Positions 1-62,908 of a DNA stretch of 62,908 nucleotides are shown here, piece after piece; position 1 is the first letter of the stretch; every line of letters starts with the position of its first letter. Where the stretch lies: NCBI GenBank assembly GCA_024399545.1, contig JAKSNS010000010.1, forward strand, positions 1-62,908, read 5' to 3'. The notes below the pieces were generated by a model. The model ran no database searches, had not been told where the DNA came from, and saw only the letters and a list, made by a program, of their open reading frames with translations. The position numbers and the translations under genes were made by a program. Source of the DNA: Paludibacteraceae bacterium (GTDB lineage: Bacteria; Bacteroidota; Bacteroidia; Bacteroidales; Paludibacteraceae).

Positions 1-2
1 AG

Positions 3-815
3 GAATACAAAGAGGCGTTGGGGATATACCGGGAACTGGCAGCAGCCAACCCTTCCGCATACCGCCCATACGTGGCTGTGACACTGACCAACCTTGGTAA
101 TCTGCACAGCGACAACAACAGATACGAAGAGGCGGAGGAGGAATACAAAGAGGCGTTGGGGATATATCAGGAACTGGCAGCAGCCAACCCTTCCGCATAC
201 TTTCCATACATGGCTACGACACTGAACAATCTTGGTGTCCTGCACTGGAATAACAACAGATACGAAGAGGCGGAGAAGGAATACAAAGAGGCGTTGGGAA
301 TAAGACGGGAACTGGCAAAAACCAACCCTTCCGCATACCGCCCAAACGTGGCAGGGACGCTTAACAATCTTGGTATCCTGCACAGCGACAACAACAGATA
401 CGAAGAGGCGGAGGAGGAATACGAAGAGGCGTTGGGGATATACAGGGAACTGGCAGCAGCCAACCCTTCCGCATACCGTCAATACGTGGCAGTGACACTG
501 AACAATCTTGGTATCCTGCACTGGAATAACAACAGATACGAAGAGGCGGAGGAGGAATACGAAGAGGCGTTGGCGATAAGACTGGAACTGGCAAAAGCCT
601 ACCCTGTTGCATACCTTCCAGACGTGGCTGATACACTGAACAACTTTGGTGAACTGCACCGCAAAAACAACAAATACGAAGAGGCGGAGGAGAAATATAA
701 AGAGGCGTTGGGGATATATGAAGAGTTTGCTAAATTTGCCCCCGCAGTGTTCCAACCCAAGGTTGAAATGGTTCAAAACAATCTTTACAAATTAATGGGA
801 CGTTCCTCTGATTGA
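3..815 (+). CDS. TPR-repeat protein, 5'-truncated by the window edge
   Basis: The reading frame is open from the first complete codon, so the true start lies upstream; the TTG at 18 is only an internal Leu codon. The protein is built of near-identical 46-residue units (138 bp of DNA) with the TPR hallmarks NNLG and NNRYEEAE-EYKEAL, of the kinesin-light-chain type. At least five copies are visible, ending in a degenerate cap (NNLYKLMG). TPR arrays form helical superhelices that bind proteins; the partner cannot be read from sequence. DNA-level identity between units is very high, suggesting recent expansion and easy change of repeat number. No signal peptide can be judged because the N-terminus is missing. 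It is separated from the T6SS operon by about 500 bp of repeats and is probably unrelated. Confidence 0.85.
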   Translation, partial: EYKEALGIYRELAAANPSAYRPYVAVTLTNLGNLHSDNNRYEEAEEEYKEALGIYQELAAANPSAYFPYMATTLNNLGVLHWNNNRYEEAEKEYKEALGIRRELAKTNPSAYRPNVAGTLNNLGILHSDNNRYEEAEEEYEEALGIYRELAAANPSAYRQYVAVTLNNLGILHWNNNRYEEAEEEYEEALAIRLELAKAYPVAYLPDVADTLNNFGELHRKNNKYEEAEEKYKEALGIYEEFAKFAPAVFQPKVEMVQNNLYKLMGRSSD

Positions 816-854
816 TTTCAATAATTTCAATAATTTCACCTAAAAACTTGGGGG
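814..854 (+). repeat. 41-bp dispersed repeat, copy 1
   Basis: It starts at the stop codon of the TPR gene, with two TTTCAATAA-like units followed by CACCTAAAAAC and a G-run. A copy with one mismatch lies at 27259-27299. Both sit in gene-free spacers. Function is unknown. Confidence 0.7.
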
Positions 855-914
855 TCATTCCATGCAGGGTCAATGAGACGAGTCTCAACAAAGGAGGAAT
901 ATAACTGATGGGAC

Positions 915-971
915 ATATATCCCTCGGAGACAGAGCGGGCTCCGTCTTTACAAGGGGTTAGCGTGCAGTTA
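915..971 (+). repeat. Dispersed hairpin repeat, copy 1 (GACGGAGC type)
   Basis: An 8-bp stem with a 2-nt loop at 929-946 is flanked by conserved sequence. The whole element recurs in inverted orientation at 51289-51343, where it follows the stop codon of the lolA-like gene. It may act as a terminator or be a REP-like element. Confidence 0.65.
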
Positions 972-1038
972 TATAGAAGATAATTCATTGTTAGCCAGGG
1001 TTTACACCTAGGCTTATTTATTTCACGCTTTATATAAA

Positions 1039-1096
1039 ATCGGCTGCACTCAGCATAACTGAAGCAAGCTTCATTTCTGCTTTCGTTTGCACGATT
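1039..1096 (-). repeat. Conserved hairpin element, copy 1
   Basis: Read on the minus strand: CGTGCAAACGA, AGCAGAA, then a short hairpin (TGAAGC/GCTTCA), then TTATGC and TGCAGCCGA. A second copy at 62625-62681 keeps both flanks but has a different hairpin (CCAAAT/ATTTGG), so pairing is conserved while sequence is not. This suggests a structured RNA or DNA element. Confidence 0.55.
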
Positions 1097-1274
1097 TTTC
1101 AGCGCTTTGAGTTTGCAAGCAGAGTTACCCACACGAAACGTTATAGAGCCAAAATGACGTTCGTGCGGCATTACTTTATGGGTGGTAAATTGTTTTTTAT
1201 CAATGATTTATTTGTGCATTGTCTTGAAATGGATAGTGATGTGTAAAAGTTGTGAAAAATAACAGGAAAAATTC

Positions 1275-1305
1275 TTGTATATGTCGCGACAAATTCGTAA
1301 CTTCG
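1275..1305 (+). promoter_or_regulatory. Probable promoter of the T6SS operon
   Basis: TTG (1275-1277) and TAACTTCG (1298-1305) are separated by 20 bp, matching the Bacteroidota -33 TTTG / -7 TAnnTTTG consensus with one mismatch in the -7 box. The ATG of clpV follows 20 bp downstream. No other strong promoter was seen before 24.7 kb. Confidence 0.5.
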
Positions 1306-1325
1306 CGAAATAAATTGTTTACAGT

Positions 1326-3539
1326 ATGGATGAGTCGAAATTGAAAGATATTGCCGCTTCATTTGCGACGGATGGGTGTTCGGATGCTATTTATCCGGCA
1401 CATATTTTCCGTGCATTACTGCACAAAGAGATGGGTATGGTTCCTTATATAGAGACAACCCTGGCAAAAGATTATTACTACATTCTGGACTGGGTTGAGA
1501 TACAGATGCAGCTGTCGCCAAAGGCGTTGCGTCCTCAGCGTTACCTTGAATATAGTCCAGAGTCGCAAGAGGTTATGGAGGAGGCGGAGAATTACCGCCG
1601 CAAAATGAACATGGACAGTGTGGAGGGTGAATGCGTGTTGGCTTCACTTGTGACCCCTGGCGTGGGTTTCTCGTTTGACCAACTGAAGACACTCCCTCTG
1701 ACAGCCGCGGATATTTGCGGCAAGGCAGGTGTGACTACAGCCGCCGCTACCCCTCAGTACGCAATGAGTTCGCAGGGTGGTGCTTCGGGGACAAACGCCA
1801 TTGCAAAATACTGCACAGACCGCACGGCTGAGGCCATGGACAAAAAGCTGTCGCCTGTGGTGGGTTTTGAGAAAGAGGTAGAGATGATTTACGAGGTTTT
1901 GGGCAGACGAATGAAGGCTAATATGCTGATTACGGGCGAGGCAGGCGTGGGTAAAACCTCACTGGTGAATGCCTTCGTGATGAATCTGGCGGAGAACAAA
2001 GTGCCAGAGTTCCTGCATGACCATAAGGCTTTTGAGCTGGACGTGACGACATTGGCTCAGGATTCGCAATACAAAGGCGAGGTGGAGGAGAGGTTGAAAT
2101 CGTTGCTGAACGAGGTGGCGGAACGTGGGAACATAATCCTCATAATTGAGCAGGTGGATAAATTCTTCGACAAACAGGGACAGCTGTTCGGTGCGTCATC
2201 GCTGCTGAAACAGGAGTTCACGAAGGGGAGAATATCGTTCATCTGCACATCGTCAATCGAGGGTTACACCAAGAACATAGAGACGGACAAGGAGATGCTG
2301 AACAAGTTCGAGAAATTCAACGTGGAAGAGCCTGACGCAGCGTTGACGCTGAGGATTTTGCAGGGGGCTATGCCTCCATATTGTGAATTTCACGGACTCA
2401 AGGTGGGTGATGCGGTGTTGGAGGAGTCTATACGCCTTGCGAAACGTTACCTGAATGAACGTTCGTTGCCTGACACGGCTATTGACCTGCTGGACCGTTC
2501 GATGGCACGTCTCAAGACACAGAACGGCAAAAACGAGGGAAAAGCACATACTGAACTTAATTCGTCAGACCTTTGCGAGGTGATAGCCGAGAAAACGGGC
2601 GTGCCTATGGGCAAAGTGCAGACACAGGAGCGTGACAGGCTGATGGGGGCTGAAGACACTTTGAAACAGAGGGTTGTCGGTCAGGACCATGCCGTGAAGA
2701 AAGTGCTTGACGCAATATTCGAGGCACGTTCGGGACTTCAGAAAAAGGGTCAGCCAATGGGTTCATTCTTCTTCCTTGGTCCTACGGGTACTGGTAAGAC
2801 TGAGCTGTCGAAAGCCCTTGCGTCGTTCCTGTTCAACGACGAGTCAGCGTTGATACGCTTTGACATGTCGGAGTTCAAGGAAGAGCATAGCGTGGCACTG
2901 CTGTACGGAGCGCCTCCGGGATACGTCGGATATGAGGAGGGTGGTCTGTTGGTCAACAAGATAAGGCAGAACCCATACTCCGTCGTGCTGTTCGACGAGA
3001 TAGAGAAGGCGCACAAATCGGTGTTCGACCTCTTCTTGCAGATACTGGACGAGGGTAAGTTGCATGACCGTTTAGGGCGTGTGGGTGACTTCTCGAATGC
3101 CCTGATACTGTTCACCTCAAACATCGGCAGCAAATTCGTTGTTGAGCAGTTCAACAAAGGTGTGGTGCCTGCAAGCAACGACCTGATGGACATTATGCAG
3201 GATTATTTCAGACCTGAGTTCCTCGGCCGTCTGTCGGAGATTATCCCATTCTCGCCTATCACTGAAGAGAGCGTGACGGCTATATTCGACATCCATCTGA
3301 AAGGTGTGGTCAAGCTGTTGGATGAGCAGAACATCAAACTCATACTCACTGACGAGGCACGCCGCAAGATTGCGTTGATGGGTTACAACCCACAGTATGG
3401 CGCGCGTCCGGTGTTGGGTATAATAAGAAAAGAGATACGCAACCCTCTGTCGAAAATGATAATAAGGGGTGAAGTGAAATCCGGAGACACCGTTGAGATA
3501 AGTGTCAAGGACGAGGCAATAGAGTTTGCGGTTAAGTAA
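1326..3539 (+). CDS. tssH: T6SS sheath-disassembly ATPase ClpV (TssH)
   Basis: AAA+ Clp/Hsp100 protein of 737 aa that unfolds contracted TssB/TssC sheath in the cytosol so it can be reused. An N-terminal helical domain (about 1-140) is followed by D1 (Walker A GEAGVGKT, 204-211) and D2 (Walker A GPTGTGKT, 485-492; Walker B LFDE near 555-558; pore loop GYVGY) and a C-terminal Clp domain. Two oddities: the D1 Walker B reads ILIIEQ (271-276), with Gln where the catalytic Glu should be, and only about 40 residues separate D1 from D2, so the coiled-coil M domain of ClpB/ClpV is essentially missing. Hydrolysis probably relies on D2. It is the first gene of the operon, 34 bp before tssB. A ClpB chaperone is unlikely given the neighbours. 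Confidence 0.9.
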   Translation: MDESKLKDIAASFATDGCSDAIYPAHIFRALLHKEMGMVPYIETTLAKDYYYILDWVEIQMQLSPKALRPQRYLEYSPESQEVMEEAENYRRKMNMDSVEGECVLASLVTPGVGFSFDQLKTLPLTAADICGKAGVTTAAATPQYAMSSQGGASGTNAIAKYCTDRTAEAMDKKLSPVVGFEKEVEMIYEVLGRRMKANMLITGEAGVGKTSLVNAFVMNLAENKVPEFLHDHKAFELDVTTLAQDSQYKGEVEERLKSLLNEVAERGNIILIIEQVDKFFDKQGQLFGASSLLKQEFTKGRISFICTSSIEGYTKNIETDKEMLNKFEKFNVEEPDAALTLRILQGAMPPYCEFHGLKVGDAVLEESIRLAKRYLNERSLPDTAIDLLDRSMARLKTQNGKNEGKAHTELNSSDLCEVIAEKTGVPMGKVQTQERDRLMGAEDTLKQRVVGQDHAVKKVLDAIFEARSGLQKKGQPMGSFFFLGPTGTGKTELSKALASFLFNDESALIRFDMSEFKEEHSVALLYGAPPGYVGYEEGGLLVNKIRQNPYSVVLFDEIEKAHKSVFDLFLQILDEGKLHDRLGRVGDFSNALILFTSNIGSKFVVEQFNKGVVPASNDLMDIMQDYFRPEFLGRLSEIIPFSPITEESVTAIFDIHLKGVVKLLDEQNIKLILTDEARRKIALMGYNPQYGARPVLGIIRKEIRNPLSKMIIRGEVKSGDTVEISVKDEAIEFAVK

Positions 3540-3573
3540 ATGATAATAATAACAATACTAAATAGTTACCATT

Positions 3574-4038
3574 ATGGCAATGAAGGAAAATTTCATTTCG
3601 AAGGCGCCAGACGAGGAGTCTAACGCCAAAGTGTCACCCATTGACAACAACAAAACACTGCTCATCGACCAATTCACGTCAGATGCAGAACCAGGCAACC
3701 CCGAGTTTGTGGAGGACATACAGAACATGGACGATGCGTTCGCACGTTTCAAACCACAGGTTAACGTGACATTCACAGACGCAGAGGGAGGTTCGGTGGA
3801 CGAGACACTGCATTTCAACGAGATGCGTGACTTTTCGGCAGACGGGGGAAAAGGCAAGTTGGTGTCAAACTCCGCATTCCTTTCGGAGGCGAAGAAGAAT
3901 ATTGACGAAAACGCAAAACTCCGCAAGACCATCGAGCAGAACCGCAAACTGCGCGACATTATGAACGACAAAGAGTCGAAAGAGGAACTGAAAGAGATGC
4001 TTCAGGCACTGCTTGACGAACTTGAATCAAATAAATAA
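3574..4038 (+). CDS. tssB: T6SS contractile sheath small subunit TssB (VipA)
   Basis: 154 aa, the usual size for the subtype iii small sheath protein. The centre carries the family pattern F-KPQVNVTFTDAEG followed by LHFNEMRDFSADG (about 60-95), and the C-terminus is a long charged helix (about 110-154) that is expected to contact TssC and ClpV. TssB and TssC polymerise in the cytosol into the contractile sheath around the Hcp tube. It precedes tssC, with an unusual 96-bp hairpin-bearing spacer between them. Confidence 0.9.
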   Translation: MAMKENFISKAPDEESNAKVSPIDNNKTLLIDQFTSDAEPGNPEFVEDIQNMDDAFARFKPQVNVTFTDAEGGSVDETLHFNEMRDFSADGGKGKLVSNSAFLSEAKKNIDENAKLRKTIEQNRKLRDIMNDKESKEELKEMLQALLDELESNK

Positions 4039-4044
4039 CTTGGC

Positions 4045-4117
4045 TATAGGTGAGTTCAATAAATTCACCGTTTTGTTAAACAAATAAAGATAAATGAATT
4101 TATAGAACTCACCTATA
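4045..4117 (+). promoter_or_regulatory. Large hairpin between tssB and tssC
   Basis: 4045-4066 and 4096-4117 are inverted copies with one mismatch over 22 bp, enclosing a 29-nt loop. Each arm contains the palindrome GGTGAGTT-N5-AATTCACC or part of it, which recurs at 26586, 48858 and 48957. The tssC ATG lies 18 bp downstream, so it could set the tssB:tssC mRNA or translation ratio. Confidence 0.65.
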
Positions 4118-4134
4118 AATAAAAACGAAAAATT

Positions 4135-5487
4135 ATGGCAGATACAGAACTTCAGAAACAGACCGCCCCGGAGGCTGCTGGCCAACAGGAGCAGAAAGAG
4201 AAAAAAGATATTAGCAACCTTCTGTCCAAATACGGAGGATTCAATGCGGTGCGCAGCATCCTTCCTGACGCAGACAACATGAACCCTACTCGCAAGGCAC
4301 AGATGGCAATCTTCCTCAATGACAAACGTTTCAAAGACAAACGCGAATCGTTGGCAGAAGACCTCCGTGCATGGATTGAACTCCTGAACGAGGATCACGG
4401 TACAATCACCGAATACACAGAGTCGTGCAAGCAGAAAGAGGAGAAATACCAGAAAGTGCTGAACCAGGGTATCACCGACGCATTGTTTGCGACGAAAAAC
4501 CTGGAACGTTCGTACCGCTCGTTGGCAGCATTCTTCGCCACAGCCAACACGGACAAAGTGAAGAACCTCCGTGTGATAAATGTATATAAAGACGACATCG
4601 CAGACCCTGAGTCTGGTTTCGCGGGTGAGGTGGAGAACATCCTGCGTGACGGTTTCGACCGTCTGAGCCTGAAGGACAGTTACTCACTGTTAGTGGTGTC
4701 AGACAGCGTGTTCGACAAGGTGTCACTCCTGCAATGGGCAAAAATGGCGTTCAAATACAAAGTGCTTCTCGTCACTGACCATGCCGACGAGTTCTCGTTC
4801 GACGACCTGTACAACAACACCGAGGGTTACCATGACTCAGACCAATGCTTGCAGAACGTGGTGATGACCGCAAACTGGATTGTCGGCCGTGACGCGGAGA
4901 AACTGTCGGAGGACGAGAAAGACGAACCGGCATTCTTTATCTACCCTTCTGGTGCTTTGGCAGGAAAACTCTATGACGAGTCCGCAAACATGGCACAAGG
5001 TGCTGGCGGCAAGAAATATGGTACACTTGATGGTGTGAGGGGCGTGCGCAACGACCTTCTGAAATCGCAGATTGCCTCGCTGATGGACAATCAGGTGATA
5101 CCGATGGTATATTCAGAGGGCCGTGTGATGGCATTCAACAACACCACACTATACAATGGTGACAACACAGCCATGAAAGAGTATCCTATCGTGCGTGTAT
5201 TCGACTGGGTGAAGAAGGTGCTGATGAACTACGTACACGAGGTGGCGTTGGAGAACTGGGATCCTTTCAACTCGCCTAAGAACCTGAAGTCTAAACTGCA
5301 GGCGTTCCTGAATGACTACAAAGGCTACGGGAACCTGTTCCAGGACTATAAGATAGGCGAGCCACAGCAGGATCCTGTAACAAAACAGATTACTTGTGAA
5401 ATCAGTCTGACACCTTTCTATTCGGCAAAGAACTTCGTCATCAAGGTTGCTGCCGACAGGAAAGACAAAACGGCTGATTTACAATAA
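4135..5487 (+). CDS. tssC: T6SS contractile sheath large subunit TssC (VipB)
   Basis: 450 aa, typical for TssC. It shows the SLAEDLRAWIELL / ITDALFATKNLERSYRSLAAFF region of the N-terminal half, a central LVVSDSVFDKVSLLQWAKMAFKYKV segment, and the C-terminal SLTPFYSAKNFVIKV that matches the conserved sheath end. It forms heterodimers with TssB. The N-terminal 35 residues are Gln/Glu-rich and low in complexity. ATG with moderate upstream A-rich sequence, as usual in this phylum. Confidence 0.92.
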   Translation: MADTELQKQTAPEAAGQQEQKEKKDISNLLSKYGGFNAVRSILPDADNMNPTRKAQMAIFLNDKRFKDKRESLAEDLRAWIELLNEDHGTITEYTESCKQKEEKYQKVLNQGITDALFATKNLERSYRSLAAFFATANTDKVKNLRVINVYKDDIADPESGFAGEVENILRDGFDRLSLKDSYSLLVVSDSVFDKVSLLQWAKMAFKYKVLLVTDHADEFSFDDLYNNTEGYHDSDQCLQNVVMTANWIVGRDAEKLSEDEKDEPAFFIYPSGALAGKLYDESANMAQGAGGKKYGTLDGVRGVRNDLLKSQIASLMDNQVIPMVYSEGRVMAFNNTTLYNGDNTAMKEYPIVRVFDWVKKVLMNYVHEVALENWDPFNSPKNLKSKLQAFLNDYKGYGNLFQDYKIGEPQQDPVTKQITCEISLTPFYSAKNFVIKVAADRKDKTADLQ

Positions 5488-5521
5488 CAATAATGTTTAA
5501 CTAATAAATAAATTATTTATT

Positions 5522-5914
5522 ATGGCAAGAACACCAGTGTCAATAGCAATTGACGGTTACAAAGAGCGTGAGGTACTGATGGTAACTTACGAGTTTAACC
5601 AAGAAAAGGATATTCAGGGTCAGATGACCGGTATTCCAAGAGGAGGTTTCATCACAGTGCGTGTGAAGGCACTGAACGACGGAACCCCTGAACTCTTGGC
5701 ATGGATGACTGACCCACGTCTGTTGAAGAACGGAAAGATAACTTTCAAAGAGACCAAAACAGGCAACAAGATGAAAGACATCGAGTTCACGGACGCATAC
5801 TGCGTGGATTTCCACGAGCATTGGGCTGACAATGAGGTTCAGTATGAGGAATTCAGAATCACATGCCGTTCAATCAAGTTTGGTAATATCGAATACAAAA
5901 ACGATTGGGCATAA
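5522..5914 (+). CDS. tssD: T6SS tube protein Hcp (TssD), paralogue 1
   Basis: 130 aa. Subtype iii Hcp with the expected start (SIAIDGYKEREVLMVTYEFNQ), the PRGG-ITVRVKA strand and the terminal EYKNDWA. Hcp hexamers stack into the tube expelled by the sheath and may carry small cargo. It lies 35 bp after tssC in an AT-rich spacer and is followed closely by a second copy. This is the most canonical of the four Hcp-like proteins and the best candidate for the main tube subunit. Confidence 0.93.
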   Translation: MARTPVSIAIDGYKEREVLMVTYEFNQEKDIQGQMTGIPRGGFITVRVKALNDGTPELLAWMTDPRLLKNGKITFKETKTGNKMKDIEFTDAYCVDFHEHWADNEVQYEEFRITCRSIKFGNIEYKNDWA

Positions 5915-5952
5915 AAAAAAGAAAAGTAGTAACCAATAAAAAAGAAAGAATT

Positions 5953-6354
5953 ATGGCAGAAAACAATGATACCCCCGTGGTATTGAAAATTAATAGTTTC
6001 GAAGACCGTGAAGTGTTGGCTGTGGATTATAAATTCGCTCAGGCGACAGGTACGGATGGTCAAATAGACGGTAACCCACGCGGTGGCGAATTGGTAATCC
6101 GCGTAAAGGCAAGGAACGACGGCAATAACCAACTTGTCCAGTGGATGTTGGAGCCAGACACTGCAAGGGACGTAGAGGTGTCGTTCACCAATGTGCTTGA
6201 CGGGTCAACCATGAAATCCCTCAAGGGAAAAGGTTGCTATTGCTTCCGTTACGTAGAGAAATGGGAAGACGGCGAGATGCATTACGAGGAAATCTCCATC
6301 GTATGCCAGGAGTTGTCGAATGGCAATGTTGAATTCAAGAACAAATGGGCATAA
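5953..6354 (+). CDS. tssD: T6SS tube protein Hcp (TssD), paralogue 2
   Basis: 133 aa from the ATG at 5953; an earlier in-frame start at 5905 would overlap paralogue 1 and add a Lys-rich tail absent from Hcp proteins. It aligns end to end with paralogue 1 (INSFEDREVLAVDYKF, NPRGGELVIRVKARND, VEFKNKWA) but has clearly diverged. It could be an alternative tube subunit, a cargo-specific Hcp or part of a mixed tube. Confidence 0.9.
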   Translation: MAENNDTPVVLKINSFEDREVLAVDYKFAQATGTDGQIDGNPRGGELVIRVKARNDGNNQLVQWMLEPDTARDVEVSFTNVLDGSTMKSLKGKGCYCFRYVEKWEDGEMHYEEISIVCQELSNGNVEFKNKWA

Positions 6355-6370
6355 CCACCAATAGTTAAAC

Positions 6371-6411
6371 GGTATGCCCCTTCTTCCTCTTTTTGTATGA
6401 AGGGGCGTACC
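6371..6411 (+). terminator. Hairpin after the two canonical hcp genes
   Basis: GGTATGCCCCTTC (6371-6383) pairs with GAAGGGGCGTACC (6399-6411) with one G-U pair; the loop is 15 nt and T-rich. There is no T-run after the stem, so a partial terminator or an mRNA-stabilising hairpin that gives high hcp transcript levels is more likely than full termination. Confidence 0.6.
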
Positions 6412-6425
6412 ATTATACTTTCGAG

Positions 6426-6842
6426 ATGTACGAAATCTCTAAAATACAATTCGGTAACAACGAATTGAAACAATATTCGTTGGAATATAATATCATTGAA
6501 TGTAAGTGTTCGTTCAACAGGACATTCGATTGTTGCCTTCCACATGCTGACGTGAAATGTGAGCAAATTGAGGTTTCAGTCGTGGCACCTGGAATGAATG
6601 ACCTGAATCTTGTGGAATGGTTCATAAACAATTCAGAACAGAGTGGCAGGATATTATTGGAACTGGCAGACAATATCGACAATAGCGAGGATTTCGCCCA
6701 CGAGATTCTTTTCGAGGATGCATATTGCGCCTCTCTTTGCGAGAACTACGACATCGAGACGAAATCCAGGCGCATAATGACCTTGGTTATAGTTCCATTA
6801 AATGTTACCGTTTTCGATGTGAATTTTCCAAGACCAGAATAA
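6426..6842 (+). CDS. Divergent Hcp-like protein (TssD paralogue 3)
   Basis: 138 aa from ATG 6426; a TTG at 6393 in the same frame lies inside the preceding hairpin and is less likely. The pattern of a strand after the start (KQYSLEYNIIECKCSFNRTFD), VEWFINNSEQSGRILLEL and FEDAYCASLCENYDI follows the Hcp layout (compare LVQWMLEPD and GCYCFRYVEKW in paralogue 2), but the PRGG turn and the final -W-A are missing. It may cap the tube or adapt cargo. The Hcp assignment rests on layout and neighbours, not on strong identity. Confidence 0.65.
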   Translation: MYEISKIQFGNNELKQYSLEYNIIECKCSFNRTFDCCLPHADVKCEQIEVSVVAPGMNDLNLVEWFINNSEQSGRILLELADNIDNSEDFAHEILFEDAYCASLCENYDIETKSRRIMTLVIVPLNVTVFDVNFPRPE

Positions 6843-6851
6843 ACTGCAGAC

Positions 6852-7331
6852 ATGACACCGCACACATTATCAAACCATCTTAAGGCAGTAATGCTGATTG
6901 GCGACATCTCAGACCAGATGGCTTGTTTTTATCAGTCAGACTGTCTGACCGTTCAACATTTCGATTATTCGCTCGACCGTGCGCTAAACAAAAGGGGAAT
7001 CCCGGTTGGCAATACCAACGTGACGACTATATCCGTAACTGTCAGGATAATAAAGAAGTCGCAGATGAAAATAATTTTCAGTATGTTGGAGAAAATGGAA
7101 TGTAATGATTTCTCGTTCTTGTTCAACGCCACTTTTGCCCCTGACCATTCGATTTTCAGCAAGGAAGACGCCATGGTTGTACGTGGCGTAGTCGTGGAAA
7201 TAGACGAGCACTTCAAATCCGTGGCTGAGGATGAGAGCAGGCAGATACTGCTTTCCTTCAAGATACTGGCATCGGACATAACCTATATGGGGGCTATGTT
7301 CAATAAGGTACTTACGATTTCGAAGATTTGA
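6852..7331 (+). CDS. Divergent Hcp-like protein (TssD paralogue 4)
   Basis: 159 aa, 9 bp after paralogue 3. It has the Hcp layout (FDYSLDRALNKRGIPVGNTNVTTISVTVRI, then SFLFNATF, then SRQILLSFKILASDITYMGAMFN) with longer loops. The ISVTVRI strand corresponds to ITVRVKA of Hcp. Its stop overlaps the TTG start of the next gene, implying translational coupling. Role unknown; a specialised tube-end or adaptor Hcp is plausible. Confidence 0.55.
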   Translation: MTPHTLSNHLKAVMLIGDISDQMACFYQSDCLTVQHFDYSLDRALNKRGIPVGNTNVTTISVTVRIIKKSQMKIIFSMLEKMECNDFSFLFNATFAPDHSIFSKEDAMVVRGVVVEIDEHFKSVAEDESRQILLSFKILASDITYMGAMFNKVLTISKI

Positions 7332-8149
7332 GAAATACACACATATATATAATATATGCCTTGCTTCTTGTCTGCTCCGTCACTGTGAATGCGCAGCAGT
7401 GGGTGACGTTTACGGTCCATCCAAACAAAGCCATCCTTACGGTTGATAGCGAGCGGCATATCCTTTTTAATGGTTCCCTCGAGTTGCTTTTGCCTCTCGG
7501 AAACCATTTCTATTCGGCGGAGTCTCCAGGATTTGAGTCATTTGCCGATACCTTTAACCTTTGCGATGATGCCCGTCGTGACATCATCGTAGTCCTTCAG
7601 TCGGATTATGGATACCTGAGTCTGCTCAGTTCCGGGACTAAGGATAAAATATACATTGACCAACAAGAGATTGGAACACATAGGGTCCAGTCCGTCAGAT
7701 ATAAGGCAGGGACACACCGTCTAACGGTTTTTCGTGGTGAAGACTGTTTATGTGACCAAGCTGTAATTGTGACGGCAGGGACGAAAAAAGTTTTTAATAT
7801 TGACTCGCTCAATGTCACCCCGTTTGTTTGGGATCCTGCTCGGTGGCTTATCCCTGTCACGGCAATCGGTGCTGACGGACAGGTGACTGACAGTATGTCA
7901 CTTGCGGAGGTTCGTGCCGCAATTGAACTTGATTCGGCAGCAATAAATGTCACATCAAACGTTGACGGTGCAGAAATATTGATAGACGACCGTGTCGTGG
8001 GTACGACACCTTTGGTAATTACCAAACTGATAGCAAACAGAAAATACTTAATAACCTTGCGTAAGCCTGGCTTCAGGAGTGTCAGCAGGACAATCCATGT
8101 AGCTCCAGACGGAGTGACTGAGGCTTACATAAAAATGAAAAAACACTGA
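7328..8149 (+). CDS. Exported PEGA-domain protein of the T6SS operon
   Basis: 273 aa starting at TTG (7328), whose TTGA overlaps the stop of the preceding gene; no in-frame ATG occurs before the signal peptide. Residues 1-22 form a signal peptide ending VNAQ. Repeated beta-sandwich segments follow (AGTHRLTVFRGED near 127-140), and the C-terminus holds a clear PEGA domain (GAEILIDDRVVGTTPLVITKL... ITLRKPGFRS, about 214-262). PEGA domains are found in cell-envelope proteins. It is probably periplasmic and may help anchor or stabilise the T6SS at the cell wall; function is inferred from position only. Confidence 0.7.
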   Translation: MRNTHIYIIYALLLVCSVTVNAQQWVTFTVHPNKAILTVDSERHILFNGSLELLLPLGNHFYSAESPGFESFADTFNLCDDARRDIIVVLQSDYGYLSLLSSGTKDKIYIDQQEIGTHRVQSVRYKAGTHRLTVFRGEDCLCDQAVIVTAGTKKVFNIDSLNVTPFVWDPARWLIPVTAIGADGQVTDSMSLAEVRAAIELDSAAINVTSNVDGAEILIDDRVVGTTPLVITKLIANRKYLITLRKPGFRSVSRTIHVAPDGVTEAYIKMKKH

Positions 8150-8151
8150 TT

Positions 8152-9936
8152 ATGGCTGATACTATATTTCAGGAATTGAAGAAAACACTTGACGATTTCA
8201 GCAATTGCGTTGAAAAAGATATTGAGGAGATTCGTCAGCAGAAGGCTGCCATTCAAAGTATGAAACTGGAGATGGAGTCATTGGCAGCCGGTCGCTTTAT
8301 TACTGACAGTCAGCGTATAGTCATCTCCGCACCAGAAATCATCATTGGTAATGTCGACCGCGATGGGGTCTTGCGTGGCGACTCGCCGTATTCTCATGTC
8401 GTAATCCGTTCAAACACCATTGACATAGAGGGTGCCAGCCCTGTTGGCGCAACAAGCGGAGGCTCAATCACCCAACGTGCATCAAGGATTTCTACAATCG
8501 CCGTTGACCCAGGTGCCGATGGGCTGGAGAACTATGTCGGCTTAGACTCGTCAATAATACAACAGGCACGCAGCATCAGTATAATGAGTAACGACGCACA
8601 GGATGTGTTCACGATGCCAGATGCTGTCCCTGTTGCCGGTGTCGCCATACATTCTGACTCATCGGTTGATATTAATGCCGTTCCTTCGGTCGAAGGAAGG
8701 CTTAATGATATAGAAGGAGCGAAAAAATCCCTTTCAGACGCCGTCTCACCGTTGAAGAGTGAAATGAGTGAGAAGAAAAAAGCGGTGGAGAACCTGATTG
8801 ACGCAATGGAGAAGTGCATAAATGACCAAGAGGGATTGACCGACGACCAGTGGATATGTACCACAAGCATTGCGGATATATATGAGAAAAACGCACAGTT
8901 GGATGGATTGAAACAGTCTTTCTGCATGGCGGTTGCTGAATACTCGGACGTTGTGTTCCGCCTTGCGGAGGCGAACCGCCAGATTAAGGCATTGGATGAG
9001 GCTAAGGGTGCAGTGGACAAGATAAAGGGGGATTTCAAGACCAAAACGACATTCGCCGAAGTGAGCATCAGTGGCGAGACAATCAACCTGACATCGCGTG
9101 ACGGTGACGGCAACCTCCGTACGAACGATGAGGCCGCCATCAACCTTCAGGCCCAGACTGTGAACGTAACTTCGCTTGACGGGAAGGGGGCATTGATGGA
9201 GAAAGGCTCGTTTACGCTGAACACCAAGACAATAAACATATCGACAGCCGACACCAAGAAGAAGGACGAAAAGAATATTGAGAACCCAGCAGTGGGTGAC
9301 ATTAACGTGGTGTCGAAGAACATAAACGTTGCGGCGGTGGATATGGAGACAAAGGACGGAAAGAGCGAACTGAAGGAACTGACCAAGGATGGAAAACTGG
9401 CTGTGCGAATCGAGAATGTCGATGTGCTGGCTGCCGACAAAGAAGGAAAGTCAACAGGTTCTGTAAGCGTGAACGCCAAAGCTGTTGAAATAAAGTCAAT
9501 GGATGTGGATAAGGATAAACTGACCGACAAACAGTTGGCGGCAGGCAGTACGATGGTGATGGTGAGCGAGAAGATGTGGCAGGGCGGCAAGGATAGTAAG
9601 ACGAAGAGCAAGCAGTATCAGATAACTGGTGAGAATGTGGCGGTGATTGCAAAGACCACCGCAGAGGTTCAGCAAGACAAGTCCATCGTGCAGTTGGATG
9701 GTGGCAATCTCTCCATCGGAGGCAGTAAGACGGCTCTCTTCGGCGAAACGACTGTTAACGGTAAGGCTGAGTTCAAGGCTGACTTGAAGGCTGGAAAAGC
9801 CACAATAGACAACGTCGAGGCTAAGTCGTCGTTCAAATCTACCAACATCTCGGATGGTATAGCTGTGCCTGCACCGCCTTCCACTGCCAACCTGACGGCA
9901 AAACTAAAGGAGGAGGAGGCTCCTAAAAAACAATAA
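8152..9936 (+). CDS. Coiled-coil and beta-repeat protein preceding the PAAR gene
   Basis: 594 aa, no signal peptide. Residues 1-50 are helical; 50-185 hold short beta repeats (RIVISAPEIIIGNVDRDG, VVIRSNTIDIEG, SSIIQQARSISIMS); 185-300 are a long coiled coil; 300-560 return to beta repeats (INLTSRDGDG, VNVTSLDGKG, INISTADT, INVAAVD, VEIKSMD). The repeat style resembles the beta-helical needle of VgrG/gp5. The C-terminal tail is Pro/Lys-rich. The gene ends one base into the ATG of the PAAR gene. It could be a spike extension, a scaffold or a cargo carrier delivered at the tip. I do not recognise a named family. Confidence 0.7.
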   Translation: MADTIFQELKKTLDDFSNCVEKDIEEIRQQKAAIQSMKLEMESLAAGRFITDSQRIVISAPEIIIGNVDRDGVLRGDSPYSHVVIRSNTIDIEGASPVGATSGGSITQRASRISTIAVDPGADGLENYVGLDSSIIQQARSISIMSNDAQDVFTMPDAVPVAGVAIHSDSSVDINAVPSVEGRLNDIEGAKKSLSDAVSPLKSEMSEKKKAVENLIDAMEKCINDQEGLTDDQWICTTSIADIYEKNAQLDGLKQSFCMAVAEYSDVVFRLAEANRQIKALDEAKGAVDKIKGDFKTKTTFAEVSISGETINLTSRDGDGNLRTNDEAAINLQAQTVNVTSLDGKGALMEKGSFTLNTKTINISTADTKKKDEKNIENPAVGDINVVSKNINVAAVDMETKDGKSELKELTKDGKLAVRIENVDVLAADKEGKSTGSVSVNAKAVEIKSMDVDKDKLTDKQLAAGSTMVMVSEKMWQGGKDSKTKSKQYQITGENVAVIAKTTAEVQQDKSIVQLDGGNLSIGGSKTALFGETTVNGKAEFKADLKAGKATIDNVEAKSSFKSTNISDGIAVPAPPSTANLTAKLKEEEAPKKQ

Positions 9937-10322
9937 TGGGCAAATTCGTTACAAATGGCGCGTTGCTGCAATGTTCGATGGGTGCTGCCCCCGTTCCGTT
10001 GACGGTTGTTGGTATGCGTCCTATGTGTGGCAATATGCCTATGGCAAACATTATGGATTTTGCGCCTATGGTGAACATCAAGCCTTTCGGGGTTTGTCGC
10101 TCGATGGCAAACCCGACGGTTGCTGCGGCGACGGCTGCGGCTATGGGTGTGCTGACGCCAATGCCATGCATTCCCGTCATCGTGTCGCCATGGTCACCGG
10201 GCGGGCAAGCCAAGGTGTGTATGTTACCAGCACTGATGGACAACTGCAAATGCATGTGTGCTTACGGAGGCAATATTTCGGTCAACTTCCCAGGCAATGT
10301 CGCAATGGCAACTGGCAAATAA
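9936..10322 (+). CDS. PAAR-like spike-tip protein (DUF4280)
   Basis: 128 aa. The whole protein fits the DUF4280 PAAR-like family: start GKFVTNGALLQCSMG, then ANIMDFAPMVNIKPFGVCRSMANPTVAAATAAAMGVLTPMPC, then SPWSPGG and a C-terminal CMCAYGGNISV. Such proteins form the conical tip that sharpens the VgrG trimer; the conserved Cys residues probably bind metal or stabilise the cone. It is coupled to the preceding gene (overlap of one base) and precedes an RRF-like gene and vgrG, the expected place for a tip gene. Confidence 0.9.
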   Translation: MGKFVTNGALLQCSMGAAPVPLTVVGMRPMCGNMPMANIMDFAPMVNIKPFGVCRSMANPTVAAATAAAMGVLTPMPCIPVIVSPWSPGGQAKVCMLPALMDNCKCMCAYGGNISVNFPGNVAMATGK

Positions 10323-10349
10323 AATGAAATTATAGGATAAAAAGGCATT

Positions 10350-11036
10350 ATGAAAAGATCGACACTTACAATCATGGATGAGTGGAACAGCCACCTTACA
10401 GGTTATGTGACCTTGTATTCGTACAGATTGGCTAACCTGTGCATAAAGGCAGACCCAATGTCGCTGTTAGGCGTTACGGTAGATATTGACGGTATGGCAT
10501 TTAATATCGATGATTTGGCTATAGTGGCAAAAGGTGACAATGATTTTGAGATGAAGGTGGTGCCAAAAGACGAGGAGAATATCATGCGTATAGGAAAGGG
10601 TATAGCTGAGGAACATCCCGAGTTTAGGCAGGATTTGGATACGTTGACCTTGGATGACGATACGGAGTGCAGATATATAAAACTGACGATGCCCGAAGTC
10701 AATGAGGACCGCAAGAAACTCATGACAGATGCCGTTAAGACCCTTCACGACGAATGCGTTGCAAAGGTTAAGGCGTGTAATACCGTCTATACTGGCAAGA
10801 TTGCCGTAGATATCGTTGGTGATAAGGCGGAGGATGTTGAGACGGTCAACAACAAAGTGAAAGAGACAAAGGACAACTACGACAAATTGTGTGAAGAGGT
10901 GACCAAAACAAAGGACAGTGAGATAGAGGAAGCGTATGCCCTCTACTTGGAGAGAAAACAACAGGAACAGACACAGCAGTCGGAACAGTCTGCTGCCGAG
11001 GGAAAGGATACGGTTTCAAAACTTAAATTGCAATAA
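10350..11036 (+). CDS. Ribosome-recycling-factor-like protein in the T6SS operon
   Basis: 228 aa. Residues 10-200 can be aligned by eye to ribosome recycling factor along its whole length: first helix, then SLLGVTVDIDGMAFNIDDLAIVA (compare L--I-VDYYG-PTPL-QLA-I), EMKVVPKDEENIMRIGKGI (compare L-I-PWDKS-L--IEKAI), YIKLTMPEVNEDRKKLM (compare IRL-IP-LTEERRKEL) and a terminal helix ending DSEIEEAY. The Arg-rich segment RNIRRD, which contains the functionally critical Arg of true RRF, is replaced by VKACNTVYTG (140-149). A Gln/Glu-rich tail (201-228) is extra. It is thus unlikely to recycle ribosomes; a chaperone or adaptor for VgrG, PAAR or cargo is my inference. It sits between those two genes. 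Confidence 0.6.
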   Translation: MKRSTLTIMDEWNSHLTGYVTLYSYRLANLCIKADPMSLLGVTVDIDGMAFNIDDLAIVAKGDNDFEMKVVPKDEENIMRIGKGIAEEHPEFRQDLDTLTLDDDTECRYIKLTMPEVNEDRKKLMTDAVKTLHDECVAKVKACNTVYTGKIAVDIVGDKAEDVETVNNKVKETKDNYDKLCEEVTKTKDSEIEEAYALYLERKQQEQTQQSEQSAAEGKDTVSKLKLQ

Positions 11037-11041
11037 ACGTT

Positions 11042-14000
11042 ATGGCTGCAAGTTATTTAAGACTTACTCTGTCTGGAATTAAGAGTAAGGAGGATGGAAA
11101 TGATGTGGCTTATATGAATTTGAGGTTTAACAATACTGCCACTGAATCTTCTTTGCCAGATGGAAGTACTGTGAAAGTGACTCCAAAGTCTATATTTTTC
11201 CACAGAATGGTAGGTGGGCATAATACGATAAAGACGGAGTTGGTGGTTCTGGTGATAACCAAAGAAGATCAAAAGAATGCCAGCCTGTTTTTCGACTTGC
11301 GTGATTTTTTTGCGTCAGGAGGAGTATCACTGCATAGGTGTCATAAAGACGGTAAACAACAAGAAGTGGTCGAAACAAACAATCATTCCTTGGCTGAGGG
11401 TTATAAAGTGTTCAACGTCTATCCATCGTTTGAAACCAAGGGGGAAAAAACAGTTGAAAATAATTACGAATACACGTTCAAGGTCGAATTGGATATTGCC
11501 AGTTGGGATCTGTTGATGGATCAGACAAGGTACAGCCGCGCATATACAGCAAAGAAACTTGGCGATGACATAATGAAGGGTATGGTTTCTTCTATACAAC
11601 AAAAATATGATGTCTCAGGAATGCGCATTCTACGGCAAAAAGTAGGACCAAGTGACGCAATCGCCGAGGTTATCCAACCGTATTTGGTGCAGTATAACGA
11701 GACGGACTATGAGTTCCTGCTCCGCAACGCCAACAGATGTGGTGAGTTTTTCTATTTTGAAGACGGAAAACTGTATTTGGGCCTTAGTACCGACGAAAAA
11801 ACTAAAAAAGAGATTACGAATGCGAAGATTAGCGCCGTGCCTTGCACCGTGCAGCCCAATGACGGTGCTAAATTGTTTTACCAGAATTCTTGTGCTAAGA
11901 CATCGTCTTCCGCCCCCAGTGGTACGGATAAACCCTTTGTGGCGGAATACTCGAACGAGGACTGTTTCCTGCCATTGGAAAAAGATAAGTACGATAATGC
12001 GGATGCATGGGAGGGGCTGAACCCCGGTCCCGTGTTCAGGGTCTTTGGCGAAGTCTTCCAGATGGACAAGGTTGATTTGATGTCCGTTTTTGACGTTGTC
12101 AACAATTCGGTGTGGAAGGTTAATCAGGTGGCCAATACTTTCTCGAAAAAGTCTAATGACAATTTTAACGACAAATATTTCGGTGAAAATATACCCAATA
12201 AATCGAGTCGTTATTCAAATGATAAAAAAAAGTATGCCGAGTTCTCGGACTTATATGGCGAGAAAGCTTCGAATGATGCCGAATATAAAGTCAAATACCA
12301 ACCCTCGACATCCGCATTCTTTAATAATATAAGAACAGAGGCGAGGCTGGCACGGCAACAGTATTCAGTCACCGAGTATGGCGCTGGTTTAGATTACTGG
12401 TTAGGTCAGATTGTTACACTGGAAGGCGTGAAAGACAAAAATGTGGATAAAAGGTTCGTGGTGGTGGGGATTGATTGCGAATACAGAAATGGAGTCAATT
12501 CAATAGCGGGTGATTATACGAAAATAACGATTATTCCTGAAGGAGATTTGCCTTTACCTCTCCCCGCCAATGTCCCATATACGCTGAAGGCTGGCGCACA
12601 GCCTGCGGTTGTGGTGGATTCAAGCGACCCTATGCGTTTGGGACGTGTGCGTGTTCGTTACAATTGGCAAGGCAAAGGAGGCGACGCCACGCCTTGGATA
12701 CGTGTTACCACGCCTTTTTCTTCTTGGAAACCAAAAACGAAGAATGGCGATGACGATACGGGAGACGCTGGGTCAGGAATGTTCTGTAAACTCAATGCTG
12801 GTGACGATGTTATGGTTGATTACGAGAATGGTAACATTGAACGTCCTTATGTGGTTGGTTCGCTTTACGGAGGTAATAGACAGGACGGCGGCAGGCAAAC
12901 CCCTTACGGTGGCCGCAACTATTCGCATATTTTCCGTTCACGCTATGGCCACATGATTGGCATACGTGAGCCTTCTAAGGGTACTGGTATATTGACAAGC
13001 CTGATCCCAGGACTGAGCCTGTTCGGTGGAATCCCTGGTTTTTCGGATATGATTAAACCAGAGGCAGGTGAGAATGTAAAGCAAGCGCTTGGCGGCTTTG
13101 ATATATGTGACAATAACGGACTTTACTCGATTTCCACCTCTTCGGATGCTCGTAGGATTTCAATCAGTTCACCTTTCGGGACTGTGGGTATCGATGCCGC
13201 TATGGGAATCACCGTATCTGCCCCTAACGGTAACATCAAGATTGTCGGCAAGAATGTCGATATTATCGCAGGCAATAACCTGACATTGAAATCAGGTGAG
13301 AATGTGACGAATTCGTTATATTCGGCTGTAATGAAGTCGCCTTCGGGTTTTGATGTGTTTAAGGATCGTTTTGCTACATCTATAACAGATAAAATTTCAG
13401 ATACTTTTAATGTTCCTGCGATACGTTTCGCATTGGAATTGTTGCTTAGGCCCATACAAGGTACGCTAAAAATCCATTCCGGACGTCATCTAATCCTTGA
13501 ATCTGATGGCAAGAATACTCCTCTACCGGAGGAAACATTCTCACCTTCTCATAGGAAACATAATGATAAAATAACAGAATTGTTAGCAGTCGTAATTGAC
13601 TGTATTAAATATCTGAACACATACAAAAATATCTTTTTCGAGTATTATAGACAAGGGTTGAGGGAAAAGAGATCCATTGTCTATATAGCAGTTAGAAATA
13701 AAGATTTGTTAGAATTAAAAAAGGAACTTACCGATAACGAAATAAAAAAGAAAATAGACGATTTGATTACTGGGGGTTCGCTTGAAGAAAAAGAGTTGGC
13801 GTCATTCTTTTTTGATAAAGATGATGTGGTCGGTACACAAAAAATATTTATTCATCAAATAATACGTTCCATGGAAAGCCTACGTGAAACATCAACAAAA
13901 ATCAAAAATGAAGGGTTTAAGCCTAGATTAGATGATTTTATAAAGGTGAAAGACTTTTTTAAGAATCCAAAGATATTAATTAAGGGCAATGGGACAATAT

Positions 14001-14452
14001 CGGATGATGTGTTGAAGTTTAATATTGAAAAATATGGTGAATTATTTGAACATGACTATAAGAAAACGGTAAGGGATGAGTTAAAAAAAATCATAATTGA
14101 GTACGTGGGAAATGATGAGAAAGAAGAACATGTCTTGCTTGAGAAAGAGGGAACCGCCAATAAAGATTTTTCAGATATTGAGAATTGGTATGCTTACGTT
14201 GATGGCTTAAGTATGAATTGGAAGGTCGAAGATAAAAATCATCAACAAGGTTGGTTTGGAAAAACTATCAACAAATTGTTACCTGTTGATACATTCGATT
14301 TTGTCCGTAAATGGAATCCAGGTTCGCATGGCTCTATCTTGTTCCGCAACGAATCAAATTCATTGAAGTTTGATGGGGCTGATTTGAAAATATATGAATC
14401 AAGTGGTGACTTAGAAAAATTGAAGTCCATACTTAAGGATCGAACTGTATAA
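11042..14452 (+). CDS. vgrG: T6SS spike protein VgrG (TssI) with long C-terminal extension
   Basis: 1136 aa; the trimeric spike that carries the PAAR tip and cargo. Residues 1-500 match gp27-like domains; about 510-620 form the gp5 OB fold (AVVVDSSDPMRLGRVRVRYNWQGK, TPWIRVTTPFSS, GDDVMVDYENGNIERPYVVGSLYGG); 690-775 are the beta-helical needle (ISISSPFGTVGID, ITVSAPNGNIKIVGKNVDIIAGNNLTLKSG). Residues about 830-1136 are an added helical, Lys-rich region, encoded by DNA visibly more AT-rich than the rest, that fits no toxin family I recognise. It may load cargo or be an effector domain. The stop overlaps the ATG of the E1-like gene. Confidence 0.92.
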   Translation: MAASYLRLTLSGIKSKEDGNDVAYMNLRFNNTATESSLPDGSTVKVTPKSIFFHRMVGGHNTIKTELVVLVITKEDQKNASLFFDLRDFFASGGVSLHRCHKDGKQQEVVETNNHSLAEGYKVFNVYPSFETKGEKTVENNYEYTFKVELDIASWDLLMDQTRYSRAYTAKKLGDDIMKGMVSSIQQKYDVSGMRILRQKVGPSDAIAEVIQPYLVQYNETDYEFLLRNANRCGEFFYFEDGKLYLGLSTDEKTKKEITNAKISAVPCTVQPNDGAKLFYQNSCAKTSSSAPSGTDKPFVAEYSNEDCFLPLEKDKYDNADAWEGLNPGPVFRVFGEVFQMDKVDLMSVFDVVNNSVWKVNQVANTFSKKSNDNFNDKYFGENIPNKSSRYSNDKKKYAEFSDLYGEKASNDAEYKVKYQPSTSAFFNNIRTEARLARQQYSVTEYGAGLDYWLGQIVTLEGVKDKNVDKRFVVVGIDCEYRNGVNSIAGDYTKITIIPEGDLPLPLPANVPYTLKAGAQPAVVVDSSDPMRLGRVRVRYNWQGKGGDATPWIRVTTPFSSWKPKTKNGDDDTGDAGSGMFCKLNAGDDVMVDYENGNIERPYVVGSLYGGNRQDGGRQTPYGGRNYSHIFRSRYGHMIGIREPSKGTGILTSLIPGLSLFGGIPGFSDMIKPEAGENVKQALGGFDICDNNGLYSISTSSDARRISISSPFGTVGIDAAMGITVSAPNGNIKIVGKNVDIIAGNNLTLKSGENVTNSLYSAVMKSPSGFDVFKDRFATSITDKISDTFNVPAIRFALELLLRPIQGTLKIHSGRHLILESDGKNTPLPEETFSPSHRKHNDKITELLAVVIDCIKYLNTYKNIFFEYYRQGLREKRSIVYIAVRNKDLLELKKELTDNEIKKKIDDLITGGSLEEKELASFFFDKDDVVGTQKIFIHQIIRSMESLRETSTKIKNEGFKPRLDDFIKVKDFFKNPKILIKGNGTISDDVLKFNIEKYGELFEHDYKKTVRDELKKIIIEYVGNDEKEEHVLLEKEGTANKDFSDIENWYAYVDGLSMNWKVEDKNHQQGWFGKTINKLLPVDTFDFVRKWNPGSHGSILFRNESNSLKFDGADLKIYESSGDLEKLKSILKDRTV

Positions 14453-15513
14453 TGACAGGCTCTCGTTGTTTTGTTGTCGTAGGCTGCGGTGCTTTGGGGA
14501 ACGAGGTGCTGAAGAATTTGGCACTCCTCAATGTGGGAAGGTTGGTAATAGTGGATTTCGACTGTGTGGAGGAAGTGAACCTTGACCGTTCAGTGTTGTT
14601 CAGACGTGAGGATGTAGGGCGACCAAAAGTTGAGGTAGCACGTGACGGGATAAGAAGGCTGAACCCTGATGTGGAGGTCATTGCAATAAATGGCGACATT
14701 GCTCATGATGTGGGAATAGGGCTGCTGAGAGAGGCGGATGCCATAATAGGCTGTGTTGACAGCCGTTGGGCGAGATATTGCATAAACCGCCTTGCCTTCA
14801 GAGTCGGGCGACAGTGGATAGACGGTGGAATATTCGGGCTCACAGGTACAGTTAGGGTGTTTACGCCAGGGAAAAACTGCTATGCCTGTTCGCTGACGAC
14901 TGACGAACTCAATGAGTTGAGGCGCAGGATGCCTTGTTCGGGCATTATCCGCAGGGCTGTCGAGTCCGGTCATGCCGTGACAACCGCCATAGCAGCCTCG
15001 GTGATAGGAGCAATCCAGGCTCAGGAGGCATTGAGGATAGCGACGGGAGAGGAGTCGCCACTTGTAGGGCGTATGGCTGTCTATGAAGGCGAGACGATGG
15101 AGATGAGGGTGGTGCGTTTCGAGGCTTACGATGATGATTGCCCATGCCATGAGGAGTGGAGTCCTGTGATACAAACTGGAATAACTACTGATATGAATGT
15201 CCGTGACGTGTTGGAGAAATGTGGGGTGGAAAGTTTTGAACTGAGGGACGACTGTTTCGTGGACTACATCGTCTGCCATGAGGATGACAGCCGTCACAAG
15301 GTTATGCTGCCGGGCAGGAAGGTGGCTGGCTTTGTCGGAAGTGACCCGTTGTTGGGGCAGGTGCCGCTCAGCGGCTACTACCAGAATGAGTACAAGGTTA
15401 TAGACAAATCGTTCCCTTATCAGGAACTTACGTTGAACGAATTGGGCGTGACGGGCAGGGATGTCCTTCGTGCCAGTTTCGTTGGTGAGGAAAAATACAT
15501 AGCTTTGAAATGA
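14452..15513 (+). CDS. E1-like ubiquitin-activating adenylyltransferase (ThiF/UBA superfamily)
   Basis: 353 aa, cytosolic. It has the ATP site VVVGCGALG (8-16), IVDFD (33-37), NLDR (43-46), K59 and the VDSRWAR segment with D103. A zinc site is likely from C143/C146 and C230/C232. C162 in RMPCSGII is a candidate catalytic Cys, followed by TTAIAASVIGAIQAQEALR, typical of E1/MoeB enzymes. Residues 241-353 are an extra C-terminal domain in the place where eukaryotic E1s carry the E2-binding ubiquitin-fold domain; homology is not established. It should adenylate the C-terminal Gly of the Ubl at 19577 and pass it to the E2 at 19891. One-base overlap with vgrG and ATGA overlap with tssG argue that it belongs to the T6SS. 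A MoeB/ThiF cofactor role is less likely: no MoaD/ThiS partner is nearby. Confidence 0.85.
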   Translation: MTGSRCFVVVGCGALGNEVLKNLALLNVGRLVIVDFDCVEEVNLDRSVLFRREDVGRPKVEVARDGIRRLNPDVEVIAINGDIAHDVGIGLLREADAIIGCVDSRWARYCINRLAFRVGRQWIDGGIFGLTGTVRVFTPGKNCYACSLTTDELNELRRRMPCSGIIRRAVESGHAVTTAIAASVIGAIQAQEALRIATGEESPLVGRMAVYEGETMEMRVVRFEAYDDDCPCHEEWSPVIQTGITTDMNVRDVLEKCGVESFELRDDCFVDYIVCHEDDSRHKVMLPGRKVAGFVGSDPLLGQVPLSGYYQNEYKVIDKSFPYQELTLNELGVTGRDVLRASFVGEEKYIALK

Positions 15514-16253
15514 TAAACGAGATAAAAGCCGAAATGTTACTCAACTACCTCTACCCGGAGCTTTCGGGGGAGTGGGTGGCGCATTGCCGTGGCACGTTCT
15601 ACCGTAACTACAGCGATGATGCTATGTCGGTTGATCCAGCCTCGAAATCGGTCGAACTGTCGCGAGACGGTTTCCTGAAAATGCTTCCACCTGAGTATAT
15701 CTCGTTGGAGAAGGAGCAAGAGAGCGATGAGCGTCTCAGGGAGAGGATTGAGACTCTGACAGAGGCTTTCCTGCCTGTCGATTCGTTGATGTTCCGTCAG
15801 CAGCTACGTGTCGAGCAGACGGTGGCGGGAATGTTGAGGATACGTACTGCTTTTGTCCTGAAACGCATTTTCGGCATAGACTTAGACGATATCACGAACC
15901 CGTATGTGCGTGACGCAGCCTTGCTGCTGCCGTATGTCCGTCAGAGCCGTGGCGACATCGGCTGGGTGAGGCGTATGCTGGAGTCTGTTACCCTCTGTCC
16001 GGTCGAGATGACCGTCGGGCGTTGGTCAGACGACGATTCTTCGCGCGCATGGATGCCTTACGTCCACTACAACATTGTGTGCGATGGTCTGACACAAAGC
16101 GATTTCCAACGTGAATACGCCCGTCTGCAGGAATTGTCCGTTTTTGTCATGGAACATTGGATGCCTGCCGAGGTTGTGATGAAAATAGATTTGATAACCC
16201 ATATTCGCAAGAGGGAGTCGGCGATACTGGACTACTCTTGTGAGATGGACTGA
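15510..16253 (+). CDS. tssG: T6SS baseplate protein TssG (probable)
   Basis: 247 aa, in ATGA overlap with the E1-like gene. The DGFLKMLPPEYISLEKE segment and LRVEQTVAGMLRIRTAFVLKRIFGI, followed by a beta-rich second half (WMPYVHYNIVCDGLTQSDFQREY) and a -MEHWMPAEVVMKIDL end, fit the short TssG of subtype iii systems. TssG pairs with two TssF copies in each baseplate wedge. The call rests on layout, size and its place before tssK, tssE and tssF, since no other open frame in the operon could be TssG. Confidence 0.7.
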   Translation: MINEIKAEMLLNYLYPELSGEWVAHCRGTFYRNYSDDAMSVDPASKSVELSRDGFLKMLPPEYISLEKEQESDERLRERIETLTEAFLPVDSLMFRQQLRVEQTVAGMLRIRTAFVLKRIFGIDLDDITNPYVRDAALLLPYVRQSRGDIGWVRRMLESVTLCPVEMTVGRWSDDDSSRAWMPYVHYNIVCDGLTQSDFQREYARLQELSVFVMEHWMPAEVVMKIDLITHIRKRESAILDYSCEMD

Positions 16254-16266
16254 TAGCGTTGACCGT

Positions 16267-17403
16267 ATGAATATAAATTCCAAAATAAACCTCTCGCCCG
16301 GGGTGCAGTTGACCGCCGAGACGCTCAACACCCTTTTCGCCTCTTTTTACGAACGCCAACTGGTGGCTGTCCGTTCGGTGAACATCGGCAGGATTGGCGT
16401 GATGCCGGGGTATGCCAACAGGGTGCGTGGAGTTTTTGTCCGCGACACCATCGAGGTGGAGATTCACGACCTGATGGCGGTTTTGCCTTCGGGCATTATC
16501 GCCAATATCGATGAGACTGCTGTAGTCAAAGTGCCATTGCTCTATGGCGACACGTACTACTTTACGGTCAAGGTGTCGGACGCATTGGTTAGTTTCGAGT
16601 CGAATGGTGTCCCGTTCGTTCGCAACGAATACAGCTTTGCCATCTCCTCGTTCGACGAGATGGTAGCCTCTTCTTCTTTTCCCCTTATCCGTTTCAATGT
16701 TAAAGATGGTGTCTTTTCTATTGACGACCAATATATAATACCTTGTCTCGCCACGGAGTGTGATCCACGTATTGTCGGACGTGTCGGTGAGATTGCCGAT
16801 TGTTTGCGCACACTCGCTGGACATCCTAATATAGCCGATGGTGCCTTGCGTCCATCCCTACTTGGGCTTGCGTTTCGTCTTGATGGCTATTGTGTTGGTG
16901 ATAGGAGAGTGTCTGATTTAGTTCTCACTACCCGTGAGGTAGCGTCTGCAATTAATTATTTCATCGTCCATCCTAACAATCAGGAGGCTGAAGCTCCTAT
17001 GGAACCATCCTTTTTTGACATTGACCGATGGTTTGTCTGGTTGAAGGATTACATTGACGGTGCAAGTACGATTTTGGACGGTGTTGTGGTTGAAAAAGAA
17101 GAGATTGACCTTGAGGCAATCAAGCAGGAACTCCGTGCCGAAATCTATGACCATATACAGCCCGACCTTGAGCGTATGGTCAACGAGCGTGTCGATAACC
17201 TTTCCGACGCTTTGCAGTCACGCATCGAGGATGTCCTCAAGGATTACGTCAACGGCAAGGTGCTTGTCGAGTTGCGCGATTCGCTCCGCCTACAGTTGGA
17301 TGCCGATTTGCGTTCTTCCCTTTATGCCGACCTCTATCAGGCACTTTATGCTGTCCTTTTTGTACCAAAAGAAGAGGAAGATGCCTTCGTTCCTCTGATT
17401 TAG
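16267..17403 (+). CDS. tssK: T6SS baseplate protein TssK
   Basis: 378 aa from ATG 16267; an ATG at 16240 would overlap tssG and add nine residues not seen at TssK starts. The N-terminus INSKINLSPGVQLTAETLNTLF is the typical subtype iii opening, followed by a beta-rich shoulder domain and a helical C-terminal half (about 250-365) rich in charged heptads. TssK trimers link the baseplate wedge to the membrane complex. In Bacteroidota, TssN is reported to make that link, so the membrane proteins at the end of this operon are likely partners. Confidence 0.8.
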   Translation: MNINSKINLSPGVQLTAETLNTLFASFYERQLVAVRSVNIGRIGVMPGYANRVRGVFVRDTIEVEIHDLMAVLPSGIIANIDETAVVKVPLLYGDTYYFTVKVSDALVSFESNGVPFVRNEYSFAISSFDEMVASSSFPLIRFNVKDGVFSIDDQYIIPCLATECDPRIVGRVGEIADCLRTLAGHPNIADGALRPSLLGLAFRLDGYCVGDRRVSDLVLTTREVASAINYFIVHPNNQEAEAPMEPSFFDIDRWFVWLKDYIDGASTILDGVVVEKEEIDLEAIKQELRAEIYDHIQPDLERMVNERVDNLSDALQSRIEDVLKDYVNGKVLVELRDSLRLQLDADLRSSLYADLYQALYAVLFVPKEEEDAFVPLI

Positions 17404-17415
17404 TGATGATAAGAT

Positions 17416-17871
17416 ATGGATTTTCTATCTCTACCATTGAGTGTCGTAAAAGGAAAATTGAGCCGTGAAAGCGATACGAAACGCTCGATTGACTCCAACC
17501 TCGCCACTATGATAGCGGCTGCCCGTTTTTCGTGCGTGGCTGATCCTGATTACGGCTTTGTCTTCAACAATTACCGTTTCAACATCTTCAACGAGAACGA
17601 AGGGGTGATTTTCGATTCTAAGCCACAGACGACATTACCAACCGAACGGAATATATACAATCTCAAATTGAGTGGCAAATCCCTGAACGTAAATACGTTT
17701 GCCGCTGAAATAAGCAGGGTGGTCGCATCTTACGAACCACGTTTAAGCGATGTGAAGGCTTCGATGACCTACGTTCGTGAACAGAAACTTGTATATGTGA
17801 CTGTCAATGGCGTGATTGCTGAGACAGGCGAAGAATATACATTTACAACAACCGTTAAAGTCTGGAATTGA
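17416..17871 (+). CDS. tssE: T6SS baseplate protein TssE (gp25-like)
   Basis: 151 aa. The gp25-like core is visible: KRSIDSNLATMIAAARFSCVADPDYGFVFNNYRF (about 22-56), then AAEISRVVASYEPRLSDVKASMTYV (about 94-118). TssE seeds sheath polymerisation on the baseplate. Its TGA overlaps the ATG of tssF by one base, consistent with coupled translation of baseplate subunits. Confidence 0.85.
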   Translation: MDFLSLPLSVVKGKLSRESDTKRSIDSNLATMIAAARFSCVADPDYGFVFNNYRFNIFNENEGVIFDSKPQTTLPTERNIYNLKLSGKSLNVNTFAAEISRVVASYEPRLSDVKASMTYVREQKLVYVTVNGVIAETGEEYTFTTTVKVWN

Positions 17872-19574
17872 TGGATAACAATACTATACTCGAAATCAGG
17901 CAACGTTCCGCCGAACTTATGCGTCAGGCTTTGCTGATATGGCAGTCGGGGGTACATTCTGAGAACTTAGAGGGTACGGACAGTGACCCTGTTTTTCAGA
18001 TGCTTATGACTGCCATGGCGTACCAGTTCAACGAGATGGACTCTAACCTTGAGTCAATCAGGCAACAGGTGATGGACGATTTTGCCGAAGTGTTGATGCC
18101 TTACCGTGTGAACGGTGTCGTTCCGTCGTCATTCGTCATGCAGTGCCAACCATCCGACGACCTGGCTGACGTGATGCTGGACAGCGACTCCGTCTTTACC
18201 GCTAAGGGAACGGACCTGCAGTTCATACCGTTGCTTCGTACACGTGTCCTGAACGCTTCGGTTGATAAGGTGGTACGTATTGACGGCAGGCGGTGGAAGG
18301 TCTCGCTGCTTTTCCCCGAGTCTGTTACCACGCTCGATGGTTTCGCCTTTGCCATCAGCGACCTTATATTCCGCGACCTCTCAGTGACGGTGAACGGACA
18401 TCTCCTCCCCTTGATTAAACCCTGGGATATCCACAATATGCCGATGACTGAGCCTTTCGACTTCGTCACGCAACTCTATAACCGTACCCCCGTCTTTGAT
18501 GCCGGGTCGCTGCCTATGGACGTTATGGCACGTCAGGATGTCTGCCTCTTCTGTGTGGGGGAGGGAACCGGTGGGACTCTCTCGTTGCCCGAAGAGACCC
18601 ATAACCTTGATTTCATATTCGAGTTCTTTGGGATTGACGACGATTTCGTACTTGACAAGACGAAACTGACCCTGAACGCCAACATCCTGGTCAACGCCAA
18701 GGTCAATGTCGCTTCGTTGTCGGAGAAATCCCCAATAGCGCGGATTTCGGACACTGACGGTCAGAAGTTCATGAAACTCCTTACGCCTCCCAAAGACCAG
18801 ATACTGAGCCAGTACAATGTGACCGTCCGCCGTGTGATGGCTGAGCGTTTCAACCTTAGCGGTCTGGTCAGGTTGCTGGACTGCCTGATAGCCAAGTTCC
18901 ATTCCGACACATACGCCTTTCTGGCATTCGGACAGCAAGAGGGCGACAGCGCGCTAAACAGTCTCTTGCAGTTGATGACCCGACTTCGCAATCAGGCTGC
19001 CGCTGGCAACAGGGACGTCAGCAAAGCCGACAGGCAGGGACTCTATCTTTTCCTCTCAGCCGCCGATGATAAGGTGGTGCGTTTGCCCGATAGTTTTGAC
19101 ATCCGTTATTTGACCACCAATGGTGCGGTTGATGAGTCGCAATTGAGTGCCAACACCTTGTTCACTATGCCTGTAGGTGTTGATGCACAGCAGTTTCGTA
19201 TGATTTCCGTGCCTGTGTTAGGCTCAGATGGACGCTTGGCGGGCAAGGAGGGGGATGCCGAAGTGGCTTATTGGGTTTCGTCCTCGGACCGTATAGTGAC
19301 ACCTGCCGACATCCGTATGTTCTGTATTGCAACGTTGATGGAAATGCTTTCCGTTGACAGGGATATGATTCGTTCGGTGAATGTGTCGCGTATGCTCTCT
19401 CACGATTCGCCAGTGGGGTATGCCGTCAGCGTAGAGGTGCGGCTGGTCGATTCGTCTTTGATGCGTAAGACTGTCGGCGACCGTATCCCCCGTTTGGAGT
19501 GTCTGCTCGAAAACCTGCTCCGCGTACGTAGTATAGGTATTTATCCGATGAACGTTAAGATAGAAATGAATTAG
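17871..19574 (+). CDS. tssF: T6SS baseplate protein TssF
   Basis: 567 aa from ATG 17871 (a TTG three bases upstream is unlikely). The N-terminal helix region with DPVFQMLMTAMAYQFNEMDSNLESIRQQVMDDFAEVLMPYRVNGVVPSSFVMQ (40-105 or so) is the TssF hallmark, followed by large beta domains and an IYPMNVKIEMN end. TssF2-TssG forms the wedge core. The Ubl gene starts two bases after its stop, placing the Ubl-E2 pair in the baseplate part of the operon. Confidence 0.88.
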   Translation: MDNNTILEIRQRSAELMRQALLIWQSGVHSENLEGTDSDPVFQMLMTAMAYQFNEMDSNLESIRQQVMDDFAEVLMPYRVNGVVPSSFVMQCQPSDDLADVMLDSDSVFTAKGTDLQFIPLLRTRVLNASVDKVVRIDGRRWKVSLLFPESVTTLDGFAFAISDLIFRDLSVTVNGHLLPLIKPWDIHNMPMTEPFDFVTQLYNRTPVFDAGSLPMDVMARQDVCLFCVGEGTGGTLSLPEETHNLDFIFEFFGIDDDFVLDKTKLTLNANILVNAKVNVASLSEKSPIARISDTDGQKFMKLLTPPKDQILSQYNVTVRRVMAERFNLSGLVRLLDCLIAKFHSDTYAFLAFGQQEGDSALNSLLQLMTRLRNQAAAGNRDVSKADRQGLYLFLSAADDKVVRLPDSFDIRYLTTNGAVDESQLSANTLFTMPVGVDAQQFRMISVPVLGSDGRLAGKEGDAEVAYWVSSSDRIVTPADIRMFCIATLMEMLSVDRDMIRSVNVSRMLSHDSPVGYAVSVEVRLVDSSLMRKTVGDRIPRLECLLENLLRVRSIGIYPMNVKIEMN

Positions 19575-19576
19575 TT

Positions 19577-19894
19577 ATGGAAGAGTTCTTTTTGAATATA
19601 TCATACCGGAACAAAAAGGTCAAGTTCCGTGTCGTAAACCCTTCTTTGCCTCTTGGTACGCTTATGTCGAACCTTCGTCACGCCACTGGCAAGGACGGAC
19701 GGTTGATTTTTGACTTCCCGAACATCGACGAGACCGGTGCCCCTCTGGATTACTATTTCGGCAAGGAGGACACCACGGTCAACGAGATACGGGTAATGCG
19801 CCCACGCATTGGCAAGGAGGAGCAGACGCTCGCCGACTATAACATACAGAACGGCGACACCGTTTTTTTGGTACCTGACCCATTTCCGGGATGA
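19577..19894 (+). CDS. Ubiquitin-like modifier of the T6SS operon
   Basis: 105 aa. The beta-grasp fold is suggested by an N-terminal hairpin (FLNISYRNKKVKFRVV), a central helix (LGTLMSNLRHATG) and the ubiquitin-like end TLADYNIQNGDTVFLV (84-99), which parallels TL-DYNIQ--STLHLV of ubiquitin. The chain ends ...PDPFPG: a single exposed C-terminal Gly, so no processing protease is needed. About 30 residues longer than ubiquitin owing to an insert near 45-75. It begins two bases after tssF and shares ATGA with the E2 gene. YukD/EsaB Ubls of type VII secretion are a known analogue, but those lack a matching E1/E2. Confidence 0.82.
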   Translation: MEEFFLNISYRNKKVKFRVVNPSLPLGTLMSNLRHATGKDGRLIFDFPNIDETGAPLDYYFGKEDTTVNEIRVMRPRIGKEEQTLADYNIQNGDTVFLVPDPFPG

Positions 19895-20406
19895 CTGGTC
19901 GTGACAGGCGTCTGGCTTACGAGTATGGGGAATTGGTCAAACGTCTGGAACATCACCCCGAAATCCGTCTTGTCGTCGAACACAGAAACGCAAACGGTCT
20001 GCCAAACAGGTATCTTGTTTGGTATTCAGTACGTTCCATAGCAGGAATTGACGAACAAACCGCCAAGCCGTTCTACGCTGACCGCTTTGTGATGCGGATT
20101 GATATTCCTTCCGACTATCCCTCGGTGGATGCTCCTGCGGTATTCCGTTTTCTGACCGAAGACCCTGAGACACACGTGAAAATAGCGCACCCATGGCATC
20201 CCAACATACGTTATTACGGTGACTTGGCTGGCCGTGTCTGCCTGAATGCCTTCGACAGTTTCACTAACCTTGCTTGGGGGGTACTTAGGGTGTGGGAGTA
20301 TCTTCGTTACGAACGCTACCATGCCGTTAACGAACCTCCTTACCCTGAAGACCAACGTGTTGCCGCTTGGGTGATACGTGTCGCCGAACCTAATGGATAT
20401 ATTTGA
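19891..20406 (+). CDS. E2-like ubiquitin-conjugating enzyme of the T6SS operon
   Basis: 171 aa with a full UBC layout: N-terminal helix RRLAYEYGELVKRL, beta meander (YLVWYSVRSI, FVMRIDIPSDYPSVDAPAVFRFL), then HPN (103-105) and the catalytic Cys C117 in GRVCLNAFD, then a helix (LAWGVLRVWEYLRYERY) and PPYPEDQRVAAWVIR, the equivalent of the DPL-N-AA region. HPN plus a downstream Cys is the standard E2 active site; N105 would form the oxyanion hole. The ATGA overlap with the Ubl gene predicts that the two are made in step. It should accept Ubl from the E1 at 14452. Confidence 0.87.
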   Translation: MTGRDRRLAYEYGELVKRLEHHPEIRLVVEHRNANGLPNRYLVWYSVRSIAGIDEQTAKPFYADRFVMRIDIPSDYPSVDAPAVFRFLTEDPETHVKIAHPWHPNIRYYGDLAGRVCLNAFDSFTNLAWGVLRVWEYLRYERYHAVNEPPYPEDQRVAAWVIRVAEPNGYI

Positions 20407-20423
20407 CTTTTGCGCCAAAAAGC

Positions 20424-21566
20424 ATGAAACATATAATAATACTATTACTTGTCGTTTTGTTGCCTTTGATGTCGGAGGCTCAGACCGTGCGCGAGATAAC
20501 AATCTCGGCGGATAAGCCTTACACCGACAATTTCTCGCTTGCCAACGAGTCTGGCGATATGGACGTAATGATTAAGTTCTCGTTCGACGAGGCTAACAAT
20601 CAGGTCGTTGTGTCTATGACCTCCTACCGTGGCTTGTTCGTGTTCCGTGAGGACACACGCTATAAACAGGTCGTCAAATTCGGGAAACTGAGGATGAAAG
20701 AACTGCCATACGTCGTGACTGGTGAGGAGGTGCCCTACAAAATGCCCTGCAAGTTCAAAAAACAGTTGGGCAGGCACCGCAAAAACTTCGTTTTCAAGCG
20801 TTGGCTGAACTATTCGGGACTGCTGCCTGAACCTATGGAATATAAGATGGTCAACGATGTCGTGGAACAGAAGTTCGGTATCGTTGGCGACAAACGCACC
20901 TCTGTCGCCATAACACTTGGCGACGTGATGATTATGGAGCCTAAGACCAATTTCTTAAAAAAGAGTTATTATAGGTTCTTGCGTTTCGTGCGTGTCAATA
21001 CAAGGTACAACATAACCATCGAGCGTGACCCCTGTTTTGCTATGGAGGAGCAGATTTCCATTGCCTCGCAACAGAAAGTGGCGGCAACCCAGGCTCTCGA
21101 AAGCTTGCATAACACATTTCCTGACCGTGTCACTAATATGCAGGAAACTTTCGACCTCTTCAGCAAGACCAAGGAAATGCTTGTCCAGCAGTACCCTAAA
21201 TGCGACACGGTCAGCGATTGTCCACAGTTGCAAGCTCTTAACGACAGTTTCAATGTCGTGGTTGACTCTATACTCGCATTCAAATGTAAGTTAGTTGTCT
21301 CCTCTGACTCTACTGTGTCCGTCGCTAACCCTTCATATCTCCTCTCGGCTGCCTACGCCATTGATATGAAGGTCTCCCGTTGGCAGCTTACCACTGATGC
21401 CCTTGAGCGTGCTGATATAATTAAATTCTGTAACGAGCGCATTGAGAGCGTCAACGACTATGTCAAACGTTACGGTTTACGTTCCAAAGAGATGAAGGAA
21501 GCAAATGCAATCATGCAAAAAGCCATACGTTACTATCAATCAACGTGCCATATCCGTAAACAGTGA
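20424..21566 (+). CDS. Exported T6SS-associated protein, candidate membrane-complex subunit
   Basis: 380 aa from ATG 20424 (a TTG at 20403 overlapping the E2 stop is the alternative). A signal peptide MKHIIILLLVVLLPLMSEAQ is followed by a beta-rich N-terminal half (about 25-200) and a helical C-terminal half with coiled-coil character. There is no second membrane segment, so it should be periplasmic or attached to the outer membrane. It has no clear match to TssO, TssP, TssQ or TssR that I can make by eye, but its place after the baseplate genes suggests part of the envelope-spanning complex. The stop overlaps the GTG of the next gene. Confidence 0.6.
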   Translation: MKHIIILLLVVLLPLMSEAQTVREITISADKPYTDNFSLANESGDMDVMIKFSFDEANNQVVVSMTSYRGLFVFREDTRYKQVVKFGKLRMKELPYVVTGEEVPYKMPCKFKKQLGRHRKNFVFKRWLNYSGLLPEPMEYKMVNDVVEQKFGIVGDKRTSVAITLGDVMIMEPKTNFLKKSYYRFLRFVRVNTRYNITIERDPCFAMEEQISIASQQKVAATQALESLHNTFPDRVTNMQETFDLFSKTKEMLVQQYPKCDTVSDCPQLQALNDSFNVVVDSILAFKCKLVVSSDSTVSVANPSYLLSAAYAIDMKVSRWQLTTDALERADIIKFCNERIESVNDYVKRYGLRSKEMKEANAIMQKAIRYYQSTCHIRKQ

Positions 21567-22387
21567 GACGTATTTTGAACATATTGGTATTGGTTTTTGT
21601 TGTTTCGTCATCGCTCTATGCTCAGGATAGTGATGGAGTGGACGATTATGATGCCTATACCCTTATCGTTCAGGCTCGTTTGTCGCAATTCAATTCCGAT
21701 ATGCTGGGACTCTGTTCGCATGTCGCTACCGCCTCGTCCGCAGGCATCATCGACCTCAAGCGCAACTTCAATTCGTTGGATGTGCGGTGGAATACCTATT
21801 GCAACGCTCAGCAGGGATATATAGCCGACAAGGAGGTGCTTCTTGCCATAGTGGCTCAGTATCAGCAGACACGGCAGATGGTACTTGACTCGATAGACCA
21901 TTGCTCTATGCGTCTCAATGCCGAAACCGTGTTCAACGATGTACAGGCGTTCATGAACTCCAAGTTGCCCGAATACGATGCCTTGATTAGGAAATGCGGC
22001 AAACTCTCGCTTTCCGAGAAGACCGCTCCGCAGCTGGAACGCCTTCAGACCAGTGAGCAGTTGACCTTTTCTGATATTACCGCTAAGTACCAATCCGCCA
22101 AAGAGGCTGTCACTCTCAACCCTTCGCTCAAAAACAAGGAACAGCAGCTCGACAATCTCTACCTTGACCTCTCCGCCAAGTCAGGACAGGTGCAGGAGGC
22201 TAAATATAAACCTTTCATCGAGCGTATCAAGGATTACCTCCTCGGCTTTGCTGCCGTGGCGATTGTGTTGATGTTTGTCAGCATGATCCAGAACAAGATT
22301 GTTGCCACCAAGCAGATGAAAGAGTCGCTCAAGAAACTTAAGGAACAATATATAAAAGAAGGACAGGATGATATCCCGTCTATATAA
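21563..22387 (+). CDS. T6SS-associated inner-membrane protein with periplasmic coiled coil
   Basis: 274 aa, starting at GTG within a GTGA overlap. An N-terminal signal peptide (to LYAQ, about 21) precedes a long helical region (30-220), then one membrane helix (about 228-246, LLGFAAVAIVLMFVSMI) and a basic cytosolic tail (ATKQMKESLKKLKEQYIKEG). The layout, periplasmic stalk with a short tail facing the baseplate, suits a membrane-complex subunit such as TssO or TssP of Bacteroidota, but identity is not shown. Confidence 0.6.
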   Translation: MRRILNILVLVFVVSSSLYAQDSDGVDDYDAYTLIVQARLSQFNSDMLGLCSHVATASSAGIIDLKRNFNSLDVRWNTYCNAQQGYIADKEVLLAIVAQYQQTRQMVLDSIDHCSMRLNAETVFNDVQAFMNSKLPEYDALIRKCGKLSLSEKTAPQLERLQTSEQLTFSDITAKYQSAKEAVTLNPSLKNKEQQLDNLYLDLSAKSGQVQEAKYKPFIERIKDYLLGFAAVAIVLMFVSMIQNKIVATKQMKESLKKLKEQYIKEGQDDIPSI

Positions 22388-22392
22388 ACGTA

Positions 22393-24744
22393 ATGAAAAA
22401 ATCACTTAAGATATTACTTTTGTCGTTTGTTGCTGTCGTTGCATTCGGTTGCGACAATGAGGAATTGGATGAACAGGATGCCGCCCAACCCATTTTGTCT
22501 GTGACTCATACGGAAAACAGCAATAATTATAAAACGCTAAAACTCTATACGAAACTCCAAAACCCACCGCAAATCTGTAGTCAATTGCAAATGGATATGC
22601 TTACGGTACGCGAGTTCAACCATCGCCAAAAGGAGGTGGATAGCGCCCTCACCGCAAAGGTTACCGATATTAAAAATATAGGATCGGATATGATTGACAG
22701 TTTAGGCATTAAACTGTTGGTGCTTGTCGATTTGACACTTCCGCAAAGTCTTGTGGATAGTCAATATGTATATGTGACTATGATTAAGAGGCTTTACTCT
22801 GCCGAAAACCTTTTTCTCTCTTTCATCCATGCGGACAGCGTCTCAAGTTCTTACCTTGCTTCCGATTACGTTATGTCGAATTATTTTGTTTCTGAGTCTG
22901 ACACACTGACACACAAGGGCCTATATCGGGCTATTTACCGCAAATGTTGCGAGCTGAATGATACCTTATCCCTATTTGGGGCAAATCCCCTCTGTGCTAT
23001 GATAGTCTTCTCAGACGGTAACGTTTATGGTATGGACGCAACGCCAATAGACCCCGACCACTATCAGTTGCAGACGGATATTCTTGATGAGATTGTCCGT
23101 AAGGGTCGGCCGCTCTATTATTTCAACCTTGACAATTCCTCCGTCGGAGGTGTCAACGATGCTGCCAATTTTATGCAACTCGTGGCTGAAAGGTCGCATG
23201 GTCGGTACATGGAGTCTTTCGATTGGGTTAGTTGCGAAAACGACCTTGCCGAGGCTTTTGGCGTGAATTACAACGATTACCTGCTTACCCTCGAATACCC
23301 TTCAAACCGTATTTTCGATGGTAAGAACAGGTTGCAGCTCTATATCAACACCAACGACTCATCTTACTTGCTTGTCGATACGTTTTTCAAGGTTGGCACT
23401 GTCTGCAACCCTATATTTGTCGATGGTGCGCCACAGGCTAAAATCGTGTTGCAGGGCATTTTGCTTGCCATTTTGCTCATTATCCTGATTTATCTGATTT
23501 TCCAGTTTGTCATTCCTTATATTTTGTATTATCATTTTCAACGGAAGCATACCACGAAATATGTTGGCCCGAACACGACTTTGAATGGCGTTCCAGTGGG
23601 TGATGTCTGCTATTTTTGTAAGACTCCTTTCCAAGTTGGTGATAGGGTGGTGGCTAAGTGCACGCACACCATGCACAAAAGTTGTTGGAAGGAGAACGAT
23701 TACCATTGCACCGAGTATGGACGCAAATGTAGGCACGGCTCTCACTATTATAATCAAAACGACCTTTTTGACCCTCGTAACGCCTCTTTTTATACGGTGT
23801 GGCTTATAGTTGCCGTGTTTATCGCCATTTCATCTGAAATAGCTTATGTTGTCTATGACCAGGAGATTACCTTCAACCTCATGCTGGATTACTATACAAG
23901 GATATTGGATATTAAGTCTGGTACGCCAGAGTATATGGCTGCTATTGAAGATTTGGAGACAGCTCTTGACCAAATGCCTTCGTTCGGGACTTTCCTCGGT
24001 TTTGAGTTTACCTTCTGCCTTGGTTTTATGGTGAATTTCAGACGGCTGCATATTCGCAAGATTTTTGAGCTGTTTATCCAGTCGATAATATCGGGTGTTT
24101 GCGGTTTCGTCTTCTTCCTCATAGATGTTTTTACGAATCTTGCTACTGACGACAGTGGAGTGTTGGACTTTTTTGATTGGATGCCTTGGACTGCTACTGC
24201 TGTGATGTCGGTTTTCTGTGCGACGTACCATACAAAGTTACACCCTAAGAGGAAAAGGTTCATTGGTATGCTTATGGTGGGCGTTTTCTCTATGCTCGTG
24301 TGGGACATCGTCTTCTCTAACACCTCAGCCGACTATAGGTTGATGCTCTTTATCTCTAACCTTATCTTCTCGTTCGGTCTTACGCTTTCCATAGCCGTTC
24401 CTATGCATAGTTCCGAGAACTATGTCCTCCATGTTTCTGGTTGCATCAAGGAAATGGATGTCGCAATCTACAAATGGTTCAAGCAGTCTGCCTCCTCGCA
24501 TGTCACCATTGGCCGCTCCATCGACTGCGGCATTCAGACCTCTTGGGACATTCAGGGAAACGTTGCAGCCGTCCATGCCGAGATTATCCAGTTCCGTAGG
24601 AAGCTTTATCTTGTTCCTCTGGAACTTGGTGTATATTCTGGAAAGAAAATGCTGAAGGTGAACCATCGCTATCACCTTTACCATGGCCGAGTCTTCACCA
24701 TCGGAACAACGACATTCACATTCCATGAGCGTGATTTGTATTAA
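22393..24744 (+). CDS. vWA / RING-H2-like / seven-TM / FHA-like membrane protein: candidate E3 and T6SS anchor
   Basis: 783 aa. A lipoprotein-like signal (AFGC, C20) leads into a periplasmic von Willebrand A-like domain (LLVLVDLT 108-115; AMIVFSDGN 202-210). A membrane span (351-376) ends in HFQRKH, placing the next part in the cytosol: zinc site C406, C409, C423, H425, H428, C431, C439, C446, i.e. C-x2-C-x13-C-x-H-x2-H-x2-C-x7-C-x6-C. The first six ligands match RING-H2; the last pair is wider than the usual C-x2-C. Six more spans (about 466-670) follow, then a cytosolic FHA-like domain (VTIGRS 704-709, VHAEI, FTIGTTTFTF). The spans and cytosolic tail suggest a TssN-like anchor joined to other modules. 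With E1, Ubl and E2 in the same operon, an E3-like role is likely. Confidence 0.75.
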   Translation: MKKSLKILLLSFVAVVAFGCDNEELDEQDAAQPILSVTHTENSNNYKTLKLYTKLQNPPQICSQLQMDMLTVREFNHRQKEVDSALTAKVTDIKNIGSDMIDSLGIKLLVLVDLTLPQSLVDSQYVYVTMIKRLYSAENLFLSFIHADSVSSSYLASDYVMSNYFVSESDTLTHKGLYRAIYRKCCELNDTLSLFGANPLCAMIVFSDGNVYGMDATPIDPDHYQLQTDILDEIVRKGRPLYYFNLDNSSVGGVNDAANFMQLVAERSHGRYMESFDWVSCENDLAEAFGVNYNDYLLTLEYPSNRIFDGKNRLQLYINTNDSSYLLVDTFFKVGTVCNPIFVDGAPQAKIVLQGILLAILLIILIYLIFQFVIPYILYYHFQRKHTTKYVGPNTTLNGVPVGDVCYFCKTPFQVGDRVVAKCTHTMHKSCWKENDYHCTEYGRKCRHGSHYYNQNDLFDPRNASFYTVWLIVAVFIAISSEIAYVVYDQEITFNLMLDYYTRILDIKSGTPEYMAAIEDLETALDQMPSFGTFLGFEFTFCLGFMVNFRRLHIRKIFELFIQSIISGVCGFVFFLIDVFTNLATDDSGVLDFFDWMPWTATAVMSVFCATYHTKLHPKRKRFIGMLMVGVFSMLVWDIVFSNTSADYRLMLFISNLIFSFGLTLSIAVPMHSSENYVLHVSGCIKEMDVAIYKWFKQSASSHVTIGRSIDCGIQTSWDIQGNVAAVHAEIIQFRRKLYLVPLELGVYSGKKMLKVNHRYHLYHGRVFTIGTTTFTFHERDLY

Positions 24745-24784
24745 GTTACAATGTTTGCCACCTAAATGCGACATCTACGCCACC

Positions 24785-26134
24785 TCAAATCAAAGGTGTC
24801 ATATAAAACGGAAGATAAGTTATACCATCTTTTACGGCAAAATCCGCTGAATGGATCACAATTGGTTCAGTAACATATTCATTGTACTTTGTCATCAATT
24901 TTCTGAGGGAAGTCAGAGTGTAACGTTGCGATGACTTAACCTCAATTGGTATAATATTGTGCCGTGAAGTAATTCTGCTTTTTGCAAGAAGAAAATCAAT
25001 CTCCATATCATCACTTGAGTCATTACGGTCATAATGACTGTAAAAGAACAACTTATGACCAGCGGATATCAGCATCTGCGCAACTATGTTCTCGACCAGC
25101 ATTCCCTCGTTTACTTCCAACTTTCCATGCAGAAGTTTTTGGTATAATTCCACGGTGGCACTCCCATTTTCGTTGAATGAGTGACTTATAAGCAAGCCAG
25201 TGTCAGCCATATAACACTTGAGTGTATTTCGTTCCATATTTAGCCTAAGCCCAACGTTTGGCTCTGTACAATTATAACAGATGTTGACAATGCGTGAATC
25301 AGCCAGCCAAAAGAACGAATCATCGTAATCGCGGTAAGATGCATTCTTTTTCAAAGCCGATAGACGGAACTTTTTTTCATGTCGCATAAGTTGTGATGGT
25401 ATGGCATCAAAAATGCTCTGTACCTTATGTTCAACGCTGTCTGCGTATTTGGCGATGTCGTTGTTGTAAATCTGAAGAATCATTCTTTTGACATGGTCAA
25501 CACGGTCAAAATCCCTGCTATTACGGTATTCCAACACAGCCTGTGGCATGCCGCCAACAATCATATATGTCCTGAATAGGTCAAGTGCCTTACGGTGTAT
25601 TCCTCCCAACGGGTTTTTCTTTTCATAGCAACTTACAATGAACTTCCAAAGCAACTCCTCGTCCATAGCCATCAGAAACTCCTCAAAATCCATTGGATAC
25701 ATACTGACAGACTCCTCCTCCGAAGGTATGAGTATATCTTTCACATTCTTTTTTATGCTGATTAGCGAACCTGTCTCAATGTAGTCGAATCTTCCGTCTG
25801 CAACAAGGTATTTTATGGCGCTACGTGCGCGTGGGCACAACTGAACCTCGTCAAAAACAACCACGGATTTGCGAGGAACAAGTTTGACATTATATTCTAT
25901 CTGAAGGTTAAACAGCAAAGTGTCAAGGTCATCCAAATAATTGTCAAACCAATCCCATACTACACGTTTTGCTTTGTTGAAGTCAATCAACAGAAAAGAT
26001 TCGTATTCATTCCTGGCGAACTGCTCTGCAATATAACTTTTACCTATACGTCGCGCCCCTTCTATCAAAATAGCGGTTTTTCCGTCGCTACGGAGTTTCC
26101 ACTCCTTTAACTTATTGTAAATCTTTCTTTTCAT
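24785..26134 (-). CDS. AAA_14 family ATPase with DUF4143 domain
   Basis: 449 aa. Walker A EGARRIGKS (25-33), Walker B VVVFDEVQ, then a nuclease-like DUF4143 C-terminal part ending in an IPIEVKSSQRYTLTSL motif typical of the PD-(D/E)XK-like fold in this family. These abundant Bacteroidota ATPases have no firm function; defence or regulatory roles are guesses. It is transcribed toward the T6SS operon (convergent, 40 bp apart) from its own promoter (26234-26265), through a leader holding tandem repeats. Confidence 0.85.
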   Translation of the reverse strand: MKRKIYNKLKEWKLRSDGKTAILIEGARRIGKSYIAEQFARNEYESFLLIDFNKAKRVVWDWFDNYLDDLDTLLFNLQIEYNVKLVPRKSVVVFDEVQLCPRARSAIKYLVADGRFDYIETGSLISIKKNVKDILIPSEEESVSMYPMDFEEFLMAMDEELLWKFIVSCYEKKNPLGGIHRKALDLFRTYMIVGGMPQAVLEYRNSRDFDRVDHVKRMILQIYNNDIAKYADSVEHKVQSIFDAIPSQLMRHEKKFRLSALKKNASYRDYDDSFFWLADSRIVNICYNCTEPNVGLRLNMERNTLKCYMADTGLLISHSFNENGSATVELYQKLLHGKLEVNEGMLVENIVAQMLISAGHKLFFYSHYDRNDSSDDMEIDFLLAKSRITSRHNIIPIEVKSSQRYTLTSLRKLMTKYNEYVTEPIVIHSADFAVKDGITYLPFYMTPLI

Positions 26135-26154
26135 TGTCTATATTTCAACTTTTC

Positions 26155-26228
26155 AAGAATATCAAATACCCTCTTTTACATGAATGCAAGAATATCAAAA
26201 TGCTATTTTTACATGAATGCAAGAATAA
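26155..26228 (-). repeat. Tandem repeat in the leader of the AAA_14/DUF4143 gene
   Basis: On the minus strand, TTGCATTCATGTAAAA followed by a variable stretch and TGATATTCTTG occurs twice at a 34-36 bp spacing, with a third partial copy of TTCTTGCATTC at the outer end. It lies between the predicted promoter and the ATG, so it is in the 5' untranslated region. Confidence 0.6.
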
Positions 26229-26233
26229 CGGTG

Positions 26234-26265
26234 CAAATTTACGACATATTTTTCAAACTACCAAA
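26234..26265 (-). promoter_or_regulatory. Promoter of the AAA_14/DUF4143 gene
   Basis: Minus strand: TTTG (26265-26262), 20 bp, TAAATTTG (26241-26234). This is an exact match to the Bacteroidota consensus and gives a leader of about 95 nt. Confidence 0.7.
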
Positions 26266-26585
26266 TGTTGTGGCTTAAAAAACACAAGTTTTTTTCGACG
26301 ATATTTTGTCTTCATTCTTTCATTGTTATCGCCTGCCAAACCACTCGTGACACGCAGGAATACTAACTGTTTTTTGCCATTCTATACTCTGAAAATCAAA
26401 TACGTAACTTCGCATTATTGGAAACTCAACTGGGGCAATTCTTGAAAGAGATATAGTATGGCGAACATTTCGGCTGTTGGCCAAAAAATTACTGATTTTT
26501 CCCAAGGTAATTCTTTGCCATCTCAAAAATCAGCCCATGGTATAAAAAGTTTATTTACCACTTATCTTTATATATCTAACATAAC
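26266..26585. other. 320-bp spacer without a supported gene
   Basis: AT-rich. A weak TAACTTCG-type box lies near 26405, and a 9-bp inverted repeat (CTGATTTTT/AAAAATCAG) lies near 26490-26530. Short frames here have no support. Confidence 0.5.
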
Positions 26586-26606
26586 GGTGAATTTATAGAA
26601 CTCACC
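26586..26606 (+). repeat. Palindromic repeat GGTGAGTT-N5-AATTCACC, copy before the TIGR04076 gene
   Basis: Exact copy (reverse orientation) of the palindrome seen between tssB and tssC and around the plsC/fabI-like junction. It ends 8 bp before the ATG at 26615, so its hairpin could cover the translation start. Confidence 0.65.
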
Positions 26607-26614
26607 TTAATACC

Positions 26615-26914
26615 ATGCGGAAAGTTAAGATAACTGCGGTGCGTCAGGTCATACACAAAGACCTGATGGCTAAGTACGAAAACCCTATAACCCATGCCTG
26701 TGACGTATGTGAAGGGATGTCGTGGGTCAGTGTCGATGGGCGGAAACCCGATGGACTCTGCCCCGAGGCTTGGAAGAGCATGAAAGAGTTTGTCGAGGCA
26801 TTGGCACAAGGCGAGGAGAATTTCTACGACGGCTGGATGAAGGACCCTAAGAGCGCAATGATAAGTTGCAACGACGGTTTCAGACCTGTGTCCTTCTACC
26901 TTGAGGTGATTTGA
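26615..26914 (+). CDS. TIGR04076 family protein
   Basis: 99 aa. Features of this small family: RKVKITAVRQVIHKDL start, a Cys pair CDVC followed by GMSWVSVDGRKPDGLCPEAWKSMKEFVEAL, and the end ISCNDGFRPVSFYLEVI. The conserved Cys residues may bind metal or be redox-active; the function of the family is unknown. It is a single gene with the palindromic repeat directly before its ATG. Confidence 0.8.
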   Translation: MRKVKITAVRQVIHKDLMAKYENPITHACDVCEGMSWVSVDGRKPDGLCPEAWKSMKEFVEALAQGEENFYDGWMKDPKSAMISCNDGFRPVSFYLEVI

Positions 26915-27093
26915 TTTTATGCGGTTCATATTTTTTGTGGTTTTATGGTTGATGGCTTTCACTATAGTTTTTCCTTTGTTCTAAGGTTTTTTCCGCATAA
27001 TGGCGTTAAATAATCCTAAAAGAGGAGATTTTTTTCTGACTTTGTGCGTAAACTTCTGTGTTTTAGAGGCTTTGCGTCTCGAATGTCGGCTTT

Positions 27094-27260
27094 TCGCAGA
27101 CCAATCCCCAAGAGGGAGGGACATACGGTTTTTTGGGAAGGATGTTGATGTGAAAAAATAGAGATAAGCGTTTTTTTATGGTACGGTTGGGCTTGCTCTT
27201 TTCTTGCTCTTTTGTGTTGTCGGCTGGCATTCGTTTTTGTTGTTTCCGATTGGTCTGCGA
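27094..27260. repeat. 167-bp segment bounded by a perfect 13-bp inverted repeat
   Basis: TCGCAGACCAATC at the left and its exact reverse complement at the right. The inside has no coding potential. It could be a miniature element or a long hairpin; no target duplication was recognised. Confidence 0.45.
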
Positions 27261-27299
27261 TTTCAATAATTTCAATAATTTCACCTAAAAACCTGGGGG
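27259..27299 (+). repeat. 41-bp dispersed repeat, copy 2
   Basis: Matches 814-854 with one T/C difference. It lies downstream of the minus-strand lolA-like gene. Confidence 0.7.
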
Positions 27300-27351
27300 T
27301 AGCTTTTTTGTTTCAAAAGGTCTAATCATAGCCCAGGACCCAAATCGTTTT

Positions 27352-28008
27352 CTACCTCAAATCGTTCACCGTCACATTAGGGTATTCCGAAATCTTGAAG
27401 ACGAATCTTGAAGGGTTGTAGGCCACTTTATGAAGGTCAAGGAAGGACATTGAAATCTTGTCGCCGTTCCTCTGGTTTATGACTATTTTTTTAGGCAGTT
27501 TTGTTTCAGGATTTATGTAAAGCACAATCTTGAAATATTCAACTTTTTTTGGGTTGTTTGGATATAGGTTTATGACTCTGAATTTCTTCACCTGTTTCTG
27601 CTCAGCGTTTACGATTCTATTGTTGTCCATCATTGACTCAATCATTGCCATCGGATTAGTCTCGTTAAGGTCTGATTGTGATGGTTCTGTAATCGTAACT
27701 TCGTTATCGGCAGCAACATACGTCCATTGTGTCTTACCGTTGAACTTAATCTCGGTGTCAAGCAACTCAACACGGAAGAACCGTCCTTTTATGTCAATAC
27801 TGCCAATTTTAGAGTCGGTGCGTTCCTCGTTCGCGATATAATAGTCAAGCGTGAATTTGGCCTGAAAGGCGTTTTTCTTGAGTGTTGCAACCGTTTGCCG
27901 CAAAAGCAATTCTGCGTCTTTTTCATTGCCATAGACTTTAGTCTGGCATTTTGCTGAAACAGAAAGGAGAAGCATCAGCGGCAGAACAATGGACAATGTG
28001 TGTTTCAT
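27352..28008 (-). CDS. LolA-like outer-membrane lipoprotein carrier protein
   Basis: 218 aa with a signal peptide (to about residue 22, VSAKCQ) and the LolA-like beta fold: FQAKFTLDYYI, GRFFRVELLDTEIKFNGKTQWTYVAADNEVTI, TKLPKKIVINQRNGDKISMSF. It should ferry lipoproteins across the periplasm. The gene follows ftsK by one base, an arrangement I know from other Bacteroidetes. It is a better candidate for the general LolA than the two lolA-like genes in the polyene cluster. Confidence 0.8.
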   Translation of the reverse strand: MKHTLSIVLPLMLLLSVSAKCQTKVYGNEKDAELLLRQTVATLKKNAFQAKFTLDYYIANEERTDSKIGSIDIKGRFFRVELLDTEIKFNGKTQWTYVAADNEVTITEPSQSDLNETNPMAMIESMMDNNRIVNAEQKQVKKFRVINLYPNNPKKVEYFKIVLYINPETKLPKKIVINQRNGDKISMSFLDLHKVAYNPSRFVFKISEYPNVTVNDLR

Positions 28009-28009
28009 A

Positions 28010-30466
28010 TTAGTTAAAGTGTGAGTTGATAAGTGCGTTTAGTTCGTCAATGCTCTTGACGAGGACATCACGCGGTTTGCTGCCTCGCGCGGGACCCACA
28101 ATGCCAGCCCCTTCAAGTTGGTCCATAAGTTTGCCCGCGCGGTTAAAACCAATCTCGAATTTACGCTGAAGGTTGCTGGTAGAACCCAACTGATTCTTGA
28201 CAACATATTCCGCAACCTCGTTGAAAAGCGAGTCGCAATGGCGAATAGAGAACTCTTTATTTCCATCTTCCTCGCCATCTGCACCTTTTGGTTCAGGCAA
28301 CAAATATGCCTCAGGGAAAGCCTGTTGCGATTTTATATGCGCCACTATATCCTCGACTTCAGGCGTATCAACAAACGCACATTGAACACGCTCAGGCACA
28401 TCACCTTTTGAATAGAGCATATCGCCTCGTCCTATAAGTTGTTCAGCACCAGAGCAGTCAAGGATAGTCTTCGAGTCAATCTGGCTAATTACACGGAAGG
28501 CTATACGCGTAGGGCAGTTGGCTTTTATTACACCAGTTATGACGTTGACCGAAGGACGTTGCGTCGCAAGGATCATGTGGATACCTGCCGCACGCGCCTT
28601 CTGCGTTATACGTTGTATTGGAGTCTCGATTTTCTTGCCCTCTGTGGCTATAAGGTCTCCAAATTCATCTACAATGACCACGATATAAGGAAGATACTTA
28701 TGCCCGTGGTTAGGGTTGAGTTTGCGTTCTTTGAATTTGTTATTATATTCTACTATGTTGCGCACCTTGGCAATCGAAAGAAGATAGTAGCGGTCTTCCA
28801 TCTCCTGACAAACAGCTTCAAGTGTCTCAATAACCTTCTTCGAGTCTGTTATGACTGCCTCGTCAGCATCAGGCAATTTGGCGAGATAATGGCGTTCTAT
28901 GTCTTTGTATATACTGAACTCCAACTGTTTAGGGTCAACAAGCACAAATTTCACCTCCGAAGGGTGTTTCTTGTAGAGGATGGAAGTTATTATGGCATTG
29001 AGTCCCACAGACTTCCCTTGACCAGTAGCACCAGCCACTATAAGGTGAGGCGTTTTGGCAAGGTCAAAAGTGAAAACGCCATTCGTGATGGTACGCCCCA
29101 TAACCACAGGCAGTTCAGCCTTGTAGTCCTTGAATTTAGGCGAGAGGATCAACGGACGCATTCCCACTGTCTTAGGCTTAGAGTTTGGCACCTCAATACC
29201 CACCGTACCCTTGCCGGGGATTGGTGCAATAAGTCGTATGCCCATGGCTGAAAGCGAAAGCATTATATCCTTCTCAAGGCTTTGGATTCTTGAAATTCGC
29301 ACACCATCTTCGGGGACAATCTCGAAAAGGGTTACCGTAGGGCCTATTGTCTCAACAATCTTCTTAACGCCAATCTTGAAATTGCGCAAGGTTGATATGA
29401 TTTTCTGTTGGTTAGCCTGTTGCTCCTGTGGCGAGACACCAGCATTCTGGTTTGAGAAATCCTTCAGCAGTTCTGGTGACGGGAATTTGTAATGCTCAAG
29501 GTCGAGGGTCGGGTCATAAGGACCAAGTTCCGCCAAAAGGTCACGCTCACTGTTTCCTTCCGACACAATCACCTCATCTCCTGCTTCCTCTATAATCTCT
29601 ATTCCATCTTCTTTTTCCTCTTCCTTGATTTCAACAGGGTCATCGTCATTTGCCGTCTCTATTATTATCTCTTCGTCTAAAGCCTTTTCTTCCTGCTTAT
29701 TATCATTCTCTCCTATAATAATGACATTGCCTTCAGCCTCTTCGTCATCATCTTTCACAACTTCCTCTTTTTTCTCCTCTTGTTCAATAACCATCTCTTC
29801 TTCCGGTTCTTGCTCTTCTTCCGGTTCCTCCTCCTCAGATTTATCTTTCCTAATCAAAGAAGGAATTGATAGTTGCTTACCGTCCAAGAACTTATGCCAA
29901 CCGAACGCCACTACCCCAAAGACAGCGAACGTTCCTACAAGCAGTAGTATTTCGCCCGGCAACCCTACTCCCCTCTGCAAAAGTTCGTTCATCATCTCAC
30001 CGTAAGCTCCGCCTACGCTTATGAAAGACTCTTCCGTCAGTGGTGAGAAAATCAGCGCAAGTGTTACGGGGAACCATATCAGGATTAGTAAAGGGTAGAT
30101 AATGCATTTCATCTGCGACTCCACCTTTATACCCATGAGCATCAGCGAGAGGATTGCAAGAATGAACGGCACGACCACGGCCGATACGCCAAACATACAG
30201 TTGACGAACAGGTTGGACATATATGCGCCAAAACTCCCTGTCCAATTCTTCGGTTCAGGGCATTTGTCGCCACGGCACGTTATAAAACTCTGGTCTTCGG
30301 CACCTGTAAAGAAAAATGAAATAAGTGCCATGAGGAGCGCAAAAGCGAAGACGAACAGCAAGACGCCTACCACGGCCTTGAACTGCGTAGAGGTGATGAT
30401 GTTGCGCACCATTTCACCTTCGTCATTTTTCCTCTTTGTTTTTTTGTTTGTTGTTTTTTTTGGCAT
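28010..30466 (-). CDS. ftsK: DNA translocase FtsK
   Basis: 818 aa from the ATG at 30466; a longer frame to 30568 would overlap nth far more. Four N-terminal membrane spans (about 25-190) are followed by a strongly acidic linker (about 200-310), the motor domain with Walker A GATGQGKS and Walker B VIVDEFGD, and a C-terminal winged-helix gamma domain (NLQRKFEIGFNRAGKLMDQLEGAGIVGPARGSKPRDVLV). It moves and helps resolve chromosome termini at the septum. The start lies inside the end of nth (44-bp overlap). Confidence 0.92.
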   Translation of the reverse strand: MPKKTTNKKTKRKNDEGEMVRNIITSTQFKAVVGVLLFVFAFALLMALISFFFTGAEDQSFITCRGDKCPEPKNWTGSFGAYMSNLFVNCMFGVSAVVVPFILAILSLMLMGIKVESQMKCIIYPLLILIWFPVTLALIFSPLTEESFISVGGAYGEMMNELLQRGVGLPGEILLLVGTFAVFGVVAFGWHKFLDGKQLSIPSLIRKDKSEEEEPEEEQEPEEEMVIEQEEKKEEVVKDDDEEAEGNVIIIGENDNKQEEKALDEEIIIETANDDDPVEIKEEEKEDGIEIIEEAGDEVIVSEGNSERDLLAELGPYDPTLDLEHYKFPSPELLKDFSNQNAGVSPQEQQANQQKIISTLRNFKIGVKKIVETIGPTVTLFEIVPEDGVRISRIQSLEKDIMLSLSAMGIRLIAPIPGKGTVGIEVPNSKPKTVGMRPLILSPKFKDYKAELPVVMGRTITNGVFTFDLAKTPHLIVAGATGQGKSVGLNAIITSILYKKHPSEVKFVLVDPKQLEFSIYKDIERHYLAKLPDADEAVITDSKKVIETLEAVCQEMEDRYYLLSIAKVRNIVEYNNKFKERKLNPNHGHKYLPYIVVIVDEFGDLIATEGKKIETPIQRITQKARAAGIHMILATQRPSVNVITGVIKANCPTRIAFRVISQIDSKTILDCSGAEQLIGRGDMLYSKGDVPERVQCAFVDTPEVEDIVAHIKSQQAFPEAYLLPEPKGADGEEDGNKEFSIRHCDSLFNEVAEYVVKNQLGSTSNLQRKFEIGFNRAGKLMDQLEGAGIVGPARGSKPRDVLVKSIDELNALINSHFN

Positions 30467-31088
30467 GGTATTTACAATAAGATTTAATTTGGCATTCCTG
30501 GCACTGCGGGTTTCGCGACTTGCATACATACCTGCCATGCAGCAAAAGCCAATGGTGCATATCCGCACACAAAGTCACAGGTATGTTCTCCAATAGGATG
30601 TTTTCGCATTGCAACGGGGTCTTTGCTTTTTTTACAAGCCCTGTCCTGAGGGATACCCTGAACACATGGGTGTCAACAGGCATCGCTCGCAGTCCGAATC
30701 CTACAGCCAACATAACGTTTGCGGTCTTACGACCAACCCCTGGCAGCATTTCAAGCGACTCCCTGTCACATGGCACTTTCCCGCCGAATCGCGTCATCAG
30801 CATTTTTGCCGTATTGACCAGGTGTTCGGCTTTTGCGTTAGGATACGACACGCTGCTAATAAAACGCTGCAAATCCTCTGGGGTGGCTTTTGCCATAGCC
30901 TCTGGGGTTGGATATGCTTTCATCAGTGCTGGTGTCACCATATTTACACGCTTGTCCGTACATTGCGCACTTAACATTACAGCGACCAGTAATGAAAAAT
31001 GGTCGCTGTAGTTCAGTTCTGCCTTGGGGTTTACGCCGCTTGATTGGAAGCGCTTTATAACCCCCGCGTATCTCTCCTTTATCGTCAT
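30423..31088 (-). CDS. nth: Endonuclease III (DNA glycosylase/AP lyase)
   Basis: 221 aa. It shows SAQCTDKRVN, the helix-hairpin-helix LPGVGRKTANVML, the catalytic VDTHVFR Asp, and a C-terminal 4Fe-4S site C-x6-C-x2-C-x5-C (CKSRNPQCQECQIKSYC). It removes oxidised pyrimidines in base excision repair. The Lys-rich tail overlaps the start of ftsK; its start shares ATGA with the fbp stop. Confidence 0.93.
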   Translation of the reverse strand: MTIKERYAGVIKRFQSSGVNPKAELNYSDHFSLLVAVMLSAQCTDKRVNMVTPALMKAYPTPEAMAKATPEDLQRFISSVSYPNAKAEHLVNTAKMLMTRFGGKVPCDRESLEMLPGVGRKTANVMLAVGFGLRAMPVDTHVFRVSLRTGLVKKAKTPLQCENILLENIPVTLCADMHHWLLLHGRYVCKSRNPQCQECQIKSYCKYHAKKNNKQKNKEEK

Positions 31089-33043
31089 TTCTCTTGATAT
31101 GCGAATTTCAGGTTGTAGTATTTCAAAAGTTCCTTAAGTTCATCGACTTGTTGCTGTAGGTTGCGACCATTATCCGTGTCACGGACGTATGTGCGTTTCT
31201 GGTCAGTCTCCACAACGAAATGCGTACCCTGAAGGTCTATGCCCTCCTCGATAGCCTTTTTGCGACTCTCGAAAGCCTCATGCTGAACCAATTGCATTGT
31301 ATGGGAGTTCCATACGAGGGTGTATCCTGCGATACCAGTCTCGCTATGGTACGCACGCGAGAAACCTCCATCAATAACGAGGACTTTACCATTTGAACGT
31401 ATCGGACTCTCGCCTTTTGTAGTCTTGACTGGCACATGACCGTTTATGATGTGACGGTGACTGCCAATAACGCCAAATTCGTCCAGCATCATATCGCACA
31501 CCTCCTCTTTGTCACGGAATTTATAGAAATAGCCTTTATGCTCGGCATGTGGTTCTTTGTCTTCTATCAGATAACGCTCGAAAGTAGCCATCTGGTGTTT
31601 GTCGAAAGAAGGGCTGTCTGGACCGCACCACCAATACCACATGTAATCAAGCGCCGTTTGGTATTCAGGCAAGTTCTTGCATGGCATACAAGCCACACGT
31701 ATCAGACGGTCAACCTCGTCACAAAGTGCCTTGCCTTTCAGTTTCTTGCCTAACAGTTCAACCTCCTTGAAACCGCCTTCGTCGTTCAAAGGAATTGACG
31801 CATGGAATAACAGGTTACCGTTGCAAACCAAATAGAGCATACCTTTGTCAAGCATCAGGCGGAGGTGCTGAGCCAATTTCGCACTGCCAGCGAACGAGTT
31901 GTGGAGTTTCTCCAGCACTTCACGCTCGCCGTCTGTCAGCGTGTATGGATCATTAGGGTCAACCGTAGGGAAATCAGGGTCTTTCAATTCGTACTCTTTG
32001 CCACCGATTTCGACTGTGCCTTTCTGACGGTTGATTTTGTGGAGAAGGTCACGGCTCTCCATACCCCATTCCGGGTGACGGGCGATTATGTCATGCTCTA
32101 TTTTCCACTGCATCACAGAAATCGCTTTGTGCATCTGCGAAATCAACCTCACGTTTGCGTCATCGTAATTGGTATCTGCGTATTTCAGTTTAGGCATGTA
32201 AGGGGTGCATGTGTCGTTGGCATAGTTTGCCTGTGCGAAAGTTGCAAGCGGCAGCATATTAATACCATAGCCATCCTCCAAAGTAGTCAGGTTTGCATAT
32301 CGGAGCGAAATCCTGATTACGTTACACATACACTGGTCGTTGCCTGCTGCCGCACCCATCCAGACAACGTCATGGTTACCCCACTGGATATCTATGTCTC
32401 TGTAACCCATCAGTTTGTCCATGATTAGGTGTGCGCCAGGTCCACGGTCGTAAACGTCACCGACAAGGTGCAGTCTGTCAATGACAAGACGTTGGATGAC
32501 ATAACACATAGCTATGATGAAAGCGTCCGAACGGTCGTTGGTGATTATACTCTCAAAGATAGCCTGAACGTATGCGTGTTTGTGTTCGTCATTGCCGCTT
32601 TCGTTCATCAACTCCTCGATGATATAAGAGAACTCTTTTGGCAACGCTTTATGGACTTTTGAACGGGTATATTTGGAAGATACAGCCTTCAGAACCCTTA
32701 CGAGGCGTGGCAACGTGACGCGATACCATTCGGCCATTTTGTCTTTCTCATCAGACTTGATGATTTCCAAACGCTCGGCAGGATAGTATATGAGCGTGCA
32801 GAGGTCATGTTTTTCTTTTTCACGCAGTTCCGTGCCAAATTCATCGTTTACCTTGCGGGCAACGGCACCACTGGCGTTACGCAGAACATGGTCAAATGCC
32901 TCGTATTCACCATGAACGTCCGAGAGGAAATGCTCTGTACCTTTTGGAAGGTTAAGTATTGCCTCAAGGTTTATAATTTCCGTCGAAGCAGCCTCAATCG
33001 TAGGAAATTGACGACCTAACAACTCTAAAAATCTTATATCCAT
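31085..33043 (-). CDS. fbp: Fructose-1,6-bisphosphatase, class III
   Basis: 652 aa, typical of the class III (Firmicutes/Bacteroidetes) enzyme with a metallophosphatase core: FLSDVHGEYEAF, GDVYDRGPG, WGNHDVVWMGAAAGN and NGHVPVKTTKGESPI. It hydrolyses fructose-1,6-bisphosphate in gluconeogenesis. It is the first gene of an fbp-nth-ftsK-lolA operon, under the promoter at 33087-33117. Confidence 0.93.
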   Translation of the reverse strand: MDIRFLELLGRQFPTIEAASTEIINLEAILNLPKGTEHFLSDVHGEYEAFDHVLRNASGAVARKVNDEFGTELREKEKHDLCTLIYYPAERLEIIKSDEKDKMAEWYRVTLPRLVRVLKAVSSKYTRSKVHKALPKEFSYIIEELMNESGNDEHKHAYVQAIFESIITNDRSDAFIIAMCYVIQRLVIDRLHLVGDVYDRGPGAHLIMDKLMGYRDIDIQWGNHDVVWMGAAAGNDQCMCNVIRISLRYANLTTLEDGYGINMLPLATFAQANYANDTCTPYMPKLKYADTNYDDANVRLISQMHKAISVMQWKIEHDIIARHPEWGMESRDLLHKINRQKGTVEIGGKEYELKDPDFPTVDPNDPYTLTDGEREVLEKLHNSFAGSAKLAQHLRLMLDKGMLYLVCNGNLLFHASIPLNDEGGFKEVELLGKKLKGKALCDEVDRLIRVACMPCKNLPEYQTALDYMWYWWCGPDSPSFDKHQMATFERYLIEDKEPHAEHKGYFYKFRDKEEVCDMMLDEFGVIGSHRHIINGHVPVKTTKGESPIRSNGKVLVIDGGFSRAYHSETGIAGYTLVWNSHTMQLVQHEAFESRKKAIEEGIDLQGTHFVVETDQKRTYVRDTDNGRNLQQQVDELKELLKYYNLKFAYQEK

Positions 33044-33086
33044 ATCGTATGTTTTTTTATTTGCTTATTGGTTCGGAATTAGTCTG

Positions 33087-33117
33087 CAAAATTAAAACTT
33101 TTTTTTCATTCTACAAA
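33087..33117 (-). promoter_or_regulatory. Promoter of the fbp-nth-ftsK operon
   Basis: Minus strand: TTTG (33117-33114), 19 bp, TAATTTTG (33094-33087). It diverges from the rpoD promoter. Confidence 0.65.
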
Positions 33118-33160
33118 AGAATCCAAGCAAAATTTTTACTTGAAGATTTTCACTCTTTTG

Positions 33161-33192
33161 TTTGGAAATCCCGATTATTTGTTGTAAATTTG
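33161..33192 (+). promoter_or_regulatory. Promoter of rpoD
   Basis: TTTG (33161-33164), 20 bp, TAAATTTG (33185-33192): an exact match to the Bacteroidota sigma consensus, 23 bp before the rpoD ATG. Confidence 0.75.
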
Positions 33193-33215
33193 CGCCCTAA
33201 ATTTATATATAAGAT

Positions 33216-34082
33216 ATGCGTCAATTAAAGATTACAAAATCCATTACCAACCGAGAAAGCCAGTCGCTTGACAAGTACCTGCAAGAGATTGGACGTGAAG
33301 ACCTTATATCTGTCGAAGAGGAGGTCAAACTGGCTCAGGAAATCAGACGAGGCAGCCGCGCGGCTCTTGAAAGACTGGTGAGTTCAAACCTGCGTTTCGT
33401 CGTTTCCGTGGCAAAACAATACCAAAACCAGGGACTATCGCTCCCAGATTTGATAAACGAAGGAAACCTTGGACTGATAAAAGCAGCCGAAAAATTCGAC
33501 GAAACACGTGGATTCAAATTCATCTCCTATGCGGTTTGGTGGATTCGCCAAGCTATTCTCCAGGCTCTCGCCGAACAATCACGTATCGTCCGCCTGCCTC
33601 TTAACCAGGTTGGCTCTCTTAACAAAATCAACAAGGCGTTGTCAAAGTTCGAACAGGAGAACGAACGCCGTCCTTCTGCCGAGGAACTCGCCGAGGAACT
33701 TGATATGCCAATCGACAAAGTGGCTGAGACTATCAAAATCTCTGGCCGCCACGTCTCTGTGGATGCCCCTTTCGTCGAAGGTGAGGACAATTCTCTTCTT
33801 GACATCCTGGTTAACGATGATTCCCCTATAGCCGACAACGGTCTTGTAAATGAGTCGCTTGCCACCGAAATCAACCGTGCCTTGGACACTATGCTCTCAG
33901 AACGCGAACGTGAGATTATCAAGAAGTTCTACGGTCTTGGCGGTGAGGACGAAATGACGCTTGAAGAGATTGGTGACACCTTCGGCCTTACCCGTGAACG
34001 CGTCCGCCAAATCAAAGAGAAGGCTCTTAGGAAAATCAAGGTTCATCCTAACAACACTATCCTTAAGAGTTATTTGGGATAA
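33216..34082 (+). CDS. rpoD: Primary sigma factor RpoD (short Bacteroidota type)
   Basis: 288 aa. It lacks the long region 1.1 and non-conserved region, as in the phylum. Region 1.2 starts [12 protein letters not shown]; region 2 holds [34 protein letters not shown]; region 3 and region 4 end with the [31 protein letters not shown]. It directs transcription from the TAnnTTTG promoters seen through the window. Confidence 0.95.
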
Positions 34083-34101
34083 ACTTTGGCGAGGGTTTGT
34101 A

Positions 34102-35499
34102 TTGAAAGACTTAAAGAACGATTCAATCACCAAGCTGATATGGGGCTTTGCTCTCCCATCTATGGCAGGCACCTTGACCCATACGCTCTATAATGTTATA
34201 GACCGTATTTTTATTGGTCAAGGTGTCAGTGCTTTGGCTCTTTCTGGTCTTGCCCTCACCTTCCCTTTCGTGAGCATAATGTCTGCCTTCAGCATGTTGG
34301 TAAGCATTGGTGCCGCCTCTGTGGCTTCTATTTTCCTTGGCAGCAAAGACCGTTCCTTGAGGTTGATTCTTCCCAACACGCTTTTCCTCTCATTCCTTGC
34401 CTACGTTCTGGTCACAGTCGTCTGCATGGTGTCCCTCAACAAAATACTTACGCTTTTCGGAGGTACACCCAATACCCTACCCTACGCCCGTGAGTATCTG
34501 ACTATCATTATCCCGGGACACATTTTCACCTCGCTGAGTTACACTCTCTCAAACCTCATACGCTCGTCCGGTCATCCGTTCAGGGCAATGAATGTTCTCA
34601 TACTGGGGTTCGGACTGAACATCCTGCTTGACCCCCTCTTCATCTTTATCCTTGGTATGGGCATACGCGGTGCCGCGATTGGCACTGTCGTTTCAATGGC
34701 AATTTCAACGTTGTGGGGGTTGTTATTTTTCTGGAAGCAGACAAGGGTTCGTCTTTTTCGTGGGCTGGAAATAAGCAATGAATGTGACCTGTCATTCAAC
34801 AATTCCACTTTCCGTTTTGACTACAGTCTGATTGGCAAGATGTTGTCCATAGGGTTCTCGCCATTCCTGCTACAGTTCTGCAACTCTCTCGTCCTTGTGG
34901 TAATGAATAGTTCACTGTTGGCTTACGGCGGCGATTTGGCATTGGCTGCTTACGGAATCATAACATCGTTTACTGCCATAGTGACAACTGCGGTCACGGG
35001 TTTTTCCCATGGCCTGCAACCTATCATCGGCTATAACCACGGTGCAGGCTTACACGACAGGGTACTGACAACGCTCCACAAAGGCATTCTCTACGCCTCT
35101 CTTATAACAGTAGCTGGATGGCTGATCGCAATGCTTATCCCCGTGCCTATTGCACGTTGCTTCGTTTCAGACAACACAGTGCTTATCGGAATGGCAGCCA
35201 ACGGCTTGCGTTGTTCATGCCTTATGCTCGGTCTTATGGGGTTTCATATTGTCGTGACACTTTACTACCAAAGCATCGGACGCGCCGACATCTCTGTAAT
35301 ACTCACATTCTCTCGTCAGGTGCTTTTCCTTATCTCCTTTATCCTGCTCCTCCCGCAACTGCTAAACCCCGTCACCTCCTACCTGAATGCCATCTGGCTG
35401 GCGCAACCTGCGTCAACTATTTGTTCCGTAGTGATGGCTGCACTCATCTTACGCAAAACATACATTATCCGATATAGTGATGATAAAATAACAACTTGA
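34102..35499 (+). CDS. MATE family multidrug efflux transporter
   Basis: 465 aa from TTG 34102, the first start after rpoD that precedes KDLKNDSITKLIWGFALPSMAGTL; an ATG at 33961 would lie deep inside rpoD. Twelve membrane spans in two six-span halves are visible, with the MATE signature regions LYNVIDRIFIGQ and GFSHGLQPIIGYNHGAG. It exports cationic drugs with Na+ or H+. Co-transcription with rpoD (19 bp gap) is likely. Confidence 0.87.
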   Translation: MKDLKNDSITKLIWGFALPSMAGTLTHTLYNVIDRIFIGQGVSALALSGLALTFPFVSIMSAFSMLVSIGAASVASIFLGSKDRSLRLILPNTLFLSFLAYVLVTVVCMVSLNKILTLFGGTPNTLPYAREYLTIIIPGHIFTSLSYTLSNLIRSSGHPFRAMNVLILGFGLNILLDPLFIFILGMGIRGAAIGTVVSMAISTLWGLLFFWKQTRVRLFRGLEISNECDLSFNNSTFRFDYSLIGKMLSIGFSPFLLQFCNSLVLVVMNSSLLAYGGDLALAAYGIITSFTAIVTTAVTGFSHGLQPIIGYNHGAGLHDRVLTTLHKGILYASLITVAGWLIAMLIPVPIARCFVSDNTVLIGMAANGLRCSCLMLGLMGFHIVVTLYYQSIGRADISVILTFSRQVLFLISFILLLPQLLNPVTSYLNAIWLAQPASTICSVVMAALILRKTYIIRYSDDKITT

Positions 35500-35532
35500 T
35501 ACTTTCATCATCACACAAACAACAAATCAATT

Positions 35533-36408
35533 ATGCTACTATCAATGACAGGCTACGGCAAAGCCTCTTTTGAATATGCCGGCAAGAAAACGACTATCGA
35601 AATCAAGTCCCTCAATTCAAAGGCGATGGATATTTCCACCCGCATCCCTTTTTCGTACAGGGAAAAAGACGTGGAACTTCGCAACATCCTCTCGCAGCAC
35701 CTTATCCATGGCAAAGTAGATTTCGTGATAACGGTTGACGACATAGCAGCGAAATCGGCTGTGCAGGTCAACATTAACCTGATGGGCAAATATCGTGAAC
35801 AGATGGTCACCGCATCGCAGGCACTTGGCATCGCTCTTCCTGACAATATGATGGAGGTGTTATTGCGTATGCCTGACGTAATGCGCTCTGAAACCACAAC
35901 GATTGATGACGAAGAATGGCGCACGTTGCTTGCTTACCTCAACGAAGCACTCGAGAACCTCGATATTTTCCGCCGTCAGGAGGGTGCGGCGCTGCACTCT
36001 ATGTTCACAGAGAAACTGGACATCATCGAGAAACTGCTTGCGGAAGTAGAACCATACGAGGGTGAACGCATCGAGAAAATCAAGAACCGCTTGGTTGAGA
36101 ACCTCGAAATAATAAAGGAGAAAGCAGCCATCGACCCTAACCGCCTTGAGCAGGAGATGATTTTCTATCTTGAGAAACTGGACATTAACGAAGAAAAGGT
36201 ACGTCTGCGCAACCATATCCGCTATTTCCGCGAAACGATGGAAAACGAAAAAGCACCTGGCAAGAAACTCGGCTTCATAGCGCAAGAGATGGGACGTGAG
36301 ATCAACACGCTTGGCTCGAAATCAAACCATTCCGAGATGCAGATTATCGTGGTCAAGATGAAGGACCAATTGGAACAAATCAAAGAACAGGTGCTTAATG
36401 TCTTATAA
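35533..36408 (+). CDS. yicC: YicC family endoribonuclease
   Basis: 291 aa with the family start MLLSMTGYGKASFEYAGK-TTIEIKSLNSKAMDI and the C-terminal DUF1732 signature GKKLGFIAQEMGREINTLGSKSN. YicC proteins cleave RNA and are implicated in small-RNA turnover. In many Bacteroidota gmk follows, but here a hairpin repeat and a polyene-cluster gene on the other strand follow instead. Confidence 0.92.
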   Translation: MLLSMTGYGKASFEYAGKKTTIEIKSLNSKAMDISTRIPFSYREKDVELRNILSQHLIHGKVDFVITVDDIAAKSAVQVNINLMGKYREQMVTASQALGIALPDNMMEVLLRMPDVMRSETTTIDDEEWRTLLAYLNEALENLDIFRRQEGAALHSMFTEKLDIIEKLLAEVEPYEGERIEKIKNRLVENLEIIKEKAAIDPNRLEQEMIFYLEKLDINEEKVRLRNHIRYFRETMENEKAPGKKLGFIAQEMGREINTLGSKSNHSEMQIIVVKMKDQLEQIKEQVLNVL

Positions 36409-36445
36409 CATTAGCATTGCCATCCCGCCAAGAGCTGCTTAGTCC

Positions 36446-36469
36446 AGGGCAGGGCTTGCGCCCTGCCCT
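36446..36469. terminator. Perfect GC-rich hairpin after yicC
   Basis: AGGGCAGGGC, loop TTGC, GCCCTGCCCT. There is no T-run; it lies between convergent genes and could stop both, or be a dispersed repeat of the REP type. Confidence 0.55.
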
Positions 36470-36512
36470 ACCCATTGCAACAGCCAAAACCCAATAGATA
36501 TAAAGCCAAAAA

Positions 36513-36543
36513 TTAATTGAGTTAATTGAGTTAATTGAGTTAA
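36513..36543. repeat. 9-bp tandem repeat (TTAATTGAG)
   Basis: Three full units and a partial fourth, in the spacer between convergent yicC and the MMPL gene. It is non-coding; copy number may vary between strains. Confidence 0.7.
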
Positions 36544-36620
36544 ATGGCTAATAAGTCTTAACGAAAAACTTTTTTATCCGTTACGGACAAAAGAAGAGTT
36601 CCATCCAATCCTCTCAATGG

Positions 36621-38990
36621 CTAACGGCTAAAAACCAACTTGCAAATTGCTTGCGGAATAATGTATGCCGTCAATACAACGACGGTCATACCTATCAACG
36701 TCACAGTTCCGAGTGAGTGCATGGCAGGGTGACGTGAAATCACCAGCGTCCCTATCCCGACAAGCATTATCAGAGCAGACATCACAATCTCTGTCCTGTA
36801 TTGCGGCAGAATGGCAGAACCAGTCTTGTGTTCATAGACAACACCCTCGACCATAAAAATCGTATAGTCATCGCCCTGCCCAAAAATGAATGTGGCAAGG
36901 ATAATATTCACAAGGTTGAATTGTATTCCTACAATACCCATAATGCCGAGGATCCAAATCCATGAGACCACCATGGGAATGAACGCAAGTATTGCCAATT
37001 TTATCTCCTTGAAACTGATGCAAAGAAAAACAAAGACTATCAACGAGCAGATCAACCCTATGTAGTCAAATTCGTCTGAAAGCGTTTCAGCCATCGCCAT
37101 ATTGTTCCCTTCCATGGTGAATGCCGTGCAATCGTCACCCAACTTTTTAATGACACTCTCCTCATTCTTTGGCGAAATCTGGCACGTCTCGCATATCATA
37201 CCGTTTTTGACTTTTTCGGGCATGAATTTAGAAAGCTGTTTTTCAAATGTATTTAAGTCTATTTCGCCTATAGGGTTATTGAGCATCGCCTCGAAAGGGG
37301 CAAAGGCATCGTCGGCGAATCCATATTTCCTTTCTCCCAAATTCAAATCGACATCAATCTTCCTCTTGTGTTTTTCTATAAACTCATTCCATAGCACGAT
37401 TCTCTCTTTTTGCGTTTTCTTGGATGGCATGAAGTCAGTCGCCATTCGCACGTTTCTCAACAAACTCTCTTTTTCAAGTCCTTTAACCATAGCTTGTACT
37501 CGTTCGGCTTTTTCACATTTGTCATCCCATTGTCCTTCTTCTTGAATCATGTACAAAGTATGTTCTTGACCTGCAATGGAAGACAATCTTGCCAAGTCAT
37601 TCCTTTGCTCGTCTGTCATATAGTTGATATTGGAGAGATTATTGTCAAACGAAGTCGAAGGAATGAAAAACGCAAATACAATAGTCAATCCAACTATGAT
37701 TGCCATAACTATCTTGCTTCCACGCAATCCCAACGTAGGCATAATGGCGAGCAGGTGTCTCGACTCACGTCTTTCACAAGGCAGTATATGCGGAAGAATG
37801 ACCACGGAGAACAATATCGTACCAATCAGCAATGCTGCCGCGAACAAACCAAGTTGCCTAATAGCCTCTGCTTTCAATGGCAGCAGAGCACAGAATGCAC
37901 CTACAGTAGTAATGTTGCCAATCACAAGAGGCACGACGAGTTCGTCAAGGTTTGACCGCACGTTGTCAGTGTAGTTGTGGTGCATAACAACGTGCAAAGG
38001 GTAGTTGACCGCTATGCCAACCAACACACTGCCCATACCTATAACTATCATCGAGACAGTCACGAAGACACAACTGACAACTGACATTGCCACTAACCAA
38101 CCAAAACCGACTGTCAACAGAATCAAAAGCATTGATTTGACCTGCCTCAGCACAATCCAGAGCAACGCAACGATTATCAACATTGCCACAATCCCTGCCA
38201 ACATAGAATCATGTTTGATGCACCGTGCATTCCCTACCGCAATAACTGGTGCACCGGTCAGACGAGCGTCAATACCCATAGCCTTGACCCTACCGCATAT
38301 CATTTCCAAAGTGTCAACCAACCCAGCGTTTTTGTCTGTCTCCGAAGCCCCGTAAGGGGTTTCAAGCCAAACAATTGCCATTTCCCCGTCACGGGACATC
38401 ATATAACCGTCATTCAAAGTAATTTGTCCCCCGTAAGACATTTGCCTCATCAGACGTGTCACCACTGGGTCAAAGAGATTCAATGGGTCACACCTCATCC
38501 TAAGTTCCTCATAAACAGGTAACGGCATCAGCAGTTTCTGCCTGTCTGCTTTCATCACACTATCCGGATACCCAACGTCGTCAAGTTTACGACCAATATT
38601 TTCATAATCCTCGGCAGTAAGAAAATAAGGCATATAATTGTATAGCGTGTCCAAAGCCTCCACATAGTCGTAAACATCTATCCTGCTGTTCAATACTGGC
38701 GTTAATCCAATGTTTTCGTATTGTAATTGGAATGAGTCTATTGCGTCCATCAAACTCTCCCTCTTCCCCTCAAAGACAACCACTATTTTCTCTGATCCTG
38801 AGAACTGACCATACAACTCCATCTGGTGTTTCTCCTTGCCGTCCAACGGCAGGAATGCGGCAATATCTTCGTCTAATTTAATACGGCAAACTGACCAGAC
38901 ACCCCACAACACAATTATACCAGAAAACAACCACAACAGCCATTTTCTCTTTCCTAAATAGTCATATATTCTCAAGAAAAATGTGTTCAT
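36621..38990 (-). CDS. MMPL/RND-type exporter of the aryl-polyene-like cluster
   Basis: 789 aa with RND-like symmetry: one span near 20, a large periplasmic loop (35-250), a block of spans (about 260-400), a second span near 420, a second loop, and a final block (about 640-785). Proteins of this type are standard parts of aryl-polyene and flexirubin clusters and probably move the finished lipid to the outer membrane. It is the last gene of the minus-strand operon and overlaps the ligase gene by ATGA. Confidence 0.8.
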   Translation of the reverse strand: MNTFFLRIYDYLGKRKWLLWLFSGIIVLWGVWSVCRIKLDEDIAAFLPLDGKEKHQMELYGQFSGSEKIVVVFEGKRESLMDAIDSFQLQYENIGLTPVLNSRIDVYDYVEALDTLYNYMPYFLTAEDYENIGRKLDDVGYPDSVMKADRQKLLMPLPVYEELRMRCDPLNLFDPVVTRLMRQMSYGGQITLNDGYMMSRDGEMAIVWLETPYGASETDKNAGLVDTLEMICGRVKAMGIDARLTGAPVIAVGNARCIKHDSMLAGIVAMLIIVALLWIVLRQVKSMLLILLTVGFGWLVAMSVVSCVFVTVSMIVIGMGSVLVGIAVNYPLHVVMHHNYTDNVRSNLDELVVPLVIGNITTVGAFCALLPLKAEAIRQLGLFAAALLIGTILFSVVILPHILPCERRESRHLLAIMPTLGLRGSKIVMAIIVGLTIVFAFFIPSTSFDNNLSNINYMTDEQRNDLARLSSIAGQEHTLYMIQEEGQWDDKCEKAERVQAMVKGLEKESLLRNVRMATDFMPSKKTQKERIVLWNEFIEKHKRKIDVDLNLGERKYGFADDAFAPFEAMLNNPIGEIDLNTFEKQLSKFMPEKVKNGMICETCQISPKNEESVIKKLGDDCTAFTMEGNNMAMAETLSDEFDYIGLICSLIVFVFLCISFKEIKLAILAFIPMVVSWIWILGIMGIVGIQFNLVNIILATFIFGQGDDYTIFMVEGVVYEHKTGSAILPQYRTEIVMSALIMLVGIGTLVISRHPAMHSLGTVTLIGMTVVVLTAYIIPQAICKLVFSR

Positions 38991-40276
38991 CTCTCGTCAA
39001 CGAATTTCACGGGCTTACGCGATTTTGCAGGGAAGTTTATCCTCTGTATTACATCTTTAGGCAGAACCTCAATAATTGGAGCAACCCTAAGCCTTGCCCT
39101 AAATCTGTCCTTCAACTCTTTTATCACCAAATCGTCAGCAATATGTCTTTTCAATCCAACACGTACCACCACCTCATCAGTCCCCTCTGCTGTGCTTCTG
39201 ACCATCACTACATAGTTTTCAACGTATTCCACATTGTCTAACACGTCGTTAAGAGCCGGCGGATAGATGGTCGTCCCTTTGAGTTTTATCATGTTATGCT
39301 TACGTCCCACCAAAGGAGTGAGCCTATATGAATTTCGTCCGCAGGAGCAAGGTTTGGAAACTCTTGCCGCCATATCGCCCGTGCGAAAACGCAGCAACGG
39401 CATTCCCTCAACCCCCAATGTCGTCACTACCACTTCGCCAACTTCGCCGTCCTTCACTGGCATATTGTCCTCGCCTATAATCTCCGTGATTATCAATTCA
39501 GGGTGAACATGTCCCCCACAACCGTATTCACATTCCGAGAACGTGCATGACATCTCAGTCGATGAATATGTGGCGAACAGTTTCACTTCCGGCCAACGCT
39601 CATGTATTCTTTCGCCCAAAAGGTTCAGTTCAAAGTCTTGTCCCCTAAGCCCTTCACCAATTCCAATCACCTTTTTGATGGAAGAACGATGATAATCTAT
39701 GCCGTTCGCCTCAGCGTAATCAAGCAGTTTCAGGATAAAAGAAGGCACGCACATTATAGCCGTGGGTTTCAACCTCATAATAGTGTCCCACTGAAGTTCC
39801 GGAATGCCATTGCCAACCCTGACAACGCCAATCCCTAACTTCCTTGCCCCGAGCCAATAAGCCAAACCAGCCATAAACCGTTTGTCGAGTGTCACCATCA
39901 GTTGCAGTATGTCACCTTTGCCTAATTGTGCGCATGCGAATGATTTAGCCTCGTTGTATGCAAGACGTTCAAGGTCTTTCTCCGTACACCCGAATGTCAC
40001 AGGGTCACCCATTGTCCCAGAGGTTGTTATATAATCAACAATCTTTTCATTAGGCACGCACCTGAAATCATCATTGTACCTATGCAAATCCTCTTTCTCT
40101 GTGAAAGGAATCATGGACAGGTCTTCCAATGTCTTTATGCTTTCAATCGCAATGCCGTTCTTCTCGAACATTTTAGCATAGAACCGTGAGTTAGTTTTCA
40201 GGTATTGCAATTGTTCCTGCAACAATTTTTCTTGATACAGCTTGATTTCTTCCGCTGATTTAAATTCTATATCCAT
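38987..40276 (-). CDS. Phenylacetate-CoA-ligase-like AMP-forming acid ligase
   Basis: 429 aa, PaaK-like. ATP-binding YITTSGTMGDPVTFGCT (about 81-97), TYSSTEMSC, and the hinge RTGDMAARVSKPCSCGR with a Cys pair as in PaaK, then KHNMIKLKGTTIYPPAL. In this setting it probably activates an aromatic acid (such as a cinnamate or benzoate) as the starter for chain extension on the cluster's ACPs. Its 5' start overlaps the hydrolase gene by 10 bp. Confidence 0.82.
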   Translation of the reverse strand: MDIEFKSAEEIKLYQEKLLQEQLQYLKTNSRFYAKMFEKNGIAIESIKTLEDLSMIPFTEKEDLHRYNDDFRCVPNEKIVDYITTSGTMGDPVTFGCTEKDLERLAYNEAKSFACAQLGKGDILQLMVTLDKRFMAGLAYWLGARKLGIGVVRVGNGIPELQWDTIMRLKPTAIMCVPSFILKLLDYAEANGIDYHRSSIKKVIGIGEGLRGQDFELNLLGERIHERWPEVKLFATYSSTEMSCTFSECEYGCGGHVHPELIITEIIGEDNMPVKDGEVGEVVVTTLGVEGMPLLRFRTGDMAARVSKPCSCGRNSYRLTPLVGRKHNMIKLKGTTIYPPALNDVLDNVEYVENYVVMVRSTAEGTDEVVVRVGLKRHIADDLVIKELKDRFRARLRVAPIIEVLPKDVIQRINFPAKSRKPVKFVDER

Positions 40277-41094
40277 CCTAATATATTATGTAACCATTTA
40301 ATAAATGTGTCTTTCCATTGACGACTCTCAACGCTTCCTTTTGTCTCGGACGCTCCAAACCCATGACCACCTTCCTCATATATATAATATGAGTGTTTCA
40401 CTTTGTTTGCCGTCAGTGCCGAGTCAAGCATTAACGAGTTTCGCGGGTTGACCACCTTGTCGTCCGCACAGTCAACGATGAACACAGGTGGGCAGTCCGA
40501 CGTAACGTGTTTTTCTATAGACAATGAGTCACGCATTTGCTTGTCCCATTGCCGCCAGACACCCAACGCACCACGCCTTGAACGTTTATGTGACTCTTTC
40601 CTGCTCATCGTCACAACAGGATAGACGCAGCAAAGGAACGTCGGTTTGTACTCCGTACGGTTATAAAGGTATGACATCATCGCCAAATGTCCTCCTGCCG
40701 AAAAGCCCATTACGCCAATTTTCGCACGGTCAACCCCAAATTCGTCAGCCCTTTCATAGACCTCACGTAACGCGTCTTCCACGTCCTCAAGCATATCCGG
40801 ATATTTATGCCCAATGCCCAACACCCTGAAACCAGTGACGTATGCCGCAACAGTCGCCACCCTGTATTTCAACAAAAAGGCGTTTATGCCATTAGCGTTC
40901 AACCATTTTGCCACTGTCTCGCCTTCGTTCGTCTTGTCTAACCACGAATAACTTCCGCCGGGGCAGACTATGATGCCCATTCCGCTATTGTTTGCCTTAT
41001 CCACAAGGTACGGTGCGAGTCTTTCTCGCTTTGCAGCTATGCAACAACCCACAAAAACAACAGCAAACAATATGACAACCGACAATCTTCTCAT
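40267..41094 (-). CDS. Exported alpha/beta hydrolase (esterase-like)
   Basis: 275 aa from ATG 41094, which overlaps the stop of the GT2 gene; a longer frame to 41151 runs into that gene. An N-terminal signal with Cys residues (VGCCIAAK) may make it a lipoprotein. The catalytic set is GFSAGG (nucleophile Ser), DCADD (Asp) and EEGGHGFG (His), as in BD-FAE/acetyl-xylan-esterase-like hydrolases. It may trim or transfer the polyene acyl chain in the periplasm. Confidence 0.8.
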   Translation of the reverse strand: MRRLSVVILFAVVFVGCCIAAKRERLAPYLVDKANNSGMGIIVCPGGSYSWLDKTNEGETVAKWLNANGINAFLLKYRVATVAAYVTGFRVLGIGHKYPDMLEDVEDALREVYERADEFGVDRAKIGVMGFSAGGHLAMMSYLYNRTEYKPTFLCCVYPVVTMSRKESHKRSRRGALGVWRQWDKQMRDSLSIEKHVTSDCPPVFIVDCADDKVVNPRNSLMLDSALTANKVKHSYYIYEEGGHGFGASETKGSVESRQWKDTFIKWLHNILGWI

Positions 41095-41831
41095 CGTATA
41101 ATCTTTCTGATAATAATCCTCGGCCAGCCGTAAACTATAGCCAACAAACAAAGGAAAGTATTCAGTATTGAAATCCTCGTGAAATCACGGAATGGCTTGA
41201 AGTGGCTGATTCTCTCGTTTTTCGGCGGATAATATACGTCAATAGGCACAGGGATAATCTTTGTGCCAGCCCACGACATAAAAACCAACAGTTCAAGTTC
41301 CGCCTCATATCTGTCTGTCAACAGTGCGGTGTGTCTCATTTTGTACAATGGGTATATCCTCATTCCTGTCTGAGTGTCAGGAAGACTGACACCAGTCTGA
41401 ACCGTGAACCAAAAGTTTGAAAAGCGGTTGGCGAATGTGTTTTTGCGTGGCATATTATCCTGCACCAACACTCTGCTACCCAAAACTATACATCCACTAT
41501 TATATTTAGACTGCTTCATTAGCAATGGGATGTTTTCAGGATAATGTTGACCGTCAGCATCCAACGTCAGCACATAATCGAAACCCATACTCCGTGCTTT
41601 GCTGAAACCCTGTTTCAAAGCATATCCCTTCCCTCTGTTCTTGGTATAAAAGACTATCGTTATGACGAATCCGAGCGATGTTATTTGTTCCAAGGTATTG
41701 TCGGTTGACCCGTCCACCACAACTATGATGTCGTCAATAAATCTATGCGTCCGTCTTACAACGTTAGCCACCGTGCCGCCGTTGTTGAAGGTAGGTATGA
41801 TGGCACATATTTTATTTGACAACCTTGACAT
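41091..41831 (-). CDS. Glycosyltransferase family 2 (dolichol-phosphate-mannose-synthase-like)
   Basis: 246 aa. CAIIPTFNNGGTVANVVRR start, VVVDGSTDNT, and the metal-binding LTLDADGQHYPENI. A C-terminal hydrophobic segment may bind the membrane. GT2 enzymes are usual in aryl-polyene clusters, where they probably attach a sugar to the lipid. Position between lolA-like and hydrolase genes in tight overlaps. Confidence 0.85.
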   Translation of the reverse strand: MSRLSNKICAIIPTFNNGGTVANVVRRTHRFIDDIIVVVDGSTDNTLEQITSLGFVITIVFYTKNRGKGYALKQGFSKARSMGFDYVLTLDADGQHYPENIPLLMKQSKYNSGCIVLGSRVLVQDNMPRKNTFANRFSNFWFTVQTGVSLPDTQTGMRIYPLYKMRHTALLTDRYEAELELLVFMSWAGTKIIPVPIDVYYPPKNERISHFKPFRDFTRISILNTFLCLLAIVYGWPRIIIRKIIR

Positions 41832-42282
41832 TCGAGAACGCTATTGATGTTTTTCCTCCGTTTGCCTCGTGAATCTCTACACTGGCGGCAAGACCGGTTT
41901 TCGGGTCTATAATCACTACGATTTTCTCAACCACCCTCTTCATATCCCTCCGTTGAGGCGTGATTGTCATCACATTGCCTTTTTCATCGACCTTCAGATT
42001 ACGCTCATCCGCTTTTCCGTTGACACATGCGGCTATCATCTCCACCATACGTTTCACTTGCGGCGAAAGATTGCCTTTCGTCCCGTTCAATTCCCATACC
42101 GCTCTTTCAGGCGATGTATATTCCCAACGTATGTAATCAGGCGACCTGTAAGTCAGTTTGCCAAGAAAAATATGTTCACCCTGAAGCATAGGCGACGACT
42201 TAACCAATATGAAATCAGCCGTAACCTGCTTTGGCATTGCCGTAGCCAAAGCCAACATAATAGTAATCAGTATCGTTTTCAT
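41812..42282 (-). CDS. LolA-like carrier protein of the polyene cluster
   Basis: 156 aa from ATG 42282, overlapping the EamA-like gene by ATGA. The signal peptide ends near VTAD; the core reads FLGKLTYRSPDYIRWEYTSPERAVWELNG, then a C-terminal VVIIDPKTGLAASVEIHEANGGKTSIAFSNV. It belongs to the LolA-like proteins found in aryl-polyene clusters and may carry the aryl-polyene lipid through the periplasm. Confidence 0.75.
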   Translation of the reverse strand: MKTILITIMLALATAMPKQVTADFILVKSSPMLQGEHIFLGKLTYRSPDYIRWEYTSPERAVWELNGTKGNLSPQVKRMVEMIAACVNGKADERNLKVDEKGNVMTITPQRRDMKRVVEKIVVIIDPKTGLAASVEIHEANGGKTSIAFSNVKVVK

Positions 42283-42632
42283 TTTACGACAAGCATACAG
42301 CCTATTATTATGAACGCAACCCCCAACCACTGTTGCCATTCCGTCTGTTCATGTAGGAACAACACCGCTGCAACCATACCCAAAAGGAAGGTAACGCTCG
42401 TCAGTGGATAGACCTGTGAAAAAGGATAATGTTTCAATATGTACATCCACAGCAATCCCGCGGCAACAAAGAACACGCCACACCCAGGGAACCACCAGTT
42501 TGTCAGTTGCCCCCTCAGATATGCGGCACTCATGACAAATGTCCCTGCCCTGTTCATCGCAATTTTCAGCATCACCTGACCTGCGCACAGCAACACGCTC
42601 TGCGTCAGCACCAACATTAACATTCTTATCAT
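42279..42632 (-). CDS. Small EamA/DMT-type membrane protein (four spans)
   Basis: 117 aa from ATG 42632, in ATGA overlap with the ketosynthase gene. Four membrane helices with SVLLCAGQVMLKIAMNRAG, YPFSQVYPLTSVTFLLGMVAAVLFLHEQTEWQQWLGVAFIIIGC: one EamA repeat, similar in size to ArnE/ArnF and EmrE. It may form a dimer that flips a lipid-linked sugar for the GT2 step. Confidence 0.78.
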   Translation of the reverse strand: MIRMLMLVLTQSVLLCAGQVMLKIAMNRAGTFVMSAAYLRGQLTNWWFPGCGVFFVAAGLLWMYILKHYPFSQVYPLTSVTFLLGMVAAVLFLHEQTEWQQWLGVAFIIIGCMLVVK

Positions 42633-44281
42633 TGTCCCGTGATTATCTTTACCTTGGTTTTTGCCCGATATTGCCAAATCTTTTCGTTTTCCTCATATTC
42701 CACCAACATCACGTATCTTGCCTCACCTTCAGATATAAGCCTTTCCGCATCTTCAACGGCATCCCCCGACGAGCAGTAGGTACAGTTGTAACCATGACAA
42801 CCAAAACGTATCGCCAACATAGATGAGATACTGTTGTGGGTCGATAGCATAAACAACGAAGGCTTCACCTCTTCACCGTTTTCTATGCCATCCAAAATCC
42901 TCATACTATTACTTATCATACCCAACGAAGTAGTGGTTATTATTGCGTCTGGCTTTTCCAGTCCTGCTTTTTCCAATGCCTCACATGCCGCCACTGTCAC
43001 AAGTCTCATCTGCATTGTCATCCGCCGTGCCTCTATGGGTTTTATCCATTTTCCGCAGTCGTCGCCCTCTTTTTTCTCTACGCATACCACCTCCTTCACT
43101 GCTGTTTCACGGATAGGTTCTAATTCCCTGCCGGGGTACATTGTTATAATAACACTGCTGTCGTTGCCCCCAAAACCGAACGAGTTGCACATAACTCTTT
43201 CAACGCTTCTCGTCATCGTATGAGCCACTGGTTCAATCATCTCCTCCTCGCTTTTTCCCCAATTCATATTGCCTGGCACGAAACCGTTCCTCATAGCCAC
43301 CAACGATATGACAGTCTCTATTGCACCGCTTGCGCTTGTCGTGTGTCCTGTGAATCCTTTAGTTGACGACACCATCGGCGGTTTTTCTCCGAACACCCTC
43401 TTTATTGCCACGCTCTCACTACGGTCGTTGTCCAGTGTTGATGTGCCGTGGGCGTTTATATAATCAATATTTTCAGTTTCCACACCTGCCATCCTCAGGG
43501 CTTTCAGCATTGCCATACATGCACCTTCCCCGTTCTCTGATGTTGCCGTCTGGTGATATGCGTCACATGCGTTTCCGTAACCTGCCACGTAACCCAATAT
43601 CTCTGCCTTTCTCTCCTTTGCACTCTCTTCCGTCTCTATGACAATATACGCCGCCCCCTCTCCTAAGTTCAGTCCATTCCTCCCTGCGTCAAAAGGTCTG
43701 CATCTCTCTTTATCCACAATCCCCAACGACATGAACCCCAGTTGGTGAAACATCGTCAGGCACTCCGTCCCTCCTGCCATCACCCGGCTAACCCTGCCCG
43801 CCCTTATCATCTCGCTTGCCGTGATTATGCTGTTCAGTGCCGACGAACATGCTGTGGATATTGTCACCGTTTTTCCGCCAACTCCTGTGTTCTTTGCTAT
43901 TAGTTCGCTGCACGTCTCTGCCAAGTGCAGGCTCTTGTATTTGTCTATTTGGTCATAATGCCTTTCCGTCAAATCCATTCCGCCCACCGTCGTTCCGTTC
44001 ACAAACCCCATTCCGCTGACATCTTCGACTCTTGCCATTGACAGGGCTTCCCTTGCCGCTTTTATGCCCAACAGCACCGACCGTGGCATCTCCCCTTCAA
44101 TCCCCAACCCTTTTGCCAACATCTCATTGTCAACGTTTACCTTTCCCACCATCTGTTCTCCTATCCCCGGAAAAACGGCAAGCCCTATTCCGCAGCGTTC
44201 ATTCCGCAACGAAACCTCCGTCTCTTTCACCCCTTCTCCTATGGCTGAGACCACCCCGCAACCTGTTATGGCTATCCTCAC
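42629..44281 (-). CDS. Ketosynthase fused to a ketosynthase-like N-terminal domain
   Basis: 550 aa. Residues 1-400 are a complete beta-ketoacyl-ACP synthase: TACSSALN (Cys), NAHGTSTLDNDRSE (His), KGFTGHTTSASGAIE (His) and NSFGFGGNDSS. Residues about 410-550 form a second, partial ketosynthase-like domain (MRLVTVAACEALEKAGL, TTTSLGMISNSMRIL, STHNSISSMLAIRFGCHGYNCTYCSS) of the Ketoacyl-synt_2 type with no obvious active site. A natural fusion of catalytic subunit and a chain-length-factor-like partner is likely. Overlaps the ACP gene by ATGA. Confidence 0.87.
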   Translation of the reverse strand: MRIAITGCGVVSAIGEGVKETEVSLRNERCGIGLAVFPGIGEQMVGKVNVDNEMLAKGLGIEGEMPRSVLLGIKAAREALSMARVEDVSGMGFVNGTTVGGMDLTERHYDQIDKYKSLHLAETCSELIAKNTGVGGKTVTISTACSSALNSIITASEMIRAGRVSRVMAGGTECLTMFHQLGFMSLGIVDKERCRPFDAGRNGLNLGEGAAYIVIETEESAKERKAEILGYVAGYGNACDAYHQTATSENGEGACMAMLKALRMAGVETENIDYINAHGTSTLDNDRSESVAIKRVFGEKPPMVSSTKGFTGHTTSASGAIETVISLVAMRNGFVPGNMNWGKSEEEMIEPVAHTMTRSVERVMCNSFGFGGNDSSVIITMYPGRELEPIRETAVKEVVCVEKKEGDDCGKWIKPIEARRMTMQMRLVTVAACEALEKAGLEKPDAIITTTSLGMISNSMRILDGIENGEEVKPSLFMLSTHNSISSMLAIRFGCHGYNCTYCSSGDAVEDAERLISEGEARYVMLVEYEENEKIWQYRAKTKVKIITGQ

Positions 44282-44529
44282 CTCTTCGATTCTATGTATT
44301 CCACCATGGTGTTGACCGACGCAAACACTCTCTTACTCTCGTTCCTGTCTGTCAGTTTTATCCCATAGTGTTTGTCAAACACCATCATAAGTTCCAATGC
44401 GTCAATCGAGTCAAGCCCCAGTCCTTCCCCGAACAATGGCGCATCGTCCTGAATGTCATCAGGTGTCATTCCTTCGAGGTTCAATGCCTCGATTATCTGT
44501 TGTTTCAGTTGTTCTTTTGTTACATTCAT
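44278..44529 (-). CDS. Acyl carrier protein 1
   Basis: 83 aa from ATG 44529 (a longer frame adds a basic leader not seen in ACPs). The phosphopantetheine site is GLDSID with Ser in LFGEGLGLDSIDALELMM. It carries the growing chain for the adjacent ketosynthases. About 140 bp without a gene separate it from the upstream ketosynthase-like gene. Confidence 0.9.
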   Translation of the reverse strand: MNVTKEQLKQQIIEALNLEGMTPDDIQDDAPLFGEGLGLDSIDALELMMVFDKHYGIKLTDRNESKRVFASVNTMVEYIESKR

Positions 44530-44672
44530 TGCTTGTGTAGTATATGTTATTAAGTTTTTTCTCTTCGGCAATACACACTCCTCTTAGACACTCTCGCACA
44601 AAGTATCCTATGGGTAAAAGACGTAGCCCATGCAAACCATAGACGTATCCCAAACGTCACCCCAAAACGTAG

Positions 44673-45200
44673 TCAAATCAATTCAACATCCGCCTCAAAG
44701 TCGTTCCTTCCTCGACATTCCACCCATCCGACAATTCCTGCTTTCATACTCGACGACCTCACTATCTCCATCAGCGTCTCTTTGTCTTCCACCACATAGA
44801 AACCACTCTCGCCGTAAAACTTATTACGTATGGCAATCTCTCCTGTGACTATGTTCGGCAATGTATAGACAAACAACGCCGGCGAAGGATAGTAATCCCC
44901 TTTCTGTATTGTCTTCTCGTATTCCCGGTCGTTGACTATTGACGCAGACCTATTGCCCATTATCACGCCTCTCTCTTCGCTTGGCACAAACCTCTCCACG
45001 CCTCGCAACGAAGCCTCCCTCTGCAACAGCAGTTCCGACGCTATGAACCCCAGTTTCGACAGCGTGTCCATCTTGAAGAATTTCGGATAGTCACCCACAT
45101 ACCTCCTATACAGTTCAGTGAGCATCTTCTCGCCGCACTCTTTTGTCTCAACCTGACAGCCGTCCAGAACGACCTTCTTACCATCTATGACTATTCTCAT
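44673..45200 (-). CDS. Truncated-form ketosynthase-like (chain-length-factor type) protein
   Basis: 175 aa from ATG 45200, ATGA overlap with the upstream ketosynthase gene. KMDTLSKLGFIASELLL, GVIMGNRSASIVNDREYEKTI and YYPSPALFVYTLPNIVTGEIAIRNKFYGES match the N-terminal half of ketosynthases but lack the Cys/His/His set. Similar 180-aa proteins are known in flexirubin clusters. Likely a structural partner of one of the two full ketosynthases. Confidence 0.75.
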   Translation of the reverse strand: MRIVIDGKKVVLDGCQVETKECGEKMLTELYRRYVGDYPKFFKMDTLSKLGFIASELLLQREASLRGVERFVPSEERGVIMGNRSASIVNDREYEKTIQKGDYYPSPALFVYTLPNIVTGEIAIRNKFYGESGFYVVEDKETLMEIVRSSSMKAGIVGWVECRGRNDFEADVELI

Positions 45201-46243
45201 CTCTTTATCCTCCATCTTACGGCGGCGTTGCTACCGCCAAATCCACTGAGCAGTTTCACGAAACCATTCCCCCCGCAGCTCCTGTTTTCGTTTGAGGCAT
45301 TCACATTCTCAACAGTACCCACAGTGACCAATCCCCTTGTCCCCAGCACGATGTTATGCTCAACGGCTTTCATTGATATGATTGTCTCCAACACCCCTGC
45401 TGCCCCCATCGTATGTCCGTAGTAACCTTTCAGGCTATTGACTGGCATTTCGCCCAACCCTGCCCTGTTTATGGCTACAGATTCCATATCGTCGTTGTAC
45501 AATGACGCAGTACCGTGCAGGTTGACGAATGCCAAATCACCAAAGCCCCCATTCCTGACATCATTAAGGCATCTCAACGCACCTTCCCCTGTCCTGCTTG
45601 GCCCTGAGATATGGTTGGCGTCATTGTGTATTCCTCCCGCCACATATTCCCACTGCCCTTCTTCTATGTCATCTGTCCTTCTCAGAATCATTGCAGCTGC
45701 GGCCTCGCCCAGGTTCAGCCCTCTTCTTGCCCCGTCGAACGGTCGGCAAAGTTCGTCCGACAATGCTTTGAACGACTGGAAACCGCTTACTATAAACGGT
45801 GTCTGTATGTCACACCCCACCACTATGGCAGTGTCGTATTTACCCGTATTCAGCATTCTTGCCGCCGTTATCTGTGCGCAGACCCCTGACGTGCAAGCGT
45901 TGCTAACCACTATCACACCATTTTTGTTCCCAAAGTGTTTCACTATTTTTTCCGATGAATGGTATAATTCCAAATCCTCGCCTTTGGTCGTTGACACTAC
46001 AAACAGCACCTTATCTGACGATGCGTCAACCCCGCATCCCCACAACGCCTCTTCCGCCGCCTCTATGCAAAGTTCCGAAAACACTCTCCTCTCCGTGAAC
46101 AGCGACGCATAGTAAGGCTGTAGCAACCCCTCAGCGTCCTCATGTCGCCTGAGCATAGATTCCCCTTTGCTCACCCTAATGAAGTTCTCTTCGCTACCTA
46201 CGCCCAACGGCGAAATTATGTTATCCGATACTTTTATTATCAT
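45197..46243 (-). CDS. Beta-ketoacyl-ACP synthase
   Basis: 348 aa from ATG 46243. Active-site Cys in VSNACTSGV, His in NLHGTASLYND and KGYYGHTMGAAGVLE, and LLSGFGGSNAAV at the end. It is shorter than FabF but has the whole catalytic set. It extends the polyene chain with the adjacent partner protein. Both ends overlap neighbours by ATGA. Confidence 0.87.
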   Translation of the reverse strand: MIIKVSDNIISPLGVGSEENFIRVSKGESMLRRHEDAEGLLQPYYASLFTERRVFSELCIEAAEEALWGCGVDASSDKVLFVVSTTKGEDLELYHSSEKIVKHFGNKNGVIVVSNACTSGVCAQITAARMLNTGKYDTAIVVGCDIQTPFIVSGFQSFKALSDELCRPFDGARRGLNLGEAAAAMILRRTDDIEEGQWEYVAGGIHNDANHISGPSRTGEGALRCLNDVRNGGFGDLAFVNLHGTASLYNDDMESVAINRAGLGEMPVNSLKGYYGHTMGAAGVLETIISMKAVEHNIVLGTRGLVTVGTVENVNASNENRSCGGNGFVKLLSGFGGSNAAVRWRIKR

Positions 46244-47109
46244 TTCCAAAAGTCATAGAAATTGTACCATTGCGTCGGGTACATCCGCGTAATCCTCTCC
46301 ATCTCAGCCCCGTATTGTCTCGCCATCTCAGCCGCCGCTTGCCTTACTCCACCCTCCGCTTTGTATTCTCTGCAATATATTTTATAGGTATCCCATTTCG
46401 TTTTCATCACAAACTGCCCCACAACCCTCTTGCCCGTAACAGCCGACAACAGAAACGGTCCTGCCGGCAGATGTGCCGTCCGCCCTAAAATATCCACGTC
46501 AAGTGACTTCTCCGAGTTCACCCTCCTGTCAGCATGCAACGACACAATCTCCCCCTCCTGCAATGCTTTGTTCACCGCATACACATGGTCCATTGTCTCG
46601 TCAACGGTTATCACTTTTATGCCGTTCCGCCCAAAATGCTCTATTCTGTTCCGCATCACCGTGGCGTTCTCCCCTGCATATAGCAAAACGTTCATCGGTT
46701 TTCTCATTCCCCCCATCAGATAACCCGCCATTTCGTAGTTCCCTATGTGCGAGCCTAATATTATCATTCCTTCTTCCGACTCTTTCACCTTCATCTCTCT
46801 CTCGACATCGTCATGCTCAATTTTGTACTTCCTTCCTGCATAGACAGCCATTCTGTCCATTATCGCCTGACCGAACTGAAAGTATGTAGCGTATGTTCTC
46901 GCCAATGCTTTCAACCTCCAATCCCCGAAACACCTCCTGAAATATCTGTATATGTTTACGCTATGCCTATAACCGAATATGATGTAGAACACTACCACAA
47001 TTGCCATAACCCCATAAATGACCCTCACATCCAAATGTTTCAACCACCTCGTCAGTGTCCTTAGCATCCACGGCGTACCGTCCGATCTTCCCGACCACTC
47101 TTTCTCCAT
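46240..47109 (-). CDS. LpxL/HtrB-type lysophospholipid acyltransferase
   Basis: 289 aa. One N-terminal membrane helix (about 32-50), then the family signature GSHIGNYEMAGYL (HX4 D/E-type site) and SLHADRRVNSEKSLDVDILGRTAHLPAGPFLLSAVTG. Members in aryl-polyene clusters are thought to place the acyl chain on a lipid. Coupled to both neighbours. Confidence 0.85.
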   Translation of the reverse strand: MEKEWSGRSDGTPWMLRTLTRWLKHLDVRVIYGVMAIVVVFYIIFGYRHSVNIYRYFRRCFGDWRLKALARTYATYFQFGQAIMDRMAVYAGRKYKIEHDDVEREMKVKESEEGMIILGSHIGNYEMAGYLMGGMRKPMNVLLYAGENATVMRNRIEHFGRNGIKVITVDETMDHVYAVNKALQEGEIVSLHADRRVNSEKSLDVDILGRTAHLPAGPFLLSAVTGKRVVGQFVMKTKWDTYKIYCREYKAEGGVRQAAAEMARQYGAEMERITRMYPTQWYNFYDFWK

Positions 47110-47354
47110 TACCCTATATTCGCTACTAAATAGTCGTACAAATCCTGCAAAGTCTTCATTTTCTTCAAATCATCCAATTTCAACGTCACCCCGAACGTAT
47201 CATGGACAAGCACCACCACGTCAACGATGTCCAGACTGTCGATGTCCAAATCCTCCTTCAACCTTGACACCGGCGACATCTCTCCCTCAATCTCGAATTC
47301 CTCTCGCAGCAATCCGTTGGTCTTCTCTATAATTTCACTAATTCCCATAATCAT
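47109..47354 (-). CDS. Acyl carrier protein 2
   Basis: 81 aa; site DIDSLDIVD with the phosphopantetheine Ser. ATG 47354 overlaps the stop of the outer-membrane protein gene; an ATG two codons later is also possible. Two distinct ACPs are usual for aryl-polyene systems. Confidence 0.9.
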   Translation of the reverse strand: MIMGISEIIEKTNGLLREEFEIEGEMSPVSRLKEDLDIDSLDIVDVVVLVHDTFGVTLKLDDLKKMKTLQDLYDYLVANIG

Positions 47355-48004
47355 TTCTCTTCACCAAAGCAGTATCTCAACGTGAAGTTGGCACCCCAGT
47401 CGAACATTACGGCGGACAGTGTCTTGTAATTGTCGTAAATGTTTCCGCCAGAGGTCATGAACGGTGTTGCCATTCCTGGCCTCAACTCTATACCCAACAC
47501 CAAAGGGACTGCATTGAAACTGAATTCAACACCCATCAACAGGTGTTCGCTCATCTTGAACCAAGGGCGTGACGACTGGTCTGGCTTGCATATCAGCGAT
47601 GCATCATCGAATTTGCCTTCCCACAGCGCACCAAAACCAATGCTTCCCCCTGCAAACCAGTACATATTACCCAACTCCCATCTACCAATCTTCCCTTGGT
47701 ACATAAAGCCAGGTTCTATCATTGCCGATTGGTACTCCCCTCCGCTTAATGTCGAGTTTCTCACCTGCATGTTGTAATTCTTGTAGTCTCCTTGCGTAAA
47801 CGTCGAACAAAGCGAACTGTTTGGCGTAAGTCCCATTTGCCAGTACGCATCCACCTGAAGCACAAAGTGTATATTGTTGCTAACGTACCCTTTGTACGAC
47901 ACGCCGTTTATTGTTCCAAAAGATATACCGACACTGTGTCTGTAACCACCTGCTCTCGCCAGGACAGACACCGTCAGAAGCAATACAACTATTTTTCCTT
48001 TCAT
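47351..48004 (-). CDS. Putative outer-membrane protein of the polyene cluster
   Basis: 217 aa. Signal peptide (to about residue 18, LARAGG), then alternating amphipathic strands rich in aromatic residues (VGISFGTINGVSYKGYV, LGNMYWFAGGSIGFGALW) and an end in FTLRYCFGEEK. This fits an 8-10-strand barrel. It may receive or display the polyene lipid at the outer membrane; no named family recognised. Confidence 0.65.
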   Translation of the reverse strand: MKGKIVVLLLTVSVLARAGGYRHSVGISFGTINGVSYKGYVSNNIHFVLQVDAYWQMGLTPNSSLCSTFTQGDYKNYNMQVRNSTLSGGEYQSAMIEPGFMYQGKIGRWELGNMYWFAGGSIGFGALWEGKFDDASLICKPDQSSRPWFKMSEHLLMGVEFSFNAVPLVLGIELRPGMATPFMTSGGNIYDNYKTLSAVMFDWGANFTLRYCFGEEK

Positions 48005-48017
48005 ATTTTAGAGTGTT

Positions 48018-48854
48018 CTAAAATTTCCCGAAATGGTTCATAAATTTCTCAGTCATCACCGTCCTGCTGAATCCTCCGTCGTTGAAAATCGTCTGCATCG
48101 TCACTTTCCTCGTATAGTCCGAGAACAGCATAGCGCACAACTCAGCGCAATCCTCTTTCGACGCATTACCCAATGGTGCCATGTTTTCGGTGTACTCCCT
48201 GAAGAATTCCATCTGCCCGAAACTCTTCCCCGCCCTCGACTCTACTGCGGATTGCGAAATACAGTTGACCCTTATCCCCTTCTTCACGCCGCAAACGCCA
48301 CCCATATTCCTTGCAACGCTCTCCAATAACGCTTTGGCATCACTCATATCGTTGTAGTTAGCCATATACCTGTCAGACGCTATGAACGTCAATGCCACCA
48401 CCGAGCAACCCTCCGCCAGCGTCTCGCTCTCCATACCGCACCTCAACATCCTATGCAATGACACAGCCGAGACATCTATCGTAGTATTGAAATAATTGTA
48501 GTTCATAACGTCATAATCCATGTGCCTTCTGATGTTTTGCGACATTGCGACTGAATGCAGCACGAAATCTATCTTGCCGCCTAAAATCTTCTCCGATTCT
48601 TCCATCAGGTTACGCAATTCTTCCTCGTTCGTCGCATCAGCGGCAATCAACTCCACCCCAGCCTCTTCTGCCAGTCTCGACACGCTACCCAACCTTATTG
48701 CCAAGGCACTGTTGGTAAGTACTATTTTTGCCCCTTCTGCCATACACCTCTGCGCAACGCTCCACGCGATAGACATTTCGTCCACCACGCCTGTTATTAT
48801 ACCCTTTTTGCCTGCCAACAGACCGTGCGGCTGAGTCCTGTTAATTTCTTCCAT
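48018..48854 (-). CDS. FabI-like enoyl-ACP reductase / SDR protein
   Basis: 278 aa. GKKGIITGVVDEMSIAWSVAQ is the FabI-type dinucleotide site; VLHSVAMSQN, and the YNDMSDAKALLES segment gives the Tyr/Met-x3-Lys-like active region. An enoyl reductase is unexpected in a pathway that should keep double bonds, so it may have a ketoreductase or other reductive role. The palindromic repeat (48858-48876) lies 4 bp before its ATG. Confidence 0.8.
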   Translation of the reverse strand: MEEINRTQPHGLLAGKKGIITGVVDEMSIAWSVAQRCMAEGAKIVLTNSALAIRLGSVSRLAEEAGVELIAADATNEEELRNLMEESEKILGGKIDFVLHSVAMSQNIRRHMDYDVMNYNYFNTTIDVSAVSLHRMLRCGMESETLAEGCSVVALTFIASDRYMANYNDMSDAKALLESVARNMGGVCGVKKGIRVNCISQSAVESRAGKSFGQMEFFREYTENMAPLGNASKEDCAELCAMLFSDYTRKVTMQTIFNDGGFSRTVMTEKFMNHFGKF

Positions 48855-48857
48855 AAC

Positions 48858-48876
48858 AGTGAGTTCTATAAATTCA
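48858..48876 (-). repeat. Palindromic repeat before the fabI-like gene
   Basis: On the minus strand TGAATTTATAGAACTCAC ends just before GTT-ATG. With the copy at 48957-48977 it reproduces, in the same order, the two-copy arrangement found between tssB and tssC. Confidence 0.6.
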
Positions 48877-48928
48877 TTTTAATGTTTTTGAAGTTTATTT
48901 TGAGCAAAAACATCAAAAAGTTAATTGG

Positions 48929-49771
48929 TTATTTCTTTAGTTTGTTTTCAATAAACGGTGAATTTACAGAACTCACCATATTAGTTTCTTTGTTTTTATA
49001 TTCCGCCATTTTCTCCCTAAACAGCAGTTCCACAGCTTTCGTCCTGCTCCTATAGTCTTTCCCGAACCGCATGTCATCTTTCGTTATCTTGTCCATCACC
49101 TCAACGTAAATCGGATGACTGTACAGCTTGAACTCATTGCGGTTAAGCACGTTGAACGTACCGTATATGAAAATAGGTTGTATCGTCAGTCCTAACTTCT
49201 CGGCAATATAGAAAGCCCCTTTGTGGAATCTATGCAACTCGCCATCCTTCGTTCTACTCCCCTCTGGGAATATTGCCACACAGTACCCGTTCTTTATAAA
49301 CTTCTCCACCTCATCGACAACATTCTCATAACCATCAGACACGCTAAACATTCCCAAAGCTTTCGCGGTCATGCCATACAGAAGGTTATGACTCACGTAT
49401 TTTTTTGCCATAACAGCAACTTTCGGCCTAAGTTCCATCACAGCAGGCACGTCCAACAACGACGCATGCTGGGCAACAACCCACAGACACGCTTCATCTT
49501 CATCGTCAATTTTCCCTTTAACCACCAGTTTCGCCCCATTGATATGACTGATAAACCAACCCATACCCTTCGACGATATGCGGCAGAACGCATTTCTAAA
49601 CCTCTCCGCATTTGGCAATGCCAACACCACTAAAGCCCACGGCATCAAGAAGATGCATAACAAGACAATCTTGGTCAGCACTGCCCCACCCCTCATCCAT
49701 ATCAGCACATTTCCCCAAAACCTCTTGCCTTGGCAGTCTCTATTCCCTTCTGTACCTAAATCCTTTTTCAT
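48929..49771 (-). CDS. PlsC-like 1-acylglycerol-3-phosphate acyltransferase
   Basis: 280 aa from ATG 49771. A longer frame to 49867 is ruled out because the best promoter (49811-49842) lies within it. One or two membrane helices (about 20-45), the catalytic QHASLLD (H-x4-D) and the FPEGSRTKDGEL substrate site. It is the first gene of the minus-strand polyene operon. The palindromic repeat overlaps its last codons. Confidence 0.85.
   Translation of the reverse strand: MKKDLGTEGNRDCQGKRFWGNVLIWMRGGAVLTKIVLLCIFLMPWALVVLALPNAERFRNAFCRISSKGMGWFISHINGAKLVVKGKIDDEDEACLWVVAQHASLLDVPAVMELRPKVAVMAKKYVSHNLLYGMTAKALGMFSVSDGYENVVDEVEKFIKNGYCVAIFPEGSRTKDGELHRFHKGAFYIAEKLGLTIQPIFIYGTFNVLNRNEFKLYSHPIYVEVMDKITKDDMRFGKDYRSRTKAVELLFREKMAEYKNKETNMVSSVNSPFIENKLKK
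48957..48977 (-). repeat. Palindromic repeat inside the 3' end of the plsC-like gene
   Basis: Minus strand GGTGAGTT-N5-AATTCACC followed by GTTT, as at tssB/tssC. It encodes part of the C-terminal tail (VSSVNSPF), so this tail may be a by-product of repeat insertion. Confidence 0.6.
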
Positions 49772-49810
49772 CACTTGCTCTTTGGTTAACGCATCGCCAC
49801 ATTCAGGCTG

Positions 49811-49842
49811 CAAAGTTACTACTTTTTTTCCTTTTCTCCAAA
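49811..49842 (-). promoter_or_regulatory. Promoter of the minus-strand polyene operon
   Basis: Minus strand: TTTG (49842-49839), 20 bp, TAACTTTG (49818-49811), an exact consensus match. It gives a leader of about 30 nt before the plsC-like ATG. Confidence 0.75.
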
Positions 49843-49920
49843 TTTTTCCACTCAATTCTTTCCCCAAAGCAAAGTTTAATGCCTCACGAAAAATAATTAC
49901 GAAAAAAAGATAGAAAAAAC

Positions 49921-49951
49921 TTGCGTGATTGAGAAAAAGTCATTACCTTTG
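49921..49951 (+). promoter_or_regulatory. Promoter of the fabG-lolA pair
   Basis: TTG (49921-49923), 20 bp, TACCTTTG (49944-49951), 27 bp before the fabG ATG and divergent from the polyene operon promoter. Both halves of the cluster could be controlled from this 150-bp gap. Confidence 0.7.
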
Positions 49952-49978
49952 CAACCGTTATTGTTAAAGAATAAAGCT

Positions 49979-50707
49979 ATGAAATATGCAATGGTGACAG
50001 GCGGCAGCCGCGGTATTGGCAGGGCCGTATGCGTAAAACTCGCCCAAATGGGTTACAACGTGGTTATCAATTATGTAAGCAACGACGCTGAGGCCGAAAA
50101 AACACTCGCTATGGTTCGCGAGGCTGGCACGGACGGTGAGTTTCTCAAGTTCGATGTCTGCGATTACGAAGCAACCGTCAAGGCTATCGAAGGGTGGCAA
50201 GCCGCTCACAAAGGCGAATTTATTGAAGTCTTGGTTAACAACGCAGGTGTCCGACGCGACAATCTTATGATATGGATGGAGCATGAGGATTGGCTGAAAG
50301 TCATCAACACCTCGCTTGGCGCTTTCTACAATGTCACCAAACCTCTCCTCCAACCTATGCTCAGGAAAAAATTCGGTAGGATTATCAATATGGGTTCCCT
50401 CTCTGGTCTCAAGGGTCTCCCCGGTCAGTGCAACTACTCTTCCGCCAAAGGTGGTCTGATTGCTGCAACCAAGGCACTTGCACAGGAAATCGGTGCAAAG
50501 AACGTGACTGTCAATGCCATAGCACCTGGCTTTATAAACACCGATATGGTCGAAGGGCTTAACGTTGATGCACTCAAGGAGACAATCCCTTTGAAACGTT
50601 TTGGCGAGCCAGAAGAGGTTGCCGCACTCGTCGGTTTCCTTGCCTCTCGCGATGCTGGTTACATCACTGGCGAATGCATCTCAATCAACGGAGGACTTTA
50701 CAGCTAA
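49979..50707 (+). CDS. fabG: 3-oxoacyl-ACP reductase FabG-like
   Basis: 242 aa from ATG 49979, downstream of the promoter; the longer frame from 49925 would include the -7 box. Classical SDR: VTGGSRGIGRAV, NNAGVRRD, catalytic Ser in MGSLSG, YSSAKGG (Tyr-x3-Lys) and PGFINTDM. It reduces the 3-keto group in each extension cycle. It may serve the cluster or general fatty-acid synthesis. Confidence 0.9.
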   Translation: MKYAMVTGGSRGIGRAVCVKLAQMGYNVVINYVSNDAEAEKTLAMVREAGTDGEFLKFDVCDYEATVKAIEGWQAAHKGEFIEVLVNNAGVRRDNLMIWMEHEDWLKVINTSLGAFYNVTKPLLQPMLRKKFGRIINMGSLSGLKGLPGQCNYSSAKGGLIAATKALAQEIGAKNVTVNAIAPGFINTDMVEGLNVDALKETIPLKRFGEPEEVAALVGFLASRDAGYITGECISINGGLYS

Positions 50708-50721
50708 GTTATAAATATCCT

Positions 50722-51291
50722 ATGAGACGATTTGTATTGACTTTCATAGTGTTGCTTAGCGTTTTTGGCTTGGCAGCGCAGCAGGATGCCGCAATCAAGT
50801 TTGTTGCCTCCTCAAACAAAGACCTGAAGGCAAAATTCTCTTTCACGCAGAACGACGTTGACCCTATCGTTAAGAAATCCGAAACGTTGAAGGGTTCTTT
50901 GACATTCGATGCCCCTCGCAAACTTGTGATGATTTACAGCACCCCAGCAGGCGACAAGTTCGTCATTGACGGAGATAACCTTGAACGGGTCAAGGGTAAA
51001 AAGTCCAACAAAGTCAACCTCAAGAAAGTGAAGAGTATGGCTGGGTTGGCTAATCTCCTCTGCAACGCTTTGATGGGTAAGGTCAACGAGATTAAGAAGG
51101 AAACAGGTGCTGATATGACCTACAACGCTGGTAAATCAACCCATGACTTCATCTTCAAGGCACCTAAAAAGAGCAAGAACTACTACAAAGAGGTCGAGGT
51201 AAGGTACAACAAGAAAAGCGGCCGTGCCTCATATCTCAGACTGGTCGAAAAATCAGGCAGATACAACGAATATAATCTGACTTCTATTTAA
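50722..51291 (+). CDS. LolA-like carrier protein (third copy)
   Basis: 189 aa from ATG 50722, 14 bp after fabG. Signal peptide ending GLAAQ; LKGSLTFDAPRKLVMIYSTPAGDKFVIDGDNLE is the LolA-like core, and the end has RYNKKSGRASYLRLVEKSGRYNEYNL. The LolA fold here resembles DUF-type carrier proteins of polyene clusters. The stop codon begins the second GACGGAGC hairpin repeat. Confidence 0.7.
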   Translation: MRRFVLTFIVLLSVFGLAAQQDAAIKFVASSNKDLKAKFSFTQNDVDPIVKKSETLKGSLTFDAPRKLVMIYSTPAGDKFVIDGDNLERVKGKKSNKVNLKKVKSMAGLANLLCNALMGKVNEIKKETGADMTYNAGKSTHDFIFKAPKKSKNYYKEVEVRYNKKSGRASYLRLVEKSGRYNEYNLTSI

Positions 51292-51343
51292 CTGCACGCT
51301 AACACCTGTAAAGACGGAGCCCGCTCCGTCCCAGAGGGATGTA
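51289..51343 (-). repeat. Dispersed hairpin repeat, copy 2 (GACGGAGC type)
   Basis: Reverse complement of 915-971 with a few changes; stem 51313-51330. It begins at the stop codon of the lolA-like gene and may terminate that transcript. Confidence 0.65.
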
Positions 51344-51470
51344 CGTTGCAACCGCTATATTCATTTTTCAGGACTTTGACATTGCACGAATCAGATAACG
51401 GGTTCTGCTGGTTTGTGCAGTGATAGATATTGAATAGATAGAACCTGCCCTAAAATTATTTGATACTGAC

Positions 51471-51659
51471 ATGAACGTAAAATCAACTGCAAAAGGTATT
51501 ATTGGTATTCTTTTCGCTATTTTCATGCTGGCAGGGGTTGTCATGTGCGACAGACCTGCTACCGCAACAGACCCAGACCTAATAGACACACCGGACAATG
51601 GCCGTGACAGACCTATCCTTCAACCGGACTCTAACGGAACTAACGAACCTAATTCTTAA
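51471..51659 (+). CDS. Small exported protein (hypothetical)
   Basis: 62 aa. A basic start (MNVKSTAKG), one hydrophobic helix (IIGILFAIFMLAGVVMC) and a Pro/Asp/Asn-rich tail (DPDLIDTPDNGRDRP). The Cys after VVM is at a lipobox-like position, though the box is imperfect. It could be a small lipoprotein. No promoter was found, and it may be non-coding. Confidence 0.4.
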   Translation: MNVKSTAKGIIGILFAIFMLAGVVMCDRPATATDPDLIDTPDNGRDRPILQPDSNGTNEPNS

Positions 51660-51734
51660 TTGATTTTGGCAATCCGGCAGCATAACTCGATTCCCATCTT
51701 TTTTGAAACTGATGGAAATCGAGTTTTTTGTAAA

Positions 51735-51921
51735 GGGTGGTTCTATTAATTATGTTGAGACGATTTTGAAGTTTATTTTTAGCAGATTGCTGTGCGGAGG
51801 GAGGGAGCAATGCGGGCATTGTGACCGACAGACAATCAGCAAGATGCAAAAATAAACTCAAAAGCGTCCAATTATGAACCATCCGCCTTGCTACTTAAAA
51901 ACATAATTAATAGAACCACCC
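51735..51921. mobile_element. MITE with perfect 22-bp terminal inverted repeats and TAAA target duplication
   Basis: The ends start GGGTGGTTCTATTAATTA and match as perfect inverted repeats (51735-51756 and 51900-51921). Both are flanked by TAAA (51731-51734, 51922-51925). Inner sequence continues the inverted symmetry imperfectly for some 25 bp more. No coding capacity. An IS5-like parent is a guess based on end sequence and duplication size. Confidence 0.75.
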
Positions 51922-51997
51922 TAAAGTTACGACAACGTATCAGCAGAAACCTGACTACTTTTTGCCGTATTCAGGGGCAACCTTTTGTCCGGCCTTT

Positions 51998-52247
51998 TCC
52001 TGACTTCGTCAATGCGCCACCCAAATTAAGATTCGCCGTCAGATAGGTCGAAAAGTGGCTTAATCACATGGTGCTTCTCTGTCAGGAAGAGGGTTTTCGT
52101 AATGAAAGAGCCGTTCTCTGGTACGTACATGGTGCAAAGGTACACATTTTTTTGTTTGCGCCACCCAAAGCCACCCAATTATTTTACATAACCCCTTGAT
52201 TCTCATTCAGTGCTACATGGTGGCGCAGAAAAGTGATGAAGTCAGGA
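51998..52247. mobile_element. 250-bp internal-deletion derivative of the IS at 57891
   Basis: The left part (about 120 bp) and right part (about 125 bp) are almost identical to both ends of the 57891-58740 element, joined at a GGTAC junction with all transposase sequence gone. The ends start TCCTGACTTCGTCA / TCCTGACTTCATCA with GCGCCACC further in. No target duplication recognised. Confidence 0.75.
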
Positions 52248-52264
52248 TAATAGCTCTCAAAATA

Positions 52265-52296
52265 TTTGGTGACTTGGAATATTTGCATTAACTTTG
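52265..52296 (+). promoter_or_regulatory. Promoter of the Rpn-like pseudogene
   Basis: TTTG (52265-52268), 20 bp, TAACTTTG (52289-52296): exact consensus, 22 bp before the ATG, and starting 18 bp after the end of the miniature element. Confidence 0.7.
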
Positions 52297-52317
52297 CAAC
52301 CGAAAATAACCTCTACT

Positions 52318-53164
52318 ATGTCTAAATTCATTTCGCCTTTTTCTGACTGGAGTTTCAAATATATATTTGGCTCAGAATCAGCAAAAGAGATACTGATAGG
52401 TTTTTTGAATGCACTCTTCGACGGGACGGACGTATGTCATCAAAGATGTCCAGTTCTGTAACAACGAACAATCGCCTAAAAGTAAGGAAGACCGTGCCAC
52501 TATTTTCGATATATACTGTGAAACGGACAAAGGTGATTATGTGATAGTGGAGATGCAGAACTACCGACAGTTCTTTTTCAAGGATAGGGCGCTTTATTAC
52601 ATGTCTCGCAGCATTGTTGAACAAGCGGAGAAAGGAGACGGCTGGAGATACAAACTTAAGGCCGTATATGGAGTGTTTTTCCTGAACTTCAAGATGGAAG
52701 ATATTCCTGGCAAGAACCCTGAGTAAAGTCTAAGCGAGGTTGTTTTGATGGACGTTGAAAGCAAGACAATCTCCAATCCCAAGTTCAAGCAGTATTTCAT
52801 TGAGCTGCCGAGATTTGTGAAAAGCGAGAAAGAGTGCGAGACGATTTACGACAAATGGATTTACATACTCAAAAACTTAGATACTATGGAAACAATGCCA
52901 TTCGCTGAAGAACGCAATGCTGCTTTTGCAAAGCTTGCAGCACGTGCGGCACAGGCAAACATGACTCCTGCCGAGAGAGCGGCATACGAGGAATCACGCA
53001 AGAACCTTTGGGATTATTACAATACAATTGATACGGCTGTTGACGAAAGAGTGAAACAGGTAGTATCAAACATGTATGCTGAAGGCTTAGATGTCTTGCT
53101 GATTAGCAAATGCACAGGGTTGAACGAAGATGAGGTGATGAAAATTATTCAGACAATATCTTAA
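52318..53164 (+). pseudogene. Rpn/PD-(D/E)XK nuclease (transposase-like) gene, broken
   Basis: The ATG at 52318 starts MSKFISPFSDWSFKYIFGSE, the family opening. A frameshift near 52422-52434 moves the frame to GRTYVIKDVQFCNNEQ ... IFDIYCETDKGDYVIVEMQNY (PD-(D/E)XK core with D-x-E-x-Q), and an in-frame TAA at 52724-52726 splits off the C-terminal part (helical, ending GLNEDEVMKIIQTIS). Intact members are about 280-300 aa and promote recombination. Two lesions argue for decay rather than sequencing error. Confidence 0.8.
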
Positions 53165-53189
53165 ACACCATAGGTTTATAACCTCATAG

Positions 53190-53335
53190 TCCCTCGCAAG
53201 ACTTAAAATATGCGACATCAGCGGGATGTAAAGCCGCAATAGTCCACGCTGAAAGGGAATATGTTTCTCTATTCGGGTGGGAGGTCGGGATAATGTTCCT
53301 GACCGCAGGATGAAAAGGCCTGCAAGGACATATTA
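53190..53335 (+). ncRNA. Candidate structured RNA between the Rpn pseudogene and the restriction cluster
   Basis: Several stems can be drawn: GCGG/CCGC (53221-53236), AGCG/CGCT enclosing it (53219-53250), AGGGAA/TTTCTCT (53253-53270), GTCGGGA/TCCTGAC with a 6-nt loop (53284-53303) and GCAGG/CCTGC (53305-53323). No protein frame fits. It could be a regulatory leader of the downstream genes or an independent RNA. No known family recognised. Confidence 0.35.
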
Positions 53336-53421
53336 AAGGCGTTCATTTGACGTTTGGTTCTATTGAGAGGAACTGACAATAATGTAAGTTCCACGTTTTA
53401 TCAAAGATTATATCATCAAAT

Positions 53422-54399
53422 ATGGCAAAAGGAAAACCTTTTATCAAATGGGTTGGAGGAAAAAGCCAACTCATCGAACAACTGAGCAGATTGCTGCCAG
53501 CTGACTTTGATAAATGGAAAGACGTGACATACATCGAGCCTTTTGTGGGCGGAGGGGCTATGCTCTTTTATATGTTGCAGAACTATCCGAATATCAGTCA
53601 TGCTGTCATCAATGACATCAATACGGATTTGATAACGTGCTATCAGACAGTGCGAGATAGTCCTCACGAATTGATTTCTGCCCTCAGAGAAATTCAACAT
53701 GAGTATTATGCACTACAGGTAGAAGAAGAAAGAAAATCATTCTTTATGGCTGCAAGGGACAGATACAACGAGAAAAAACTTGACCCTATCGAGAATACTG
53801 TATATTTCATTTTTTTGAACAGAACGTGTTTTAATGGACTATATAGGGTTAACAAAAGCGGGCTATTCAATGTTCCCTTTGGCAAATATGCAAATCCTCA
53901 AATTTGTGACGAGGCTACAATACTTAAAGACAGCGAATTGTTGAAAAGAGTCATGATGTTGAATGTTGACTTTGAAAAGACCTTTGATCAGGCAAAAGGA
54001 AATACATTGTTCTACTTTGACCCTCCTTATAGACCGCTCAGCGACACTTCAAGTTTCAATGATTATACGAAAGAATCTTTCAATGATGATGCCCAGATTC
54101 GCTTGAAAGAGTTCTGTGACCGTGTTAATGAGTATGGCTATCACTTTATGTTAAGCAACTCTGATTGCAAAGGGAAAAACGAGGAAGACAATTTCTTTGA
54201 TGTGCTGTATAAGGATTATGCTATTGGTCGTGTTTGGGCTACAAGAAGCATTAATGCCAATCCACAGAAGAGAGGGAAACTGACAGAAATTGTAGTCCGG
54301 AACTTCAAGAATCAAAAACATATAAAATACGAAATTCAGAAAGAAGAACCTATTAATATCATAGCAGAAAGAGAAACAAAATATGGAAAAGGACTTTAA
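53422..54399 (+). CDS. Dam-like N6-adenine DNA methyltransferase (M1.DpnII type)
   Basis: 325 aa. FIKWVGGKSQLIEQL (AdoMet motif I-like start), EPFVGGGAMLFYML, and catalytic motif FYFDPPYRPL. This is the alpha-class Dam/DpnM family, which methylates A in GATC. Its 3' end overlaps the endonuclease gene by 17 bp. It protects host DNA from the adjacent nuclease. Specificity is inferred by family. Confidence 0.88.
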   Translation: MAKGKPFIKWVGGKSQLIEQLSRLLPADFDKWKDVTYIEPFVGGGAMLFYMLQNYPNISHAVINDINTDLITCYQTVRDSPHELISALREIQHEYYALQVEEERKSFFMAARDRYNEKKLDPIENTVYFIFLNRTCFNGLYRVNKSGLFNVPFGKYANPQICDEATILKDSELLKRVMMLNVDFEKTFDQAKGNTLFYFDPPYRPLSDTSSFNDYTKESFNDDAQIRLKEFCDRVNEYGYHFMLSNSDCKGKNEEDNFFDVLYKDYAIGRVWATRSINANPQKRGKLTEIVVRNFKNQKHIKYEIQKEEPINIIAERETKYGKGL

Positions 54400-55204
54400 T
54401 AAATTCATGTCTCAATTGCAGGAGACTAATCAAACACTTGATTTCTTCTGTGATTTTGACAAGATAGCTCAGAACGTAGAAGACATCAAATTAAGCCTCT
54501 GTATGCTCAATAGTCTTGTTGGTGCATCGGACATGCGTAAGGCTGTTGAAACAATCTGGAAGCGCGATAAAAGTGCATTTAACGTTATGGATATTCTTAT
54601 CGCAGTTCGTAGTGAAGGCAAGAAGAAGGTTCTGAACTCGCTTGGTGAATGTGTTGTTCTCGACACTCTTTTTACCTCTATTGATGGTGTAATGGAATAT
54701 CTTGACAATACAGGACTTACAGAAGTATTCCAACAGCAAAAGATAAAAGACCTTGTCGATTACGTCTTTGGTATAGAAACAGGTCTTGATACAAATGCTA
54801 GAAAGAATCGTAGCGGCCATGTAATGGAAGGCATGGTAGCACGTATCTTTGACAAAGCAGGAGTCAAATACCGCCAAGAGGTCTATTCAAGCGAGTGGCC
54901 AGCAATATCAAGAGTTTTAGGTGATGACGAAAAGCGTTTTGACTTTGTTGTTAAATCAAAGGGTAAGACCTATCTCATAGAAGTGAATTTCTATAGTGGA
55001 GGTGGTTCAAAGCTTAACGAAGTCGCACGTTCTTACTCTGATATTGCGCCTAAAATCAATTCTGTTCCAGGTTTTGAATTTGTATGGATAACAGATGGAA
55101 TTGGCTGGAAGAGTGCAAAGAATAAGTTACAGGAGGCTTACAGCATCATCCCAAGCATTTATAACCTTACTAACATCGTAGAATTTATAAAACTCGTCAA
55201 ATAA
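54383..55204 (+). CDS. DpnII/MboI-like type II restriction endonuclease
   Basis: 273 aa. RKNRSGHVMEGMVARIFDKAGVKYRQEVYSS, then KRFDFVVKSKGKTYLIEVNFYSGGGSKLNEVARSY gives the D...E-x-N/K-like nuclease core of the DpnII family. It should cut unmethylated GATC. It follows the methyltransferase gene as in MboI/DpnII systems. Confidence 0.88.
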   Translation: MEKDFNKFMSQLQETNQTLDFFCDFDKIAQNVEDIKLSLCMLNSLVGASDMRKAVETIWKRDKSAFNVMDILIAVRSEGKKKVLNSLGECVVLDTLFTSIDGVMEYLDNTGLTEVFQQQKIKDLVDYVFGIETGLDTNARKNRSGHVMEGMVARIFDKAGVKYRQEVYSSEWPAISRVLGDDEKRFDFVVKSKGKTYLIEVNFYSGGGSKLNEVARSYSDIAPKINSVPGFEFVWITDGIGWKSAKNKLQEAYSIIPSIYNLTNIVEFIKLVK

Positions 55205-55205
55205 T

Positions 55206-55478
55206 ATGGCTTGCAAGAAAGATCATTCTCAAATTCAAAGTATTATGGAAACCTTGCCAACTGACCAAGGTGGAGTTGGCCGTCATAAGTGTGCTGCATG
55301 TGCTTACGAAGCTGGCTATGAGGCTGGCTACAATCTCAATGGTTCTCTGAATATAGATAATGTCTTAGCTCACCTTGAAGAAAGCCAAGCGAAAGCTCAA
55401 CGACATAAAAGTCCACACGCAGCTTTTGCATTAGGTTACTATCACGGAGTGTGTCAACGAACAAACGACGATAATTAA
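55206..55478 (+). CDS. Small Cys/His-containing protein of the restriction cluster
   Basis: 90 aa, 1 bp after the endonuclease gene. GGVGRHKCAACAYEAGYEAGY and SPHAAFALGYYHGVCQR; a CAAC pair with nearby His could bind metal. No HTH is visible, so it is not an obvious controller protein. Function unknown; its place suggests an accessory role in restriction. Confidence 0.65.
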   Translation: MACKKDHSQIQSIMETLPTDQGGVGRHKCAACAYEAGYEAGYNLNGSLNIDNVLAHLEESQAKAQRHKSPHAAFALGYYHGVCQRTNDDN

Positions 55479-55479
55479 T

Positions 55480-56034
55480 ATGATCAAAGGTGGCACAGGA
55501 GGCTCAAATACCTTAACTGGTCTTAGATATGAAGCCAAAATAGATTTAGGTACATTCCTAAACTCACAAAAAGATTACAAGGTTAATGACACAAAAGTGT
55601 TCTACAAAAAAGAGCTTGTGGCACGTTTGTTCAAGAAGCACGCTTTGTACAGATTCCTTGCAGAAAATAATGTAGATTGGAAGAAGCACATTTCAAGGCA
55701 ATTGCTTCCTGATAATTGTATTTATGTTATCATCAATAATACAGCATTTATACTTGAGGTTAAACATCAAGAAAATACTGGTAGCGTTGATGAAAAATTG
55801 CAAACATGCGACTTCAAGAAAAAACAATATATGAAGTTGTTCTCAGAATTGAATTATAAGGTTGAATACTATTATGTTCTTGACTCATGGTTCAAAGATG
55901 AGAAATACAAAGACACGCTTGACTACATCATCAGTGTAGGTTGTAAGTATTATTTTGATTACATCCCATTGCAAGAGTTAGGCCTTCCCGTACCTGAACA
56001 AGATAAAAATGCCATACCTTCGTACGAAGTATAA
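55480..56034 (+). CDS. PD-(D/E)XK-like putative second endonuclease
   Basis: 184 aa. Starts IKGGTGGSNTLTGLRYEAKIDLGTFL (an opening seen in some type II enzymes), then CIYVIINNTAFILEVKHQENTGSVDEKLQTCDFKKKQYMKL, where E-V-K is the nuclease motif. It lies directly before the second methyltransferase gene (2 bp), suggesting that these two form a unit of their own or widen the specificity of the cluster. Confidence 0.65.
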   Translation: MIKGGTGGSNTLTGLRYEAKIDLGTFLNSQKDYKVNDTKVFYKKELVARLFKKHALYRFLAENNVDWKKHISRQLLPDNCIYVIINNTAFILEVKHQENTGSVDEKLQTCDFKKKQYMKLFSELNYKVEYYYVLDSWFKDEKYKDTLDYIISVGCKYYFDYIPLQELGLPVPEQDKNAIPSYEV

Positions 56035-56036
56035 TA

Positions 56037-56963
56037 ATGATAGAAACATATTACAAATCAAATAATAACGATTTCCTCCTTGCTCATGGAGATACGTTTC
56101 AGTTGCTAAATGATTTTAACTTCAAGTTCGACATGATATTTGCCGACCCTCCTTACTTCCTCAGCAATGGCGGTATAAGCCTGCAGAGTGGTAAGGTGGT
56201 GTGCGTGGATAAGGGCGAATGGGACAAGGGCAAGACTCCAGAGGAGATGAAGGAGTTCAATATGGAGTGGCTCAGGTTGTGTCGCGATAAGCTGAAGGAC
56301 AATGGCACTATTTGGATTTCGGGAACGTACCACAACATCTTCTCTGTGGCTAACTGCCTCACAGAACTTGGATACAAGATACTGAACGTGATAACATGGC
56401 AGAAGACCAACCCGCCAGTTAACATCTCGTGCCGTTTCTTCACCTACTCAACCGAGTTTATTATCTGGGCAAGAAAGTGCCAGAAGGTGCCCCATAAGTA
56501 CAACTACGAGCTGATGAAGAAGCTGAACGACGACAAGCAGATGACAGATGTGTGGCGACTGCCAGCCATCGGTAGATGGGAGAAGTCGTGCGGCAAGCAC
56601 CCTACGCAGAAACCTCTTTCTGTACTTACACGCATCATTCTTGCTTCTACTGACAAAGGCGACTGGATTCTTGACCCATTCAGTGGTAGCTCTACAACAG
56701 GCATTGCAGCTTGCCTGTGTGAACGAAGGTTCGCGGGTATAGAACAAGAGGAAATGTTCTGCCAGATGAGTAAGGCTCGCAGAGATGAACTGGAAGATGC
56801 TGGCGTGAAGGCTGACCTGAAACGGCATATTGCTGACCTACGGTCTCTCGAAACTGCTAATCAACAAAAACAGTTTGACATAGATGACGAACGTAATACT
56901 ATGCTTTGCGAAAATCAAGATGCTCTATACGGGTTGTTGCCATTCGACACAAAGCATATATGA
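56037..56963 (+). CDS. Beta-class N6-adenine methyltransferase (M2.DpnII/DpnA type)
   Basis: 308 aa. The catalytic motif DMIFADPPYFLSNGGI comes first and HPTQKPLSVLTRIILASTDKGDWILDPFSGSSTTGIAA (AdoMet site) later, the beta order. ADPPYFLSN-GI is the DpnA/M2.MboI signature; DpnA methylates GATC also in single-stranded DNA during uptake. The codon and base composition in the first half is more GC-rich than in the neighbouring 184-aa gene, which may point to a separate origin. Confidence 0.85.
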   Translation: MIETYYKSNNNDFLLAHGDTFQLLNDFNFKFDMIFADPPYFLSNGGISLQSGKVVCVDKGEWDKGKTPEEMKEFNMEWLRLCRDKLKDNGTIWISGTYHNIFSVANCLTELGYKILNVITWQKTNPPVNISCRFFTYSTEFIIWARKCQKVPHKYNYELMKKLNDDKQMTDVWRLPAIGRWEKSCGKHPTQKPLSVLTRIILASTDKGDWILDPFSGSSTTGIAACLCERRFAGIEQEEMFCQMSKARRDELEDAGVKADLKRHIADLRSLETANQQKQFDIDDERNTMLCENQDALYGLLPFDTKHI

Positions 56964-57649
56964 TTTTGATTAAAACTTGAGTTTTTTACCAGTAAAGTGA
57001 ACATAAGAAAAAGTGTGTGACTAAAAAGTTCATGGTACATCTCGAGCAGAGAAATAGTCTTAAATGCCTTTTCTGACCCTCTACTATTTCTCTACTAATT
57101 GTCTGCTATTTCTCTACTAAAGAGTAGAGGCACGGCGAAGGATCAGAAAAGGCATAGCGAACCTTCAGTAGAACCAGTGCAAAACCACCGTATGAAAACA
57201 GAAACTTTGCCGTGACTTCGCTGATAGTCCAACGTAATGGACATTTGTGGTGATAAAAGTGTTTATAACTGATTGAATTTATTATCTTTGCATCCAAAAA
57301 ATGAAGGATGCATAAGAAATGCTTTTTTGCGGGTCAAAAGACTTGGTTAATTCGTCAGTTACGACTGACGAATTAAGAAAATCGTGCACCTGTTGCTAGT
57401 ATTGATGCGGATGATAAATGCGGTGAAATACGTCGGTTACGAGTTGATAGTTAACACAGGGATGGCATATTCCGCAAAAATGGCCCTCAGGATTTTGATT
57501 AGATAAATCAGGCTTCACCTCGGCAATTTTGAGTAAACTCAATTGCTCTCGGTTTGCACTGATTTTGAAACAATTGAACTAAATGAAACTGGCTAAGTGG
57601 TTGTATTGCTGATAAGTTATTAGCTCTTGCGAAAAAATCATTCAAACAT
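56964..57649. other. Gene-free region with inverted repeats
   Basis: It holds a 15-bp inverted repeat pair with one mismatch (57065-57079 / 57140-57154), repeated CTATTTCTCTACTA units between them, an isolated TATCTTTG box (57283-57290), the hairpin at 57347-57376 and a small TTGAGT/ACTCAA hairpin near 57530. No supported gene. Confidence 0.5.
57347..57376. terminator. Perfect 13-bp stem hairpin
   Basis: TTAATTCGTCAGT, loop TACG, ACTGACGAATTAA. AT-rich and perfect, followed by AGAAAATC; a terminator or protein-binding palindrome. Confidence 0.5.
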
Positions 57650-57680
57650 TTTGTCACCTCAGAAAATTATCGTATCTTTG
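57650..57680 (+). promoter_or_regulatory. Promoter of the truncated nucleotidyltransferase gene
   Basis: TTTG (57650-57653), 19 bp, TATCTTTG (57673-57680). It is followed by a leader of about 50 nt and the ATG at 57740. Confidence 0.65.
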
Positions 57681-57739
57681 CAAAGATTTTGCGAAGATTG
57701 GCTGCACGACCTTTGCAGCCGAAATAATGCTCTATTTTT

Positions 57740-57890
57740 ATGTATATTCCGTTCATTGAAGACATAAGGAATTTCTTGTCCACACAACCCATAGTCAAGA
57801 TGTGGGTGTTTGGCTCATTCAGTCGAGGAGAAGAAAGAAACGACTCTGATGTTGATTTCCTTGTTCAATACGACAGAAAGAACTTTCATG
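57740..57890 (+). pseudogene. MNT-type nucleotidyltransferase, truncated by an IS
   Basis: The first 50 residues are intact: VKMWVFGSFSRGEERNDSDVDFLVQYD shows the GS-x-D-x-D polymerase-beta-type site of MntA-like antitoxins. The frame enters the IS at 57891 and stops at once. No remainder is seen on the far side of the IS, nor a HEPN partner, so a downstream piece has been lost. Confidence 0.75.
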
Positions 57891-58740
57891 TCCTGACTTC
57901 GTCAATGCGCCACCCAAATTAAGATTCGCCGTCAGATAGGTCGAAAAGTGGCTTAATCACATGGTGCTTCTCTGTCAGGAAGAGGGTTTTCGTAATGAAA
58001 GAGCCGTTCTCTGGTAATTTCACCCTAATAGTCGTGATTGTTCTGGCGGCATCAAGTGCCTTGTCAACACTCATTCCGATCTTGTTGACGGCAATGGGAC
58101 GCTCCAGCTCCTTATATACTTTGTAGGCGATAAAGCATATGCAGACGTGTGCCTCTATCCTACGTTCCGTAAAGTGAAACATCGGACGCAGATAGATGTG
58201 GTTAAGGTCAACATCCTCGTCGTAGTATGACTTGAGATAGTCAACAGTGGCAAGCTTGCTCCTGGGTTGCGATACCCTTGCGATTACCAGATGACGCAGA
58301 ATTTCATCAGGAATCTGGTTGAAGCCGATGCTGTCATAGACTTGGTTGAGCAGAAGCTGGGTGCCGTTAATCAACACGCTGTCGATGTTGCTAAGGAAAC
58401 GTTTTGTATCCTCGACTTCCTTTCCCTTGCGGTCATCGAAGTCAAGTTCCTGCTGGCCACCGAATGAACGTATCCATGTAGCTGCCTTTTCACACAATGC
58501 ATCTATCTCCTCTTCAGATGTTTAGGAGACGAACGCCTTTATTTCCTTATATTTGCCATTCGCTTTGCTGACAACCACAACACTTGTGGAGCCTGAACGG
58601 TTATGTTTCTTACGTACGTACATGGTGCAAAGGTACACTTTTTTTTGTTTGCGCCACCCAAAGCCACCCAATTATTTTACATAACCCCTTGATTCTCATT
58701 CAGTGCTACATGGTGGCGCAGAAAAGTGATGAAGTCAGGA
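57891..58740. mobile_element. Decayed IS1634-like insertion sequence (850 bp)
   Basis: Ends TCCTGACTTCGTCA...GCGCCACC and its imperfect inverted copy at the right end (58712-58740). Inside is only a mutated transposase remnant. A shorter derivative lies at 51998-52247. No target-site duplication recognised. The IS1634 family call is from transposase end segments. Confidence 0.75.
57919..58623 (-). pseudogene. IS1634-like transposase, nonsense mutation and internal deletion
   Basis: From ATG 58623: YVRKKHNRSGSTSVVVVSKANGK, a typical IS1634-type start, then an in-frame TAA at 58524-58522. The frame resumes with DALCEKAATWIRSFGGQQ and jumps from the N-terminal part (DEDVDLNHIY) straight to the C-terminal part (FHFTERRIEAHVCICFIAYKVYKEL), so the DDE core is missing (235 of about 550-600 codons left). 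It cannot be active. Confidence 0.75.
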
Positions 58741-58888
58741 AGAAGACCCTGGTAGGAAGATGGTAGGACGATGAATGGGAGACGCATGGACGACGTTGCG
58801 TCGCTGTTGTTCCATTGTTGTTGTTATGTGTGTAAGAGTGGCGCAAAAGTTGCGAAAATATTTTGATATACGCAAACTTCTGTCAGGT

Positions 58889-58928
58889 CTATTGTGTATC
58901 TATCTGATATTTGGTAGATACACAATAG
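58889..58928. terminator. 14-bp perfect stem hairpin after the arsenic operon
   Basis: CTATTGTGTATCTA, a 12-nt loop, TAGATACACAATAG. It lies just past the stop of the permease gene on the minus strand and probably ends that transcript. Confidence 0.7.
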
Positions 58929-58939
58929 ATTTTACGTTG

Positions 58940-59908
58940 TTATAGCGTAATGTTGAACACCCATCCGCTCAGAATGATGAATAACGTGACAGTGCCAAAG
59001 AAGATGCCAATGAGTTTCCAGGTCATTACTTTTTTGAGCATGGTGGCTTCTGGAAGCGATAGGCCGACCACGGCCATCATGAAGGATAACGCTGTGCCTA
59101 ATGCTACGCCTTTCTGCACGAATGCCTCGATAAGCGGGATGATGCCGGCAGCATTTGAATACATAGGCACTGCCAGTACAACGGCAAGAGGCACGGTCCA
59201 CCACTGGCCAGAGCCGAGGGCTCCGCTGAAAAACCCTTCTGGTACGAATCCGTGGATGCCGGCACCGATTGCGATTCCTATCAGCACATAGACAATCACT
59301 CCTTTGACAATATGCCAACTGTCTTTCAAAATGTCTGGCAGACGTTTCCAGAATGAAGTGCTGTCTTTTATCCAGGCCTGAGTTTCAGCTATGCTCTGCT
59401 GCTGAATCTGGATTACCCATGGCGACAAGAAACGCTCCAAGCGGAAACGGCCAAGAATGATTCCGCCTATTGTGCCAAGAAGAATACCCGACAGGACATA
59501 GACTGCTGTCACTTTGGCACCGAATGAGCCCAGAAACATGGCCACGGCAACTTCATTGACCAATGGTGAAGTGATAAGGAAGGAGAAGGTCACCCCAAGT
59601 GGAATGCCACCCTTTACGAAACCGATGAAGAGCGGAATGCTCGAGCATGAGCAGAAAGGAGTGATTGCTCCGAACAGCGATGCCAACAGGTAGTCCAGCC
59701 CATAGAGTTTGTGGCTCTGTAGGAAGTTCCTGAGCCTGTCTATAGGGAAATACGCATTGATCACACCCATCACTGCGCTTATCAGAAACAGCAGGATGAG
59801 AATCTTCAGTGAATCATAAAAGAAGAAATTGATGGCTTGTCCCATCCTCGTGGCTGAGTCCAGTCCGAAGATTCCATATATAAGCCAGTCTGCAAATGAT
59901 TGTATCAT
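58940..59908 (-). CDS. ArsP-like permease (DUF318 family)
   Basis: 322 aa with about eight membrane spans in two halves. The motif GAITPFCSCSSIPLFIGFV is the family mark, and SNAAGIIPLIEAFVQKGVALGTALSFMMAVVGLSLPE repeats it in the second half. ArsP-type permeases export trivalent organoarsenicals; here it probably works with ArsC and the redox proteins upstream. Confidence 0.83.
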   Translation of the reverse strand: MIQSFADWLIYGIFGLDSATRMGQAINFFFYDSLKILILLFLISAVMGVINAYFPIDRLRNFLQSHKLYGLDYLLASLFGAITPFCSCSSIPLFIGFVKGGIPLGVTFSFLITSPLVNEVAVAMFLGSFGAKVTAVYVLSGILLGTIGGIILGRFRLERFLSPWVIQIQQQSIAETQAWIKDSTSFWKRLPDILKDSWHIVKGVIVYVLIGIAIGAGIHGFVPEGFFSGALGSGQWWTVPLAVVLAVPMYSNAAGIIPLIEAFVQKGVALGTALSFMMAVVGLSLPEATMLKKVMTWKLIGIFFGTVTLFIILSGWVFNITL

Positions 59909-59943
59909 AATATTAATGGTATATAATTAATTGAGGGATAGTA

Positions 59944-60375
59944 TTATATCCTGTAATGATTAACTTCAGTCAGGTAGAAATCCTGCATCTTTCGTTTGAT
60001 TTCATCACGTACTCTGCGGAATTCTGCCAGAATTTCTTCATCAGTTCCGGTGAATGCATCTGGGTCATCGAATCCGATATGGATCCGCTTCCCTACATTG
60101 CCGATAAACATAGGGCATGATTCATCTGCCCCACCGCAAACAGTGATGATATAATCCCATGACTCGCCAATGTACTGGTCAATGTGCTTGGGATAATGCC
60201 CGCTGATGTCTATGCCTATCTCAGACATCACCTTAATGACAAGAGGATGAACTTCAGATGCAGGCTGAATGCCTGCAGAATGTACATCAAGTTGTACATC
60301 AAGGCTCTGCAGGATACCCTGAGCCATTTGACTCCGGCATCGGTTGCCGGTACATAGAACTAATATTCGTGTCAT
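59944..60375 (-). CDS. arsC: Arsenate reductase (thioredoxin-linked, LMW-PTP type)
   Basis: 143 aa. The P-loop CTGNRCRSQMAQGIL near the start and a resolving Cys pair (ITVCGGADESCP) match the S. aureus pI258-type ArsC. It reduces As(V) to As(III) with electrons from thioredoxin. It lies between permease and CcdA-like genes in the ars operon. Confidence 0.9.
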   Translation of the reverse strand: MTRILVLCTGNRCRSQMAQGILQSLDVQLDVHSAGIQPASEVHPLVIKVMSEIGIDISGHYPKHIDQYIGESWDYIITVCGGADESCPMFIGNVGKRIHIGFDDPDAFTGTDEEILAEFRRVRDEIKRKMQDFYLTEVNHYRI

Positions 60376-60379
60376 GGCT

Positions 60380-61087
60380 TTAAGCTAAGATTGCAATTGA
60401 ATAATAGACTCCGATGCCAATGAAAAGGATGCCTACTGCAAGGTTCATCCATTTCTGGATTGAGGCTATACTGTTATAGAACCGGCCAATGCTACCCGCG
60501 CTGAATGCGAAAATCCATGCAACGATGACTACGGGCAGCGACGTTGCTATGGCAAAGACCGGTGGATAGAGGTAACCGGCAGCCTGGGTTGCACTCATAG
60601 GGATAAGCATTCCGAAGAAAAACACAGCACTTGTGGGGCAGAAAGCCATGGCAAACAAGGCTCCAAGGGCGAATGCTCCCCAGCCTCCCTTTGAAGACAG
60701 CCCGTTGCCGTCTCCACTGAATCCGAAACCTTTGAGCTTGAGCCTGTTGCCGAAAAGCATGAACAATCCTACAAGAAGCATTAGAGGACCGATTATCTTC
60801 TCTCCCCATCTTGCAACGAAGCTTTGCACCCCGAAAGCACTGCTGCCGCCTTTTATGATGCTGATCAGCAACAGCCCCAGGACAGTGTAGCTGAAAATGC
60901 GTCCGATGCAGTAAAAAATTCCTCGGCTCAAAGCTTTGTGCGGTTCTTCCATATCCTTGGCTATGAAACCCATTGCGGCAATGTTAGTCGCAAGAGGACA
61001 CGGGCTTATGGCGGTCATTAGCCCTAGAATCAATGCGGTGAGCATAGGAGCCGTGTCCCCCTCAAGCAATGTCTGAAACCATTCCAT
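60380..61087 (-). CDS. CcdA/DsbD-like membrane protein (ArsG-type)
   Basis: 235 aa, six membrane spans. AISPCPLATNIAAMGF and ALFAMAFCPTSAVFFFGML each carry a Cys-Pro pair as in DsbD/CcdA. Such proteins pass reducing power across the membrane; in ars operons they are called ArsG-like. It follows the ArsF-like lipoprotein gene by 3 bp. Confidence 0.83.
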   Translation of the reverse strand: MEWFQTLLEGDTAPMLTALILGLMTAISPCPLATNIAAMGFIAKDMEEPHKALSRGIFYCIGRIFSYTVLGLLLISIIKGGSSAFGVQSFVARWGEKIIGPLMLLVGLFMLFGNRLKLKGFGFSGDGNGLSSKGGWGAFALGALFAMAFCPTSAVFFFGMLIPMSATQAAGYLYPPVFAIATSLPVVIVAWIFAFSAGSIGRFYNSIASIQKWMNLAVGILFIGIGVYYSIAILA

Positions 61088-61090
61088 TGC

Positions 61091-61510
61091 TTAAAGTGTC
61101 TTGCTGATTTCAGTGCGAAGAATCCTTTTCAATCTTTCCGGATTGCTGCGGGCATACTGAAAAGCATCATTGGTAAGGTTGGTCACCTTTCCGCCGGAAT
61201 CCAACAGCAGAGAAGTGGAATAGATTTCATATTTCTCCACAAGACTTTTGTTCTCCGACTTCGAGACATCAACATCCCTTAGCACAACTCTGCCGGACTT
61301 CACATCATCCGCAAAATCATTGTTTATAACTTCGGAGACTACTGCGTCAATCGCTTTACAGGTTGCGCATCGCTGAGCGGCATGAAAGACGAATACTTCG
61401 ACTGCTGCCTTTTGTCGGGTTGTTTTTGTTTCAGTTGACTTCTGAGCACTTTGTCCGTCGCATCCAAAAAGCGACAGCAACATGATTCCGATTGCAAATA
61501 CCTGTTTCAT
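61091..61510 (-). CDS. ArsF-like thioredoxin-fold lipoprotein
   Basis: 139 aa from ATG 61510; a longer frame to 61585 would run into the previous gene. Lipobox SLFGC, then VEVFVFHAAQRCATCKAIDAVV (C-x2-C). Probably a periplasmic electron partner of the CcdA-like protein. Confidence 0.8.
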   Translation of the reverse strand: MKQVFAIGIMLLSLFGCDGQSAQKSTETKTTRQKAAVEVFVFHAAQRCATCKAIDAVVSEVINNDFADDVKSGRVVLRDVDVSKSENKSLVEKYEIYSTSLLLDSGGKVTNLTNDAFQYARSNPERLKRILRTEISKTL

Positions 61511-61514
61511 GTGG

Positions 61515-61754
61515 TTAGAGATTTTTAAGGATGGACAGAATTTCTTCAACTGAAAGGACTTTGCCGACTGAAAGGACTTTCTCATCCACTACAAGTGCCG
61601 GGGTTCGCATAATTCCATAAGAGATAATCTTCTCGATGTCGGTAATCTCTTCAACGCTTGCGTTGATACCCAAAGCCATGACGGCTTCTTTCGTGTTCTT
61701 TGTCAGTGTGGAGCATTTGTTGCAACACCCTGTTCCCAATACTTTGATTTCCAT
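61515..61754 (-). CDS. Small thioredoxin-like redox protein
   Basis: 79 aa. KVLGTGCCNKCSTLTKNTKEAV has the C-C-x2-C site of redox-active disulfide protein 2. Near the C-terminus an in-frame duplication gives EKVLSVGKVLSVEE, seen in DNA as ACTGAAAGGACTTT twice; it may have lengthened this loop. First gene of the ars operon after the second ArsR operator. Confidence 0.83.
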   Translation of the reverse strand: MEIKVLGTGCCNKCSTLTKNTKEAVMALGINASVEEITDIEKIISYGIMRTPALVVDEKVLSVGKVLSVEEILSILKNL

Positions 61755-61797
61755 TTTCTTGTTTGTTTTAATTTTTTATTTTGTTTATTTGTTTGTA

Positions 61798-61815
61798 GTT
61801 CGTAGAACAACGAAC
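61798..61815. promoter_or_regulatory. ArsR operator 2 (before the redox gene)
   Basis: GTTCGT-N6-ACGAAC, the same palindrome and spacing as before arsR (62223-62240), 44 bp upstream of the redox gene ATG. It predicts that the resistance genes have their own ArsR-controlled promoter. Confidence 0.7.
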
Positions 61816-61833
61816 ATGTTGTGTCAAATTAAA

Positions 61834-61847
61834 GGGACCGCAGTCCC
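61834..61847 (-). terminator. Terminator of arsR
   Basis: On the minus strand GGGAC, loop TGCG, GTCCC and then TTTAATTT, 8 bp after the arsR stop. It explains why a second operator is needed downstream. Confidence 0.6.
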
Positions 61848-61854
61848 CATGGAA

Positions 61855-62208
61855 TTACTTGCAGTTGCATTTACTGCTGTTCCCTTCAGGTCGCTTATTT
61901 CTGTTGCAAGGACATTTGGCAATAAACTCCTCGAATAGCAGCTTGCATTCTTTCCAGTTCTTTTGGTCGATGCAGTATCTGGTTCTAAGTCCGTCTATCT
62001 CACCTTTGATCAGTCCGGCATCCTTGAGCTCTGACAGATGCTGAGAGCAGGTGGCTTTAGCGATAGGCAGCTCTTCGTGTAGTTGACCGAAGAAACACTC
62101 ATCCTGAGCTGCAAGGAATTCCATGATGGCTATCCTTGCTGGATTTCCTAAAGCCTTGGCATATCTTGCCAGCCTCTCTTGCTTGTATGTGTATTCGTTG
62201 TTTGCCAT
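61855..62208 (-). CDS. arsR: ArsR-family transcriptional repressor
   Basis: 117 aa. Winged-helix core: RLARYAKALGNPARIAIMEFLAAQDECFFGQLHEELPIAKATCSQHLSELKDAGLIKGEIDGLRTRYCI. The Cys in DECFFG, in ATCSQ, and the C-terminal CPCN/CNCK could bind As(III). It should repress itself and the ars operon through the two GTTCGT-N6-ACGAAC palindromes. Confidence 0.88.
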   Translation of the reverse strand: MANNEYTYKQERLARYAKALGNPARIAIMEFLAAQDECFFGQLHEELPIAKATCSQHLSELKDAGLIKGEIDGLRTRYCIDQKNWKECKLLFEEFIAKCPCNRNKRPEGNSSKCNCK

Positions 62209-62222
62209 ATTATATGGTGTTC

Positions 62223-62240
62223 GTTCGTAAATATACGAAC
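62223..62240. promoter_or_regulatory. ArsR operator 1 (before arsR)
   Basis: GTTCGTAAATATACGAAC, a perfect palindrome 15 bp before the arsR ATG and overlapping a likely -7 box (TATATTTA) on the minus strand, as expected for autorepression. Confidence 0.75.
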
Positions 62241-62517
62241 AGGATTCATATAAAAAAAAGAACTCTATGGTATGTTCTTTTATGTGATTTCATCACCCAA
62301 ACCAGCAGAATATATCATCTGATTCATGCGATGCAAGGTTTTTATCAACATTGACTCTAATTCGGGTGCAAAGATACAACTTTTTATTGAATGAGAACTG
62401 TTTTTTGCAATAATTTTTTGCACTAATTTTCTCTTATTTTTGAATGTGTTGATATATAAGATGTTATAAGGATTGTATGCTGTCGAGAAACAACTCTCGA
62501 AAAAACTTTCCGAAACA

Positions 62518-62549
62518 TTTGTCCAAGTCAGAAATTATTCCTACCTTTG
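62518..62549 (+). promoter_or_regulatory. Promoter of a short transcript near the window end
   Basis: TTTG (62518-62521), 20 bp, TACCTTTG (62542-62549): exact consensus. It would transcribe the 17-codon frame and the conserved hairpin element. Confidence 0.65.
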
Positions 62550-62565
62550 CAGCGTCAATTGAGAC

Positions 62566-62619
62566 ATGTCTTTAACAAAGGAAGAGATACAACTGTCGCG
62601 ATGTATGATGATGGACTGA
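62566..62619 (+). CDS. 17-codon ORF (leader peptide or gene remnant)
   Basis: ATG 17 bp after a consensus -7 box, encoding MSLTKEEIQLSRCMMMD. The stop is followed at once by the conserved hairpin element. It could be the head of a lost gene, a leader peptide or noise. Confidence 0.25.
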   Translation: MSLTKEEIQLSRCMMMD

Positions 62620-62624
62620 AAACT

Positions 62625-62681
62625 CGTGCAAACGAGAGCAGAAGCCAAATTTTATTTGGATTATGCCGAATGCAGCCGAGT
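62625..62681 (+). repeat. Conserved hairpin element, copy 2
   Basis: CGTGCAAACGAGAGCAGAA, hairpin CCAAAT-TTT-ATTTGG, then TTATGCCGAATGCAGCCGA. See copy 1 at 1039-1096: the flanks match, the stem differs but still pairs. Confidence 0.55.
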
Positions 62682-62908
62682 TTGGGTTTACCAATAGCCC
62701 TTAACATCGTTGCAGCGTAAAAACATACATGATGACGAATAAAGACTTTTGGGAATCTATTAATGCAATTTAAAAAAACGCATTTTTGCATACTATTTCC
62801 CCACAATCCTAATCGGTAACAAACTATAAAACATATTCTCCCTACACTACCCCATCCATCATTACATAAACAACCGTAGTCCCCAAATCTCCCCTGCTAC
62901 TACATACA

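Follow-up and report, generated by a model that had tools for sequence, protein, structure and literature searches.

Genes of a probable ubiquitin-like conjugation cascade among the baseplate genes of a Bacteroidia type VI secretion class

What is the role of a set of genes like those for ubiquitin conjugation inside a type VI secretion system (T6SS) locus? The question is raised by a window of 62,908 nt, the whole stretch of DNA analysed here, which comes from the forward strand of contig JAKSNS010000010.1 of a Paludibacteraceae bacterium (assembly GCA_024399545.1; genome label G000). At positions 14452-24744, an E1-like enzyme, a ubiquitin-like protein (Ubl) ending in Gly, an E2-like enzyme and a vWA/TM/RING/FHA-like membrane protein are interleaved with T6SS baseplate genes (Table 1). 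An earlier note on this DNA had placed the set inside a T6SS operon, and this is confirmed, all four genes lying among baseplate and envelope genes. The genes, their order and their conserved residues are established at the level of sequence. The best reading is that they give a distinct T6SS class a conjugation arm of its own for the Ubl, in which the membrane RING protein is the candidate E3.

Table 1. Injection-system and conjugation genes of the window
Feature	Coordinates	Strand	Evidence
ClpV-like AAA+ ATPase (sheath recycling)	1326..3539	+	Pfam AAA_2 2e-59, ClpB_D2-small 2.1e-21
TssB-like sheath subunit	3574..4038	+	Pfam T6SS_VipA 0.043 (weak); place before TssC
TssC sheath subunit	4135..5487	+	Pfam TssC PF17541 1.4e-101
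Four Hcp/TssD tube proteins	5522..7331	+	5522-5914, 5905-6354, 6393-6842, 6852-7331; Pfam TssD 8.1e-29, 1.6e-18, 3.2e-12, 9.9e-5 (last one below cut-off)
PAAR-like DUF4280 tip protein	9936..10322	+	Pfam DUF4280 8.1e-27
VgrG spike with C-terminal extension	11042..14452	+	Pfam Phage_base_V 2.2e-11, Phage_GPD 1.6e-10
E1-like activating enzyme	14452..15513	+	Pfam ThiF 1.2e-53 (family match, above cut-off)
TssG-like baseplate protein (inferred)	15510..16253	+	no match in Pfam or NCBIfam; own family profile finds ORFs in E2-less loci with TssC
TssK-like baseplate protein	16240..17403	+	NCBIfam TIGR03353 2.2e-4 (below cut-off)
TssE-like baseplate protein (gp25)	17416..17871	+	TIGR03357 5.5e-7, GPW_gp25 2.6e-5 (both below cut-offs)
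TssF-like baseplate protein	17868..19574	+	Pfam TssF 0.045 (weak); own family profile finds ORFs in E2-less loci with TssC, 1e-15 to 1e-36
Ubiquitin-like protein (Ubl)	19577..19894	+	C-terminus DPFPG, stop codon next; below Pfam cut-off
E2-like conjugating enzyme	19891..20406	+	UQ_con 3.5e-5 (below Pfam cut-off); HPN 103-105, C117
Envelope protein, likely signal peptide, family o20403	20403..21566	+	76 rows, the window among them; nothing in Pfam above cut-off
Envelope protein, likely signal peptide and C-terminal TM, family o21563	21563..22387	+	
vWA/TM/RING/FHA-like membrane protein, candidate E3	22393..24744	+	RING below Pfam cut-off

Conserved residues and predicted folds

The E1-like enzyme carries GxGxxG at residues 11-16, likely zinc ligands C143, C146, C230 and H233, and a candidate catalytic residue, C162. 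The ATP site and cysteine had been pointed out from the window alone; both proved invariant in the rows with letters at the site (74/74 and 75/75, respectively), as did the zinc ligands. Matches of the E1 profile in PDB include UBA7, SUMO E1 subunit 2, UBA6, ubiquitin E1 and MoeB. The E1 C-terminus was also considered as a ubiquitin-fold domain and gave no convincing match in hhalign against the Ubl family (probability 1.6).

The Ubl is predicted to adopt the beta-grasp (ubiquitin) fold, with a model pLDDT of 86.5 and ubiquitin-fold rows for the model. Its terminal Gly recurs in 84/84 sequences (83/83 loci and the window); a short tail follows the Gly in the distant L091 and L122, and four residues follow it in the G016 Ubl. 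The HPN motif and C117 of the E2 are kept in 85/85 rows, and the E2 family profile matches UBE2K in PDB at 0.0022 with HPN and the Cys aligned. The Gly end and the E2 residues had been pointed out in the earlier note.

The membrane protein is predicted to contain an N-terminal signal, a vWA-like domain, a TM helix (348-386), the RING-type site, six more TM helices and an FHA-like domain; the vWA and FHA assignments draw on Foldseek rows and on what Pfam finds in members of the family and in distant homologues. Given one TM helix before the RING and, in the model, six between it and the FHA-like domain, the two would lie on the same side. A RING-H2-like site in this last protein of the operon had been suggested previously. 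Its eight ligands (C406, C409, C423, H425, H428, C431, C439 and C446) are indeed present in 73 of 74 rows, the remaining row being truncated, but the last pair is spaced C-x6-C rather than the usual C-x2-C. In L018 the protein is cut at the contig end and the ligand region is absent. Matches to zf-RING_2 occur in 25/25 family members, all weak (best 3.2e-4). The homologue in G358 and G452 is devoid of zinc ligands, so RING activity is not universal. A function of the FHA-like domain as a phospho-threonine reader was considered and set aside: the window has R708, yet the family consensus is Lys at this position, making binding doubtful.

Linkage with secretion genes across relatives

Homologous sets were found in 135 public loci, and the best 80 of them were examined with T6SS profiles for TssB, C, E, F, G, K, ClpV, VgrG, Hcp and PAAR. 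Many of the 80 are near relatives, so that the counts do not represent independent events: Ubl and E2 are adjacent in 80/80 loci, the set genes lie on one strand in 80/80, and at least one T6SS profile match is found nearby in 79/80, the exception being L009, a 5.5-kb contig. The same genes therefore do recur in related T6SS loci, a check that the earlier note had proposed. E1 adjoins TssG in 74/80 loci and TssF adjoins Ubl in 71/80. E1 is present in 75/80 loci and the RING protein in 77/80 (four fusions counted); wherever one is missing, the contig stops short of the expected place. In four loci the RING protein is fused to its envelope neighbour of family o21563. A second gene order, Ubl-E2-..-JAB-RING-E1-TssG-TssK, is seen in seven loci with the partners unchanged. 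Random insertion is ruled out because the gene order is kept in 80 loci. In five TssC-bearing loci lacking E2 (L109-L113), the E1, Ubl, E2 and RING profiles had no match, and on the TssC tree the presence of the set needs two changes.

Among 60 loci and the window, distances of E1, Ubl, E2 and RING correlate with those of TssG, TssK, TssE and TssF at 0.73-0.90 and with those of PAAR at 0.44-0.62. Distances of a PEGA protein correlate equally (0.71-0.85), and the correlations between the set and the baseplate in part reflect common species history.

A JAMM-motif protein is encoded in 7/7 loci of the second order, as well as in G178, G016, G046 and G242, and in these sister loci it is expected to be a deconjugase. 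Pfam PF14464 missed the known positives in G178 and G046; for this reason a protein query was used for JAB, and it found no homologue in G000. Nor was a JAB homologue found in the other 73/80 loci as fetched. A JAMM-like regular expression matched other ORFs too, in 15 first-order loci, L090 and L112, and several further loci had a second matching ORF; only regex ORFs that phmmer joined as well entered the JAMM count. Gene order, invariant residues, divergence in common with the baseplate, the fusions and the sister-locus JAMM protein strongly support the earlier view that the set belongs to the T6SS.

Related sets were also met in other surroundings. In G358 one lies next to an extracellular contractile injection system (eCIS), with cargo and PAAR genes, and in G016 another is on a 43-kb contig with no recognised injection-system gene on it. 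An E2 of G474 (1.2e-5) has a JAB-LysM protein as its neighbour, and the stretch examined there gave no E1 match; it was not counted as this system. A weak E2 match in G009 (4.6e-4) was not kept by the profile and was dropped.

Known systems and rival explanations

The window shares with T6SS-iii of gut Bacteroidales (GA1-GA3) the TssC family PF17541, Hcp/TssD, VgrG and baseplate-like proteins. In the excerpt of PMC10781749, the GA3 T6SS-iii is described with a membrane complex TssNQOPR, in which TssR is a vWA lipoprotein and TssN has a ubiquitin-like domain. In contrast, TssO occurs in 0/5 genomes with the set and in 7/11 TssC genomes without it. Searches made for TssO and TssR_VWA found neither in G000, and five queries taken from L112, a locus with TssO and TssR, matched 0/85 loci. 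A short TssR_VWA match above cut-off in G242 (1.6e-7, 82 of 304 positions) was taken for another vWA protein. An archaeal cascade of E1, E2 and a small RING protein provides eukaryote-like E1, E2 and RING E3 in a prokaryote, and the excerpt of PMC5654768 names no secretion machine for it.

Control of T6SS by threonine phosphorylation, through a kinase, an FHA protein and a phosphatase, is likewise post-translational control beside T6SS genes. Kinase, FHA or PP2C genes are found in 3/5 of the TssC-bearing loci without E2 (L109, L110 and L113), whereas in the window Ubl enzymes stand there and the FHA-like domain is part of the RING protein. RING fingers with E1, E2 and YukD-like Ubls were reportedly predicted for some bacteria by Burroughs, Iyer and Aravind in 2011. 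We know of no T6SS link for those sets, and some of these operons may comprise the same genes as here. The earlier note knew of no report of such a set in a T6SS, and none was found among the titles and abstract openings of the matches listed from the open-licence literature.

The set could be an anti-phage module of the Bil/Bub/CBASS type that happens to sit in a T6SS locus. Bil (BilABCD) and Bub operons do share E1, E2 and Ubl and, with the sister loci, the JAB protease; part of the E1 matches PADLOC E1-E2 (1.1e-16) and BilD (1.4e-6), and in PDB the E1 also matches Citrobacter BubCD (2.5e-11). However, Ubl, E2 and the RING protein are without PADLOC match, the searches gave no BilA/B/C/D set in the window, and neither the RING protein nor the frequent proximity to TssG and TssF belongs to the Bil/Bub pattern, so that we regard this origin as very improbable. 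Least probable of all, to the point of being hardly credible, is a pathway that makes a cofactor with a sulfur carrier, of the MoeB/MoaD or ThiF/ThiS type. MoeB and ThiF are indeed among the models and structures that the E1 matches, but the Ubl ends in one Gly and not Gly-Gly, the genes are within a T6SS cluster, and to our knowledge sulfur transfer has no place for the E2 and RING proteins present here.

Other explanations accept the T6SS link and differ in the use of the Ubl. It might never be conjugated and instead serve as a scaffold, as YukD does and as the EccD and TssN ubiquitin-like domains do, with E1 and E2 only preparing or chaperoning it; we consider this unlikely, since the invariant E1 and E2 cysteines, the terminal Gly, the RING-type site and the sister-locus JAMM protein point to transfer and removal. 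No more probable is attachment to cargo or to the tip (VgrG, PAAR or Hcp), whether to aid loading or to act inside the target cell. This finds some favour in the window, where the E1 gene comes next after vgrG and overlaps it by 1 base, and in the G358 relative beside eCIS cargo and PAAR genes, but the genes before E1 differ in other loci, the distances follow the baseplate more than PAAR, and the RING protein, itself of the membrane, stays together with envelope genes.

A possible mechanism and its meaning

We favour conjugation within the secretion machine: the set probably attaches Ubl to some component of it close to where it docks at the membrane, controlling assembly or firing. That Ubl becomes covalently linked to a baseplate, tube or membrane part or to cargo is a fair inference. 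E1 would adenylate Ubl at its terminal Gly and then take it on C162, from which it would pass to C117 of E2. The inner-membrane RING protein, its RING presumably cytosolic, might bring in E2~Ubl at the place of baseplate docking. The tag could mark a docked or mature particle, or recruit a factor, and in sister loci the JAMM protease would take it off. As no JAB homologue was found in the genome of the window, the tag there may never come off, or a different enzyme may remove it.

The acceptor is likely a baseplate or membrane-complex protein. TssE K84, kept in 72/72 rows, is a candidate only; TssG, TssK and TssF have no Lys that reaches 95% conservation, and the RING protein has K410, K686 and K694 (73/73 rows each). 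These conserved lysines offer a weak clue to the acceptor.

On balance we lean slightly towards a broader picture, in which contractile injection systems of Bacteroidia, both this T6SS class and a related eCIS, possess a ubiquitin system of their own: assembly would be governed by a dedicated E1-E2-RING cascade, with a JAMM deconjugase in sister lines and a RING ligase in a membrane anchor replacing TssNQOPR. If this holds, tagging with a Ubl controls a secretion nanomachine of bacteria, bacterial Ubl conjugation reaches beyond phage defence, and T6SS biology gains a new switch. It would also offer a prokaryotic setting for asking how secretion machines came to be joined with YukD-like Ubls and with E1-E2-RING cascades of the eukaryotic kind. 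The locus is carried by named strains such as Bacteroides mediterraneensis An793 (L059), Prevotella sp. ne3005 (L014) and Xylanibacter ruminicola D31d, which makes the idea testable.

A proposed conjugation arm in the T6SS cluster

The best reading of the sequence is that the four genes, encoding an E1-like enzyme, a ubiquitin-like protein (Ubl), an E2-like enzyme and a RING membrane protein, would form a conjugation arm of the injection machine. The Ubl would be charged by E1 and then by E2, and E2~Ubl would be presented by the membrane RING protein at the docking place of the baseplate. A cytosolic RING would fit the predicted model, in which positive residues end the transmembrane helix 348-386 and an even number of such helices separates the RING from the FHA-like domain.

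The gene overlaps and the 2-base TssF-Ubl gap claimed in the earlier note are borne out in the DNA of this genome (2.3 Mb, 67 contigs); the overlaps measure 1 base for VgrG/E1 and 4 each for E1/TssG and Ubl/E2. The TssK, TssE and TssF calls are weak, with scores below the cut-offs of the curated models, and the TssG-like protein is matched by none of these models; the naming of all four rests on position and on family-profile matches in TssC-bearing loci lacking E2.

Coordinates and composition of the features discussed
Feature	Sequence	Coordinates	Description
T6SS cluster	window	1326-24744	genes on a single strand
First part, in order	window		ClpV-like, TssB-like, TssC, four Hcp, PAAR-like DUF4280, VgrG
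After VgrG, in order	window		E1, TssG-like, TssK-like, TssE-like, TssF-like, Ubl, E2, two envelope proteins, 783-aa membrane protein
E1/Ubl/E2/RING set	window	14452-24744	+ strand
PEGA-domain protein	window	7328-8149	3' of the Hcp genes; in 51/85 loci
RRF-like protein	window	10350-11036	228 aa, PAAR to VgrG interval; matches ribosome recycling factor PF01765 at 1.3e-8; family in 47/85 loci
Second, longer protein with Ubl-like start	L128 (genome G016)	12891-13982	3' of the E1-Ubl-E2-JAB-RING set

The membrane complex TssNQOPR and the ubiquitin-like domain of TssN have been described (PMC10781749), and in the available part of that text "ubiquitin" is used solely for the TssN domain and "ThiF" is absent. 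Neither word occurs in the available parts of PMC4714493 and PMC8102008, nor "VgrG" or "type VI" in that of PMC1779556. The earlier note knew of no report of an E1/Ubl/E2/RING set in a T6SS, and there is none among the matches listed (titles and abstract openings, mostly outside subscription papers). The enzyme set as such is less novel, since bacterial RING E3s alongside E1, E2 and YukD-like Ubls were reportedly predicted by Burroughs et al. in 2011; that work is not known to make a link to T6SS, or to lessen the novelty of such a link.

Conservation of the set and signs of its function

Scanning of GTDB species genomes with an E2 alignment gave 135 relatives, the best 80 of which were analysed. 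The tie to T6SS genes proposed in the earlier note recurs among these: the Ubl adjoins E2 in 80/80 loci, and at least one T6SS profile match is present in 79/80. E1 was found in 75/80 and the RING protein in 73/80; in four more (L015, L035, L045, L068) it is fused to the envelope protein o21563 in a single open frame of 1066-1110 codons, which suggests that the RING protein is part of the envelope complex. In every locus without a profile match, E1 or RING protein, the contig stops before the expected place. The record titles of the 80 name Bacteroidota taxa, many from rumen, gut or faeces, and the closest E2 among them (74%) is that of Candidatus Minthenecus merdequi.

In 60 loci that have the eight genes, together with the window, the distances between pairs of loci for E1, Ubl, E2 and the RING protein correlate at 0.73-0.90 with the TssG, TssK, TssE and TssF distances and at 0.44-0.62 with the PAAR distances; pairs less than 0.08 apart in E2 were left out, giving 1823 pairs for E2 versus TssF. 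The baseplate correlations owe part to common species history; the distances of the PEGA protein also track those of the baseplate genes.

The Ubl terminal Gly immediately precedes the stop codon in 83/83 loci and in the window, and thus no Ubl maturation would be needed there; distant Ubls carry a tail after Gly, of four residues in L091 and two in L122. Proteases of the JAMM class are expected to remove a Ubl. A protein with the JAMM motif (HSHPGL..FLS..D) is encoded between the E2 and RING genes in 7/7 loci of a second gene order, Ubl-E2-..-JAB-RING-E1-TssG-TssK, some of these being near-copies. Its homologues occur in G178, G016, G046 and G242, and a search of the window's genome found none.

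A side observation concerns Bacteroides mediterraneensis An793, whose locus L059 carries the set: strong TssD expression in chicken caecum was described for this species, with An793 among the inoculated strains (PMC11204068).

Relatives in other T6SS and injection loci

In a set of 295 genomes from the order, 15 have TssC (PF17541) and five have E2; four of these five also have TssC, G016 being the exception. Profile search found TssO in 0/5 genomes with E2 and in 7/11 TssC genomes without it; strong TssR_VWA matches occur in 3/11 of the latter, and short vWA matches in two E2 genomes, G242 (above the cut-off) and G016 (below). Five queries drawn from the TssR- and TssO-bearing locus L112 matched in 0/85 loci, two of the five being labelled TssP and TssN by position. 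In a 23-row tree of TssC, on which long branches are flagged, the set is present in 13 rows, and 12 of these group together with support 100/100; G046 falls outside, so two changes are needed to account for presence of the set.

Across the phylum, E2 was found in 4/395 genomes: the window's, G358, G452 and, weakly, G474. G358 and G452 belong to a single genus of the window's class but another order. In G358, a set of E1, Ubl, E2, JAB protein and vWA/TM/FHA protein adjoins an eCIS locus (sheath, gp19 tubes, CIS tube, gp25, spike, PAAR and eCIS_core cargo); this arrangement in another order of the class, E1-Ubl-E2-JAB next to an eCIS with PAAR and eCIS_core cargo, is seen at L121 and L124. The same set as in G358 adjoins a PAAR-like gene in G452, where the family profiles run, eCIS models not among them, matched no core injection genes in the stretches read. 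The zinc ligands are gone from the RING-protein homologue in both genomes, and in G016 the set and a JAB protein lie on a 43-kb contig where no injection gene was recognised. Given these contexts, the set is strongly but not universally linked with injection machines.

Finally, three of the five TssC-bearing loci without E2 that were read (L109, L110, L113) carry Ser/Thr kinases and FHA proteins, with a PP2C phosphatase in L110; another kind of modification arm may thus play a similar part at such loci.
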